Shown here piece by piece: positions 1 to 64,000 of a DNA stretch of 64,000 nucleotides. Position 1 is the first letter of the stretch, and the number at the start of each line of letters is the position of its first letter. The stretch is from NCBI RefSeq assembly GCF_003073045.1, contig NC_037592.1, positions 15,953,844-16,017,843 of the forward strand, read 5' to 3'. The DNA is from Pomacea canaliculata (taxonomy: Eukaryota; Mollusca; Gastropoda; Architaenioglossa; Ampullariidae). Below the pieces are notes generated by a model. It saw nothing but the letters and a program-made list of their open reading frames with translations. It was not told where the DNA came from and ran no database searches. A program made the translations under genes and the position numbers.

Positions 1-3000
1 ACGGTATGGGGATTCGACATACCTTAGCAATACAGGAAATATGCAGGCTTTAGCAACCCAGGGAATCGAACCGATAGTTTGCCCGCCTTCAGGTTGCTTT
101 AACTGCTTCATACCCTGCGATTCCCTTAAGAATACGAATTCTCCAGACCGGAAGCCTAGTCCTACAAAACTCGATGTTTACGAAAAACACGAATGCCCCA
201 AGCCTATTTATTTTATCTTTTTTCTTTTGTTAAGATCCGATACGAGACTAACTGCGAGTAACTTTGTCGTTTTTGTGAAAGACAGTGCAAACCTCTAACT
301 GTCATATCTTCAAAGTTTATTTTGTCATTTTATATCATGTACTGCTTATATTCTTTGGCAGTCAGTGGAAGCAAAAAGAAGACGATGCTCGTCCAGCATC
401 ACACTCATCTACAAAATTTGTTTCCATTGCACGTGCGTTAAATTATAATGAAGGTACATCATACCACTCCTGATACAAAAACAAAACCAACTGTAATTCT
501 CTTTTAGACATCCCGCAATCAAGCGACATTGCAAGGCAGAGGACTTTTCACAAAATAAAATGGAGCTTTCTTGCCGCCAGACAAAAAGATCTTTAATTAA
601 AGCCCTGAGTTGAGCTGTGAGATTATAATTTAAGATGATTGATAGTCCGAACACTCCTTCGCTCTTGAATAAACTTTATTTGGAGCCGAGAGCAAGATAT
701 TTACTGAACAGTGAACCTTTATGGAGACTTCATAGCGCAAGGTGTTTGTATTTGAGAGACAGGACACAATCAGTGCACAGTTATTATGTTCAATAGTAAT
801 AATAATAAATAATAATACAGTGCATTATTTGATATAAATAGGAGCTATAAGTAGGACCTTTACCATGCACCAAACGCTGTTCAGGTCGCTTTACATACAT
901 ACTTACACACATGCACACGACCACGAACCTTTTGGTAGGGTAGGCATGAAATGCACCTTGACACGCATGCACCCACGCACGCACACCTCACACCGCCACC
1001 CACCCACACACACACAATGTGGAAGATGCCGGAGTACCCGGGAAAAAAATACCGTCAGTCAGTCCTGTAAATACCCAAAAGTAAGTCTGATCCAAGATTC
1101 GAACTTGCTACGCCCAGTTCTGATGTGATTACAGGATCTTTAGTCACCGGGTCACCAACTGACTTCATCGTATTCAAAATTACTGAGATTTTTGAATTGT
1201 TCTTTTTCTTTCTCTTTTTGGTAACTTCGTTATTTCCACGCTCTTTCTTTGTGATAAAATCTGTAGCTGCTGAAACCCATATAGACTACAGCTTTCGGAA
1301 AATATTCATAAAAGATTTTGCCATCTCTACAAACACTTCCTTGCAATTAAAAGAAAATTTTGTCGATCGTGTGTTGAGTCGTGCTTTGAGTTCTAAATAA
1401 CTTGTTGGACGTTTAGTGAGAGTTCATTTGTGTGTGTGTGTGCAAAAGTTCTTTGTCAGCAGTTTGTCCCCAATCTCCCCAAAGCTGAACATCTACATCA
1501 CTGACATTACACTGACATGATAAATAGGTGTGAAAGGGTGAGACATGGCCTGAAGGCAGCGAACGTGAATGTTTTTTATCGTGAATATTTGAAAAGCATT
1601 TTATTTCAACCGAGTTCATACAGTTCACTATGAAAATACAATTTCGATGGCCTCTTTGTTGATTTTATAGAAAATATTATATTAGCATATTCTCGTAACA
1701 AGCTGAACATGATTAAACAGTTGAAATCATAACAATGCTTGTGTGTGTGTGTGTAAAAGAGAAAAAAAAAACTGGATTCCTTTATTGACTAGGCCATTGA
1801 CCGGTTTTAAAAGATTTATAATGGCTACACAACATGAAATTCGAAGAAAATGAAAATCAAGGTGGAACACTAATCACTGAATCCAGTCACGTGGAGTCCA
1901 TGCACTGATAAAGACAGCTTTATCACTATAATTATGAATAATTATGCCTGATGATCATATACTTAGGTTCAAATTATATGAACAGCTAGTTGCTTTCGGG
2001 TCAAGGTTTTCAACATGAAACAACAAATTAAAGAAGCACTACTTCTTGAACCCATCTTCATCTATTATTTTTAGCTGAACCCAGCTGTGATAAGTGCCAT
2101 GGTTTATAAAAGATGCATCGACATACTTACTGTTACAAACTTTAATTAACGTCCAACAACCATGTGCATTAATAAAAAAATGTCAGCTAACTCACGATAA
2201 TAGTTAAATGTTGGATCTCGTATGCTGTGATCATTGAATAGAATTCTGATTTTGTCAACAGCCACATATACAACAGCTGCCACAGTAATAACCTCTGTAA
2301 CTCACAGGGATGTGTGGAGGAGATCTTCAAGTGTGGGTGACATGCTGAAAGAGGTTGTTAATGTTAGTTCCACTGTTCAATTTTGTGGGGATCAATCCTC
2401 ACGATTTTCCCCAAGCATTGGAGAACAGGCATGATAATATTCAATCAGCCAACTAAGGTCACAGCCAGTGTGACAGCTTCAAAAGCATGCTAATGATGAG
2501 CTGGGTTCACAACCGCCACAATTTTTTTTTCGTCGAGGAAAAAAGCTCGTGGCCTTTGCCCTCCACTGAAAAATGTGCTGGTGTAGAAACTACAGATCGA
2601 GAATGGAATTGGTTTGAGAATAAGTGTCTGATACTGAAGAAAAGGAAACTGTACATGGTACTGAACTAAGAGGAATTAGTATCTGGTATTGAACTAAAGC
2701 TAATATTTTTGAAAACGATTTTGTACCCCAACTGGTCTTAATTTGCTGTCAGTTATAGATATATAACTGCACACACACACACACAGACACACACATGGCA
2801 ATCGCTCGTACGAGCAATGGACAGGTTCAATCGATGCATTTAATTAGTTGGAAACAGCTGGAGCCAGAAATGATAAATCCGCTTCAAGAAGCACACAGAA
2901 AAAGGCAAATGATCAACTAGTTATGGATTATTTTCAGGGTGGCTCGGTCAGCCTGGGAAGCTCGGAGGTAACGATGACACCCCCAACCCACCTCCCTTCC

Positions 3001-3396
3001 AAAAATGCGTCCTTATGGTGCGATGGCCTTGTGGTGAGGAGAGGAATAATGAGACTGATCAATGAACGCAGCTCAGCGCTGACAGTTGTTCTTATCAGAC
3101 TTACTCATCTCATTCAGCCGCCATTTCCTTCAGTGCCTGGCGCTCTGGCTTGCTCACGAGTTGACTCAATCCTCACAAACCTATGTTCAAGTCTACAAGC
3201 ATGCTGACATCAGTCTCTGCCTCTCGAAGGACGATGTACACCTCGTCCTGAAGGAATGAACACGGTGTTACTTACCCACAAGACTCAGCGCTCCACATCT
3301 GCTCCACGCCCTGGACCGACTTCCCCAACAATAACGGTTTGTTTATATGGAAAACAGTTTTCACGACCGAGAAACTCGCAAGAGGTGTAAATCCTG
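1..3396. other. Intergenic or 5' flanking DNA, no gene seen
   Basis: Only short open frames without splice-supported chaining or recognisable domains occur here. There are (CA)n-rich stretches near 900-1010 and 2767-2795, a short (GT)n run near 1740, and AT-rich DNA elsewhere. The last few hundred bases probably contain the 5' untranslated region of the arylsulfatase gene, but no TATA box or start site stands out. Confidence 0.6.
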
Positions 3397-6300
3397 ATGT
3401 CAGTGAAAAAGCTTAAAGAGTGTGACAGACTGAGCCTAGCGCTGTCCGACATGAAGCTTCCCACAAGACTGGTTCTGTTGGCGCTGACCGTGATGTTGGT
3501 GCTTGTCATGCTGCTGGTGCTGTCGTCTATCGGCGCCGTCGACAAGGCCAGGTTCATCAGCCTCATGACGTCAGGACGGCCGCCTCCCCACATCGTCTTT
3601 ATCGTTGCCGATGATTTAGGTCAGTAGTAGATTAAATTCTCGGTAAGGAAAACGACTATTGGTATGTGCTCTTAGCTGATTGGCAAGTGCTTTTGTCTGT
3701 ATGGAAAACTGTTTTTTCGTATAGTTAATTTTTTTTTTTATAAATACGCTTCAAGAAGTAATCCAGTTCTTTAAACGAAACTTTTAAATGTTTCTTAGAC
3801 TTAAAGAATCCCCTTACTACACAATCTTATTCCTTCTGAAAAAGCTAATTAGAGATAATGCACGTTACACGTTCTGAACACGATCGTCACACACTGACAC
3901 ACCATGAACTGTTACAAATAGTTGATTAGGAAATCTCGTACACAATGCATCGCCAAGCGATAGCTTGATGATTAAAATCAAACAAATAAAATAACAGTTT
4001 GATAAGCAATTGATACTTTTAAAAAATGGTAAAGGGTGAATAACTTAGAGATTGTGGAAGGCATATTTCACCCTTCTTCTACCGACTTTACCTCCCCTTA
4101 TAATCGCCACCCTGCCATTGCTGGGTGAGCAGGGGGGAGGGGAGTTACTGCATTGCAATGCTGTAGTGTAATAATGGGGGCGTAGTAATATAACTTTGTG
4201 TTGTGCATGTTACAACAACAGGTTGGAATGATGTAGGCTGGCACAACCCGCTGATCAAAACTCCCAACCTTGATCGGCTGGCGGCTGAGGGTGTCACACT
4301 GAATGCATCATACATGTTCCCCATCTGTTCCCCGTGAGTACATGTTCCCATCTGTTCCCCGTGAGTACATGTTCCCCATCTGTATAACTAGTCAGCTGTT
4401 TCCTGCCTGTACCTGACTACAATAATCTAGTGACACAGTCACATGGAAGACAATAATGAAGTGACTCACCGAGGACACCCGTTTCGTGACTCACGATAGT
4501 ATTGAGAACAGTAATCGTGACATACTATGACATGGTGAATACTAAGACAGTCACATACCCTGTTGTTGGACAGGTCTCGGGCCAGCTTTATGACAGGGTA
4601 CTACGCCTTCAGAACGGGTCTGCAGCACATCCCCATCATCCACTTCAAGACGATGTACCTGCCCAGTCGATTCACGCTGCTGCCAGAGCTTCTCAAGCGA
4701 CAGGGCTACGCCACCCATGTCGTGGGCAAGTCAGTGGCTGTCTTCACATGACAATCGAACCCTAAACGACTTCTTGAGTTTAAAACTAACCTTAACGACC
4801 TCTTATACACAACTAGTGTTTCAAAACCTACTTCTTGCACCCAAGAAACTCCTGCAGGGTGTACTGCTATTAATGTCGTAATTATGTCGCGTAATACTTA
4901 TTACATCAACAAAAACTATTTTGTATATATTTTTGGACTAAATATGCATTCATACATATATTTTCTTACGTTCATAATACGTTCATATATACAGTTATCG
5001 GTCAGACAGAAAGAGAGGTTTTTGACTGGAGTGCTCGTGTAAGGCTGACCTCCATCTTGCAGGTGGCATCTAGGATTCTGCAACTGGCGCTATACACCGA
5101 GGCGGCGAGGGTTCGATTCATTTCTAGGTTACCTGGGAGGACAGGAGGGCCACTACAACCACTCCAACGGCAAAGGTACGAATCCTGACAGCCATTGTTT
5201 TAACATTGAAGATTCGCTTTCAACAACAGAATACTGAAATGAAGACCACTCTATCAAACCGTTCCAGTAAATATACATGTACATCTGTCACTATGAAAGT
5301 GATGGCGATTGCTGTATAAAGGAGGCCTGGTGGTGAAGCAAAGTGTGGTGTAGTGTCGTGCAGTGTGTGTGTCGAGAGCTTGGAGGTGAGTAAGTGAATA
5401 AGAGAGAGAGGTTGGATGTAAAGTACTGTACATTTTATGTTTATGTTTCTGTGTGTTTTCACGCGCATGCGCTGTTTTGTTTGTTTACCCTCGGGATGGT
5501 GCCAGTGGAGGAGGGTTACGACCTTCGTTTCAACGAAGACATTCTCCCCGACCCCAACCAGGAATATGGGGAGGTAAGTGCGGGGTTGACATGCTGGTGA
5601 CCTCAAAACGATTCCTGATGCTTGTCATCAAAGACCAAGTACCACCCACATGCAGCGAAAATAGGACAAGACTTTGAGCACCTAGACAGAAGCACTCATA
5701 CTCCTTTTCTTCCGCTCTCTCTCTCACGCAGGCGCACTGGTCATTTTACTGCCTTCATAACATGTTTTATTATGATATATTGAATATATGCCACAATAAG
5801 CATACAAGGAATGGATTCTTTCAGTCTGCTGACTTCTGCAGATGCTGTTCGCCAGAAGAGCTGTTGAGATTATCGACAATCACAACCCCAAGAAGCCTCT
5901 CTTCTTATATTTGCCCCTTCAAGCGGTGCACTCCCCTATAGAGGTCAGAACAGACTCCACTAAAAGTCTATTTGTCTTTAACCCAACATATGTTACAAAG
6001 CTTGAGAAAGCCACGAGGACGGACTCTGTAAATGTATCGAGATGTAGTGTGACCTACTGTTCCATCTCTTTCTCTCTGTGCACACGTGTGTATGTAGTGT
6101 AAGCAAGGCATTGACTATAAATGTGCTTATCGGTTTTACAGAACAGTTAGTCAAGTATATCCCCAAGTGTGCAATCTAGTCATCATGATTCCTGAGAACA
6201 TACCAGTTCGAGTGTATGCGTGTTCACTTTCTTACTCATTCCCTGTCCGTGCGTCTTGCTATGCAAGTTTGGTTTGTGTGTTGGCGCGTACCTTCGTGCT

Positions 6301-9300
6301 TGGGCGCGCGCTCTTGAAAGATGGAGATAATGAGGAGAAAGAATAAATGAGCAAGCATTGAGAGCTGGATAAACACGAGTGCGAGTATTTTCACAGGACA
6401 ACACATTTTTGCAGGCTCCGCAGCGGTTTCTGGATTTGTACCCAGACACCGTTCCAGATTACAGACAAGTCTACAGCGGTAATTTCTTCTTCTTAATTTG
6501 AGATATTAATTAAACGTCTCAAACTTAAAAAATTTTTATTAGTACCTAAGGAGGAAAGGACTTTATAGCTACGAAAATAATGTTATTTTTGTTGAGTGGT
6601 CCGTAAACTCGCACTGTTAGTGACGGTAAACAAAACCATAAATATTTATTGCAAAGAATAACACATCGAACGAAAGAGCAGAGAATTAATGAAATAAAGT
6701 AAATAAAAGAACGGGAGCATTTTTTTTTTAAAAAAAAAGGAAGAAAAAAAAAATTTAGCAGTGAAACAAGGGAGGCCAGTAACAAGAGTACAAGTACAAC
6801 CGCTGTTGGGTTTCCTCCCCTTCCATCAGGCATGGTCTCCGTCATCGACGAGTTCGTGGGGAACGTCACGTCAGCCCTCGAAAGACGAGGCTTCATGGAT
6901 AACCTGCTCCTGATTTTCACCAGTGATGTAAGCATCGATTTCACTGCCTTTCGCTAGTTTTTTTTACAATTTGAATTTAACCTTATGCCCTCTCCTTTTT
7001 TACTTTTTCGCTAATCACACACACTCGATCGCTCTTTCTCGCTCTTGTTGATTGTTTGTTCATGATACTTAGTGCTCGAATATTGTTTTTCTTTTTAAAC
7101 TTTACGTCCCTGTTCCCGTTCTCATCAACTCCAGCAAATAATTGTCTCGTGCTTCGCAGAAATTTTGTACTGCACCCGACTTTGATTGACCGAGATCTGG
7201 TAAGGGTGTAACACCTATACCACTGGGTTACTGTCTCTAACCTCAGATGTCAACTGCCATACCTCCTACTGGACTCTAGGAGACCAGCACACGGATATGC
7301 CAGAGAGTTTCTAGCCCTTACCAGTTCACGTGTTTCTGTGCACTGTGTGAGTGAATCCAGTCGAAGTAATAATTGAAGTCAGTTGAAGGAACCCCACACT
7401 TGTTTCAGAACGGCGCCACCCCCGAGTACGCTGGCAACAACTGGCCCCTACGGGGCGGCAAGTTCTCCCTGTGGGAGGGTGGCACTCGAGTCCCCGGATT
7501 TGTCTACAGCCGCACGCTTCTCAAGAAGACAGGCTATACCAGCAACGAGTGAGTAGACTAGGTGTGTGTGTGTTGGTGGATTGTCCTTCTGATGTCATCC
7601 TAGAAATGATGAGCCGGGGACTGAACCTCATGCTAGAAATATGAGGAGAACACGCATGCTAGAAAGACCGTTTAACATACATGCTAGTCAGAAAATGCCA
7701 TGAATGGTGAGAGGTGGACATGCTAGGAAAAGTGAAGGTCGGAACCTTCCTGAAGGATTGAAAGAAGTGTTATTCTGAATAACATTATGGATGGTGAAGG
7801 AATAATTGTACTTTTGGAACAAAATAAGAAAGTAAGACAGGGCGACACTCTTTATCACTGGGACTTGTTCTGTGGAAAAGGGTTAACATACTGAGAGCTA
7901 CATATATAGCCAGCGTGGTATAAAATAAACAATTATTAAGATTACACTTCAGTCAGGAAGAAACCACGAGGCCATTTCTTACCTTGCTTCCCTTATCTGG
8001 AAATATGAACTGATTCTCAGCCCACATGCGTGGCTATGCTTCTTTATTTTATGAGAGAGACATCAATGTCATGTGTGAGGTAGTATCTGGAACTTTCCCT
8101 TTTTTATAAAGCAAAAGGCGCATTCGCTTGTTTCCAAGCCTTGTCTATTGCCATTACTTTCACTGTCAGGGTAAGAAAACAATCTTTCACCCACCTGTCG
8201 ATGCCACATCATTTATTTTCAGGCTGATTCACGCTGTGGATTGGTTTCCGACCATCCTGCACCTCGCTGGAAAGTCAGCAGGTAAGAATCTTATTCATAT
8301 TCACTATCACCTCTTTGAATGTAGTTGTCTCACAGGGTTCATTACCGGGACATCATTTTTTTCTGACCTGCAAGGGGTAGATTTTTTTGTCGAGGCTATA
8401 ACTCACAGGCCTCGTTACCCTGTGTTCTGAGTTTTGTAACATGATCCCCCGTCATGGAGGCAACAGGCTTCCCGGGGTTCCAGTTATTACACGCCCACGG
8501 CGGTCACACACAACACAAATCAGAGACTTGACAAGCCAGTTAGTGGGCTACAGCATCGACACCCAATCCACCTCTGCAATGGGGAATGCAAATCAAACCT
8601 GTCTAGCTCATCAATTCTGTACAAAATGATAATAAAAATATTATTATCATCTTATCTCTTCCGCGTCAGGCGATTTTTGCGGTTGTTTGTGTGATTTAAA
8701 TGGCAGGCTCCTTGTTTGTTTGTTTTGCCTAAGTGGTCTACACATTAATCTGATTCTGTCGTGTTTGAACTAAGCACTCCAACCAAGTCTTGAATGAGAA
8801 CAAGGGACTTGATAGCTTTGTATCCGTCTGTGGTGTAGTGAGTGGAGCATTGAACGCACTTGTGTCTGCAGGCGACCACGTTGACGGCCTCAACCTGTGG
8901 AGGACTCTGAGTGAGGGGGAGCCTAGTCCCCGCACAGAGTTTGTCTACAACATCGACGAGGTGGATCAGAACGCCGCCATCAGGTGAGAACACAAACTGT
9001 GTTGTTGAGAGACATGAAGCAAGGAACCGAAACACAAACAACTCTCTCTCTCTAACACACACACACGCGCGCGCGCGACAAAAGCATAAAAATAAAGACA
9101 TTAAAAAGTGCAATCAGTCATCTCCGTAAGCAAAGGTTCGCGGACACGTGTGTTGTTCTTGTCTACGGTTACAAGTCCTGACAACAGACAGGTGTCATAA
9201 CTCCTGTGTTACAGGATGGGCGACTACAAGCTGATTGTCGGGGAGCCTGGCCGCTTCAATGACTGGTACCCGCTCCCGCAGAATGGAACGCCTCTACCCG

Positions 9301-9908
9301 AAGAATATCCGTTGTGGAAACTGGGTAGATTCCAGAAGCTCTTCCCTGAGTACCAGCTGTATAACGTCAAAGGTAATAAAGCTGTACGCGAGGTGGCTAA
9401 GTAGAGAGAGAGAGAAAGGAGAAAAGAGAAAGAATCAATTGAGATGACAAAAAAAATAAAAAATAAATAAATAAAAATAACAAAGGTACGGTTCAGATGA
9501 AGGCTGGAGGCAAAAATAAATTATATAAAATAATAGTTCAAGACAAAGAGAGATAACACACCTGGTGATGGTCACCGGTCTTGGGGATTCTTCACTGACG
9601 TCACACAGCCACCTCAGTGACGTTGCTTTCTTGGCACCGACGTCACCACTGCAGGTGTCGTAACGGTAGCTTCCGCCGTCGTCAGCACTTTGACCTGGAA
9701 ACTAATGTTTACCTTGATTGTTTTGCTCTGTGTAGATGACCCGACGGAGAAGAATGACCTCGCCGAGGAGCATCCCGAGCTCGTGCAGACGATGCTACAG
9801 CGACTGAAGCGATACCAGCGACTTGTTGTCCCCTCCCAGAATCCGGGGGTCAGCGCCGCGTCCCTGCCGCACAACTTTGGCGGCGTGTGGAGCCCCGGGT
9901 GGTGCTGA
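3397..9908 (+). CDS. ARSB-like: Arylsulfatase B-like (N-acetylgalactosamine-4-sulfatase) gene, 13 exons, complete
   Basis: Exons: 3397-3619, 4222-4333, 4574-4729, 5063-5175, 5506-5573, 5842-5943, 6415-6478, 6830-6927, 7409-7548, 8223-8281, 8872-8983, 9215-9372, 9736-9908. All introns are GT-AG, and the exon total of 1578 bases is a multiple of three, giving 525 residues (human ARSB is about 533). Family role: lysosomal hydrolysis of 4-sulfate groups from dermatan and chondroitin sulfate. Numbered from 3397, I see the metal-binding DD pair at 72-73, the formylglycine motif CSPSR with Cys110 (split by intron 2), GKWHLG with Lys164 and His166, His254 in LQAVHSP, the D312-N313 metal pair (split by intron 8), and Lys330. 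An in-frame Met at 3451 would start directly before a hydrophobic signal or anchor segment and may be the real start. The paralogue within the ARSB/ARSI/ARSJ group is not settled. Confidence 0.93.
4311..4383 (+). repeat. 27-28 bp tandem duplication across the exon 2 donor of the arylsulfatase gene
   Basis: The end of exon 2, which encodes the residues up to the catalytic Cys-Ser-Pro, is tandemly repeated together with its splice donor. Unit 1 is 4311-4338, unit 2 is 4339-4365 and a partial unit 3 is 4366-4383. Identical CCCC|GTGAGT donors therefore lie at 4334 and 4361. Use of the second donor would read straight into a TGA in the first GTGAGT, so only the first keeps the frame. Confidence 0.9.
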
Positions 9909-10666
9909 ACCACTCACAGCAGACACGTGCAGCACGGCATGACTAGCAACAACTGCTTGTGGTTGACATCCAGCACCACTTCTTTCTGGTCTACATCAAC
10001 AGGATTTCTCGTGCTTCGGGGACAGTTTGCATAACCCTCGTGTCAAATATTTTTTTTAAATTTCTGAATAGCAGCGGAAGAAAATTGGGCAACACCAAGA
10101 AACTGTCCTGATGAATTTTGGCTTAGTTCCGGGATCGCCATGTTCACGAAGACAGGAAGAGGTTGGACAAGAAAAGGAAAAGTTTACCTAAGGCTTTGGA
10201 TGAGACATGTCTGTGAACGAGAAAAAAAGTGGATAGCGGAAAAAATAACTTAAATCAAGCCTCCGCAAAAAAACCCACCCACTCCCTCCAAAAAAAATCA
10301 TGTACGCTCAACATTGATGCTGCTGTACAGATGTTACGCAAAAGTGTAGACCCTGATGATAGATATGTATATGTGTGTGTGTGTCCTTGTGCGCGCACGT
10401 GTGTATGTTTGTCCAAGTGCTCTTGTACCAGAGAACATGTCAGAAAAAACATAGGAAAGAATTCAGCCGTGAAAAGTAGGTGAATATTTTACTCGTGTAA
10501 CTTATTTTAAAATGATGATGATGATGATAACCTACTTTGTGTCTGTAGTATGAGCTCCAGCAAGCATCACCATGACCGTTGAACCCAGCTTCACTGTGTG
10601 TTCACCTTTTTACGAACCTCTGATGTTTGTACTACCTGTACTGAACGTATGGGAGGTGGTTGTTAA

Positions 10667-10672
10667 ATTAAA
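10667..10672 (+). promoter_or_regulatory. Possible polyadenylation signal (ATTAAA) of the arylsulfatase gene
   Basis: An ATTAAA hexamer lies about 760 bases past the stop codon at 9908. This is a plausible 3' UTR end, but it rests on the hexamer alone. Confidence 0.3.
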
Positions 10673-10984
10673 GAATGTTTGGTCTGATAAAACAAAGTAC
10701 TAAACACTTCTGTCCTACTGTCGTACCTGTGTGGTGGAGGCTGGCTGCGACACCAATTAGTTCCCTCGCTGATTGGCGCTCAAAATATTTGTAATCACGA
10801 GGGGACGGAGGTGGCCGCACCCGACCTGCCGTTAGGTGGACCAGGGGTGGACTTAGGTATGTGCAAACTGTGCACCTGAGAGGGCCGCTAAATCCCGGGA
10901 GCCACCACGCCAATATATATTGAATATAAAACAGAGAAAATAAGGACACAGCTGACGGCAATGAGATAGAAAAACATGTTTCTT

Positions 10985-11124
10985 TTTAATTAGTCAGTGT
11001 GTTAACTGATGTTGCTAGAGTGAGAGCAGTAAGCTGTATGTAGTATTACAATTGTGTCTGTTGTTAATTAGTCGCTGTATTTACTGATGTTGCTAGAGTG
11101 GAAGTAGTAAGCTGTATGTAGTAT
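10985..11124. repeat. Direct duplication of a ~62 bp AT-rich unit
   Basis: Two diverged copies, about 10985-11046 and 11064-11124, share a core with the words TTAATTAGTC, TGATGTTGCTAGAGTG and AAGCTGTATGTAGTAT, offset by about 78 bases. The flanks (about 10830-10920 and 11145-11230) read like degraded interspersed-repeat sequence. I cannot name the family. Confidence 0.6.
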
Positions 11125-11600
11125 GATAAACGTTCTGCCGTAATGAGAATGTCTCGGGCCGCCACTTGGTTCTATTAACATTAGCAGACGAGGGGGCCAC
11201 CGATTCTTTGTCTCCCCAGGACCCCCACGAGACTAGAGCTGTCTTCTGATTCTTCCTCCGGATATTGTTTCTTTCTCTCTCCATTACTCCTATAATTTAA
11301 AATCACATCAAGCATTATCCTAATACCGTAAACCAATCAACCAGCGGCAGGGAGAAGCTTGGAGAGAGCAAGTGACAAGTCGCAACAAGGCGCCCTCAAC
11401 CGCCTACCCACCCACATCCCCCTCCTCACATACTATCCCCCTCCCGACACACTCACATACACACGACCTAGCTCACTGCTTGTACAGATTAGTTTCCCTC
11501 ACACGTAAACGCGCTGTCTACTCTTAGGAACTGCATATGATGACAGAACAAATAAAATCGAAGGAAGGAATCCCTTGGCGTCTGCTGACAGATTAGGGAA

Positions 11601-11630
11601 CTATAACTATAACTATAACTATAACTATAA
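11601..11630. repeat. (CTATAA)5 microsatellite
   Basis: Five perfect head-to-tail copies of the hexamer. Confidence 0.95.
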
Positions 11631-14600
11631 TTGCTTGGCATCACACTGCTGATCTACGAGGAAATTATAGCTTCAATTCGTTTAGTGAGAGATGCGTGGT
11701 GTGGTGAGGGAGATGTGTGGACACCACAATTACAGAACCTGATTCAGCAGGTTGAAAGAAAGTGGTTGGATGGTTGAGTGGATGAGGATGTTGATGTGAG
11801 ATCTCCAGCCACCCACATACCTACTCCTTGTCCCATGTGATTATCTCTCTATCCATCTTGCCACGATAACACCAGGAACTCTCTCCGCTTTCCCCTCCAC
11901 GAGTAGTCTTCTGCCTGCAAACACTCGGGGAGGGGAGGGGAGGGCTTGAGTGCCTCGTTAGGCCCCCCTAACCCGCTCAGAGCTGCACATTCTCACGGCA
12001 TCAGCCAATCGATCTGGCACCAGTCTCTTCCTGTTTCTATTCCCTCTTCTACTTCTGCTTTTCTTCTTTTCTTGATGCCGGCACTACATGCTGTCTCTTC
12101 TGCAGAGGGCGGAGAGGACGTGCGTGTCCAGAGAACACCGTTTAAAGGGGAATAACAATCACGGCAAAGTGAAAGTGAGCACGAGCTTCAATTTTAATTT
12201 ATTTTTCTGCTGTTGTTCTCGGAGGGAGGCAAGTGTGAGTGTGTTTGTGTGAGAGTGGGTGGGTGGCTATTTTATTTATTTTTTTTTTTTTTGGTCACAC
12301 CACAAGACCAACTCAGCCAAGCAGAGCGTAAAGACTGAGGAGGTAAGTATGGGGCGCTAAGATGGAAATTTTCTCTAATTTTCACTCTCTAGCTATAAAA
12401 TGCATTTAGAACTCCGAGGTCAAACTTTGAAATGAGTGTAGCCGAGGGCCCTCATAGGAGAACTAACATGTCCAGCACACACTTACGCTACTGTGAAGAC
12501 GACCAAAGGACGCAGCACTAGATGACCTCTGGTCTAGGGTCGTTTGTCAACGGCAGGAAACAAACTAGTTTACTTACATCTCTCATTGTCAGACAGCTTT
12601 GAGTACAAGTGTCTGCGAGGCAAAGTCTTTTCTTGTGAGCTGACTTATGTCGCTGAGCTTTGTTTATAGAGCTCAGCCAGAAAAGCAAAAGTCTTATATA
12701 TTGTACATCGCAAAATGTTCACAAAAGACCAATCATTAGTGAGTGCTAAAGGAGACAAGGAGACAATCCATGTCTTTACAATGCAATTCAATCATAATTG
12801 TTATACAATGCGCCAAGCATTTTTGCTGGACAGGCTGATGAATCATTGTGGTACTATTCAGATGCACGTGTTGTTATTCTTGGCGATATACGAGATGTGA
12901 AGACTTACATCCCTCGAGCACCGTTTCCGATTTGTTTACTTATGCAAATGGCATTCTTCTGCAGCCAAAAAAAAAAAAATCGAATGACTAAGCTGCCATG
13001 CCATGAGAAATGACTGTTTACTTCAGCAACACCTACACACAAGCTGACCGTTTTCAGTAAACACACAAATAACGATTGTAGCGGCTTCAACGCTGTGCGA
13101 CTGCGCAAACGCGGAGAAAATGGCGGCATCACATTTATTTTCTGTCAGAACCACGAAGTCTGCTGCTGGACTGTGTCAACAGCTTATCGTTTTCCAAACA
13201 TTCCTCAGTGTGACTGGTTCTGCTGTGTTAATGAAACCAGCGGCGCAGTCGACATACTTTGTATCGCACTTTCTGTCAAAAAAAAAAAAGAAGATTGGGC
13301 ATCTCGGCGCCTCAGCGGAGGAGTGTGATGCTTAAAAAAGAGAAACTATTAACTTGTTATTCTTCGGGGAAACGTGAAATGAGCGGTGTTCAGTCGTGGT
13401 GTTTACCTGCTAGAGGTGACGAGTAGAGATCTTTGTGAAGCATGGACGTGTATAGGTGGACTGCTGTCTGTCTGCCAAGACCAACGCTAAGCCTCTTGCG
13501 AAGTGATCCGCTGTTAGTCTCGGCGAGCCGTAATAAAGAATATGACTAAACCGGAAGCTTTGTAGTCTCATGCCTCGTTTTAGTAGTTAACTAGAAAAAA
13601 AAAAATCGTCTGCCAGCAGTCCAGTAATACAAGTTCCTGGGTAAAGTGTATGTGGAGAGCACCAAGGACAAACAATTCCTGACTCAAATTTGGGGTTGGG
13701 GGTAGCAGTGGAGGGAGCAGTCAGTCTACTCCGCAGTAGCAATGCTGGGCTGTGGAAGTGTGATGACAATGTATTGCGACAGTCACGTGACCTTTCAATG
13801 TCCAGTGAGGTTTTATTACGTCAGCTATGGGGCTTGTTGTTTTGCAGAATAATACAAAGTCGTTTGTTATTGTTAAAGAGAAAGTGCACAGAAGCTGCTG
13901 TAGTATATTACAAGAAGAAAATTAATTCGCTGAGTAGTATATGTTTCCCCCCGAAGAATTTATTTTGGATGTTATTGCCGTTATGGAGTGACCTGAGGTA
14001 CTTTTCTAATTCCTTCTAATTTGTAGAGTATTTTGATGACAGTGCAAAAACATTTACTTCTACATTTAAACTGTTTGAACAGCGGTATTGAGTTTGACCC
14101 CACTGAACGAAGATGAGTTGTGCTGAGCAGACTGAACATAGGTTTAGGTTTTGTTGTTTTTGTGTTTGTTTGTTATTTGCTTTCTTTGTATCGCGTACAA
14201 TTAGGTCTGGGCATGATAAAGTCACGTGACTAAAATTAAAGCTAGTTTTGATACTCTATGTTGGTTGCACGGCGCGTGAGTGGAGATCACACACACATCC
14301 AATTAAATTTGTTTCTTTTTGTTCTTGGATGTAGGCTTACATTTTCTCTACCCTTCAGCTGCCAAAAAGCACATGATTACGATCCGAGCTATGAAAACGT
14401 GGAATTCAGGACCTCGCGCTACAAAGAACGGCGCACGCTGCTGTGATCACAGACCGAGTTACTGAGGTGAGCGAGTCATCGTTCCTTGCTCCCATCCACT
14501 ATCCACTCCTCAGTAAACACGTGCACCTCGCCTGCATCTTGTTTACAATCTGGATCTCTGCACTACCTCAGCACGAGTGTCAGTAGTCTGGGATTCGTCT

Positions 14601-15011
14601 ATCAATGTGATCAACTATAGTAGCACACACACATACACACACGTGCACGAGCGAGTATGCTTGCAAGAAAATACAAGCGTGCATACTTGCGTATTCCTAG
14701 AGAATGAAGCTACAACTATGCCCTCACCACCAACACACCTCCCTCAGACAATTTCACCATGATATAGAGTAGGGAGAAGGGGAAGGATCTGTACCAGCCT
14801 CCCTTAACTACAACGCCATCCTTCAGGGAGAGCCAGGCATGGCTTCTGCTCCTCGGTAACACACCCGGGGTATGTGCCGCACGCGCATGCAGTTCCACAC
14901 GACTGCTGCCGGAGCCAGACTTCGTCTCAAGCACAACCTTCATATTGCCTCCAGCCACCTCTACCTTGACATCTGACATGTCTGCTCTGGCTTCCTTGAC
15001 AGCGAAGCGCG

Positions 15012-18000
15012 ATGAAGACGATGGCTTTCAGTAAGCTGACGTGGAACATGGGTAAGTACAAAACTTTTTGTCTACAGCTGAAGAGAAGGATGGGGAAGCA
15101 TGTAAACGCTCACATTTCCGTGAATATGAACGTGTAAACACAATTTTACAGAGAACGGATAAGTACAAAACAGTTTTTCTTCTTTGTTTTTTCATTGTCT
15201 TAGCTATCGTCGTTGATGAGGTATGATGACTGATGTAACACGTGGACTGGGTGGATGGGATGGATGTTCTGGTAGGTGTGCTTAGGTAGCCAACTAGGCC
15301 TTAACAATATTTATTGGATAAAAAAGAAAGAGGACAATGCAAGAAATAACCGTATTGGAGACGCCGTAGTTTAAGAAACGATCTCATAAAAATAAAGAGG
15401 AGCTGTTTATGGCATAACGACTCAAAGAGAGGCTGTACACAGTGGGGGGCTGTTGGCGTCACTTCCGCTTGTTGGGAGGACAAGAATGTCGGTACAATGC
15501 ATGGTTGCGCTTTATGCGATCAAATAGCACGCATGAGTAAAACTTGCAGGCTGGCGGAATCATGCTCTGACGATCGCACGGGTGTACATTTGAGTTGCTC
15601 AAAAAGACAGGAAGCTCTTCAGTTCTGGCTTCAGGCCACAGAAGATGTAGCCGATTGTCACAATGGTGGTCAGGTGTTGCAGGAGCTAACCAGCCGAGGG
15701 TTGAGCAAGTTGCCTACCTCTTAGGTTTGTCCACATTCTGGGTTTCATTCATGACAGTGACTCATACGTGTTGGACTGGGTTACAAAGGAAAGGTTTCGG
15801 TCCGTTTGATAGCGTGTCGTGGAGCCGTTATGACTGATTGAATGTCATCGCAACAGTCACATGCTGCATTGTGACACCTGAGCCATCTTATCTGTGATTA
15901 AAGTCTCGAGTGCTACTTGGACTGCTGCGTATTAATATCTTGTCATTTTCTCGCGGTAGCCAAAAAAAAAATATTCAATACTAATTTGACTACGGAAATT
16001 TTTGAAACCCGAGATTTCTGTCATGACATACAAGTCAAAGGCATCGTTGAAGCTGAGCACTACACTGGGAAACTGTAGCGAAGGTGGACACATCAAAACA
16101 ACCTGGACTGCCTTTAACGGTCACGTCAGAGGTCTCTAGTAGACACGTCAACACAGTCTTGTTGTCTCTAATGGACATGTCAACACAACTTTGTTGTCTT
16201 CGGTGGACACGCCAACACAATCTTGTTGTCTCTAGATGTCAACACAATCTTCTTGTCTCTAGTGGACACGCCAGCACAAACCTTGGTGTCTCTAGTGGAC
16301 ACGTCCATCCACCCAGGGTATCTCTAGTTGACAAGGGAGCACAGCCTTGACCAAGAAAAGGCCAGCACGTAAAGGAACACCACAGACTAACAAAGATTTC
16401 ACAATCGATTGTCGTGTCAACGGCCCCTGCAACGGGCAACCGGAAATTAATCTAACAGGACGACGTGCTTTTGAAAGTTCTACCGTGCGTGCTTCTGTGT
16501 GTGTGTGTTGGAGGAAGAGAGTTTTGAGAATGCGTATTCACGTGCGTTTATTCAGGACAGTTATAGCTTTATACACCCTCATCATCATATGACATAAGAT
16601 GTCAGACTACAATAATTTCCCAACCGTAACTGTCTGACATTCACGGCCTGTACCTGAGGACAGGAAGTCATTAACCTTTTACCTGTCATTCATTCATTTT
16701 TCCCCTCCTTGTCTAGTACCAACTGACAAAACGTTCATGTCATGATGGCGGGCAGTCGTGGCTGCTTGAACATTATTACAGAAAGACCTCTGATGATCTG
16801 TTAGAACATCAAGATGTGAATAACCTGTCGGAGTTTTCTTTTTTAGGCCATCATGTCACATCGACCTGCTTGGTTGCTGCGACACGATGATTGACGAGCT
16901 GTCTGGTTTGTAATTAGCCTACTAAGCATCTCTTTCGCTTTATTTCCTTTATTATTTTCTTTAAATAGAAATGTCGCACCCAGCTGTTGCAGATGCTAAT
17001 AAGGTAATAATTTCTAGTCTACTTCACCCGTTGTGCATTTGTTTGTCAGTCTGACCCCGCACGCCTGCATCCATGTGTCTACGTGCGTGTTTCAATAGCG
17101 TGTGAGCGTGCAAACGCGGGTGAGCATGCATTTATCAAGCAGACGTGCTTATGCCTGAATTAATCTCCGTGTACTTTGAGCCACACTCCGTTGTTATAAA
17201 CTGTCCGCACACTACTCATGACCTACCCCCAGTCTGTGGGAGGGTGCACCAGGCCAACATTACACCAGCTTCCCAGCTGGAGGGAACTGCGGTTGTGACT
17301 GCTTGGAATCGGCGAGAATCAACCCCCGGGGACCAGTCACAGCCTCTGGGTCCACTTCCGCCTGCAAAGTGTATTTTCTGCAGCTCCTCCCCCATCCACC
17401 CTTGTCTGACTCCCTTCCTTCAACCCATCCGCATCTCTAACGAGATATTAGCAGCCGAAAGTAAGTCCGCTTACTTGAACTTTCCAGACAGAGATGAACT
17501 TGAGTATCGCAGGAGACTTTGAAGCCCAAAACTGTTTTTACTTCGTCTACGGCCAGGAGGCAGCTAGCAAACCATCTTATTCTGTGACACGAATCGTGAC
17601 AACCATTTGCACAGCACGGATCAGCTTTTAACAGTAAGTTTTTTAATAATTAACGACTAACAGAAACCAAAACTAAAGCCGAAGTGCATTTTTGCAGGGA
17701 ATGGGCAGAATGTCCAGCTCCATTATGTCAAAGGAGGCGGGAGGAGAGGGTGAGGTCAGACTAGTCACGACTTCAGCGCGTGTTGGAAAATACGAATATT
17801 GCGTTCAGCTCTCTAGTGTTGGTTGAACGTGATCAACATGTGTGATCCTCATGTCGGGACAGGGAGGGGAAAGCAGAGAGGAGCTTTGCACCGATTTGTG
17901 CTCGACTGGGTGTGAAATGCAGGATGAAGTGGGATTTGGCGAAGCTGTTGTGCCGTGGCATCTGGACACCGTGGATTTAGTCGTGTCATGTCACAATGCC

Positions 18001-21000
18001 AATAGGTATTGCCATGTGGCAGTGCTGGAGGATGTAAAGTTGTGTAACACTTAGTGGCAGATGTTTCTGTTATCCATGTCGAGGTTGTCTGCTGGGTGAT
18101 ACCGTCGATCGGCCAGCGCCACCCTGACATCACCCTGAACTCAAACGGAAAATGAAAGTCGAACAATCATTTTGTTCTCTCGATGATCTCCGAGAAATGT
18201 CTAGTCATAGATGTGCAGCGCACCTCGATAAAAAAAAAAACAAAAAAAAAAAAAAACAAAAAAACAAACAAACCAAACATCAATAAGTGAGACAACAAAG
18301 TAGAACGAAAAAAACAAACAACGAGATGCTTGGGTAAGTCGTGGTGCGAGGCGTCACAGGAACACTTCCCTTACAGACCGCCTGACTCCACTCCGCTCAC
18401 CCACCCGACTGAGAGAGAAATTATGTGTTTGGGTAGACGGGAAGGAGATGGTGGGGGTAAAATACAGGAAAAGGAGACACCACAGAATATTGTTTTTCAA
18501 TCGAAGGCTAAAGCTAGAGTAAGCTCAAGAAGCCATGTGTCCTCTCGTAACAGAGCACTGCAGGCGAATGTCATCCTCCACCCCCCTTTATCTACCCACC
18601 ACTCCCCTTGATCCCACTCTCCCCATGAAAAGATCGAAGGACGATATTAGAAGGAAAATGAGAAAGCAAAAATAGAACATGGAAATGAAATGGAGACCTC
18701 ATTCTGGGTAAAAAAAATGTCTGACAGACTAGAGCTTCACAACACGGGTACACACAAAATGATGCGAGTCGTCAAAACTCTACTCAGAAGGTTTGAGGGA
18801 GGGTAGGTGAGAGGGGAAGGATGCGGAGAACAACAGGAAAGGGTGGCGATACAGCAAAATAGTGGGGTGGGGTTGTAGGGAGTAGGCAAGTTTTTTTTTT
18901 TTTTTTTGCTCAGTGTCGCATGCCGTGCAGCATCGCAGCCTTGGGATTATTTGCGACAGAGAAGCGGAGGTGACTGCCGCCAGAGAAGCGGCAAAGTAGG
19001 CGATGCAGCAGATGTTACGACCAGGCTGGTCTGCCGCGTGGCGTGCTGCGGTCGGTCCCCCCAGTCCGTCACCCCACCCGACCCCACCCGCCGACGCGCA
19101 CGCAGCGGCGCATGCATCCCGCAGCAACGTCACGGCGAAGCGGCTCGCGGCGACACAGAGCGGCAGGCGGAACATGGGACCGGTGTCTGGTCCGGTCAGC
19201 GCACCGACGGACTCTATATCCTCCTTGGGTCACAGAGGCAGTCTGGTTCGCAAACTCGAAGAAGAGGGGAATTTATCGAGCTCCGTGCGCGTACGTCACA
19301 TCGTGCATGAAGCAGGTGATTGTGGCAGGTGTTAAATTACACCGCGAGCTGAGGACTGGCGGTAGAATATTAACAGGTGTCGCTTACAGGTATTGTTTCC
19401 TCTCATCTCATTCTTCTTTCTCTTCTTTGTCAGTTTCTCTGAGTTTACCGTTAGCTACCTTTTCTTCTAACGAAGATTCGAGTGACCCTGTTGTTATCTA
19501 ATACAATTTTAATAAAAATTAAAATAAAAGGTGCTAACATCCAAAAGTTGTTAAAGTGGTGTAGGTGTTAACTGTTAAAGTTGTCAACCCTCCCCCACCT
19601 AACCCACACAAACTAAAAGCAATTTTTTTCCAGAGCTCCTGTATCGTGCCTGTATCCAGCTTGCTGTGCCCCCTGCTTCACCTGTCTGCACTGATGGTGT
19701 GCACGTGACACAAGCTCACCTGACCAGGCCACCGCTGGTCCCGTTGCCATCCTACGTTGACGGTTGTTCCGGCGCTGCCATACAGCACATCAGCTTTCGG
19801 GTGAAAATGTTAAAAAAAAATTATAGAGAGCTGACCCGGAGACAAGTGTCAGAGAGGTGAGCAGCAATAGTGAGGCGTGAGTCTGGGTCGTCAGTTTGGC
19901 GTCCTTCGCTGGTCCTGCTGACGTCTTGACTGAACAGGAAGGCGGATCCGAGTCCAAGCCTCCTAAGAAAACAGAAAACGGGATTTGTTTCCACGTCAGC
20001 CAGGTGTCGGGATGTCTCAGCTGGGTGTCTACACAACGTCCGACCCTTCCCATGCTGGCTTTCGTCCCGAGCGCAGTAACAGTGATGCCGGAGTGCACGC
20101 TGCATCCCGCGCTCATGTCCGCGCTGCTGCAGGTCATGGCAGGTACTCGCCGACGCCTGGTCAAGCACATCGGTTGTCTCCTCAGCGAGGTCAAGACTAT
20201 GTCCATTGTGGTTCTGGTGCCTCCCTGCCGGTGGTTGAGAGCAGGGGATCAAAGACAAAGCTGTTCTCCTCATCGTCAGCAGAGCGTCGTCGTCGTCGTC
20301 GACGACGAACATCATCGCCGATGCTCTCCTCGTCAGCATCATCACAAAAGCCACAGCTGCCTCCCGTCGCAGCGAATCCAGGACGCGAGTGGACCGAGTC
20401 GTCTCGCCTTGACCCCTAACAGCACGCGCTCGCACTCGCACTCGGGTGTGTTCCAGCTCGCCTCGCAGGGAGCGCCACCAGCAAGGGACATGCAACCGTC
20501 GCCGGCTTCCTCGTCGCGGTCACGCGCCGTGTCGTCAGACGAGGACGAGGTGACGTACGTGTGGAAGGAGGGGCGCGTGCAAGTCCACCACGCGCGCGAC
20601 GGCGCAAGCACCCCGGACTTCTCGTCCTCCGGGCAGCACGTGCACTACGTCTGGCGTAATGGCAACGTTGAGCGCGTCATCACGGGCTCTAATCACGTCA
20701 AATCTTCTCAACTTACCAACAGCGGACGCTTGATTCTACAGACCCAGTCACGACCATGCGTTCGCTTGTTCGTATGTCCTATAGGTATACCGTACGTTCA
20801 CGTTTGATTTCAAACTTCCGCTGCTTCACGAAGTCGTTCGTCTTGAAGGAATAAGCTGATTGGGATTTTTTAGAGTTTTAGTATTTATAAACCAGGATGG
20901 GAACTTGTACAGTCCATACTTGACACCAAACAAGATGGCGCCGATCTGCTGAATGAACCCGCTACCATCTTTGGAAAGATTGGAAGCATGATTGAAAAAA

Positions 21001-22403
21001 AAAAACAAAAACCGAGGGTTGTCAGCAAATCTGTCTTGTGCTGATTGCATTCTGAAGGAAGGAGATACAAAAAAGACTTTAGGGACTAACTAGTTTTTTT
21101 CAGTCGATTACAACACCTTTATGTGGTGGCTTATCATAAAATGGATGCTTGGCTGTAGTAATTCAGACTACTTGTATGGAAGAACACCATCAACTGGAAC
21201 GGGGAAAGAAAGGAGACAGACCTATGAATGTGTGTGTGTGTGCTTGTCTTTTTCGGCTCCTTGGAACGTGTAAAATGCACAACCCCGGGAGACAATCAGA
21301 CAAACCCTTGTTGAACGCAGGAGAGGAACTAGAAACTTGTCGCAAGTCCAAGCAGCTCAGACCTTAGCCTCGGTCCACTGGCGGACAAGGGAGAAAATCT
21401 TTGGCGTCTGAGCAACAGAGTCGTCCCCCAACCTCGCCCTCTGCTCATCGATTGCGTGTGACATTTGACGTGCTGGGATGGTGGGGCTTCCACTAACAAA
21501 TGACTCGTCAGGTTTCCTCCCGTGCTCATCCATTTGCCAGTTTTTCGCAAATCCGTAGAGTCAGTGGACGAGAGGGTGAACGACCTTGCTTGCGTTTCCT
21601 CAATTATTTTCGCAATAACAGATATGTATATCCTTGATTTCTTAAGATTTCAAAATAAAAGAATACTAGCTAACCCCCAAACCCCCCAAATATCCATAAA
21701 AAAACAAAAACAAATGTGACGTAAGGGACTGTAACGTCCGCATTGTTGTCTGCCATGCGCACAGAATGTCCTGGCAAGGTTTTGTAATTCCAAACATGGC
21801 TGATGGAAGCAATGACAGCACTTTTAAAAAGTGTTACACATGCCTGTTAATAGAACCTAAACACGGCTTCTCGAGAATGTTCCTGCTCGATGCAAAGCCA
21901 CTAAGACCCACAGACAGCAAAGAGTGTTTTATAAAATAAAAAATATCAGTGAAGTGACATGCACTAAGCGCAAAGGTCAGGTCATTGTAGCTCTCTGTCT
22001 CGTAGACAAGCTTGGTTTAAGGTAAGCTGATAAAACGTCGGTCGGACAGCTTTCTTCATGAGAGAAAGGGAGAGAGAGAGAGAGAAAACGGATTGTGCTT
22101 GTGTGTGTGAGCACGCGCGCGTGTGTGTATTTTTAACATCAAAAACACTTAAACGCGACGGTCATAATCATAGGCTCATAAAATATTTACAATATGTCAC
22201 ACAGTCATGAATTTTCTTCGATTGGTCCTGTCCGCCAAGTGTTAATAATTTATTCTGGGTATCTCTTACAGGAGTTACTGTCTGCGGAGGTGGTGCCGCC
22301 AAGAACAGTCAAGGGAGGAAACTGTTGCGTCGTCATAACACTCATCATCTTCCTCGTCAGCTTTGCGATCGCTATCATCGTGGTCTTCAGACTCTTGTAC
22401 TAA
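15012..22403 (+). CDS. Candidate gene for a C-terminally membrane-anchored protein, function unknown
   Basis: Candidate exons are 15012-15051 (start ATG, GTAAGT donor), 16969-17003, 20000 to about 20696 or 20771, and 22272-22403. Their phases agree at each junction. The large third exon encodes a polar, Ser/Arg-rich region including an octa-arginine run encoded by CGT/CGA codons. It then encodes two similar short motifs, TYVWKEGRVQVH and HYVWRNGNVERVI. The last exon ends with a hydrophobic segment of about 20 residues (VVITLIIFLVSFAIAIIVVF) followed by RLLY and stop, which looks like a tail anchor or type I transmembrane end. Coding character passes from one frame to another between about 20350 and 20416, which needs one extra or two missing bases, so an assembly indel is likely. 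No homologous family is recognised. The first two short exons are the weakest part. Expect about 320 residues. Confidence 0.4.
16127..16340. repeat. Minisatellite of ~32 bp units, about six to seven diverged copies
   Basis: Units begin with GTCTCTAGTGGACACG or close variants and continue with CAACACAATCTTGTT-like sequence. One unit is shortened and the last two are more diverged. The array lies within the first intron of the candidate gene spanning 15012-22403. Confidence 0.85.
18229..18276. repeat. A-rich low-complexity tract with AAAC interruptions
   Basis: Nearly pure adenine broken by single cytosines. It could be a retroposon tail, but no body is recognised beside it. Confidence 0.7.
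18900..20700. promoter_or_regulatory. CpG-dense stretch
   Basis: CpG dinucleotides are visibly much denser than in the surrounding DNA, especially at 18930-19290 and 20060-20690. The second part coincides with the main exon of the candidate gene. The first part has no supported coding and could be a promoter or first noncoding exon. This is judged by eye only. Confidence 0.3.
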
Positions 22404-22986
22404 GCCATAGTGAATTTTCTGTATTCTTTATTTTTACAACTCTCTCCATTTCTCTTGCTGGTGTCAGCGCCCCATGGTGGCCTGAATCCAAAGTCTCGCC
22501 GCGATCGCGCTGTGGGTTATCTGCCTTCCTGAGCCCAGATGTCCTTCATGGACAAAGTGTGGAGATGTCTTCTTGGCGACCATTTAGCAGCCACAAAGCT
22601 CTAGATATTTTGTCAGTACCAAACAATCGCAGGACTTTCAGACAAGTATTCAGAGTCAACAGTGAGCGACATAAGCATTTAAAAAAAAATATATATATAT
22701 TCCCAGTTACCAATAAGAATCTCGTTCGAGATGAACGATCGGAATCCAAGCTCGTTGCCATAATGGGAAAATGACGGCGGTTTGGCGAAATCGAATGAAC
22801 AAGTAATGGCAGATTGTGAATGATGTAAGAGACACTTCCAGCTCCAGAAGCATTATATTGTTTTCTCTAGAGGGGCTCCGTTTCGCAGCTGAGCCGTCGC
22901 ACGACATTTTATGATAGAAACAATGGCACGCGCGCGTCCTCTCTTGAGAACGTCAATGTCAGCATCGCAGGTCACGGGGTCACGGT
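22404..22986. other. Intergenic DNA left of the LTR element
   Basis: I see no gene. It includes the probable 3' end of the preceding candidate gene and a short run of (AT)n near 22690. Confidence 0.5.
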
Positions 22987-22991
22987 ATGCT

Positions 22992-23169
22992 GTGACATAA
23001 GGCAAGTGTTGGCCTTATTCCCAAAATGAACAATACGTAAAAGGTTTAGTTCCGGAGGAGATTTAAATATACTTGGGCGGGAGCCGACATGAAGCTGTCT
23101 CTTGTGTGTTTTCTAACTGGACAGTTTAATGAGTGCCACCTCTAATACCCACAAACCAATAACACAACA
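22992..23169 (+). repeat. Left LTR of the Ty3/gypsy element
   Basis: It begins TGTGACATAAGG and ends CACAACA, with TG and CA termini. An ATTTAAATATAC stretch inside may act as the TATA-like element. It matches the right LTR essentially throughout. Confidence 0.93.
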
Positions 23170-26100
23170 TGGTGTCAGAAGTGAGCAGCAAAGTGCTAGC
23201 TGTGTGATTTCTCCAGAAACTTTCAGGTGGGCACGTTTTTCTCATTTTGAAATATTGCGTCGTACGTTCGCAAAGTGACATTTCTCGCAAGATGGCGGAG
23301 ACACATCAGAGAAAACACTTCACTGCAAACGTTCCGGTTCCCTCGAAGCTGGATTTGTCTTCTAACATTGAAGTAAATTGGAAAAAATTTATTCGTCAGT
23401 GGCAGAACTATGAGGTAGCTACGCGCCTTGATAAAGAAGATTCAGCTTATCGTTGTGCAGTTCTATTAGCTTGCATTGGTGAGGACGCACAAGAAATCTA
23501 CGAAGGATTGTCCTTTGCAGAAGGGGAGAACGACAAAGATATTCAGACTGTCATCGACAAGTTCAACGACTTTTGTTTGGGTAGCACACATGAGGTGTAT
23601 GAGAGCTACAAGTTTCATAGCCGAAACCAAAACAAAGATGAGTCAGTTGATACTTACGTCGCAGTTTTACGCAAGTTAGCAAAATCATGTGATTTCAAGG
23701 ATGTTGACCGCATGATTCGTGACAGACTTGTGATCGGTGTTCAAGATGACACTATGCGTGAAAAATTGTTGCAGAAGAAAACACTCAAGCTTCCAGAAGC
23801 AATAGAAATTTGCAGAGCTCATGAGACGTCCAAGACTCAAGCACACTCGATGTTGGCAAGCAACAGCGAGAATACAGTTGAGAAAACCATCAACAAGATT
23901 CAGAAAGGTCAGCGAAAAGTTCGTTGCGGTACGAAGCCAGGTCTTCGGGGAAAACCAGAGACTAAGCCATGCTCTCGATGCGGAAAAGGTTCCCACAACA
24001 GAGATGGTTGTCCTGCAAAGAACGCTAAATGCAGAAAATGTTCCAAGATTGGTCACTACGCTGCAGTCTGTCGCTCTTCAGGTTCTTCTAAGATTCACAC
24101 AGTGGAAGAGGAAGAAGAAGACGAAGAAGCTTACATGGGTATGATTGTAGGCAGTGTGACAACAGATCCTTGGAAAGTCAGTCTCCTGATGGAAGACACA
24201 GAGAATGTATTTAAGCTTGACACCGGAGCTGATGTTACCGTCGTACCTCAGACAGCAGTTCCAGCAGCCAAGCGACCATTGCAGAAAGTGCGCAAGAAAC
24301 TGTATGGTCCAGGTCGTGTTGAGATAGCTGTGGAAGGCATGTTCAAGGCAAAACTGACATACAAGAATGTCTCTACACTGCAAGATGTGTATGTCGTAAA
24401 AACACTTGAAGAACCATTGCTAGGTCGACCAGCCATTACAGCGTTGAAGTTGATTGAGAGAATCAACACAGTTATAGAAGACCACGAAAACAGTACAAGG
24501 AAGAATTCCCAAAACTCTTCAGAGGACTAGGAAGTCTACAAGATCCTTACAAGATTCGTCTGAAAGAACAAGCTGTTCCATATGCAGTAGCAGCTCCAAG
24601 ACGCTTACCTTTGCCCTTGAAACAGAAAGTCAAGGCAGAATTGGATCAACTTGAAGAACAGGGAGTGATTCGCACAGTCACCAAGCCCAGTGATTGGTGC
24701 GCCCCAATAGTAGTGGTGCCCAAGAGCGACGAGAGAGTCAGAATCTGCGTCGATCTGAGCAAACTAAATGAAGCAGTTCGCAGAGAGAACTACCCGTTAC
24801 CGTCAACAGATGAACTGTTAGCCCAGCTGTCAGGAGCAAAAATGTTCACAAAGCTTGATTGCAAAAAGGGTTTCCATCAACTTCCACTGGATGAAGGAAG
24901 TCAGGAGTTAACAACCTTCATCACACCTTTTGGAAGGTACTGTTATACACGCTTACCCTTCGGGATAAGTTCAGGGCCAGAAGTATTTCAACGACGAATG
25001 TCTCAACTTCTGGCGAACCATGAAAACGTCATTTGTGACATTGACGACCTGCTCATTTTCGGTAAGAACAAGCAAGAACATGATCGTTACTTGAAGAAAG
25101 TGATGTCGACGCTTCAAGAAGCGGGCATTACCCTGAACGATGAGAAGTGCCAGTTTGCCAAAGAGAAGATATCCTTTCTCGGGCACATCATCTCGAAAGA
25201 TGGGATTGCCATCGACCCAGAGAAACTGTCTGCTGTGAAGAATTTTCCCAAGCCAGAGAACATTTCTGATCTCAGAAGATTGTTAGGAATGGTTAACCAC
25301 GTTGCGAAGTTTGCAGGCCCTAACCTCGCAAACGACAGCAAACCGCTACGTGACCTGCTCAAGAAAAACATAGAGTGGTGTTGGGACACTGCTCAAGAAA
25401 CATCGTTTGAGAAGATTAAGAAACAGCTGACTGAAGCTCCAGTGTTGGCACACTATGGTACTGACAAAACGACCGTCGTCTCAACAGATGCTTCATCTTT
25501 CGGTCTCGGTGCAGTATTACTTCAGAAACAGTCAGATGGTCACCTCAAGCCAGTTTTCTACGCATCAAGAAGTATGACGGAAACTGAGCGCAGGTACGCG
25601 CAAGTTGAGCGTGAAGCACTCGCAGTGACTTGGGCGTGTGAAAAGTTCTGTGACTACATCACAGGACTTCGTGATCTGACAATCGAAACTGACCACAAGC
25701 CACTATTGGCTCTACTGAAAACAAAGAACCTTGAAGATCTACCTCCGAGAATTCAGAGATTCCGGATGCGCCTGATGAGGTTCAAGTACAACATTGTCTA
25801 CACAAAAGGCAAGAATCTCGTGACTGCTGACACACTCTCACGAGCCCAGTAAGAAACACTCAGAAAGATGAGAGAAGTGAAGAAGAAGAGATCTTCATCA
25901 AGCAAGTGATTCAGAGCTTGCCAGCCAGTGAAAAACGCATCGAAGAAATCAAGAATGAGACTGCAAGAGATACTGTTTGTAAGACAGTGCTGTATTATCT
26001 CCACAATGGATGGCCACGTTCTAGTCCAGAACATGAAGAACTGAAAGCGTTTTGGACAGTACGTTCAGAAGTCACAGAACATGAAGGACTTCTTCTCTAC

Positions 26101-27398
26101 AGATCAAGACTGATCATCCCTGAAGTACTGAGAACAGACATTCTCCACAGACTTCACATTGGACATCAAGGCATCGTAAAATGTCGTGCCTTGGCCAGAG
26201 AGAGCGTTTGGTGGCCAAAGCTTTCTCAGCAGATAGAGTCCATGGTACAGAAGTGCACAATTTGCATCAAGGAGAGGCCAATTCCCCCTGAGCCACTCAT
26301 TCCCTCTGTCACACCAGCATTCCCTTGGCAGAAAGTTGGCATGGACATCTTTGAACTGAAAAAAAAAACAGTACTTACTGTGGTGGACTATTATTCACGT
26401 TATATTGAGTTGGCACACCTAAAGAATACTTCGGCGGAAACAGTCATCAACCATGTTAAGAGCATATTTTCCCGCCATGGAATTCCACAAATTGTCATCT
26501 CAGACAACGGCCCGCAGTTCTCCAGCAAGCAGTTCCAAACGTTCGCTCAACAGTACGAGTTCACTCACACAACAAGCAGCCCGTACTATCCACAAGCGAA
26601 TGGCGAAGCCGAACGCGCCGTTCAAACTGTGAAATCAATCCTGAAGAAGGCAGATGATCCTTATTTAGCGATTCTCACATATCGCGCTACGCCACTTCAG
26701 CAAGGTCTCAGTCCAGCAGAACTGTTGTTCGGGAGAAGACTACGCACCATGGTCCCCACAATACCATCTCAGTTTTCCGAGAAAAAGGAAAAAGAAAGGA
26801 AGGACTTTCATAAGAAAGACGAGATGCAGAAGTTGAAACATAAACAGAACTTCGACAGAGCACACCGTGCCAGACCAGCCGCTGAGTTGGAACCAGGTCA
26901 GCCAGTTTGGGTGAAGCCAACCCAGACACCAGGGACGATCATCAAGTCTCTGCCCAACAGGTCATATGAGGTAGAGACTCCCTACGGTCGCCAACGACGC
27001 AACCGCCGTCTCTTGATTCCCAGAGATCCCAATCCCGAGAATCCCAGACCTATCCCAAAGACTCTGTCGTCCCTTATTCCAACAAACCCAAAGTCCGAAG
27101 AGGATCCCGACCCCTTGTCTGGTCTACACTCAGATGATCCAGACGTTACTGTTGACAATCCAGAGCCATGTCCAGGAGCCGCAGCCAGGAAGGTGCCAGC
27201 GTCCAAAGTCATCGCTCCTCCAGACCAGCCTGTCAAGACTACCAAGAGTGGTCGCATCATCAAGATCCCACAGAGACTTGACTTGTAAATGATTGACTCG
27301 AATCAAACGCACATAGACTTGAATAGGAAATTCAAGAATATTAAAATTAATGTTAATTAAGTTATATTGAAACAATGTCCATTTTAAAGAAAGGGAGA

Positions 27399-27577
27399 TG
27401 TGACATAAGGCAAGTGTTGGCCTTATTCCCAAAATGAACAATACGTAAAAGGTTTAGTTCCGGAGGAGATTTAAATATACTTGGGCGGGAGCCGACATGA
27501 AGCTGTCTCTTGTGTGTTTTCTAACTGGACAGTTTAATGAGTGCCACCTCTAATACCCACAAACCAATAACACAACA
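27399..27577 (+). repeat. Right LTR of the Ty3/gypsy element
   Basis: Same sequence as the left LTR as far as I can compare by eye, followed directly by the TATGC target duplicate. Confidence 0.93.
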
Positions 27578-27582
27578 TATGC

Positions 27583-28718
27583 CATCTGTGTGACAAGTCT
27601 TTTACGTGAGAGAAAAAGTCGATACAGACTCTCGGTTTAGGCTTCACGTGGACACGCGAAGAAGGACACAATAAACAGTACTTTTTGTGCATAAATAAAT
27701 TATATTGCAGAAAAGATGCCAAAAGTGCGAACCAACCTACAATTTCCATTCCCAGAGGAGTGATTAACATGAAAGAAGATGTATGGCTGCTAAAAGCATG
27801 CGTGTCTATGGTAATGGAATATGTTCCGTTCTGCGGAAGAAACAAAAATCCGTATTCCGTTCTTCGATGGACGTTGTAATGTGGCTGCAAGTGCTGCAGC
27901 ATGAGGACTACTTATGTCTGTGCCCCCGGAGACAGATTATAGCAGCTTCAGACGAGATTCAGCGAGCTTGTTAATAAAATATAAAGATCATGCAGTACAT
28001 CGATTGATAACAATCACACTACACGTATTTTTAACAACAATGCTGTACAATCCATTGTTACACAAAAATTTATAGGAATTAAGATGCGTGCTTAGAACAC
28101 AGCAATTGTTCACAGTGAATTTTAGCACGCAGACATAATTTAATGGTTATTGTTTGTATCAGCGTTCGTTTGGGTGTGAACAAGTGCGGGCACGCACGTA
28201 TAGCTGATCGTCTGTGATTCAATGATCGCATTAAACAAATAAAAATCTCATTAATTAAAATTGGACTTCCCCTTTCTCTACAAAGCGATTAACACATCAT
28301 TGATCGAGCTTAACACAATATCACTGTACCTGTCAGCTTACTTTTTATTGCCGTATCTGAACAAAACCATATCCTGAATGAATATATGATAACTCATCAG
28401 CGGCCTATGAGGGTTTTGATAAGCGGAAAATGTTCGTAGATTTGATGATAAACATACCGATAAATACATACTAAAACATTTAGTGGTGTTGGAGACCCGT
28501 GCGCGAGCTCTAGGTAAAGAGAGTGAAGACGATTGTCGTTTCTTGCTGATATCGCACACCTTCCTCTTGCATTCCGAATAAACAAAGATTGTTAAAATAA
28601 ATTACAAATCAATAATATGATGATATTAGATAAAAAGGACTGGGAACATATACTCGTCTTTTTTTAGAAATAGATACGCAACAGTAAAGCGCTCAATAAT
28701 GTTGTGTATTAAAGGGAA
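27583..28718. other. Intergenic DNA between the LTR element and the HSDL1-like gene
   Basis: AT-rich sequence without a supported gene. The promoter of the HSDL1-like gene should lie near the right end. I see no clear core element. Confidence 0.5.
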
Positions 28719-28775
28719 ATGACTCTTACAGAAAAACTCTCTAAAGAGAAACCAGCAAAAGCGAAGGCAACCAAC

Positions 28776-31700
28776 ATGGCAGCAGTCGACAGCTTTGAAC
28801 TTCTGTGGAGAGAGATATCCAAGGTTTTTTCTGATGTTAGAGATGCTCTTGCATTTGTAGGCGCCTACTATCTTGCTAGACGATCAATCACTGTGGCAGG
28901 ACACATAGCAAATGCTTTCTACGTTCATCTTTACAGCAAAGTGGTGGATGAAATGGATTTCGTAAAGAGATACGGGCCATGGGCAGGTGAGATATCGAAA
29001 GTTAATTGTAGACTTTCGGTCACACAAGGTACTTAGGAATATAATTCATCATTTTAAAAATTAAGATAACCAATGGATGAAGTTGATTTCGCAAATAGAA
29101 ACGGGCCATGGGCAGGTGAGATATCGAAAATTGATTGTAGACTTTCGGTCATACAAGGTACTTAGAAATTAAGATAAGCGATGGTAATCTGAGTTTTATT
29201 TACATTCTCTGCTAGGTTTTACAACTTGTTGGTCTGTAGGTTTGAAGCAGAAGAAAAATAGTCTGAAGATAAGTTTACAACATACTCTGCATTAGGGACT
29301 TGGATGCTGTTTGCATATGCATTCACATTGGTATTTATGCATCTTATTATAAAGTGAGTGAGGTGTGGTGCCAGTCTAGGACTAGGAGATACGGTATGAA
29401 TGCAGGCTTAAACAAATTGCTCTTTGACCTAGGAGGCAGATCAGATAGTATAATGTGCAGGTAGATTTAAGAAATTTGTGTACTATCCAAAACTGGTAGA
29501 GCAGAGATACATGCGTATTCGCATTTATGTTTTGCATTGCTTTCAAAGCATTGTGTTCTTGTGCTTACTGCTGTACACCAAAATAAATGCAGTGGGTTTT
29601 AGGAACACCAAAAATCTGATCAAAATCTAGACAATGCAAGACGTAACTGAAAATGTAAAAAAAAAAATTCTATTACATTATTGTAGAAAGACAGGTTTGA
29701 ATGCTTATATAGTGGTATTGTTGGTTACAGAACATTGGTACAACACTTTTAATAGGTTCTCTTCTGTGATTAATTTCGTTGCTCAAAACATTAGAATAAG
29801 TGTGCGGCTTCATAGTTAAATACTATATCCAGCCATGGTCTTTTATGTATTTAGATAATTAAAGCACTTTTGTATTTGAAGATGCTGGTGCTCTGTTGAC
29901 AGTTATCACAGGCGGCAGTGATGGCATAGGGAAAGCCTATGCACAAGAGTTGGCCAGGAATGGACTGAATGTCTTGCTTATTAGCAAAGAGGAAAGAAAG
30001 CTGATGAAAACAGCCAAAGAAATTGGTAAAATAGACTTTTTAGATTTTTCATATGTACTTGAAGTATTGTTACAGTAATGTACTTTTTGTGAGATAGATC
30101 AATAACCTTTTTGTTCACTTTTCTAGTGACATATTTTCTAAAATTGTATTTGTGATCTAATACCGGAAAAACCTCCAATAAAACAACCTCAAGTGTGTTT
30201 TGCATAACTTACATTGAATACATCATCAGTTCCTAAGCCCTGCTTAGTTAACCTTAACCCTATGATATTACACCCAAGTGTCCTCAAGAATGGTTTATTT
30301 GTTAGGCCTTTGGGCCCATTCAAAAGGGTTGGCATACAGCATAGTTCACGGAAAAAATACAATACACTATAGATGAAAAATGTCTTTAGCATAGAATAGA
30401 ATGTCTTCCATTCTTGTCAGTCACAATCAATTATTCTTTGTTTAAAACATTTAACAAAATTGCTTACTGTTTCCACTCCTCAGTTAGCCAGACATGTCCA
30501 AAACCATATCTAAGTAAAAGCAGCTTGATTTCAGATATCCAGTTTTGCTTCCCATTCAGTCCAGTCATTATAACATTTTGTAAGCTCTCCATGGAAGTCT
30601 TTATTGCTCCATCCTTGTTATTTTTATCCAGTATCTTACACAACTTATGCATACACATTCTCTTATAATAATTGTGAGTGTGTAGAACACATTTACTGTA
30701 TTGTGGCTATGTCCAAACTATAAACAAAGTCAAAATCAGTATGTTGACCCACCTTTCTTTTAGAAGAAATGTTATATCTAGTAGCCATTCTGTATTACAT
30801 ATTTTTAGATTGATTTTTTAATTACATTAATTAAGTAAAATGTTTTAATTCTCTGCCAAAACATATTGTGTTTTTACTCTCCAGAAGAGACATTCTCAGT
30901 CAAAGCTGAATATATCTGTGTGGACTTTGCTACTGAAGACAGCATCTATGAAGCCATTAAGAATAAGATTGCTGACAAAGAGATTGGCATCCTAGGTAAT
31001 ATGATGTTGCATAGCCTTTATTCCTTTTTTTTTTTTTTTTCAAATCTTTATTGTACTTAATTGTATTCCTTATTGGTTCACATGTGCCAAGAGCGATGCC
31101 ATTAGTTTTGATTGGTTTGTTATATCTTATTATTCTACTTTTTATGCCTTTGCTTTTCAGTGAACAATGTTGGTGTCATGTATGATTACCCTCAGATGTT
31201 TCTGGATGTACCAGAAAAGGTAAGTCTTACAGTTCTTATGGCCAATGAACTGTATGTTCTCTGAATGATCAAGATCTGTATTTTTTTGTTGTTGTGATGA
31301 TTGGTCTTTTAAAAAAGTTTATAAAACATACTGTTGATGTATTTTTGTCCTCATTTAAAAAAAAATTCTATTCCTTACTTACGAAAGAATGTTTTTCTGC
31401 CACCCAGAATCAAAGGGAAATCATTTGTATTCTGTATATTCAATTACTTATCATTACTCTTCTGGTTGTCACATCATTTTACAGCTGCATGTTACTTAGA
31501 GCTGTTAACAAACTCATTACACTTTCAGAATAGGTGGATGGAAACACACATTGCCAATTGTTTGATTAATTTTTTTTTCCTTTTCTTGCCTTATGGTAGT
31601 ATTACTCAAAAGGCATTGGAATTAGCGTTTTAACAATATTTTCTTGTGTATATTCACATAATGTTAGCTTTGTCATGTTTCATTTATTTTAAGGTATTAT

Positions 31701-33850
31701 ATGATAAACGATAAAAATGTAATTTACAAAACAGCCACAATTATCAGTCAACTGTACACCAGTAGCAGTATTTCTTTCATCACTTACCTAAAGCAATGCC
31801 AGATAATTTCAGATTTAAACTCATTATAGTGTGAACAGGGAAAAGAATTGTTTTTGAAGTTTAGTCAAATATGGAGGACATGTAAAACTTTTATTGAAGG
31901 AAATGTAACTGTTATTTGTATGAGTTAAACTATATAATGAACCACTGATATAGGATGATTTTACATGATATTTCATTTATAATATAGCCTTTAATGGTTT
32001 TGTTGTTACGTGTTCTTCCTCTACTTTTTATGCCTTTTTGCAGAAACTTTGGCAGCTGATCTTTGTTAATGTGGCAGCAGCAACTATGGTGAGCACATTT
32101 CTGTTGTTATATGGCACAGAGGAAAGTTGAAGCATAAAAGTGAAAAAAATTAGAAGTACCTCATATCTAACCTAAATGATGACCAGGCTGAAATTAGAAA
32201 ATTTGAACTTTATTTCTGAACTTAAAGCTTTTGTAAGCTAGTTTAAGTTGCTGTTGATCCCAGTTTTCATGTCCATTTATTCTTAATAATAAGCAGTAAG
32301 GGCCTATTGATGGCACTTGTCAAAATAACAAAAACATGATTTAAAGAAACATAGCAACAAATGAAACAGTACTCAAGGATTCCTAACTTGTATAATTTGT
32401 CTGTTTCAGATGACACACATGATTCTGCCTCAGATGGTTGAAAGGTAACCTTATTTATACTGCATTAAATGTTATATTGTCCAATCTAGATTTAGATCAA
32501 AATTACTTATGTATAGGTTTGTCATATGGTTGTTAATGTCATGCTAAGATTGCTACACCAGTTGTAGTTAAATGGTTGGCACATAAATTGAAAACATATA
32601 ATTCTTTGACTTTTAGATAATCAGTCATAAGTGATTTACACGAAAATGTTGTATGAGCTGTTTGTGTGCAGGAAGAAAGGTGCAGTAGTCATTGTATCAT
32701 CAGGGTCTTGTTCTCAGATTACTCCCCAGATGACTGTGTATGCAGCCACTAAGGTAGAGATGGCTTTGGATAGATTATACAATAATTCTGAGCTCACTTT
32801 TGAATAATTGTACCATTTGTTTCATTTTAAGTATTTATTAACACTGTTAATTAAGTAGTCTGTGATCAGTATTAACCTCCCTTTTTGAATTATTTATAAA
32901 TACAGATATATAATCCTTTTTATTCTGTTACTGTTAATTGTACTCTGTATGGTGTACTGCTGTTTCACCAGACACATGTGGCATAATAATATGAAGAAGG
33001 GTGCTAAAATACTTTTTCTAGGTTGTTGTAAGATGTACACTGAGAAACTTTACCTAAAATATCTTTATTAACTTGGCCGTTTTTTCAGACATACCTTGAT
33101 TACTTTTGCCGTGGCTTGGAGTATGAATACAAAGATAGTGGCATAACAGTACAGTGTCTTATGCCATTCTATGTGGCCACACAAATGACAAGCTTCAGCA
33201 AGACGCTGTCACGCACCAGCTTTTTCATCCCCTCAGCTCCTACCTTTGCACGAAGTGCTATCAGAACTCTTGGGTACTCATCACGAACAACAGGCTATTT
33301 TCCTCATACGCTACAGGTAGGTGTACAGAAAGCGACACAAAAATCAGGAAAAAAAAGCTTCTGAAGGTCCACAATAGTTATATCTGTTTCTAAATGGAAA
33401 ACTGCTGATAAAATTTGCAAGTTAAATAACTTCTTCATTCCTCTCATCACCACAATTTAAAAAAATAATGTTTTTTGAAAATCATAATATAATTGAAATC
33501 TAGCCACTTAGCAACTTGCTTGCTGTCTTTTAATTCTGTATTCATTCATTTCTTTTGTCCTAGCATTTAAGTCATGTTTTTTACAGTGTTGTCTGTTGAC
33601 CATTGTTTGTGTTTCTTCACTGTGTGATTATCAGCTCATTTATTAGTCTTTTGTACACATCTCATTGAGTTCATCTCCATGCAGGAAAATGCACTTGATG
33701 AATTTAATTATTATTATTTTTTTTTTTTTTTTGCCTGTGTAGCATTGGATTGCTATGATGTGCCCAGAGTGGCTCTGGAAGCGGGCAGCTTCAAGTCTGA
33801 ACACAGCATTACGAGAGCAAGCCAAGCTCCTACTGAAACAACATCCGTAA
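28776..33850 (+). CDS. HSDL1-like: HSDL1-like inactive-type hydroxysteroid dehydrogenase family (SDR) protein, 9 exons, complete
   Basis: Exons: 28776-28986, 29882-30025, 30885-30995, 31161-31219, 32044-32088, 32410-32444, 32672-32753, 33089-33316, 33743-33850. All junctions are GT-AG and in phase, giving 340 residues (human HSDL1 is about 330). The start at 28776 gives MAAVDSF, which matches the human N terminus. An in-frame ATG at 28719 would add 19 residues. The N-terminal region aligns with the human segment tied to mitochondrial location. SDR landmarks: cofactor motif TGGSDGIG at residues 80-87, NNVG at 157-160, the serine region SSGSC at 211-215, and Tyr225-x3-Lys229 (YAATK). The C-terminal PEWLW matches human HSDL1. 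The family is close to 17-beta-HSD12 and 3-ketoacyl reductases. The substrate is unknown, but the usual YxxxK dyad is present here, unlike in human HSDL1. Confidence 0.93.
28944..29165 (+). repeat. Tandem ~93 bp duplication of the HSDL1 exon 1 end and its splice donor
   Basis: Copy A is 28944-29036 and copy B is 29073-29165, offset by 129 bases. Each copy holds the last roughly 43 coding bases of exon 1 and the same GGGCAG|GTGAG donor (at 28987 and 29116), plus about 50 bases of intron. The coding part of copy B stays open and conservative ([15 protein letters not shown]), but I see no convincing acceptor in front of it. Copies differ at a handful of positions, so the duplication is not very recent. 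Confidence 0.9.
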
Positions 33851-33907
33851 TGGGTCATTACACATTTTAATGTTTTATTTTCTTGCTGTTTGTGCTGCTA
33901 GAATATG

Positions 33908-33913
33908 AATAAA
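33908..33913 (+). promoter_or_regulatory. Polyadenylation signal AATAAA of the HSDL1-like gene
   Basis: The hexamer lies 58 bases after the stop codon, so a very short 3' UTR is possible. Further signals may exist downstream. Confidence 0.5.
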
Positions 33914-36900
33914 TTGCAATATGGTAAAGTGAACTGATTGTGTAAATTTTCAGATTCTGAAAGTAAAGTTGTATGTAAATGATGATCATTTGCTGAAAAA
34001 ACTACATAGTGAAGTATGTATGAAATTATAATATTATGATTATGTAAACATCAACCTGTAAATAATATCTGGGGAACAATCTTTGTAGAGTTAACATGCA
34101 GTGGACAGAAAGCCTGGATATTGGTCAACAAATTAAAAGTGAATGAAACAAATAGCCTCTGCAAATAAATTGAAGCATGTCATCCTTCATGATCTTTATT
34201 TTCTCTAGGGCTGAAATCTTTCATGCTCAGACCATCTGAAATTAATCCATAAGCATGTCTTGAATATCATATCTTTGTCCATCTTGAGCTTTGCAGGATC
34301 AGTCACATCCAACCCTTCATGTCGGTTTCTGTCATCAAAAAGCTCATGTCTACTTTTGTGTTGTCCCAGCTGGATTATTGAAACTCTCTATTTGTTGATC
34401 TGCCTATCACCTGCTGGACGAACTTTAAAAAGCTGTTAAGTACTGTTCCACCCACTCCTCAGTTCTTCCCCTGTGCACTTTTTTGGTAAAGTTGTTAACT
34501 GTTTGCTGCTGCTTATGTTTATTGTTTTGTTTGACTGACTGTTTATTTTAAGTCTTTCATGTACAGCACATTGAGCTCATATCAACAGAAACAAATGTAC
34601 TTTACAAATTTTATATCAAAAGATGGTCATTGTTTGGAGTTTTTTTCACCTTTCATAACAATGTCATAACTAATGCAAATTTGTACAAATCTCTGTCTTG
34701 GTAAAACCAACAAGCAGTTATGATTTTGATTGTTCTTCCATCTCTTAAGAAACAACTGGGAATTGTGAAATGAAATGTGAATATTAAATTACAGTGTGAT
34801 TTTCAAAAAAATTTTTTGATGCATACTTAGTACTATGAATAGTAAGATGCAGGCAACGCAAGAATGAAAACTTAATGCACAAAAGTAATCTATTAAGGAC
34901 AATGATCTTTTTCCATTCCCTAGAACACATATTTTGTCGACCAAGTTTATGGAAATAACCATTTGTTGCACAGGATGTGTATAGTTTGTCTAAGATACAG
35001 CTGCAGTTTATGAATCCTGTTTTTGTGAATAAGAATGTTGATGCACATTTTATATCACATTTTATAGGTCGCCCTACTTTGGGGTGCATTTATTGCTCAG
35101 TATCTAAAGGCAATTGTGTAAATTTTACACAGTGAATACCTTTAAACATAGATGTTTTAAGAACTTAAATAGTTACACATTTATTGGAAAAGTAGATTTA
35201 AATTTCATCCAGTATCAATATCTTAGAGATTTCTGAAGAAAGTGTTAAATTATTTCTCCATTTTACATATAAAACATTGTCATTTGCTCGTGTGTACTAT
35301 TGTTCCATGACTGTTTCGTATACAAATTGGAGTTTTACTAAATGTGTGAGTGTTATTAATTAATGGAATGCTCATTTGTGAATTTGTACATGAATTTAAT
35401 GTACATTACTGAAATTTAAAGAGTATCTGAAAGAAAGCGAGAGAATTAGAGCAAATCATATGTATAACTGTTTAGATTGGCTACCTTATGCTTGTGTGAA
35501 TGCATTATCATATAATAATCAAGAATCCAAAGTCTTTCCTGGTGTGCTTTTATTAAATATGGATTTCACACTGTTTGTTTCTGTAAAAATGTGAGGGAAA
35601 GACATTTTGCTGAAGTTAAAGAACACAATTGGGAAATCTGGAAAAGAATATGTTTTAAAAGCAGGAGTTTCACAGAATTATTTATTTCACTTCAACTGTA
35701 ATCAGGAAATAGGTCACGAACACTTATGTTGTCACCTGCTGCTAAGGCTTCATAAAAATGCAATAAACCAGTTCTCTAAGAAACCTAAACTTTTACTCGC
35801 CCTTATTGTTACCTTATTTTAGTGAAGAGAGGGAATGAGACAGTTAAAATGAACGATATAACCATTTTGTTCTAATGTTGGTACCTCTGAGGGAAAAGTG
35901 GGAAAAGAGAGAAAGTGTGTGGAATAGAATTTAGGTTTGGGATAGTTGAAGGAATTAGTTTCCAGTTTTATCATCACATGTTATGAAAAAAAACTCTGCT
36001 TAGTTAAATGCCACGCTGTCAAAGTGCTTTGCTTGCCATCTCGGTTAGGTAAAATTGTCTTAGCTTGACCAAGAGCCTGAAGCAGTGTGCACAACGCTAC
36101 ACTATAGCTGAATGGTTAATGTGAAGCTATCAACTAAAGTATTCTTGTAACAAACATTTCAACTAAAAGCTAATCAGTTAAATTGTTTGGTTGATAAATT
36201 AAGACCATATCCTGTATACAAAATAGAGCTGTGATGTAACCCATAGCCTGTGTGGGACGCATGTCTAGGCCATGTGAAAGGTAGTCTCCCTTCCGCCGTC
36301 TCTACCTGCCCTGCACCTTGACCCTATGGCATTCTATTGCACAGGCAGGTCTACATTCCACTTGCATGGCTATGGAGCCTCCCTAAATGATTGTCAATGC
36401 CAAACCTCCGGCACCAGAGTTTGGTATGGGCATCTTCGCCGCGTGCGGGAGCATTTCAATTTATGCTGTTTATGGTCTCGTGTATATTGTGATGAGAGGG
36501 CGGTCCGGTGGCGCAACGGTTACCTATAAAGTGAGGGTTGGCTGTGCTGGGTTCAACTCTCGTCTCGGGCGCGCTGTTCTTTCTCTGCATGTGGCATCTG
36601 TTTACAGGCGTGGCTGCCTTGCCGTGATATAGCTTTAGTTGGGTTAGTACCAAGTTGGATTAGTTGGGTTGGATTGTACCGGACGAGCTGGTTTAAAACC
36701 CGTCGTTTTCTTGCTGACAACTCATTAAGGATTTTGTTATTGCCTAATTCCATGGAATGAATGAGCTGGTATTTTATTGAGTGGCATATGTTGGTGTGCG
36801 CACGGAAGACAAGCTGAAGGATCGACTGAACGGAACCAAAAGAACTTGGAGCTGTGCGGCCTAAAAGCCATACAATGACAGCGATGAACATGAAAACGAA

Positions 36901-38909
36901 GAAAAATGTCAAACATATTTCCTTTTAATACTTCAGTTTCGTGTAAACGTACTGAAAATGGCAAATGATTTTTGTAGCTTAAAGCAAGGTGGAAGACTCA
37001 TCGGAAGTATTGCAGCATCGTGTTTTGCCACCCACCTCAAAATTTCTGACATTCGCAGACGGCTGCTGTAGGGGTGGAGGGTAGAGGTCTGTGCTGCACG
37101 TGGTCTTCAGCCTCTTCATTGTCCGTCGCCCCGACTCAAGTCACTCAAGAGTGTTCCCATGTGCAGCTGAGAGTTTGATTTTTAACCTTTAATGTCCCCT
37201 CCCAACCCCTAAGACCGGCCCTCCCTACCTAACGTAAAAAGAAAGAAAAAAAAAAGAAACCCCATCAGGTGAGAGTACGGAGAAACAGAAAAAAAGAAAT
37301 GAGAAAGATGATCGAATCCAGTTTGTGCCACTAACATTCGTGGATGAGCACCATTAATATCAATGGACGTGAAGTTTGGGTGTTAAGTCTCACATGTGGT
37401 GTCGAAGCAAATTATTATTATTATTTTTTTTTTAAAACCCTCGGTCGACGGCACTGCTAGCAAAACACATTGAGCAGAACAATACGTGGTGCGAGGCGTG
37501 TGAGGTCAGAAAGGAAGAGAAGCGGGCGTGGATCCTGCAACCAGAAGAATGGGTTGAAGTTCTGGAGCCGCCGAGAAATGGCAGCGCAAAGCAAACATTC
37601 TTCCCTCATAAAGGACTTTGTTTGAGATCAGGACTGTAGCCATTGTTGGAAAAGACCATTTTTTTCTCAGTTCGTTTACTAGATGGTCGTCTGGGAGGAT
37701 GTGGGAAGGGTTACACATATGGTCGCCCTTGGGCTAACCGAATCGCCTTGCATCTTGCCTACTCCTGTTCGCAGACATCGGAACTATTATTGCATGAATA
37801 AATCGCGCAGTGTTCGGGGGTGGGGCGCGGGAGGCGGGGTGTAGGTGAGAGGGTGCATTCAAAGAACGACGGCGAGTTCAAAAGGCAACAGCGGGTGGCC
37901 ACTCGCGGTACAAGTGTACAGGAAATTTCTCGCTCTCTTTACTCGGTCTCTGTCTCATATGAACGCCTGCCTGTATGTGTATTCACCTATATCAGTGCTG
38001 TTTTCTTTATACTCGTCACAGGTCACAGATATAAAACTACTGGATACACCACGCGGTGCTAAAGCCACCCCACAGCCTACCGATCAGCGGACCAGAAATG
38101 TTCAGAGTTGCTCTTCATTTTAATACCGACCTGTCAATATTCAGGGGTGGGAGAGGTGTCCTTAGTTAATATTCCGTGTGTGTGTCTACTTTAAAAGATA
38201 TAGACGAGGAGATGACCCAGACAAGGATTAAATGGAATAAGAAAATGTGGAAGTGTGCTAATCTGCAGTGTCTGTTGAATTTACCGTCCTTAACAAGTTT
38301 AGGATGCTTCTCGCTCCTATTCCTCCCTTCCAGAACATTACTATACAGAAGTGCTCACTTACAAGAGGAACATAAGCTGTAAAGACAACTTAATATAACA
38401 GCAAATATCGATCAGGCTCACAAGTAAGTGCGTGGTGAAGCATTAAAGAAATTTTTTTTTTAAAAGTGAGTGCGTGTGTGCGTGCTTGTGTGTGGGGAAG
38501 GGGAGGGAGAGAGGGAGATAAGGCGAGAGATTAAATTGATTCAACACCACAGAAAATGAAGCTGAAGAATCAAGCAAGTCTTTGAGCTCAGTGCAGGGCT
38601 ACCTCCGGGACTATACAATAGTTTGAGTGGCATTGTACAAGCTGGAAGTCGGCCACTTAGTGGCTATCTGCCCTTGACATACTCGCTGTGGAGTGGAGGC
38701 CTTTCATTATAGAAGGTGGAAGAAATTTGTAAAGGAGGTTAGGCGTAAACTGACTGACACGATGTACTAAAGGGTGAGTAGGGTGCATGCTGCATAGTAG
38801 TTATAGGCCATTTATAACATATAAAAATTACATAATAATAAAGTTGATTTATATAGCTCTTTACCTCAAGGGGCTGTGCAAAAAAGAAAAAAAAATTACA
38901 CAGCTTCTC
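33914..38909. other. Intergenic DNA, AT-rich
   Basis: No supported gene. It contains the SINE-like block at 36497-36720, a GC-richer patch around 37060-37250, and otherwise unique-looking AT-rich DNA. Confidence 0.5.
36497..36720 (+). mobile_element. tRNA-derived SINE-like element
   Basis: The head shows a polymerase III A-box-like GGTGGCGCAACGGTTA near 36506 and a B-box-like GGGTTCAACTCTCG near 36548, about 40 bases apart as in a tRNA gene. The sequence lacks a clean tRNA fold and continues into an unrelated tail with repeated GTTGGGTTAG / GTTGGATTAG words (about 36635-36680). No target duplication was located, so the ends are approximate. Confidence 0.5.
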
Positions 38910-39255
38910 TCAAAAACATAGTTTATTACTCATGTTGAAAATACGATGAATGCCATCAACATATATGCGATCTTGCTGAACCTTCGCAGCCGACGGCACA
39001 GTCACAGATGTAGTGAGCAAAGGATGAGGGCAAGTCTCAGATGCTCCAGATGCACAGATGCAGTGGACACAAGGGTTAAGAACCACGTACATGGCCATAG
39101 AGACCTGCAGGCAAGCTTTAGAGGCACCCATAAAATTAAAGTCATAAGCAAAATATCCTGAACATTTCTTGTCAATATTTACTCTCACTTCCTTTCCGTT
39201 GACCTTCGCAAAGCAAAAATCGGTATAAGCAATGTCTTCAATTTCAAATTCAGCC
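38910..39255 (-). CDS. Possible terminal exon of a minus-strand gene, product unknown
   Basis: Reading on the minus strand, a strong acceptor (pyrimidine run ending TTTTTACAG) precedes an open stretch of about 115 residues ending at a stop at 38910-38912. The first part reads like real coding (AEFEIEDIAYTDFCFAK, then KCSGYFAYDFNF). It is followed by a cysteine-containing region. A second frame after the same acceptor is also open for 22 codons. No family is recognised and no in-phase upstream exon was found, so this could be chance. Confidence 0.25.
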
Positions 39256-40887
39256 CTGTAAAAAGAAAGATTCGCCGACATATTGCATTTGAAGTTTTAG
39301 GGCAATACAATTGAGAACACAACACAATCCACAATGCCGGAAAAGTTAAGAGTGTCACTAAAGGGGGCTCACAATCCTGTAAAGTCAAAAAAGCAAGATA
39401 GCAAACATAAAAACAGGATACAGAAGCCGTAAGTGGATGAAAATGTTTCTGAGAAGAAATGGCGCAGCACAACCATCGAAGAACAACCCACACCGGAGGT
39501 TAACGGTCAACAAACATCACAAATCATTTAGAGACACCAACAGTCGACGTAGTGATTATGAGCAACCTATACTAGCTATTGAATCGTTTTCCTGTTTTAT
39601 AGTCTTGATATGAAACAATATTTTCATTCACAGGTAAAAAAAATGAAAGGAGTATCTGCCTTTAATGAAAAAATGACAAAATTCTATGACGGATCTGTCC
39701 CCGCTGTCCCCACCCAGTGGCTATCCACACTATCAGAAGGCAAGGCACCGCAATGTCTCTCGCCTTGAGAACCCACTAAGTGGTGAGCAAGAAAAAAAGT
39801 GTGTTGTTCGCGTGTCACTTGATTCGAGATGCTTACACTGCACTGCGCACGGCCTCCAACATGTAATTGTTCCTACAAGAACTGCCGCTTTTTCTGTCGG
39901 GCAGAGAAAGGCACGAGGGACTTGGGTGCGACTGTATGTATAATCAAGCTAGACAATTAATTTTGGTGATAGAGCGAGAAGAACAAGCACAGTTATGAAA
40001 AATGAAACTACAGCAAGGGCTAACAGTCTTCTTGTGGTCAATTTGCTGAAGTCCAGACAACCGTACAGATCAGTTTTTTTTCTCCTTCACACACATATAT
40101 ATATTAATAGTACAAATCTTTTAAAACGAAGGGTAAATATTTTCTTTGGTGTTTGAGCGCTATTCCCTTATGTAACACATATACCTCTCTCTTTCACACA
40201 CTCATAAACTTTGCAGGAAGGAAAGAGGTGGAAAGAGAGAAGTGGTGCAATCTGAAGCTAAACACGATGGACTGTCTTTGTCCATGGACATATGGACTAG
40301 AAGGGCAGTTGTCTGAAGGACAGGCAGTTCTGGGTTTCGAAGGCGAACTGTCGGTTGTGAAGTGCGCACAGTCGACTCGGTTTGTCATTCAGCGATGGAC
40401 TCGGCCTCCAGGCCTCAGTGGCGACCCCTTCCGCCAAAGTTTGCTGCCAGACAAGGGGAGGCGAGTATGTGAACGCAGGGCAAGAGGGAAATAATTCTTT
40501 CATTTCGGTTTTTTTTTACGCACGCGGTTTACGCCGCCACCGCCGGCATCATCAGCCACTTGACACAGAACTGAGAACATGTCCCTGACTCCAGAATGAG
40601 GAGTTTGGAGAACCCTGACTTCTGTGTTTGTTTGCGCCGCCATTGCACCTCGCCGTGACCGTCCACTGACCACAGGCTCCATGCAGGGCAGTTGTCTGTC
40701 TCAAGATCAGTTGTCTGTCTCAAGATGGTAATTACAGCCTCCACTTTCCACGGACAATAACCTTCTTTTGGTAGCACTGCCACTGGTGACACCATATCGT
40801 GGTCAGGAAGGTTCTCTGGCTGCTGGTTCATGCTGGTCTCTTGTTTTTAATTCGTGATTCGAGTTTCGACCTGAACACCCGTGAGCT
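39256..40887. other. Intergenic DNA left of the DSL gene
   Basis: No supported gene. A 19-base word (about 40688-40727) is tandemly duplicated. The promoter of the downstream DSL gene should fall here, but no core element is evident. Confidence 0.45.
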
Positions 40888-43800
40888 ATGCAACCGGCCA
40901 GGCGCTCTGTCATCAATGTTATCATCCTTGTCTTCTTTTGCAAGGTAAGATCGAAATCCCTGTCTAGAAATGTGTTACATGCGTGATTTTGTCTCATCTG
41001 GCCACAGACGAGTATGTGAATTTACATCATTTATTTTTGTTTTGTATTTTTACATGTTGACCAAAGATGTTATGAGTTTTGCCCTTTACTGACTGGAAAG
41101 GAGAGGCTTATGTAGTCTACTTCTGGGATCAGACATACGATCATATACATATGCACATATATCTTGTATGCACATATATGATCGTTATACATATATACAG
41201 CTTGCTTGCTGTATTAAGACACATTTTGTAATGATGGCAATTTTAAAGTCAAGTAATTTAATCTCTAATTTTAAAAAGTTTGCCTGGATTTACTGTATTT
41301 TCAGAGACATTTAGCAATGGCTATTATTTTAATTATTTTCTTTGTTAATGTGGGATTTTGTTGGGGTCGTTTGTGAGTTAAATACAGAGTAAGCTTTTAC
41401 CGCGCCAGTCTTCTCCTGTAGAATGTAAAGCAATGGAAGTATTCGAGGTGGACAAATGGTAGAAGTCGTTTTAAGTCTGATTGCACTGCTCGTGATAATT
41501 ACTTACCTCGACACTGTTAACGTTGGCCGTTGCTAAACAAAAAAAAAAAAAAGAAAGAAAGAAGAGGGAAAAAGATCTATACTTCCGATAGAAGTCTTAC
41601 GAAATGGTTTTTCTCCATGTGTAATGGCTGATAGACGGCGACATGGAAGGGCAGAGGGCGGAGGGCGGAGGGCGGAGGAAGCAATGCTTGACTAAGCTAC
41701 CATGTCCTCTGCTGAAACTTTGAGCTGAAGCCAGAATGATAGAAAACAATTTGGAGGACATGCGCGTGCATAAACAAATTAATTTAAAAATGGAAGAATT
41801 TCAGAAGCCGTAGTAAGGCAGTTGATAGTCAAAACACGAAGGAGTTGTAAATGGACCGAAGCAAAATTAATGCTATAAAAATTTTTCTTGTACCAAAGGA
41901 GTCAAAAAAAGAAACAAAACTTTTTTTTATGTAGAACCCATTGTCATGATTTCGTCTGCTGTTAACACTGTGTCGTGTTTAATCCTAGACTTCGAGGCGT
42001 GGGTTAAATTCCTTTCATCAATAAAAAATCTCTGTCTTCCTTATTCCATCTTCATTTCCCATCGGCATTTAATCCATCCTTAGCATTCAAGACAAAAATA
42101 ATCCGGGTTTTGTGCTCAACGAAAAAAGAACGAGAGAATCTGTGAAGACCAGGGTCAAAGAGTGAAGAGAAAACACAGAGAGAGGAAGGAAGGTTTTGTC
42201 TTCTGGTCAGAAAAAAAGTTCTCTTTCTTCCTGGTTGGGTTAGCAGTTCGGGTCTCGCCTTTTGATGCGTAGAACCTGAGGTCATAACGGAAGTGTTTGT
42301 TTGGGGCGGGACAAATGTCGACCTTTTACTTCCGGTGTGGTTGCCATGTTGCCGGGCCACTGACGGTTGTTAGGGAAGCCAAACTTTTTAGAAACGGGTT
42401 AGACGCACGCTGATGCCTTGAAGTGTAACAAATCTTTCTCACGGTTCCTTCTATCAGATAAGCCCGACAAGAGGACAATTACTGCCGGCATTTTACTCTG
42501 AAAACTGCGATCTACAATGAAAAACTGCAGTAAATACCAAAATCACCATGGTTTAAGCAGACCACGCCGCAAAAAGCACATAAATAAATCAGTGTGGTCA
42601 GCTAGTTTCTCAGTAACCGAACTTCTCAGTAGTCTAAAGCAAAAAGGAAATAGTTTATTCAGTGTCGGATATATATATATATATCTTGTTAACAGATGGT
42701 GAATGCAGTTTGTAAGTAATCTTTTTGACTCTTAATTTCTTAATGACAGACAGTATTGAGCATAACAGAACAATTAAGCTACTAAATATACAATACTTCT
42801 AAGAACGCATAATCGAACTGTGATTGAAGAAATTCGACTGTAATCAGCTGTACCTAAGATGAATAGCAGACTGCATTTGTCGAGTCTATAAAAAGCAAAC
42901 AAACAAACAAACAAACAAACAAACAAACAAACAAACAAACAAACAAACAAAAAATCCCTGCATGTTATTCCAGCAAACAGCTGCAAGGACCCAGGATTGA
43001 CCCAGATGGTTCTACTTAGAGATATGATCACTGTGCCTAATACGATATTCAGTTCCACCTAGACCGGAAGTGACCTTTTATCAAAAAAACTCCGTAGCAT
43101 TCGTAAGTGCTTCTGGGTCAGGTGTCTCCGATAATGTTTTTGAGAAATGTTCCAAGTGTTGGCCCGAGTGACTCAGAGATACACTAACAGTTACACCAAT
43201 ACACACACACAGACAGACTGACAGACAAAAAGAGAGGTATGAAACATGTCTGAGTAAGTAAAGTACTCTTTTAAAGTCCTAATTGGTTCACAGATCATTT
43301 GATACAGACATGATACACACTCTCGAGTAATGACGATTAATGAAAGTTAGACCGGAAGTACTACTCAACTGTCTGCTTGCTTATGTATTGTCAGCAACAT
43401 AACTTTCCACCCGTTTATCTATCCACTCTCAGCCTCTCTGAGAAGCGATTACTTTAGGAGCAGGTACGTACCTGATAACCCCGAACAGTCGGCTGCAGAT
43501 TCTGGGTGAGTGCTGCTCTCAGCACAGCAGCTGCGACACGTGGTTGACATGCGCACCGGCACCGTCTCGTTTTGTTTCGTAATTTCCGCTTCCGATGAGA
43601 TCACGACAATGCCGACAGAGCGAGGCGACTTCCCCCACTCACAATAGCTTTCGTGTCTCGAAAGTGACTGCAGGTTCTCCAGCAGACGACTTGCAACTTC
43701 CAGTGCTAAATATTCAACCGATTTTTTAAAAAAAATTAAAAGGTGGGAGTAAGGAGATGCTGACATCTGTGAATCGGAGTGACGAAACGATGAGGTGTAC

Positions 43801-46800
43801 AGCGAACGTTCGAGAAGGCAGTGGAAGGTTGTAGACTTGTAGTCAAGACTCAACTGCACAACACATGTCTCAGCGTCTAGACTATTTGTATCAGCAAATT
43901 TAGATTTGGTTTTTATGAAAATGAATTTTAAGTCTATACAAGCGTTGTGCATAAAATTATTTAAACCTGAAGTCTAGTGAATGTGTTAAAAATTCTAAAT
44001 GTGTTGTGCAGATCAACCCTGAAAAAAAAAAGGCTAACTTCTGCTCCTTCGGTTTAATGGTGCAAATCTTACAACCAACCAACACACACTCACACCACAC
44101 ACACACGGCATTTACTTTCTTAACTGTTTAACTGCTATAAAAGCAGTGGTCACCCATAGAAGTGAATCAAGCCATACTGAGCATTTTCGGGGAATTAATC
44201 CTGGAACCTTAACAAGTGGGGTGGGATGAAGGTCCATTTCACGTTCATATTTTTGTGTGTCTTATAAAGCTGTTTTTGCAATGGGAATTTTAATTTTCTC
44301 ATGACCCTTAGTATTCCCACCTCTAGTATATGTGGGAAAATGCCACTCATCATACTAAGGGAAATAGCACAAAAAGTTCAATCCATCTGTCGCTGACTGC
44401 AAAATGCTTTCCAAGGCAAAGGACTAAAGTTTTTTTTTAATGCTAAAAGCTTTTTTTTAGGGTAGGTCAGGTAAATCCACCTAAGGATCGAAACACCTCC
44501 CAACCACGTCTGTCTAGATAAGCGTTCTCTCTCTCTCTTACAGACACATCCACTCGCGGACACAAGCACACGCACATACGCATGCATACATATTTACACT
44601 TTTGTCAAACCAATAATAGCGTAAACAATGTTTACACTGATAAGCATGTATACATCCTACTAACCACCACAGTACAGGTTTTGATCTACAAGGGCTACAC
44701 ACCAATACTTTCTCCTGCCCCCTCCCCCATCTCTCTCTCTCTTTGCCGTTTCTCTGCTTCATACGTCTTCCACTCGCATCTAATTACACGTAAACAGTAA
44801 CATTTAACGACAGAAACATGTTGCTAAATATACACCAGCAAACAAAAATGTCTATCAAGGGAATCTCGTGGTTTCCTGTTTCACTCGACCAAGCGGAAAC
44901 TTGTTCGCCTTCAGAAAGCCGCTGGATTCAGTGAGCTGTGCCGAACACGACACGCACGGCGTCACCAGACCCTTGGTCCGTCTTGCCTGCCCCTGTAGCC
45001 CCCTCGTGCTGATCACTGCAGATTATTTAGAAGTTGGGGGTAGGGAACACGAGCACCATGGTAATAACAAGCGAAATGAAAGGGCCATGATGATGATGAT
45101 GATGATGACGACGACGACGATGATGATGATGACGACGATTATTATCTTGCTAGCATTATTAATACTGTCCTTCCTTCTGACAAATTATTATCTTGCTAGC
45201 ATTATGTAGGTGAATTAAAAACATTTTTCGTATTTTGCACTTCCTTTCTAAGGTGTTAAGACAGGTGACAAGCACAGGTGTGATAGAGACACGGTTCATT
45301 GACTTTGAAAATGCTGAGGGCAAGCAAGTCAACGGAAAGTGCTGCGACCCCGGGTGGTGGTGGTCCAGGTCATGTACCACGCCGTGCGACCACAGATTCC
45401 ACATCTGCATGAGCAACATCACAGAGTAAGCAACCACTAGTAGTTTCGATGCTGATATTTCCAAGTTGCTTGCAGCCGCATTGTCAAAACTGTCGTTTTC
45501 TTGTGATTTTTTGTTAATTCGTAAGATATTGTTTACTTCAAGATTTTTATGCATGGACATATGTAAAAATTATTTACAGCCATGTAAGTTTAAAATTTTA
45601 AACAGTTTGGAGGGATATTTTTATAAACATTTTTGAAAATTCATTTGATGATAGTTCAAACTTTCACGTCAGCTTGAAATGTGCATTTCTCTTTGTGAGA
45701 ATAAATCATCCGACTGTAATCAGCTAGGAAATTTTCTTGAAAAATTGTAATGGACTTCTATTTATCGTTGTTGCGGCCCTATGCTCCTCAAGGGAGCAGC
45801 AACAAGGAATAAACTAAACTTTATCTATCGTATTTGAACAGTATTTATATTTCTACAGTGTCAAATCTCGTTTCCCTTATAAATAGTAGAAAAAGTAATT
45901 CCGTGAATGTTGATAAGCTGTCTGCACTTTCATTAGACGACCTCAAGAAACACACACACAGGCAGGTGATACGAAAGCCCTCAGACCTGAGTAAAGGTCC
46001 GTGTGGATGTTTAGTTTCTGTTACAAGGCAAGTCTTGGGGCAATGTGTCTAACTGGTGTACAAACTGGTTTTACTTCACCATCTTGTTCCCAGCCTCAGT
46101 CAGTCAGTCAGTGACTCTGTCTCATGAGCTTGTTGGTGTCAACAGGTCCAGCAGTATAGACGCCTGTGAGTTCGGGCGCCAGAAGTCTAGTCCGATGACC
46201 GAAAACCACATCGTGTTCAACGGAAATATCGGAAACCTTTCCAACCCTCTGCACTTTCCCTTCAACACCTGGCCTGTGAGTTCTTCACATTTTACTGGAG
46301 GTTACCGGTTATTTTAGCTTTACGTGTCTTGGCTCATTACCTGACATAATGCTTGAAAGTTGGCAGGTATATATATATACTTACATGTGTCAGAAGATGC
46401 CACACTTCACACAGGGTTGAAAGCACTAGTCTTTCTCTAAAAAAAGAAATTATCTGTGATTCATTTTGCACGTCTCTGGATTGCATTAAAACATATTATT
46501 ATTAAATGTCTTTATAAACTCAGTTAAATTATGTGGGATTGTACTGTTTAATAAGATATACATTTCATTTTTGGCAATCTATAACAGCTGTTTCATATAT
46601 ATATTTAAGCATAGTGTAAAAATTCTTGACTTTGTGGCGAAATGGTCCCTGTGACCTATCTGAGGCACATTTTTGTCCACAGGGTGTTGTGAAACTGAAG
46701 GTGGATGTCCAGGATGAGGACAGCGATGGATACGATCAGGTGGATCACTACGAGTACCAGTACGCGGCCAACTTGCTCACTCGAGAGCTGGACGCCCCCA

Positions 46801-49800
46801 CCAAGACCCTGCGGCTGTCAGGATCGAAAACCAAGTAGGATAGTCAGCACCCTGTTACGACTCATTGTCACTGTTTGAAAAACTGTTGTTTCAGCAGCAG
46901 CAGAACTAAGAATAATAATAATAGCTTTCAATCACAATCACAGTTTCATGCGCAGTGAGTGGCAAAGAGCACGAAGACAAATAAAATCATAACAAATATA
47001 TAATTGAACGCAGTGCATGAAACAGTTATACACAAGGGTAGACAATGCTCAGTTCTTGAGCACAGAGACAGCACGTGACACTCGCTCTCCTCTTGACAGT
47101 CACGTGACGTACTGTCTGATTTGTCCTCTATTCTCCTCTCGGCAGGCTCAACCTGGAGATGAAGGTGTTTTGTGACGTGAACTACTACGGGCCTCAGTGT
47201 GCTGTTCACTGTGTAGCTGCTGATGATGATTCTGGCCACTACACCTGCGACCCCATCACCGGCCAGCGAATCTGCCGCTTCGGTACTGACTGGCTTTGCT
47301 TTTGGTTTTGTTGTTTGTTGTTGTTGTTTTGTTTTGTTTGTTGATTTTTTTTGTTTGTTTGTTTGTTTCTTTCTTTCTTTCTTGTTTGCAAGACCTCAGA
47401 AATCGACACTATCTCATCGGGTAGCTTTTTTCAGGGTGGGAAGGCGACGACTGTCTCACCGACGTCGATGAATGCAAAGGTCATCGGTGTTACGACGGGG
47501 CTACGTGTATTGACGGCATCGGGTACTACACTTGTCTTTGTCCTCCAGGTCGCACAGGTTTGTACATATTTCTCGAATTGGTATATAAAGCCGTACTTTA
47601 TGCTCTTATTTCACCGTCAGGTGTATGTATCATGGTTGATGTGTCTCAGGCGTGGTGTGCAACGCGGAGATCAACGAGTGTGTCAGCGCGCCCTGCAGCA
47701 ATGGCGGCACGTGCCGGGACCTGGCTGACGGCTTCTCCTGCACGTGTCCTCCAGGGTGGACAGGCCATCGCTGCGACACCCCCGTACTCACATGCAGGCC
47801 GGACTTCTGCTACAACGGGGTAAACAGACATTGTGTACCGTGATTATGTGTCAGTCAGCTCCATGACATCGGTCAGAACACGCGGAAGTCTTAAAGTGAC
47901 GTTCCTTGTGACGTACGGGAACGTATTGCTGGCACCATGTAATGTAAGCCAGCAGTTTTGCAGGATGGTAAAATTTAATCCTAATTGATCTAGTTAAAAG
48001 AATTTAGAACAAGTATGCATCAACTTCACAACAGGACTGTTATGAATAATATATGTGAAAAGTTTCTTTGAATGGCATATTTTTCGGGGTGGGGGGGAAT
48101 TTCAGACACAGTATTTCGTCATTGTTTGACCTCACGATGATGCATTACTGATTTAGATGTCTCTCTCTCAAGGGCGTGTGTTACGAAGCGAGCGGAACTG
48201 CCGCCTGCTCCTGTCCGTGGGGATGGACGGGACTTCACTGCGAGATCAGAGGACTGGGATGCAGCAGCTCTCCTTGTCAGAACAACGCCACGTGTAGCGA
48301 CATGATTAATGGCTATGTCTGCACTTGCCAGGACGGATTTTCGGGTAAGGATACAATTTATCATACCAAAGTTTTTCAGAAGACAAATCCTTGTACGAAA
48401 AAACTAACCATAAAACCGAATATCTGAGATGAAGTTTAGCTGTCTGTCGGTTTAGCCACGACATTTCGAAAAAAACACCGTTTTCCATACATAATCTAAC
48501 TGTTCCTCTATGGATCTGATACTTAAGACGAGGATGATGGTTGTGGTACAGTGACGGAGGTGAGGACAGTAGTAGGAAATACGTAGTCAAAAACAATTTC
48601 TCGTGCAGTCCTCTATTCGTAAACACGATGATGTTGGAGATAGCACTGATGGCCCTTTTGTGTGGACAAATATATTAATATAATCAGTCATTAATCCTAT
48701 TTGTCTATAATAATATATATCCTATTGTTCCATATTATCTTACGCTTTCTCTTTGTTATTTGTCGTCCGATTTACTAAGTTGTATTATTATTACTGTATT
48801 TCTGTTAACACTCGGGTGTTCTTTGGATTGAACATTCACTCCACTGTAATATTAACCTTTCATTGCAGAAATATATTACATCTACCTTACAGTATTAAAG
48901 AACAAACTTCAAGCTTGTGACATTTCTGTTGCAGGAGAACACTGTGAAATTAAAACAAACGAATGTGAGAGTAGCCCGTGCCTGAATGGAGGTCTTTGCC
49001 TAGACGAACATCTTGGTTTCACCTGTATATGTCAGGCAGGATTTACTGGTAACACCTTAGATAAGCTTTTGAGTGCATACATGTTTGTATGGTAATTTAA
49101 TTTATCTGCACACCACCTTCGTCTGTCCTAGGTAGGAGTAAACAATGAAGACAATGCACCTGGTGTCTGCAAGATTTAAATACTCTAGGGTTCAAAAACT
49201 ACAATTTCCAATGAGAATAATTCTTTCTTACAATGAAACATAGAGCATGAGCAACAAACTGTCTTGTTGTCACACTGCATGCAATTCTTGAACGGGTAAG
49301 GTACAATAAGAATCTAAAGAAGTAAATTAGTCATGAATACGTGGAGAATGAATACGTCGATAATGATATACACGAACCCTCAAAGGTTCCAAGAAGATGA
49401 AGGGTTTGGCGCAAGGCCTCGTCCGTTTGTGGTTTGTGGCCCCTAAAAACATCAACTTTTTAAATTAAATACACTTCTTTCAACATAAATCCTTAGAAAG
49501 CAGTTAAAGGTTGTTTATTTAAAAAAAAACACCTGTGTATTCATAGCTGGAATTCAATCGGCAATGGACATGTGGAAATGAAAATACAGGCAGATCTCTT
49601 GTGCTAGTGCTAGATCACGTGACTTGAGTCATCAATGTAGTAGATATGTAAGTTCGTGTTGCGATTGTACTGATGACACCGCACCCTACCCTGGAATGTC
49701 AACAGGCTCCCGGTGCGAGGATACAGTTGATCCTGTGTACGAGCGCTCCTTGTTTCAACGGTGGAACCTGTCTACCCGACCCTGGGGATGGCGACTTCTG

Positions 49801-52800
49801 GTGTCAGTGTCCCCCGGGGTATGTCGGCCCCGCGTGCCAACACGCCGACCCCTGCTGGCCAAATCCATGCCAGAACGGCGGACTTTGTGCAAGTTTTGAT
49901 AACACCTACAAGTGCGTCTGCCTGCCAGACTACGAGGGTGTTCACTGTGAGGCTAACAAAGACGACTGCGCCTCCAACCCCTGTCAAAATGGAGGAAGCT
50001 GTGTGGACGCAATCAACAGCTACTCTTGTCAATGTGTCAGTGGATTTTCAGGTTGGTTCTTGTGGCTGTATCCGTGGATATTTCATTTAGTTTTCTGAAG
50101 AATTAGCCGCTGTTTTAGCTCCATATCCTGGTTTTATCTTTTAGCTTCTTCATTCCATTGAGACATGGAGGTCTTTATGTATATTTCTGAACACATTTTC
50201 TTCTTCTCCAGGAATGAACTGCGAAAACATTTCGGATCCATGCCTGGGAAATCCGTGCCAAAACGGGGGAACGTGCATCGCTGACGTCACACAGTATTCT
50301 TGCGAATGCGAAGACGGTTTTTCAGGACCTGACTGCACCTTGGGCACAACATTTGATCCGTGCCGCAGCAGACCCTGTTTCAACAGCGGAATTTGTGTCG
50401 TCGGGGTCACGGGCACGTCATTTTACTGCCATTGCCTTGCTGGCTTCAGTGGAACCCTCTGTAGGGAGAGGCTTGCGTTAGACCCTTGTCTCTCCAACCC
50501 TTGTCAGAACGAAGGGAGCTGTGAAGCAGATGGTAAAGAAGGATTTGTATGCCACTGTCTGGAAGGATTTGGGGGAACAACTTGTGAACAAGTCGTGGAG
50601 GAGACAGTGGATCCGTGCAGTCCCAATCCTTGTCAGAACGAAGGCAGTTGTGAACTTAAACACGGAGAAGAGTTTGTTTGTCATTGCCCTAATGGCTTCG
50701 CTGGTAAAATGTGTGAGATACACACAAGCATCTCCACAGCGTGTGACCACAATCCGTGCAAAAACTCGGCCACGTGTGTTCCTCTTGCAGAAGGGTTCAG
50801 CTGCACCTGTCCACAGGGATTGACAGGAAAGCTGTGCGAAGAACAGGAATTAAAGATAGTAGATCCCTGTGAGCCAAACCCTTGCCTCAATAATGGTGTT
50901 TGTACATACGTAAATGGCAACTTCACATGCGTGTGCTGGGATGAATTTGCAGGACCCCGCTGCGAAGCACCAGTAGAGTCCACGGAGAGTAGCCAGACGA
51001 TGTCCACAGAAAGCTCGACATTGGAACCAGCGGCGCCATCTTTCACTTCTCCCCAGTCGGACCCGTCATCCTCGAGGACAACTCCATCCAGCGCTGTCTC
51101 CACGAAGACAAAATGGAGCTGTTGACAAGCGACACAGACTGGACAACAGACCTGCAGGAGGCGACGACAGTCGGCCGGGAGAGGGCGCACCCCTGTCAGT
51201 CCACCCCTTGTGTGAATGGCGGCGTGTGCGTGATGCGTGGCGACAGCTACAAGTGTGCGTGTGCCAAGGGCTACGTCGGCAAGCTGTGCGAGATTGACGT
51301 GGACGAGTGCAGCTCCAGTCCTTGCCAGCATGGCGGTACGTGCAGCGACTACGTCAACGACTTCGCGTGCAGCTGTGCGGAGGGATTCACAGGTTTGTGC
51401 GCACGTGAAATAAACTTGTACACCTCCGACTCTCGGGGTTGCAAGAGTATCATATCGGTCAGTCTCCTTCTTGAACTGTAATCATGAAGCAGAGGTAACG
51501 TCCGTTGACCCTGGATTTGCTCCTTACCTACAGCCCTTGAAATTCCTCTATAGCCACAGCTGTAGAAAGTACGCATCACGGAGGATTCTGAAGTTTATCA
51601 GCGCACTCCTATGTTTCCGGTTACAAGACAAAACTTGGGGTCCATAGCTAACCTGAGGTTACGTCACCTCTGCTTCATAGTTATGTCCTCCGGTGTTCTT
51701 CTTGAGACTTCTTTTATCTTTTTGTGATAAGTGGTTTAAAGGCAGTCAAAGAAAAATTAATTTACTAGTTTCTTGTTTCTAGAGCTATGAAGCAATTTTG
51801 TGGTTTGATTCTGTATTTTTTCTTCTTCCTCTTCATCCATTCTTGCTCTTATTCAGTGTGCAGCAAAGATCAAATCAGAATAATATTGTCTGTTACCTCT
51901 GACAATATCTTGTGCATGTGTGTGAATAAGCGCGTATACACACTTTGCTTTAGGAACTCATTGACTTTTCTTGTGATTCAAGGGAAAATGTGCGAAACTG
52001 ATATCAACCTGCAACCCGCCAGCACCAGCAGCAGCACCACAAGGGAGGTAACACATACGTCCTCCGAAACATCGCCAGCCGCTTCCGTTGTAGAAGATTC
52101 AACTTCGAAAGCGATCATCCTTACCTTCATCGTACCCAACGTCACTTCCACAAGCCCGACACCAGACAGCACAAGAGAAACAAGAGATTCAGCGCCACCT
52201 ATCGCCAGCCAAAGCACCAGGAGCACGCGGAGTGATTCCTCAGGCCTGACAACAACCGCGACATTCCACCCAAACACGTCAGACACCGACATGCCTGATA
52301 CTACTCACGAGGCCCTCTCAAGTGACACAGCAAGCGAGGGTCAAGGGACACTGTCACCTCAGTTCGGTGATGTGTCGGACCTCCCTTCTGAAGTCACGTC
52401 TTCCAGTGACGTCACAGATTCGACCAGAGAAGGAAGTGGCGAGCTGGCATTGGATGTGACAACAGACGACAGTAGTGCAACAACTTACACTAAAATAGAT
52501 GTCACCACCTTGCTTCCTGTCACAGCGACTGACGTCACGTACTTTGGTGAGGTGTCTCGTACAGCAGAGGGCAGGTTCACGGCAGATACAACGTCTTCTC
52601 AGGATCATCTGGAAACAGGGTCGGCAGCATCGACATCGACTGTCCAGATGCCAGAGACAACCACCGATGTTTCACGTACGTCCTCCGGTGACATCACAGA
52701 CATAACCATCGAAGAAAGTGCAGTGACATCATATGTAGCCTCTGTGTCATCAAATGAAACAGCGGAGCAGACCACTGAGCGAACACCTCGTGACTACACT

Positions 52801-55800
52801 GAGGGAAGTGGCGACGTACCACCCACGTGGACATCATCTGGTGAAGTCGAAGAACAAACTAAATATTACAGCCCAACGCCACAGGAGTCCGGTGACCTGC
52901 TACAAACGACAAGCGGTGACCTTTCACCTATGCCGACTGCGTCTGGTGATCTTCCAACTTCAACAATAGCTTCCGATGACGGGCAAGAAACAACAAGTGG
53001 CAAAGAATCGTCCGCAGCAACATCATCAGGTGATGCCAGCTCTGATGTAACGTCTGAAAGTGGTGGAGGACGCCTAACGTTTTCTGCCCAAACCTCTAAA
53101 CTGCCATCCGCTGACAATGTCACGGACAGCAGTGGAGATTATGTTCCAGAAGCGTCTTACGGCGATGAACGATCAACACCTCAGACTTTTTTCCCTTCCA
53201 CTCTGATCACTTCTGAGGGCGGCGACAAACTGATCGCAACATCCTCGGGGAAGGCGCAGAACTACATGACAAGATGACTACACAGGAAGCTCCGCTGGGG
53301 AGTGGCGACGTCATTCAAACAACGGCATCGGGAGAACATTCAACGGAAGACATGTCTTCTTCTGGCTTCCTTCATTTCGGAAGCGGTGACATGTCTCTTG
53401 GAGAAATGACAGACATATCAGGTGACGCAGTAACGGAAGTCTTCTCTGGTGAAATGGCGTGTCCGTCGGGTGACGATTCGATCACGACGACATCTAGCGC
53501 CACTACGACGTCATCTGGCGACACAATGACGTCATCTGGTGACACTATGACGTCATCTGGAGACACGACGACGTCATCTGGCGACACCGTGACGTCATCT
53601 GGAGACACGACGACGTCATCTGGCGACACCGTGACGTCATCTGGCGACGCAATGACGTCATCTAGCGCCACTACGACGTCATCTGGCGACACAATGACGT
53701 CATCGGGTGACACCGTGACGTCATCTGGAGCCACACACATTGACGACAGCAGCGCATTCAGCGGTGAGGAAAGTGTGGTAAGCGATAGGCAGACTACCAC
53801 ATCAGGGGATTTGCCAACAGCCACCACCGCTGAAACAATTACAAGTTTCGCTGCATCTGGTGACATCACAGAGCCGTCGAGTGGAGACCTCAAACCCTTT
53901 ACTGGTGACATGACAGAGCAGTGGAGTGGCGATCATGCCTCCGGTGAGAGAAGCGAAACAGCAAGTCAAGAAGTGTCACTCACGTCACCGCCAAGCAAAA
54001 ATGTCACCATTATTTTCAAGCCAGTGACGTCAGAGAAGGAGACAACAACAGACTCTGATTCCGTCACTGAAAGCGGAGACAGGGCGGTCCCATCCAGCGG
54101 TCATTCTGAAGTAGGAGGAGACAGTCTGGTGCCAGTGACGTTAGATAGGACAGCTGACACGTCTAGTGGTGATCACACAATAGTGCCAACATCTGCAGAC
54201 ACAGTCAGCAGTGGTGACAAAGATGAAACTTCTTCCGATGAGACAACTCCACAAACATCTGGCAGTGGTGACAAAGATGAAACTTCTTCCGGTGAGACAA
54301 CTCCACAAACATCTGGCAGTGGTGACAAGCTTGACACACCTGTGACTGATAAGACCATGCTGCAAACGCTCGAGAACGAGCTGACTAGTGGCGAGCAAAC
54401 GTCAGGTAGCATGGTGGGCAGTGGCGATCCCACTAGTGGAGACGTGCTGAGCAGTGGTGATCATACGACAGGTGACATGGTGACCAGTGGTGATAACTCG
54501 ACTGCAGTGGTTCTGAGCAGTGGTGATCAAATGTCAGGTGACATGGGGAGCAGTGGAGATCAGACGTCTACAGTGGTATCGCCTGGTGGTACCACTGACA
54601 GCAGCGCCAGTGACATGACAGCACAAGAAATGACATCGGGCATAACATCAAGTGGCGATGTCGGTGAACTGGGCTCTTCTGGAGACACGACAAGTGGAGA
54701 AAAACAAACAACGACAGCCACGTCAGCCCTCGAGGGAGAGGAAGATGACGGCTCCGCACTAGTTACCACTGAGGTCCTGACGACTTCGGCGAGGCAGATG
54801 GTGACGACTTTATCCGATACAGACAGTGCATCCGACAGTGGTTCTTCGACATCGTCAACTGAAATGGAGTCTGGTGATGACCATTTGATGACAACTGCAA
54901 ACATCCTGACTGAAACTACTTTTTTCTCGGGTCACTCAGGAGACAGCGACACTGAACGTTCACACGTTTCCTATTCTGGAGAAGTGACTAAATCTCTCGA
55001 TTCGTCTGCTGATAATGTTTCGTCCGGACTTTACTCTGGAGATACGATACTCAGTGGGGAGAGGACTTCCGGCGAAGGTTCTGAGGCTTCTGAATTATTT
55101 ACTTCCAAATCTACATATTCGAGTGGCGACAGTACTTCGTTGATTACTTCATCAGGAGAGTTCGCAGCTTCGGGCACTGGAAGTGGCAGTTCAGGAGAAC
55201 AGGTGGAGACTTCGTCAGGAGCCATTGTAACGCCACTTGCTTCACAGTTTTCTACAGTGCATTTGGAAACATCAAAGCCTCCAACAGACACTGGGGACAT
55301 TTTCTCATCAAGTGGGACAACTTCATCCGGAGACATATCAGTGTCAGAGTCAAGTGGTGACACGCAATCAGGAGACAAATCAGTGTCAGAGTCAAGTGGT
55401 GACACGCAATCAGGAGACAAATCAGTGTCAGAGTCAAGTGGTGACACACAATCAGGAGACACATCAGTGTCAGAGTCAAGTGGTGACACACAATCAGGAG
55501 ACACATCAGTGTCAGAGTCAAGTGGTGACACACAATCAGGAGACACATCAGTGTCAGAGTCAAGTGGTGACACACAATCAGGAGACACATTAGTGTCAAA
55601 GTCAAGTGGTGACACGCAATCAGGAGACACATCAGTGTCAGAGTCAAGTGGTGACACACAATCAGGAGACACATCAGTGTCAGAGTCAAGTGGTGACATG
55701 CAATCAGGAGACACATCAGTTTCACAGCCAAGTGGTGACGTGCAATCAGGAGACACATCAGAGTCAAGTGGTGACACGCAATCAGGAGATAAATCAACGC

Positions 55801-58800
55801 TAACACTAAGCAGTGACACAGAAGTAGGATACACGTCAGTGTCAACATTGAGAAGTGACAGACACTCATCAGTTTCAGAGTCAAGTGGTGACATACAATC
55901 AGGATCAGAGCCGAGTGACGTCGCACGAAAAGGAACCACGTCAGCTTCAGAGTCTAGTGGTGATATTCAGTCAGGAGAAACAACAATGTCAACATTAAGT
56001 AGTGTCACAAAACTGAGAGGCACAATGGAGTCACAGTCAAGTGGTGACACACAATCAGGTGACATGTCCGTTTCACAGTCAAGTGGGGACACACAATCAG
56101 GAGACACAGCAATGCAAACGCTAAGCCGTGACACAGAAGTAGAATACACGTCAATGTCAACTTTAAGCAGCTACACACAATCGATATACACTTCAGTTTT
56201 AGAGTCAAGTGGTGACGCACAGTCAGGAGAGAAAACGGTGACAAAAGTAAAGAGTGACTTGCAATCAGGAGACATGCCAGTATCAGAATTGAGTGGTGAA
56301 ATGCAGTCAGGAGACACAACAATGCCACCGTGGAGTGGTGACACACCAGCTTCAATGTCGAGTGGTGACACACAGTCAGGAGACACAACAATGCCACCGT
56401 GGAGTGGTGACACACAGTCAGGAGAAACATCAGTTTCAATGTCGAGTGGTGACACACAGTCAGGGGATGTAATGTCCCAGACAGGATCAGCGTATTCTGA
56501 AGAGACAACAGACTCATCGGAAGATAAAAGGGTTTCCAATGATACGACATCTTCTGGAGACGCCACGCTAGAGACATCCTCATATTCAGGTGATTTCACA
56601 GCTATCACGGAAAAGTCGACCGATGATTTGACAGTTACAAGACGCACAACTGTCTACCTTGACACAACAGAGTTTCCCACGAAGCATACGACTCCTCCCA
56701 GTGGATCTGGGGACATCTCATCAGGCGACATGGCGACTCGGCAAACGATAAGTGCAGAATCAGGAGACGCCACGTCTGGAGAATATTCAGGAGATACATC
56801 AAGAATGCCGTCAGGTGACATCATCACAGATGAATACTCAGGGAAGACATCAGGAATGTCATCGGGTGACGTCACAGCAGAAGAGACATCAGGAATTCCA
56901 TCAGACACATTATATGAAGCAGGAAATGACACAACAGTTTCAGGTACAAGTACAACCACCTCAAAGACAAAACACTTTCCAGTATCCCAGGAATATGAGA
57001 CCAGCGCTTCGGGACACGTCAGCCTTCTGACCACAGAGCCTTTGACCTCCAGAGATCAAGACTCATATGTGGACACTACTGTCTCTGGGGAAAAGGAATC
57101 GTATTCTGGCGACATAAGAGAGACATCTTATTCAGGAGAAGGGGACTATACGGGAGACATTCTTGAGCCTACGGCGTCAGGTGAAGAAATGTCGACACAC
57201 ACAACGGCAAGTGGGGAAACAGAGACATCGACAGCGTCAGGTGAAGAAATGACACACACAACTGCAACCATTTCTTCCGGAAGTGGGGAAACAGAGACAT
57301 CGACAGCGTCAGGTGAAGAAATGTCGACACACACAACGGCAACCATTTCTTCCGGAAGTGGGGAAACAGAGACATCGCTCAAGGAAACGTCCTCGCTCTT
57401 TCAACGACATTTGGATAATGTAACCGAAGAATTGAGTTCTGGTGAGTGGACTACTGAGTCTGTAAATGCTTCACAATTTACCCCCACGATGGAAAAGGTG
57501 TCTTCCTCACAAGGCATGTTTACTTTCGATGACACACTTCAGTCAGGGTCAGGAGATGTCACAGGCGTAAATAAGACTGTTTCTGCTGACACGACAACTG
57601 ACGAGGCATCTGGAGAGAGTACACTAATCGAAAGTAGACTTACATTAACAACTACTCAGGTTTCGGGGACTGTTACAGACTTTGTGTCATCCGAGAATGT
57701 GACCACGATGTCAGAAGATACGTCACTCGAACACGTTACAGAAAAGAAGACCACAAGCGATTATGAGGAAAGTGGATCAGGAATTATTTCTGGGGACGGG
57801 GAGATCTCAAGTCGCCAACCTGAATCAGAAGACACAACGGCCATCACCTCATCAGATGTGCCTCACGTTAAGGAAATGAGTTCTTTCCCAGCAGAAGTAA
57901 CTCTTTTGCAACAGAGTACGGAAACGCAAGATGTGAATCGCACCGATTCTGCAATAACATCTGAATCAGCAGTCGAGGAGACAGCTTCTGGGGACGAGCA
58001 GCTGAGAACTTTAGAAAGCTCTACGTCCACACAACCTGTTTCAGAATCGACTTTGTTGGAAACTACCGCATGGCGACCCGAGGAAACAGAATCTGATGAG
58101 ACTGTCGAAGACACGAGTGGCGAGGTCACATCCAAAGCTCCGCACTATGTTGAAACCACCGCGCCTGAAAGCGAGGAGATAAATGACACTTTCTCTGGAG
58201 AGGACGGGTTCGATGTTACAACCATTGGTAACATCTCAGTTACCACGGAAACAAGTGTCTCTCGCTTCAGCCAGAACGTAACATCCACTTTGAAGCTGGA
58301 ACCGACAACCGTCAGTGAAGAAGCCACAAAGGCTGATGACAGTGATGGAGAAGTATCTCACATCAGATACTTGGTAGACACTACGCTGACGAGCAACGGA
58401 AGCTCTGTTCCCGAGAGGACTTTGACTCAGACTGACGTTACCAGCACCCCCGAGGCAACAGTCACCCACATCACGTCAGGTGACACAGCTGCTCCGTTCA
58501 GTAACCTGACCATTTCGGAAACGTCACAGGAGCCTGGGTCACCAACTGACCTAACGGTAGCCTCGATCGAATCGTCCTCCAGTTTGATGGACACTGTGTC
58601 GACCGCTGATGAGGAGAGTCGGACCTCGGACTTGGGAGACACAGACGCTGGGTACAGAGAAACAACGCAGGCATATACCCCTTCCAGCACCCCGGCGTCC
58701 ACTGTCACGACTAAATCAAGCCACGGCAGTCCTGTATCCACCACGATGAGTCAAAGTACAGTAAGAAGTAAAGGTAAGTTCTCTTATTTTTCTACTACAT

Positions 58801-61800
58801 TCATTCTTAGAGTTTGACTAGTATTATTATTATTAATCTGGTGCCCAATGGGTTGTGTGTGTGTGTGAAGGTGTGTGAGAGAAATACAGAAAGGATCATG
58901 ATGCTTTTTCATCTACAAGTTTCGTATTCTTCTAATTCGTTACTATTTGTGGCATGTTTCTTAGACCTTGTCGACAGCGCCTCTACAAGCCCCAGCAAGC
59001 CCACGGAGCAGGTCACAAAAATGACATACCCAGTGCTTCATTTCGGTAACGACTCTCTGGTCCTCTGGCAGACCACCAAGTCCAGGCCAGAGACAACCAA
59101 ATCGGTCATCACAGAAACTCCGACAAGTCCTTTGACCTCTCAGGACAACATGATAAAAATCGAAAGCCAGACCAGGATGATTTTCCTCCACACCACGACC
59201 CCGGCGCCGCCCTTCCAGCTGCCCTCCGTCACGGATGAAATCGTCATTCATCATGAGTCCATCGATGTCAAGAGCAACGACACTTTGCCAATCGCTATCG
59301 CGCGCCGTCTGAATGAGACGGCTGCTAACAAGACCGATGATAAAGACGACGAACGAGCGGCAACGACTGATGACGGCGATACCAGCGCAACACTGCGGAC
59401 GACGGATCAGGTCGAGGTCAGATCCAGCCCCAGTCAGTACGACCCTGAGACCAAGCAGACCGTCCCGTTCTACGCTCGAACCAAGGAGTGGGAGAGGCGA
59501 GAGTGGGAGAAAAATCAGCAGACCACGGGTCTGTCTGCTGGAGATATTACAACATGGCAACAAACGACAGAAGGATTTACCGAAGAGATAGGGACCGCAT
59601 CGGAATCAGTTCGTGAGGTGTTCAGTACAACAGAAAGACCTCGTGAAGGCCTTCACACTACACAGGAAGGTGATGACGACCTTGAGACTTCAGAGTTGAC
59701 TACAGAACAGACATTTACAGATGCTACTTTAGTTGAGGAGGATCCCCAATCCCTTTCTGACAAAGAGAAATCAGCCTCCAGAGCCCCCGTCACTTTGTCT
59801 GTAGCCACAACGATATCTTTACCATCCGAAACAACTGCAAACAAATCTGTCCCTGATGATGAAAGCAACAAAACAAGTTCGAATGACCCCAGTCTGTTAC
59901 AGGCTCACCAACAACCGGTTCTCTTGGGTCACAAGTGGAATCTCTTCTGACGTGGTTGTATGAAAAACTGTCCAACACGACTCAGTCCGACAGGACTTTC
60001 ACACAGGAAACAACCACGGAGGAGGCAAGAGGCGGTGAGACCACAGAGCAAACGTTTACAAAAGCCACGCAGATAAAATCATCGGATAATTCGTCTTCTC
60101 GCTGGGAGATAACTGATGAAACTGTAAACGTAACGACACAAACTAAGACCAACAGAACTGTTGAGACTACAGTCTCATCGTCTCAATCTAATGACAGTTC
60201 TGATTACACCTCGATGTTCACAGTGTCTCATGCTCGTGTCACTACAGAGTCACAGCCGAGTCACACCTGGATGAGACAAGAATCTGCCGAGGTCTCAAAA
60301 ACAGAGGATGTATCTGGGATCGTTTCCACGTTCTCCCCTGTTGTTTTGTCTACCAAAGTCACGCAGGAAGAAAGCGACCAAACCGCTCCTGCAGTGACCG
60401 ATGATCCAACGAAAGTGATTGACATGGACAAGATGGCTTCCGAGGTTGGTGCTCCTGAAGTAACGCGAGACTCTGAAGAATGGAACGTTACTGACGTGAC
60501 CAGAAAACCACGGATTTCGCAAGCAACAGCCGACGCCGTACACACCAGCACACCATATGACGTCAGCACAGAAAAGACACACGCGCAAACTCACGAAACA
60601 GAAATGACTGCGACTTCGGAAAGGCAGGAAGAGGAATCAGTGGAATCGCAGACAAGCCCCTCGCCGGCCCTGACGAGCGTGGACCCCTACGTGACTCACG
60701 TAGAGCCGCCCACCATCTCGAGAGTGATTGTCTCCCTGAGTCGAGGGTCAGAAACGTCCACCTACTCACGGCAGGTCTTCACTGCGCTTGACACGCGGGG
60801 CACGACACCGGCCACCTTCCGTATCGTCAGATCCACCACTACCCCCAAGCCCTCCACTACCACGAAGAAGAAGACCTCCGCCGAGCCTGCAAGACTGACC
60901 ACCGTGGATAAAGCAGGCCAGAGGAAGACTTCTGCAAGAACCATTCATGCGACAACGGCAAGAGTCAAAGGACTGGCGGAGAATGTCACCAGCACAAGCA
61001 GTCCGACCAAGTCTTCATTGTCGCCAAAGACAACCAAAAAATCCAAACCGACTTTAAAGACACGACCTACAGTGACACTCAGGATCAAGACTACACCCGC
61101 GCGCTCGACACCTTCACCCCGCACCAAACTTTTGACGACGACTAGGAAGCCACCCAAGACTACGCCGATAAGAGTAAAAGTAGAACCGACTACGACATCA
61201 CATTCGTTGGTGCAGACGACAAATAAAGAAGTCCTTCATCCTCCAGATATCAGCACCCTCCGACCTGAAAAAGTGACATTGGTAGTCATCCGAGCGGTCA
61301 AAGACGTGTACAACATCAGTCGTGCGACTGTGGAGCAGACGGTGCAGCATGCAAGGGAGGTAAGAAAGTTTACGAAGGCAGGTTGTTTAACAAACACGAT
61401 AATATATAAATTCTGGAGCAAAATTTTTAAGTTTTGATCTCCAACCTATTGCGACTCTATTGCGTTTATTATGAGCAGAACGCATCCGATCGATGGCCTC
61501 ACATAAGTATGTCAGGGTCTTCACCTTGTCCTCATTCGTCTCCTTTCTTCCATTTCCTTCTTCTCCTTTCCTCTTTTATTTATTCTGGATGACAATACAA
61601 AACTACTATATTTTTCTTGCATGTTCACTACAGCTGAAATACTCATGACTGATTAGATGTGCTGATTGAAAGCTAAGCTCTAGGGTACAGAAATAAAATT
61701 TATTTGTACATTTACTGACCCTTAAATTGACTGGCATCAAGCGCAGCGATGAACAGGAAATTATATTTTGAAAACAGTTTAGCATATTGTAAGTATATAT

Positions 61801-62798
61801 TTTTTTTATTTGTGTAGCTTTTGCGGCGGTCCCTCAAGAAGCTGGCCAACCTGTGGCAACAGTGTGTTAGCGGCGTGGTGAGGGTCATCTACGTGCCTGC
61901 CAAGAGCGGCATCGAAAAAATACAGTCCAAGCTCAACATCGCTTACTCCAACATCCGCAAAGCCTACGAATATGGCAAGAGCGCCCTCAGGCGCACGTAC
62001 AACTCCATCCAAGTCAATCTCAACGGCTTTTACAACAACCTTGCCTCGTACTACAACCGCTACTACGACAGGTTTAGCAGCTTCATTCATACCATCTTCA
62101 ATCCGTCGTCCTCACCTGCAGCTTTGACTTATAGTAAGCAGGGAAGCAGCGAAGATGGAAGAACTGCTGTCGGCGAGAGCGTGAGGGGAAAGGCAGTTAG
62201 CGGTGGTTACGCCCCTGCTTATTCCGGGAGAAGCGTCGGTTTTGACAGCGATGTGCCTGCCAGAATTCCGGGAAAGATTCCGCCCTTGCCTCCGGTTGCT
62301 TCCAGAGAAATAGTGGCTGTGGTACCAGCCTCAAAGCGCAACATACTTCCTGTACTTGACACTCAAGGCTACCCTGGGTTCTTGAGCCGCATCACAGATA
62401 ATGTTGAAAGGGATGCTCGACATCCACCTGGACCTGGCTACACCGGCCATCGTCCTGACTCCCTTGGAGGCCGGTTCCAGCCTGCTTCCGGCACTGGCCA
62501 GCGAGGACCCGGACATGATGATCTCGCCAGAGGCTCTTCGGATAATCAGCAGCAGGCTGGTGGCATTCAGTCATCTGAACGCGTCGAGCCTGACAGCCGG
62601 GGAACTGGCGCAGGCCTGTCAGGAGCGAGCAGGCCACACGTCCCGGGACTGTCAAGCGAAGATGTTGCAAAGGGTACGGCAACGAGTCCTGAGCATAGGA
62701 ATTTCGAGGGTCATTTCGTCAGAGCGGGTCAAGCTGGGAGCTATCTAGGCAGTTTGAAGATGCCCTCGGAGATGCAGAGCGACAAAGAACAAACGTAG
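40888..62798 (+). CDS. Giant DSL/EGF Notch-ligand-like protein with mucin/proteoglycan-like stalk, about 14 exons
   Basis: Exons: 40888-40944, 45253-45425, 46146-46275, 46683-46834, 47146-47282, 47435-47557, 47650-47819, 48173-48344, 48935-49048, 49706-50051, 50212-51392, 51983-58773, 58965-61359, 61818-62798. The first exon encodes a signal peptide ([19 protein letters not shown]) and joins in phase to the MNNL domain ([15 protein letters not shown], then GKCCD). Next come a DSL domain ([12 protein letters not shown] ... GHYTC), 16 EGF repeats, a roughly 2,900-residue Ser/Thr/Gly/Asp-rich region, a basic Thr/Pro/Lys stretch and a helical tail. Total is about 4,300 residues. DSL proteins bind Notch. 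Jagged/Serrate also carry 14-16 EGFs, but have a transmembrane segment that I cannot find here. Single-base frame breaks appear in exons 10 (extra base at 49732-49735), 11 (near 51110), 12 (near 53270) and 13 (near 59933). Frames between them are long and stop-free, so assembly error is the likely cause, although an intron at 50973-51157 would also cure exon 11. Exon 2 could alternatively start at 45265. The final stop is uncertain. Confidence 0.85.
42896..42953. repeat. (AAAC)n microsatellite
   Basis: About fourteen uninterrupted tetranucleotide copies in intron 1 of the DSL gene. Confidence 0.95.
43472..43705 (-). CDS. Possible minus-strand exon inside DSL intron 1
   Basis: On the minus strand an acceptor (ATATTTAG) and a donor (TTATCAG|GTACGT) bound 234 open bases with a coding-like translation ([19 protein letters not shown], then [14 protein letters not shown] and a cysteine group CRSCC). 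Its exit phase does not fit the terminal exon at 38910-39255. No family is recognised. Confidence 0.2.
45088..45140. repeat. (GAT)n/(GAC)n trinucleotide tract
   Basis: GAT repeats with an inner GAC block, directly left of DSL exon 2. It is followed by a 21-base direct repeat (about 45138-45159 and 45183-45204) containing CTTGCTAGCATTA. Confidence 0.9.
45253..47450 (+). other. MNNL and DSL domain-encoding exons of the giant ligand
   Basis: Exons 2-4 encode the MNNL (C2-like) module, including [12 protein letters not shown], the CDHRFHIC cysteine pattern and the hydrophobic strand [15 protein letters not shown]. Exon 5 and the start of exon 6 encode the DSL domain from about residue 178, with YYG, the six-cysteine spacing, GHYTC and the closing GWEG. 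These are the Notch-contacting modules of Delta/Serrate proteins. Confidence 0.9.
47442..52000 (+). other. Sixteen EGF repeats in exons 6-12
   Basis: By eye there are 16 six-cysteine EGF modules. EGF1 (DVDEC...) is calcium-binding type with the [12 protein letters not shown] hydroxylation pattern. Several carry the O-glucose motif CxSxPC (CVSAPC, CSSSPC, CESSPC, CASNPC, CQSTPC) and the O-fucose motif of C-x4-T-C type (CSNGGTC, CQNGGTC, CQHGGTC). EGF14 and EGF15 are separated by a Ser/Thr-rich spacer encoded at about 50973-51180. EGF16 is split by intron 11 and ends [11 protein letters not shown] in exon 12. Confidence 0.85.
53520..53735 (+). repeat. 21-bp coding tandem repeat carrying TGACGTCA palindromes
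   Basis: About ten 7-codon units encoding variants of [14 protein letters not shown] and SSGDTVT. Seven units contain the exact octamer TGACGTCA, at 53527, 53548, 53590, 53632, 53653, 53695 and 53716. Other units carry CGACGTCA instead. Confidence 0.9.
55338..55793 (+). repeat. 42-bp coding tandem repeat ([14 protein letters not shown]), about eleven copies
   Basis: Units of 14 codons are nearly identical at the DNA level, differing mostly by single substitutions such as CAC/CAG variants of the third SGD flank. One unit is shortened by two codons. Diverged copies continue to about 56470. The high nucleotide identity indicates recent homogenisation or expansion. Confidence 0.93.
61260..62440 (+). 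other. Helical C-terminal region of the giant DSL protein
   Basis: From about 61260 through exon 14 the composition changes to a non-repetitive, basic and aromatic, probably amphipathic helical stretch ([18 protein letters not shown], then [18 protein letters not shown] and [17 protein letters not shown]). It lacks a long uncharged segment that would cross a membrane. After about 62400 the coding character seems to move into another frame (for example [16 protein letters not shown], with a stop at 62746-62748), so the true C terminus is unresolved. Confidence 0.55.
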
Positions 62799-64000
62799 CA
62801 GCGCAGGCTAGCTGTTGTCTCGAAGAAACTTCGGCATCGTCGTGGAGCCAACCGTTGGGACAAATCTGTGTGGTCGATCCTTCAGCATCATCTGATATTC
62901 GGTGCCGCCGCAATAGGAAGTGTGTTTTTGACTCTCAGACCTTCTAACTCGCAGCGGAAGAAGACCAAGGGCGAGATGGACATCGGAATAGTGCACACGA
63001 ATTTTAAAAGCTCATCTAAACCTGCAGCACAAAGACGCAGAACCTGGCTGAATGACCGAGGCATCGAAAGGTCTGTCACTTGATGATGAATTTTGTGAGT
63101 GTGTGTGAAAGAGAGAGAGAGGATGAAAACATGTACATGCATTCACTTAAGAGATTTTTGGCTATAAGATGCCCCGAAAAACTATCATCATGTAAACAGC
63201 TTTTATATTTCTAAATATGAAGTGCGCGAGAAAACACACACGCACCAGTCAAACATTATAAGAATTCACATTCTAATCACTATGATTACAACAGTGTATA
63301 ATATTTTACTTTTAATAAAGTTTTTTTTTGTTTTTTTTTTTTTTTTTTTGCAATGGAAAGTTCACAATTTGTCTACAGAAGATTATTACCAAGCAATACT
63401 GTTTGTTGACTTACACTGATACCAGCATTAATGTTGCCAGATACTTCGGAGATAGTTGTCATTTCTTGATTTTTTTTTAATTTCACTTTTTCCCCAAGTG
63501 GTTTGATGTTTTAACTATGTGACATGTATGATGAAACGTGTGTAAAATGCTTTTCCGAGAATTTTCTATATAAACTTGTACTCTTTAACTACATTGTGAA
63601 TTTTAATGATGTGTTCCACAGGTTTATATTTGTTCTTATGATTAATTGCTAAAGATAGGAATGATAAAAATTATATTTTAATGCGTTTTTGTCTATTCAT
63701 GATGTTCATATGTGTGTGTCAATGTATATGAATAGGTTTACCTGAGTGCACAAAGTTTGCTTTCTCAAATAACTGGATGGAGCTCATTGTAAATCTGTTT
63801 ACTAAAATTGAATGAACAAGAATTCAAGGCACTGTTCATTCAGTTTTAATAAACACATGCCTACCAAACATCACAATACACAGAAGTAAGTAACAAATCT
63901 TGATAAAATGCCTGCCACGTCTACAGCTGATAAAATTCAGTGTGCTAATTCACCATACTCAAGACGCCAAGGTGTAGACATCTCTCTGTACCGGTGATGT
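62799..64000. other. Probable 3' UTR and downstream DNA of the DSL gene
   Basis: The first 270 bases still look coding-like in two frames. One reads [17 protein letters not shown] across about 62742-62790 and stops near 62945. The other reads LIFGAAAIGSVFLTLRPSN and stops near 63081. The true C terminus may therefore lie here if indels are present. Beyond about 63100 the DNA is AT-rich and noncoding. Confidence 0.4.
63314..63319 (+). promoter_or_regulatory. Possible polyadenylation signal AATAAA of the DSL gene
   Basis: AATAAA lies about 515 bases after the stop at 62798. Another AATAAA lies at 63848-63853, so the 3' UTR may be longer. Confidence 0.4.

Follow-up and report, generated by a model that had tools for sequence, protein, structure and literature searches.

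The window analyzed here, 64,000 nucleotides of Pomacea canaliculata DNA, contains a 14-exon gene model (40888..62798, + strand throughout) that encodes, in order, a signal-like start, an MNNL/C2 domain, a DSL domain, 16 EGFs, a Ser/Thr-rich stalk, and a basic helical tail. This overall architecture of head, stalk, and tail exons is real. We favor, with a probability of about 0.5, the explanation that the product is a gastropod glycoprotein, secreted or held in matrix, that descends from a DSL ligand and has a head working through calcium or lipid rather than by gripping Notch. The giant stalk, together with the basic helical tail rich in Tyr, would have taken the place of the Notch ligand's membrane end. 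The protein would probably be secreted and then held in matrix, mucus, or an epithelial surface, with the basic tail as its likely anchor to polyanions. This explanation builds on directly observed domains, stalk statistics, relatives of both halves, and residue changes. Against it stand four frame breaks, which may reflect an assembly error or decay of this gene copy.

Exon 1 (40888..40944) supplies the ATG and a hydrophobic, signal-peptide-like segment (best 19-residue hydropathy of 1.75). Exons 2 (45253..45425, the first part of the domain), 3 (46146..46275), and 4 (46683..46834, including an Asp-rich loop) encode MNNL/C2 (PF07657; 64.9 bits over residues 27-177, Pfam cut-off 22.5). By tblastn, exon 2 is 51% identical to Gigantopelta aegis P0054. 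The six-cysteine DSL domain (PF01414; 47.8 bits, cut-off 24.2) lies in exon 5 (47146..47282), with its sixth Cys in exon 6. Conventional EGFs follow directly. EGFs 1 to 5 occupy exons 6 to 9 (47435-47557, 47650-47819, 48173-48344, and 48935-49048), EGFs 6 to 8 exon 10 (49706..50051; three matches in the frame of 49730), and EGFs 9 to 16 exon 11 (50212..51392), giving 16 EGF pattern matches after the DSL. The signal peptide, MNNL, DSL, and 16 EGFs claimed in an earlier note on this DNA were thus confirmed. The same note had all modules chained by in-phase introns. All 13 introns are GT-AG, and exons 1 to 9 join in a single open frame; however, the frame shifts inside exons 10 (near 49736), 11 (between about 51050 and 51170), 12 (near 53245), and 13 (between about 59880 and 59950). 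Within these exons, we saw no introns that account for the breaks, nor, by eye, an alternative acceptor that restores the frame in exon 10.

Exon 12 (51983..58773) begins with the end of EGF16, continues into SG[DE] repeats, and forms the main, Ser/Thr/Gly/Asp-rich stalk, with 418 and 1,841 stop-free codons in two frames. It includes a coding 42-bp tandem repeat in 25 copies (55325..56346). Exon 13 (58965..61359) completes the stalk. Read in its open frames, the stalk spans 3,033 residues without a stop codon, of which 36.8% are Ser or Thr. SG[DE] occurs 124 times, versus 6.5 ± 2.6 in 300 shuffles, and these motifs end 872 residues ahead of the stalk end. The earlier estimate of about 2,900 SGD-rich residues therefore captured the enrichment, but the stalk is longer and its final part, which includes all of exon 13, lacks the motif. 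As in mucins, there is a long Ser/Thr-rich region; as in proteoglycan cores, there are Ser-Gly sites beside acidic residues, candidates for attachment. Gel-forming or MUC17-like mucins are defined by VWD/cysteine-knot domains, or by SEA plus a transmembrane segment (TM). The stalk and tail pieces gave no Pfam match, and neither set of domains was found. The stalk is probably heavily O-glycosylated and possibly carries glycosaminoglycans.

Exon 14 (61818..62798) encodes a basic, Tyr-rich helical domain (61818-62093) and then a low-complexity tail. Its frame 0 stays open until the stop at 62796-62798, the sole one before 63081 (1 in 421 codons; the two alternative frames have 13 and 21), and a possible polyadenylation signal, AATAAA, was read at 63314..63319. 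Two proteins are related to this region. Batillaria attramentaria hypothetical protein P0121 (760 aa) shares the regions of exons 13 and 14, their junction, and the helical domain; by tblastn, it matches exon 13 in both frames, including the YARTKEWER block. Identity in exon 14 is 47% for P0121 (61818-62366) and 51% for P0122 (61818-62243); neither supports the frame past about 62366. The tail domain is basic in all three, with net charges of +12 in the window, +16 in P0121, and +21 in P0122. Unlike the window, P0121 has no head in its model, and it carries 37 N-glycosylation sequons, no SG[DE], and 22.6% Ser plus Thr. The helical C terminus proposed earlier agrees with a low-confidence model (mean pLDDT of 61.4, three sequences) that predicts helices at 2-24 and 32-94. 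With this low-confidence model, Foldseek returned 177 matches at E ≤ 10 and none at E ≤ 0.001; the best among the 50 displayed were 3onx_A (0.31) and the yeast Bud6 core, 3okq (0.33). The helical tail is itself a conserved domain but had no Pfam match, and PDB sequence searches gave no matches for 61818-62177 and one, with an E value of 1.1, for 62386-62745.

The C terminus can also be read across three frames (frame 1 over 62386-62745, frame 2 over 62699-62946, and frame 0 after 62799), a version that resembled protein on visual inspection and contained a weak TM candidate. We rejected it as the main model because the stop count in frame 0 is low and the synonymous-codon score for 62386-62740 favors frame 0 (z of 4.2, versus 2.2). 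Two observations point the other way. GC3 favors frame 1 (0.71, versus 0.47), though the training set stands at 0.52. An alignment of frame 1 with P0122 scored 43; 19 of 2,000 shuffles got this far, and two of the 30 off-frame controls did better (52 and 55).

The closest relative of the head is Gigantopelta aegis "mucin-17-like" P0054 (1,729 aa), which alone reached E ≤ 0.001 in a set of 210 candidate proteins about 1,324-4,214 aa long. It is 57% identical to the window over residues 20-300 and 53% over residues 20-226 (MNNL-DSL). Like the window, P0054 has an MNNL-DSL head, EGFs, and a long Ser/Thr-rich stalk. It differs in having six EGF patterns rather than 16, and its deposited model has no helical tail. 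The architecture, called unfamiliar in the earlier note, is therefore unusual but not unique. That note had also proposed looking among mollusc MNNL-DSL proteins for Ser/Gly/Asp-rich C termini; P0054 does have a stalk, but a Thr-rich one with four SG[DE]. The gene model behind P0054 may be cut short, in which case a TM could lie beyond it, and P0121 and P0122 may likewise be partial. Because no protein among those searched joins head and tail, we infer, rather than observe, a single transcript across head, stalk, and tail.

Other DSL proteins resemble the window in part. Jagged/Serrate ligands share MNNL, DSL, and 16 EGFs with it. Unlike them, the window has no atypical, DOS-type EGF1-2 of the sort present in Serrate/Jagged, Delta, and Dll-1 (the Jagged-only block is gapped in its alignment row), no VWC or cysteine-rich domain downstream of the EGFs (five pieces of stalk and tail were without a Pfam match at E ≤ 1), no TM that we could find, and a mostly changed Notch face. 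Thus, of the features of a DSL-family Notch ligand, it has MNNL/C2, DSL, and EGFs, whereas the Notch face, DOS-type EGFs, and TM with cytoplasmic tail were not found. Littorina P0066 and Biomphalaria P0112 (35% and 33% MNNL-DSL identity to the window) likewise have a divergent DSL without F207, followed directly by conventional EGFs; they differ in their clear TM and cytoplasmic tail, and no mucin stalk was seen in them. In a tree of seven MNNL-DSL sequences, the four mollusc rows fall apart from the three Jagged rows. In it, two of the mollusc rows sit on very long branches, and the tree does not resolve whether the window pairs with Gigantopelta; we relied on identities alone. A TM-less mollusc DSL protein, Delta2, is already reported in print (PMC8166818). 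By that description, Delta2 is a truncated version of Delta1 that has the same set of domains, and no stalk is mentioned. No DSL-mucin protein appeared among the literature matches listed.

PMC3415683 names five DSL residues of the Notch-binding face, F199, R201, R203, D205, and F207 in Jagged-1 numbering. In the window these align with H, V, A, D, and S, with one of five kept. F207 is present in all three Jagged rows and missing from all four mollusc rows, P0054 included; according to PMC3888931, F207A alone drops Jagged-1 binding to background. In contrast, the C2 residues D72, D140, and D144, whose meanings come from these two papers, are all Asp in the window and retained in P0054. The head is most likely an adhesion or surface module, because its calcium/lipid-type C2 residues are kept and its Notch-gripping face is not; a role as Notch agonist looks doubtful from these residues. 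The face is not strict, since Jagged-2b P0114 lacks F199 and R201 and keeps three of five, and its loss in the window is thus a hint, not proof, of lost Notch binding. Nor are the C2 aspartates a sure mark of function, as all three are missing from P0112 and two from the Bemisia Jagged P0118. The favored reading is also challenged by divergent nematode DSL proteins, which act on Notch.

The main rival, which we consider unlikely, is that the protein, soluble or tethered to matrix, antagonizes Notch or serves as a co-ligand, its DSL/EGF head binding the receptor while lacking the pull that a membrane ligand exerts. The presence of MNNL, DSL, and all 16 EGFs would suit it, as would the precedent of Delta2; the altered face (four of five residues) and the missing DOS-type EGFs argue against it. 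Hence, of the secreted or matrix-bound Notch modulator suggested in the earlier note, the Notch role is weakened, and the results suit a protein of matrix or mucus better than they suit a presented ligand.

It is quite improbable that this is an ordinary membrane-anchored ligand whose TM escaped notice through an erroneous stop, a break in frame, or an exon that was missed. The four frame breaks elsewhere in the gene would suit such a ligand, as would the clear TMs of the gastropod DSL proteins P0066 and P0112. We measured the best 19-residue hydropathy, with P0066 (3.09) and P0112 (2.38) as controls. In the protein as read, within the limits set by the frame breaks, there was no convincing TM helix, in line with the earlier note; past the signal peptide, hydropathy peaked at 1.47 in an exon 11 EGF, 1.23 in the stalk, and 0.92 in exon 14 before the stop. 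The best candidate in the exon 14 frame, ILQHHLIFGAAAIGSVFLT, lies past the stop with a basic stretch after it, and the codon score there is positive (62810-63080; z of 3.2). However, its hydropathy of 1.47 is far under the controls and equals that of the EGF stretch. Furthermore, P0121 and P0122 show no TM (maxima of 0.81 and 0.75), and ILQHHLIFGAAAIGSVFLT has no similarity to their tails.

It is very unlikely that a DSL-EGF gene and an adjacent gene for stalk and helical tail were read as one: the lack of a protein joining head and tail and a nonrepetitive P0121 match that starts only in exon 13 would fit, but P0054 carries head and mucin stalk in one protein, exon 12 runs from EGF16 into the repeats, and introns 11, 12, and 13 are GT-AG and link open frames. 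We similarly give little credence to a decaying pseudogene of the family, which the four intra-exon breaks would suggest, given 3,033 stop-free stalk codons, intact splice sites, and runs of four identical bases within the stretches that hold the exon 12 and 13 breaks, presumably a usual place of long-read error.

Returning to the favored reading of a secreted or matrix-held glycoprotein, we tentatively suggest that gastropods may possess a family of giant glycoproteins, located in matrix or mucus, in which a Notch ligand has turned structural. Such a family would have lost the DSL face, kept the C2 head, replaced the TM with a fast-evolving mucin/proteoglycan stalk, and gained a new, conserved basic helical anchor domain. 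In surveys, DSL genes are tallied as Notch ligands, and the absence of a TM has been suspected to reflect a fault of assembly or annotation (PMC2770060). If our reading is correct, such gastropod genes should be scored as Delta copies only with caution, and a core signaling head can be put to other extracellular use.

The head-stalk-tail architecture of this Pomacea canaliculata gene is real, partly conserved in gastropods and unusual; an earlier note on this DNA had called it unfamiliar. From open frames and splice sites, we built a plus-strand model (40888-62798) of 14 exons and 13 GT-AG introns. A single open frame runs from exon 1 (ATG at 40888) to exon 9, encoding a signal-like segment, MNNL, DSL and EGF 1 to 5. 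Pfam recognizes the claimed MNNL (64.9 bits) and DSL (47.8 bits) domains, as well as EGFs on either side of breaks in exons 10 and 11; the whole model holds the expected 16 EGF patterns. Exon 12 (51983-58773, +) opens with the end of EGF16 and then enters the stalk, which ends in exon 13 (58965-61359, +), and exon 14 (61818-62798, +) encodes a helical domain.

Among the matches listed in protein searches, the closest relatives of both the head and tail halves came from gastropods. Head residues 20-300, scored against proteins of about 731-2,326 amino acids, gave 678 matches. Among the best 120 of these 678, most aligned through EGFs to proteins such as Notch and crumbs, and at least six carried DSL: Gigantopelta aegis P0054 ('mucin-17-like'; 57% identity to the window's head), Littorina P0066 (38%), Biomphalaria P0112 (33%) and the Jagged proteins P0078, P0114 and P0118. 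P0054 was also the sole protein returned among 210 candidates when MNNL-DSL alone was searched (about 1,324-4,214 amino acids). The C-terminal search (about 500-1,592 amino acids; best 7,998 candidates by word sharing scored; E ≤ 1) returned two proteins: P0121 of Batillaria attramentaria (3.1e-58), and P0122 (2.0e-32). Among the matches listed in these three length ranges, no protein joined head and tail. The Gigantopelta record shows that a DSL-mucin architecture is already in databases under a mucin name; we did not find it among the open-access literature matches listed.

Contrary to the earlier claim, the modules are not all chained in phase. Reading frame shifts within exon 10 (near 49736, inside a single EGF), exon 11 (separating the 14th EGF from the 15th), exon 12 (near 53245) and exon 13 (at about 59880-59950), all on the plus strand, and we found no introns accounting for these breaks. 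P0121 aligns with exon 13 in both frames and continues through the exon 13-14 junction. Because this one continuous protein spans both sides, the exon 13 break looks like a frame shift of the window copy rather than a gene border. The four breaks could reflect decay or assembly error; the stalk, read in open frames, has no stops in 3,033 codons and thus tilts the choice weakly toward error.

By composition, the stalk is 36.8% S+T, 8.2% E, 8.1% D and 7.3% G. It contains 124 SG[DE] motifs against 6.5 ± 2.6 (highest 14) in 300 shuffles, and 33 N-glycosylation sequons against 13.6 ± 3.0. All SG[DE] motifs fall within stalk residues 151-2161, leaving the final 872 residues with none. A 42-bp repeat (25 copies, 55325-56346) shows that the stalk grew via tandem duplication. 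The P0054 stalk, however, is Thr-rich, with only four SG[DE] in 1,241 residues, and P0121 has 37 sequons but no SG[DE]. In sequence, then, a long glycan-prone stretch is conserved among relatives, whereas the motif is not.

The tail domain (61818-62093; LKKLANLW...YSNIRKAY...LRRTYNS...FYN) has 92 residues, 10 Tyr and a net charge of +12 (+16 and +21 in corresponding parts of P0121 and P0122). Its AlphaFold model shows two helices at low confidence, in keeping with the proposed helical C terminus, and it had no Pfam or PDB sequence match. We propose that such a basic tail may serve as a polyanion anchor. Also within exon 14, an overlapping open frame 1 (62386-62745, +; 120 codons, high GC3, helix-like protein sequence) is a candidate coding region only.

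The reported lack of a clear transmembrane segment holds: the top exon 14 candidate reaches 1.47, equal to an EGF-internal stretch of exon 11, and lies beyond the stop, versus 3.09 and 2.38 in transmembrane controls P0066 and P0112. Hydropathy peaks at 0.81 in P0121 and 0.75 in P0122. We favor a product predicted to be secreted, although these deposited relatives may be partial. One study reports a mollusc-specific Delta2 without a transmembrane segment and DSL genes with other domains (PMC8166818); another describes seven Delta copies in Lottia, with missing transmembrane segments suspected as assembly or annotation faults (PMC2770060).

Elsewhere in the window, 23208-27288 (+) has Pfam matches to aspartyl protease, reverse transcriptase, RNase H and integrase over three overlapping frames, presumably a Ty3/gypsy-like element. 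Judged by eye, exon-like pieces at 28713-33364 (+) look like an HSD17B12-type short-chain dehydrogenase. Pfam gave no match for either of the two that were checked.

A review (PMC3415683) places F199, R201, R203, D205 and F207 on the Notch-binding face of Jagged-1. We compared these positions, and C2 sites D72, D140 and D144, in an alignment of four mollusc rows (including the window) and three Jagged rows. Face and C2 residues were H, V, A, D, S and D, D, D in the window; F, K, T, D, T and D, D, D in P0054; T, V, R, D, S and D, D, S in P0066; F, E, Q, D, K and S, N, N in P0112; F, R, R, D, F and D, D, D in P0078; L, V, R, D, F and D, D, D in P0114 (Jagged-2b); and F, R, R, D, F and N, D, N in P0118 (Bemisia). 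F207 cleanly splits the mollusc rows (absent) from the Jagged rows (present). Variation within both groups is seen at the four remaining face positions and at the C2 sites. P0066 and P0112, named Notch-like or fibropellin, are multi-EGF, transmembrane-bearing and without F207. These Littorina and Biomphalaria proteins perhaps form a divergent gastropod DSL group. The EGF directly after DSL is of the conventional type in 4/4 mollusc rows. With the Notch face also changed, we infer that the window's head descends from the DSL family yet is probably not an ordinary Notch agonist, although it may bind via other residues.
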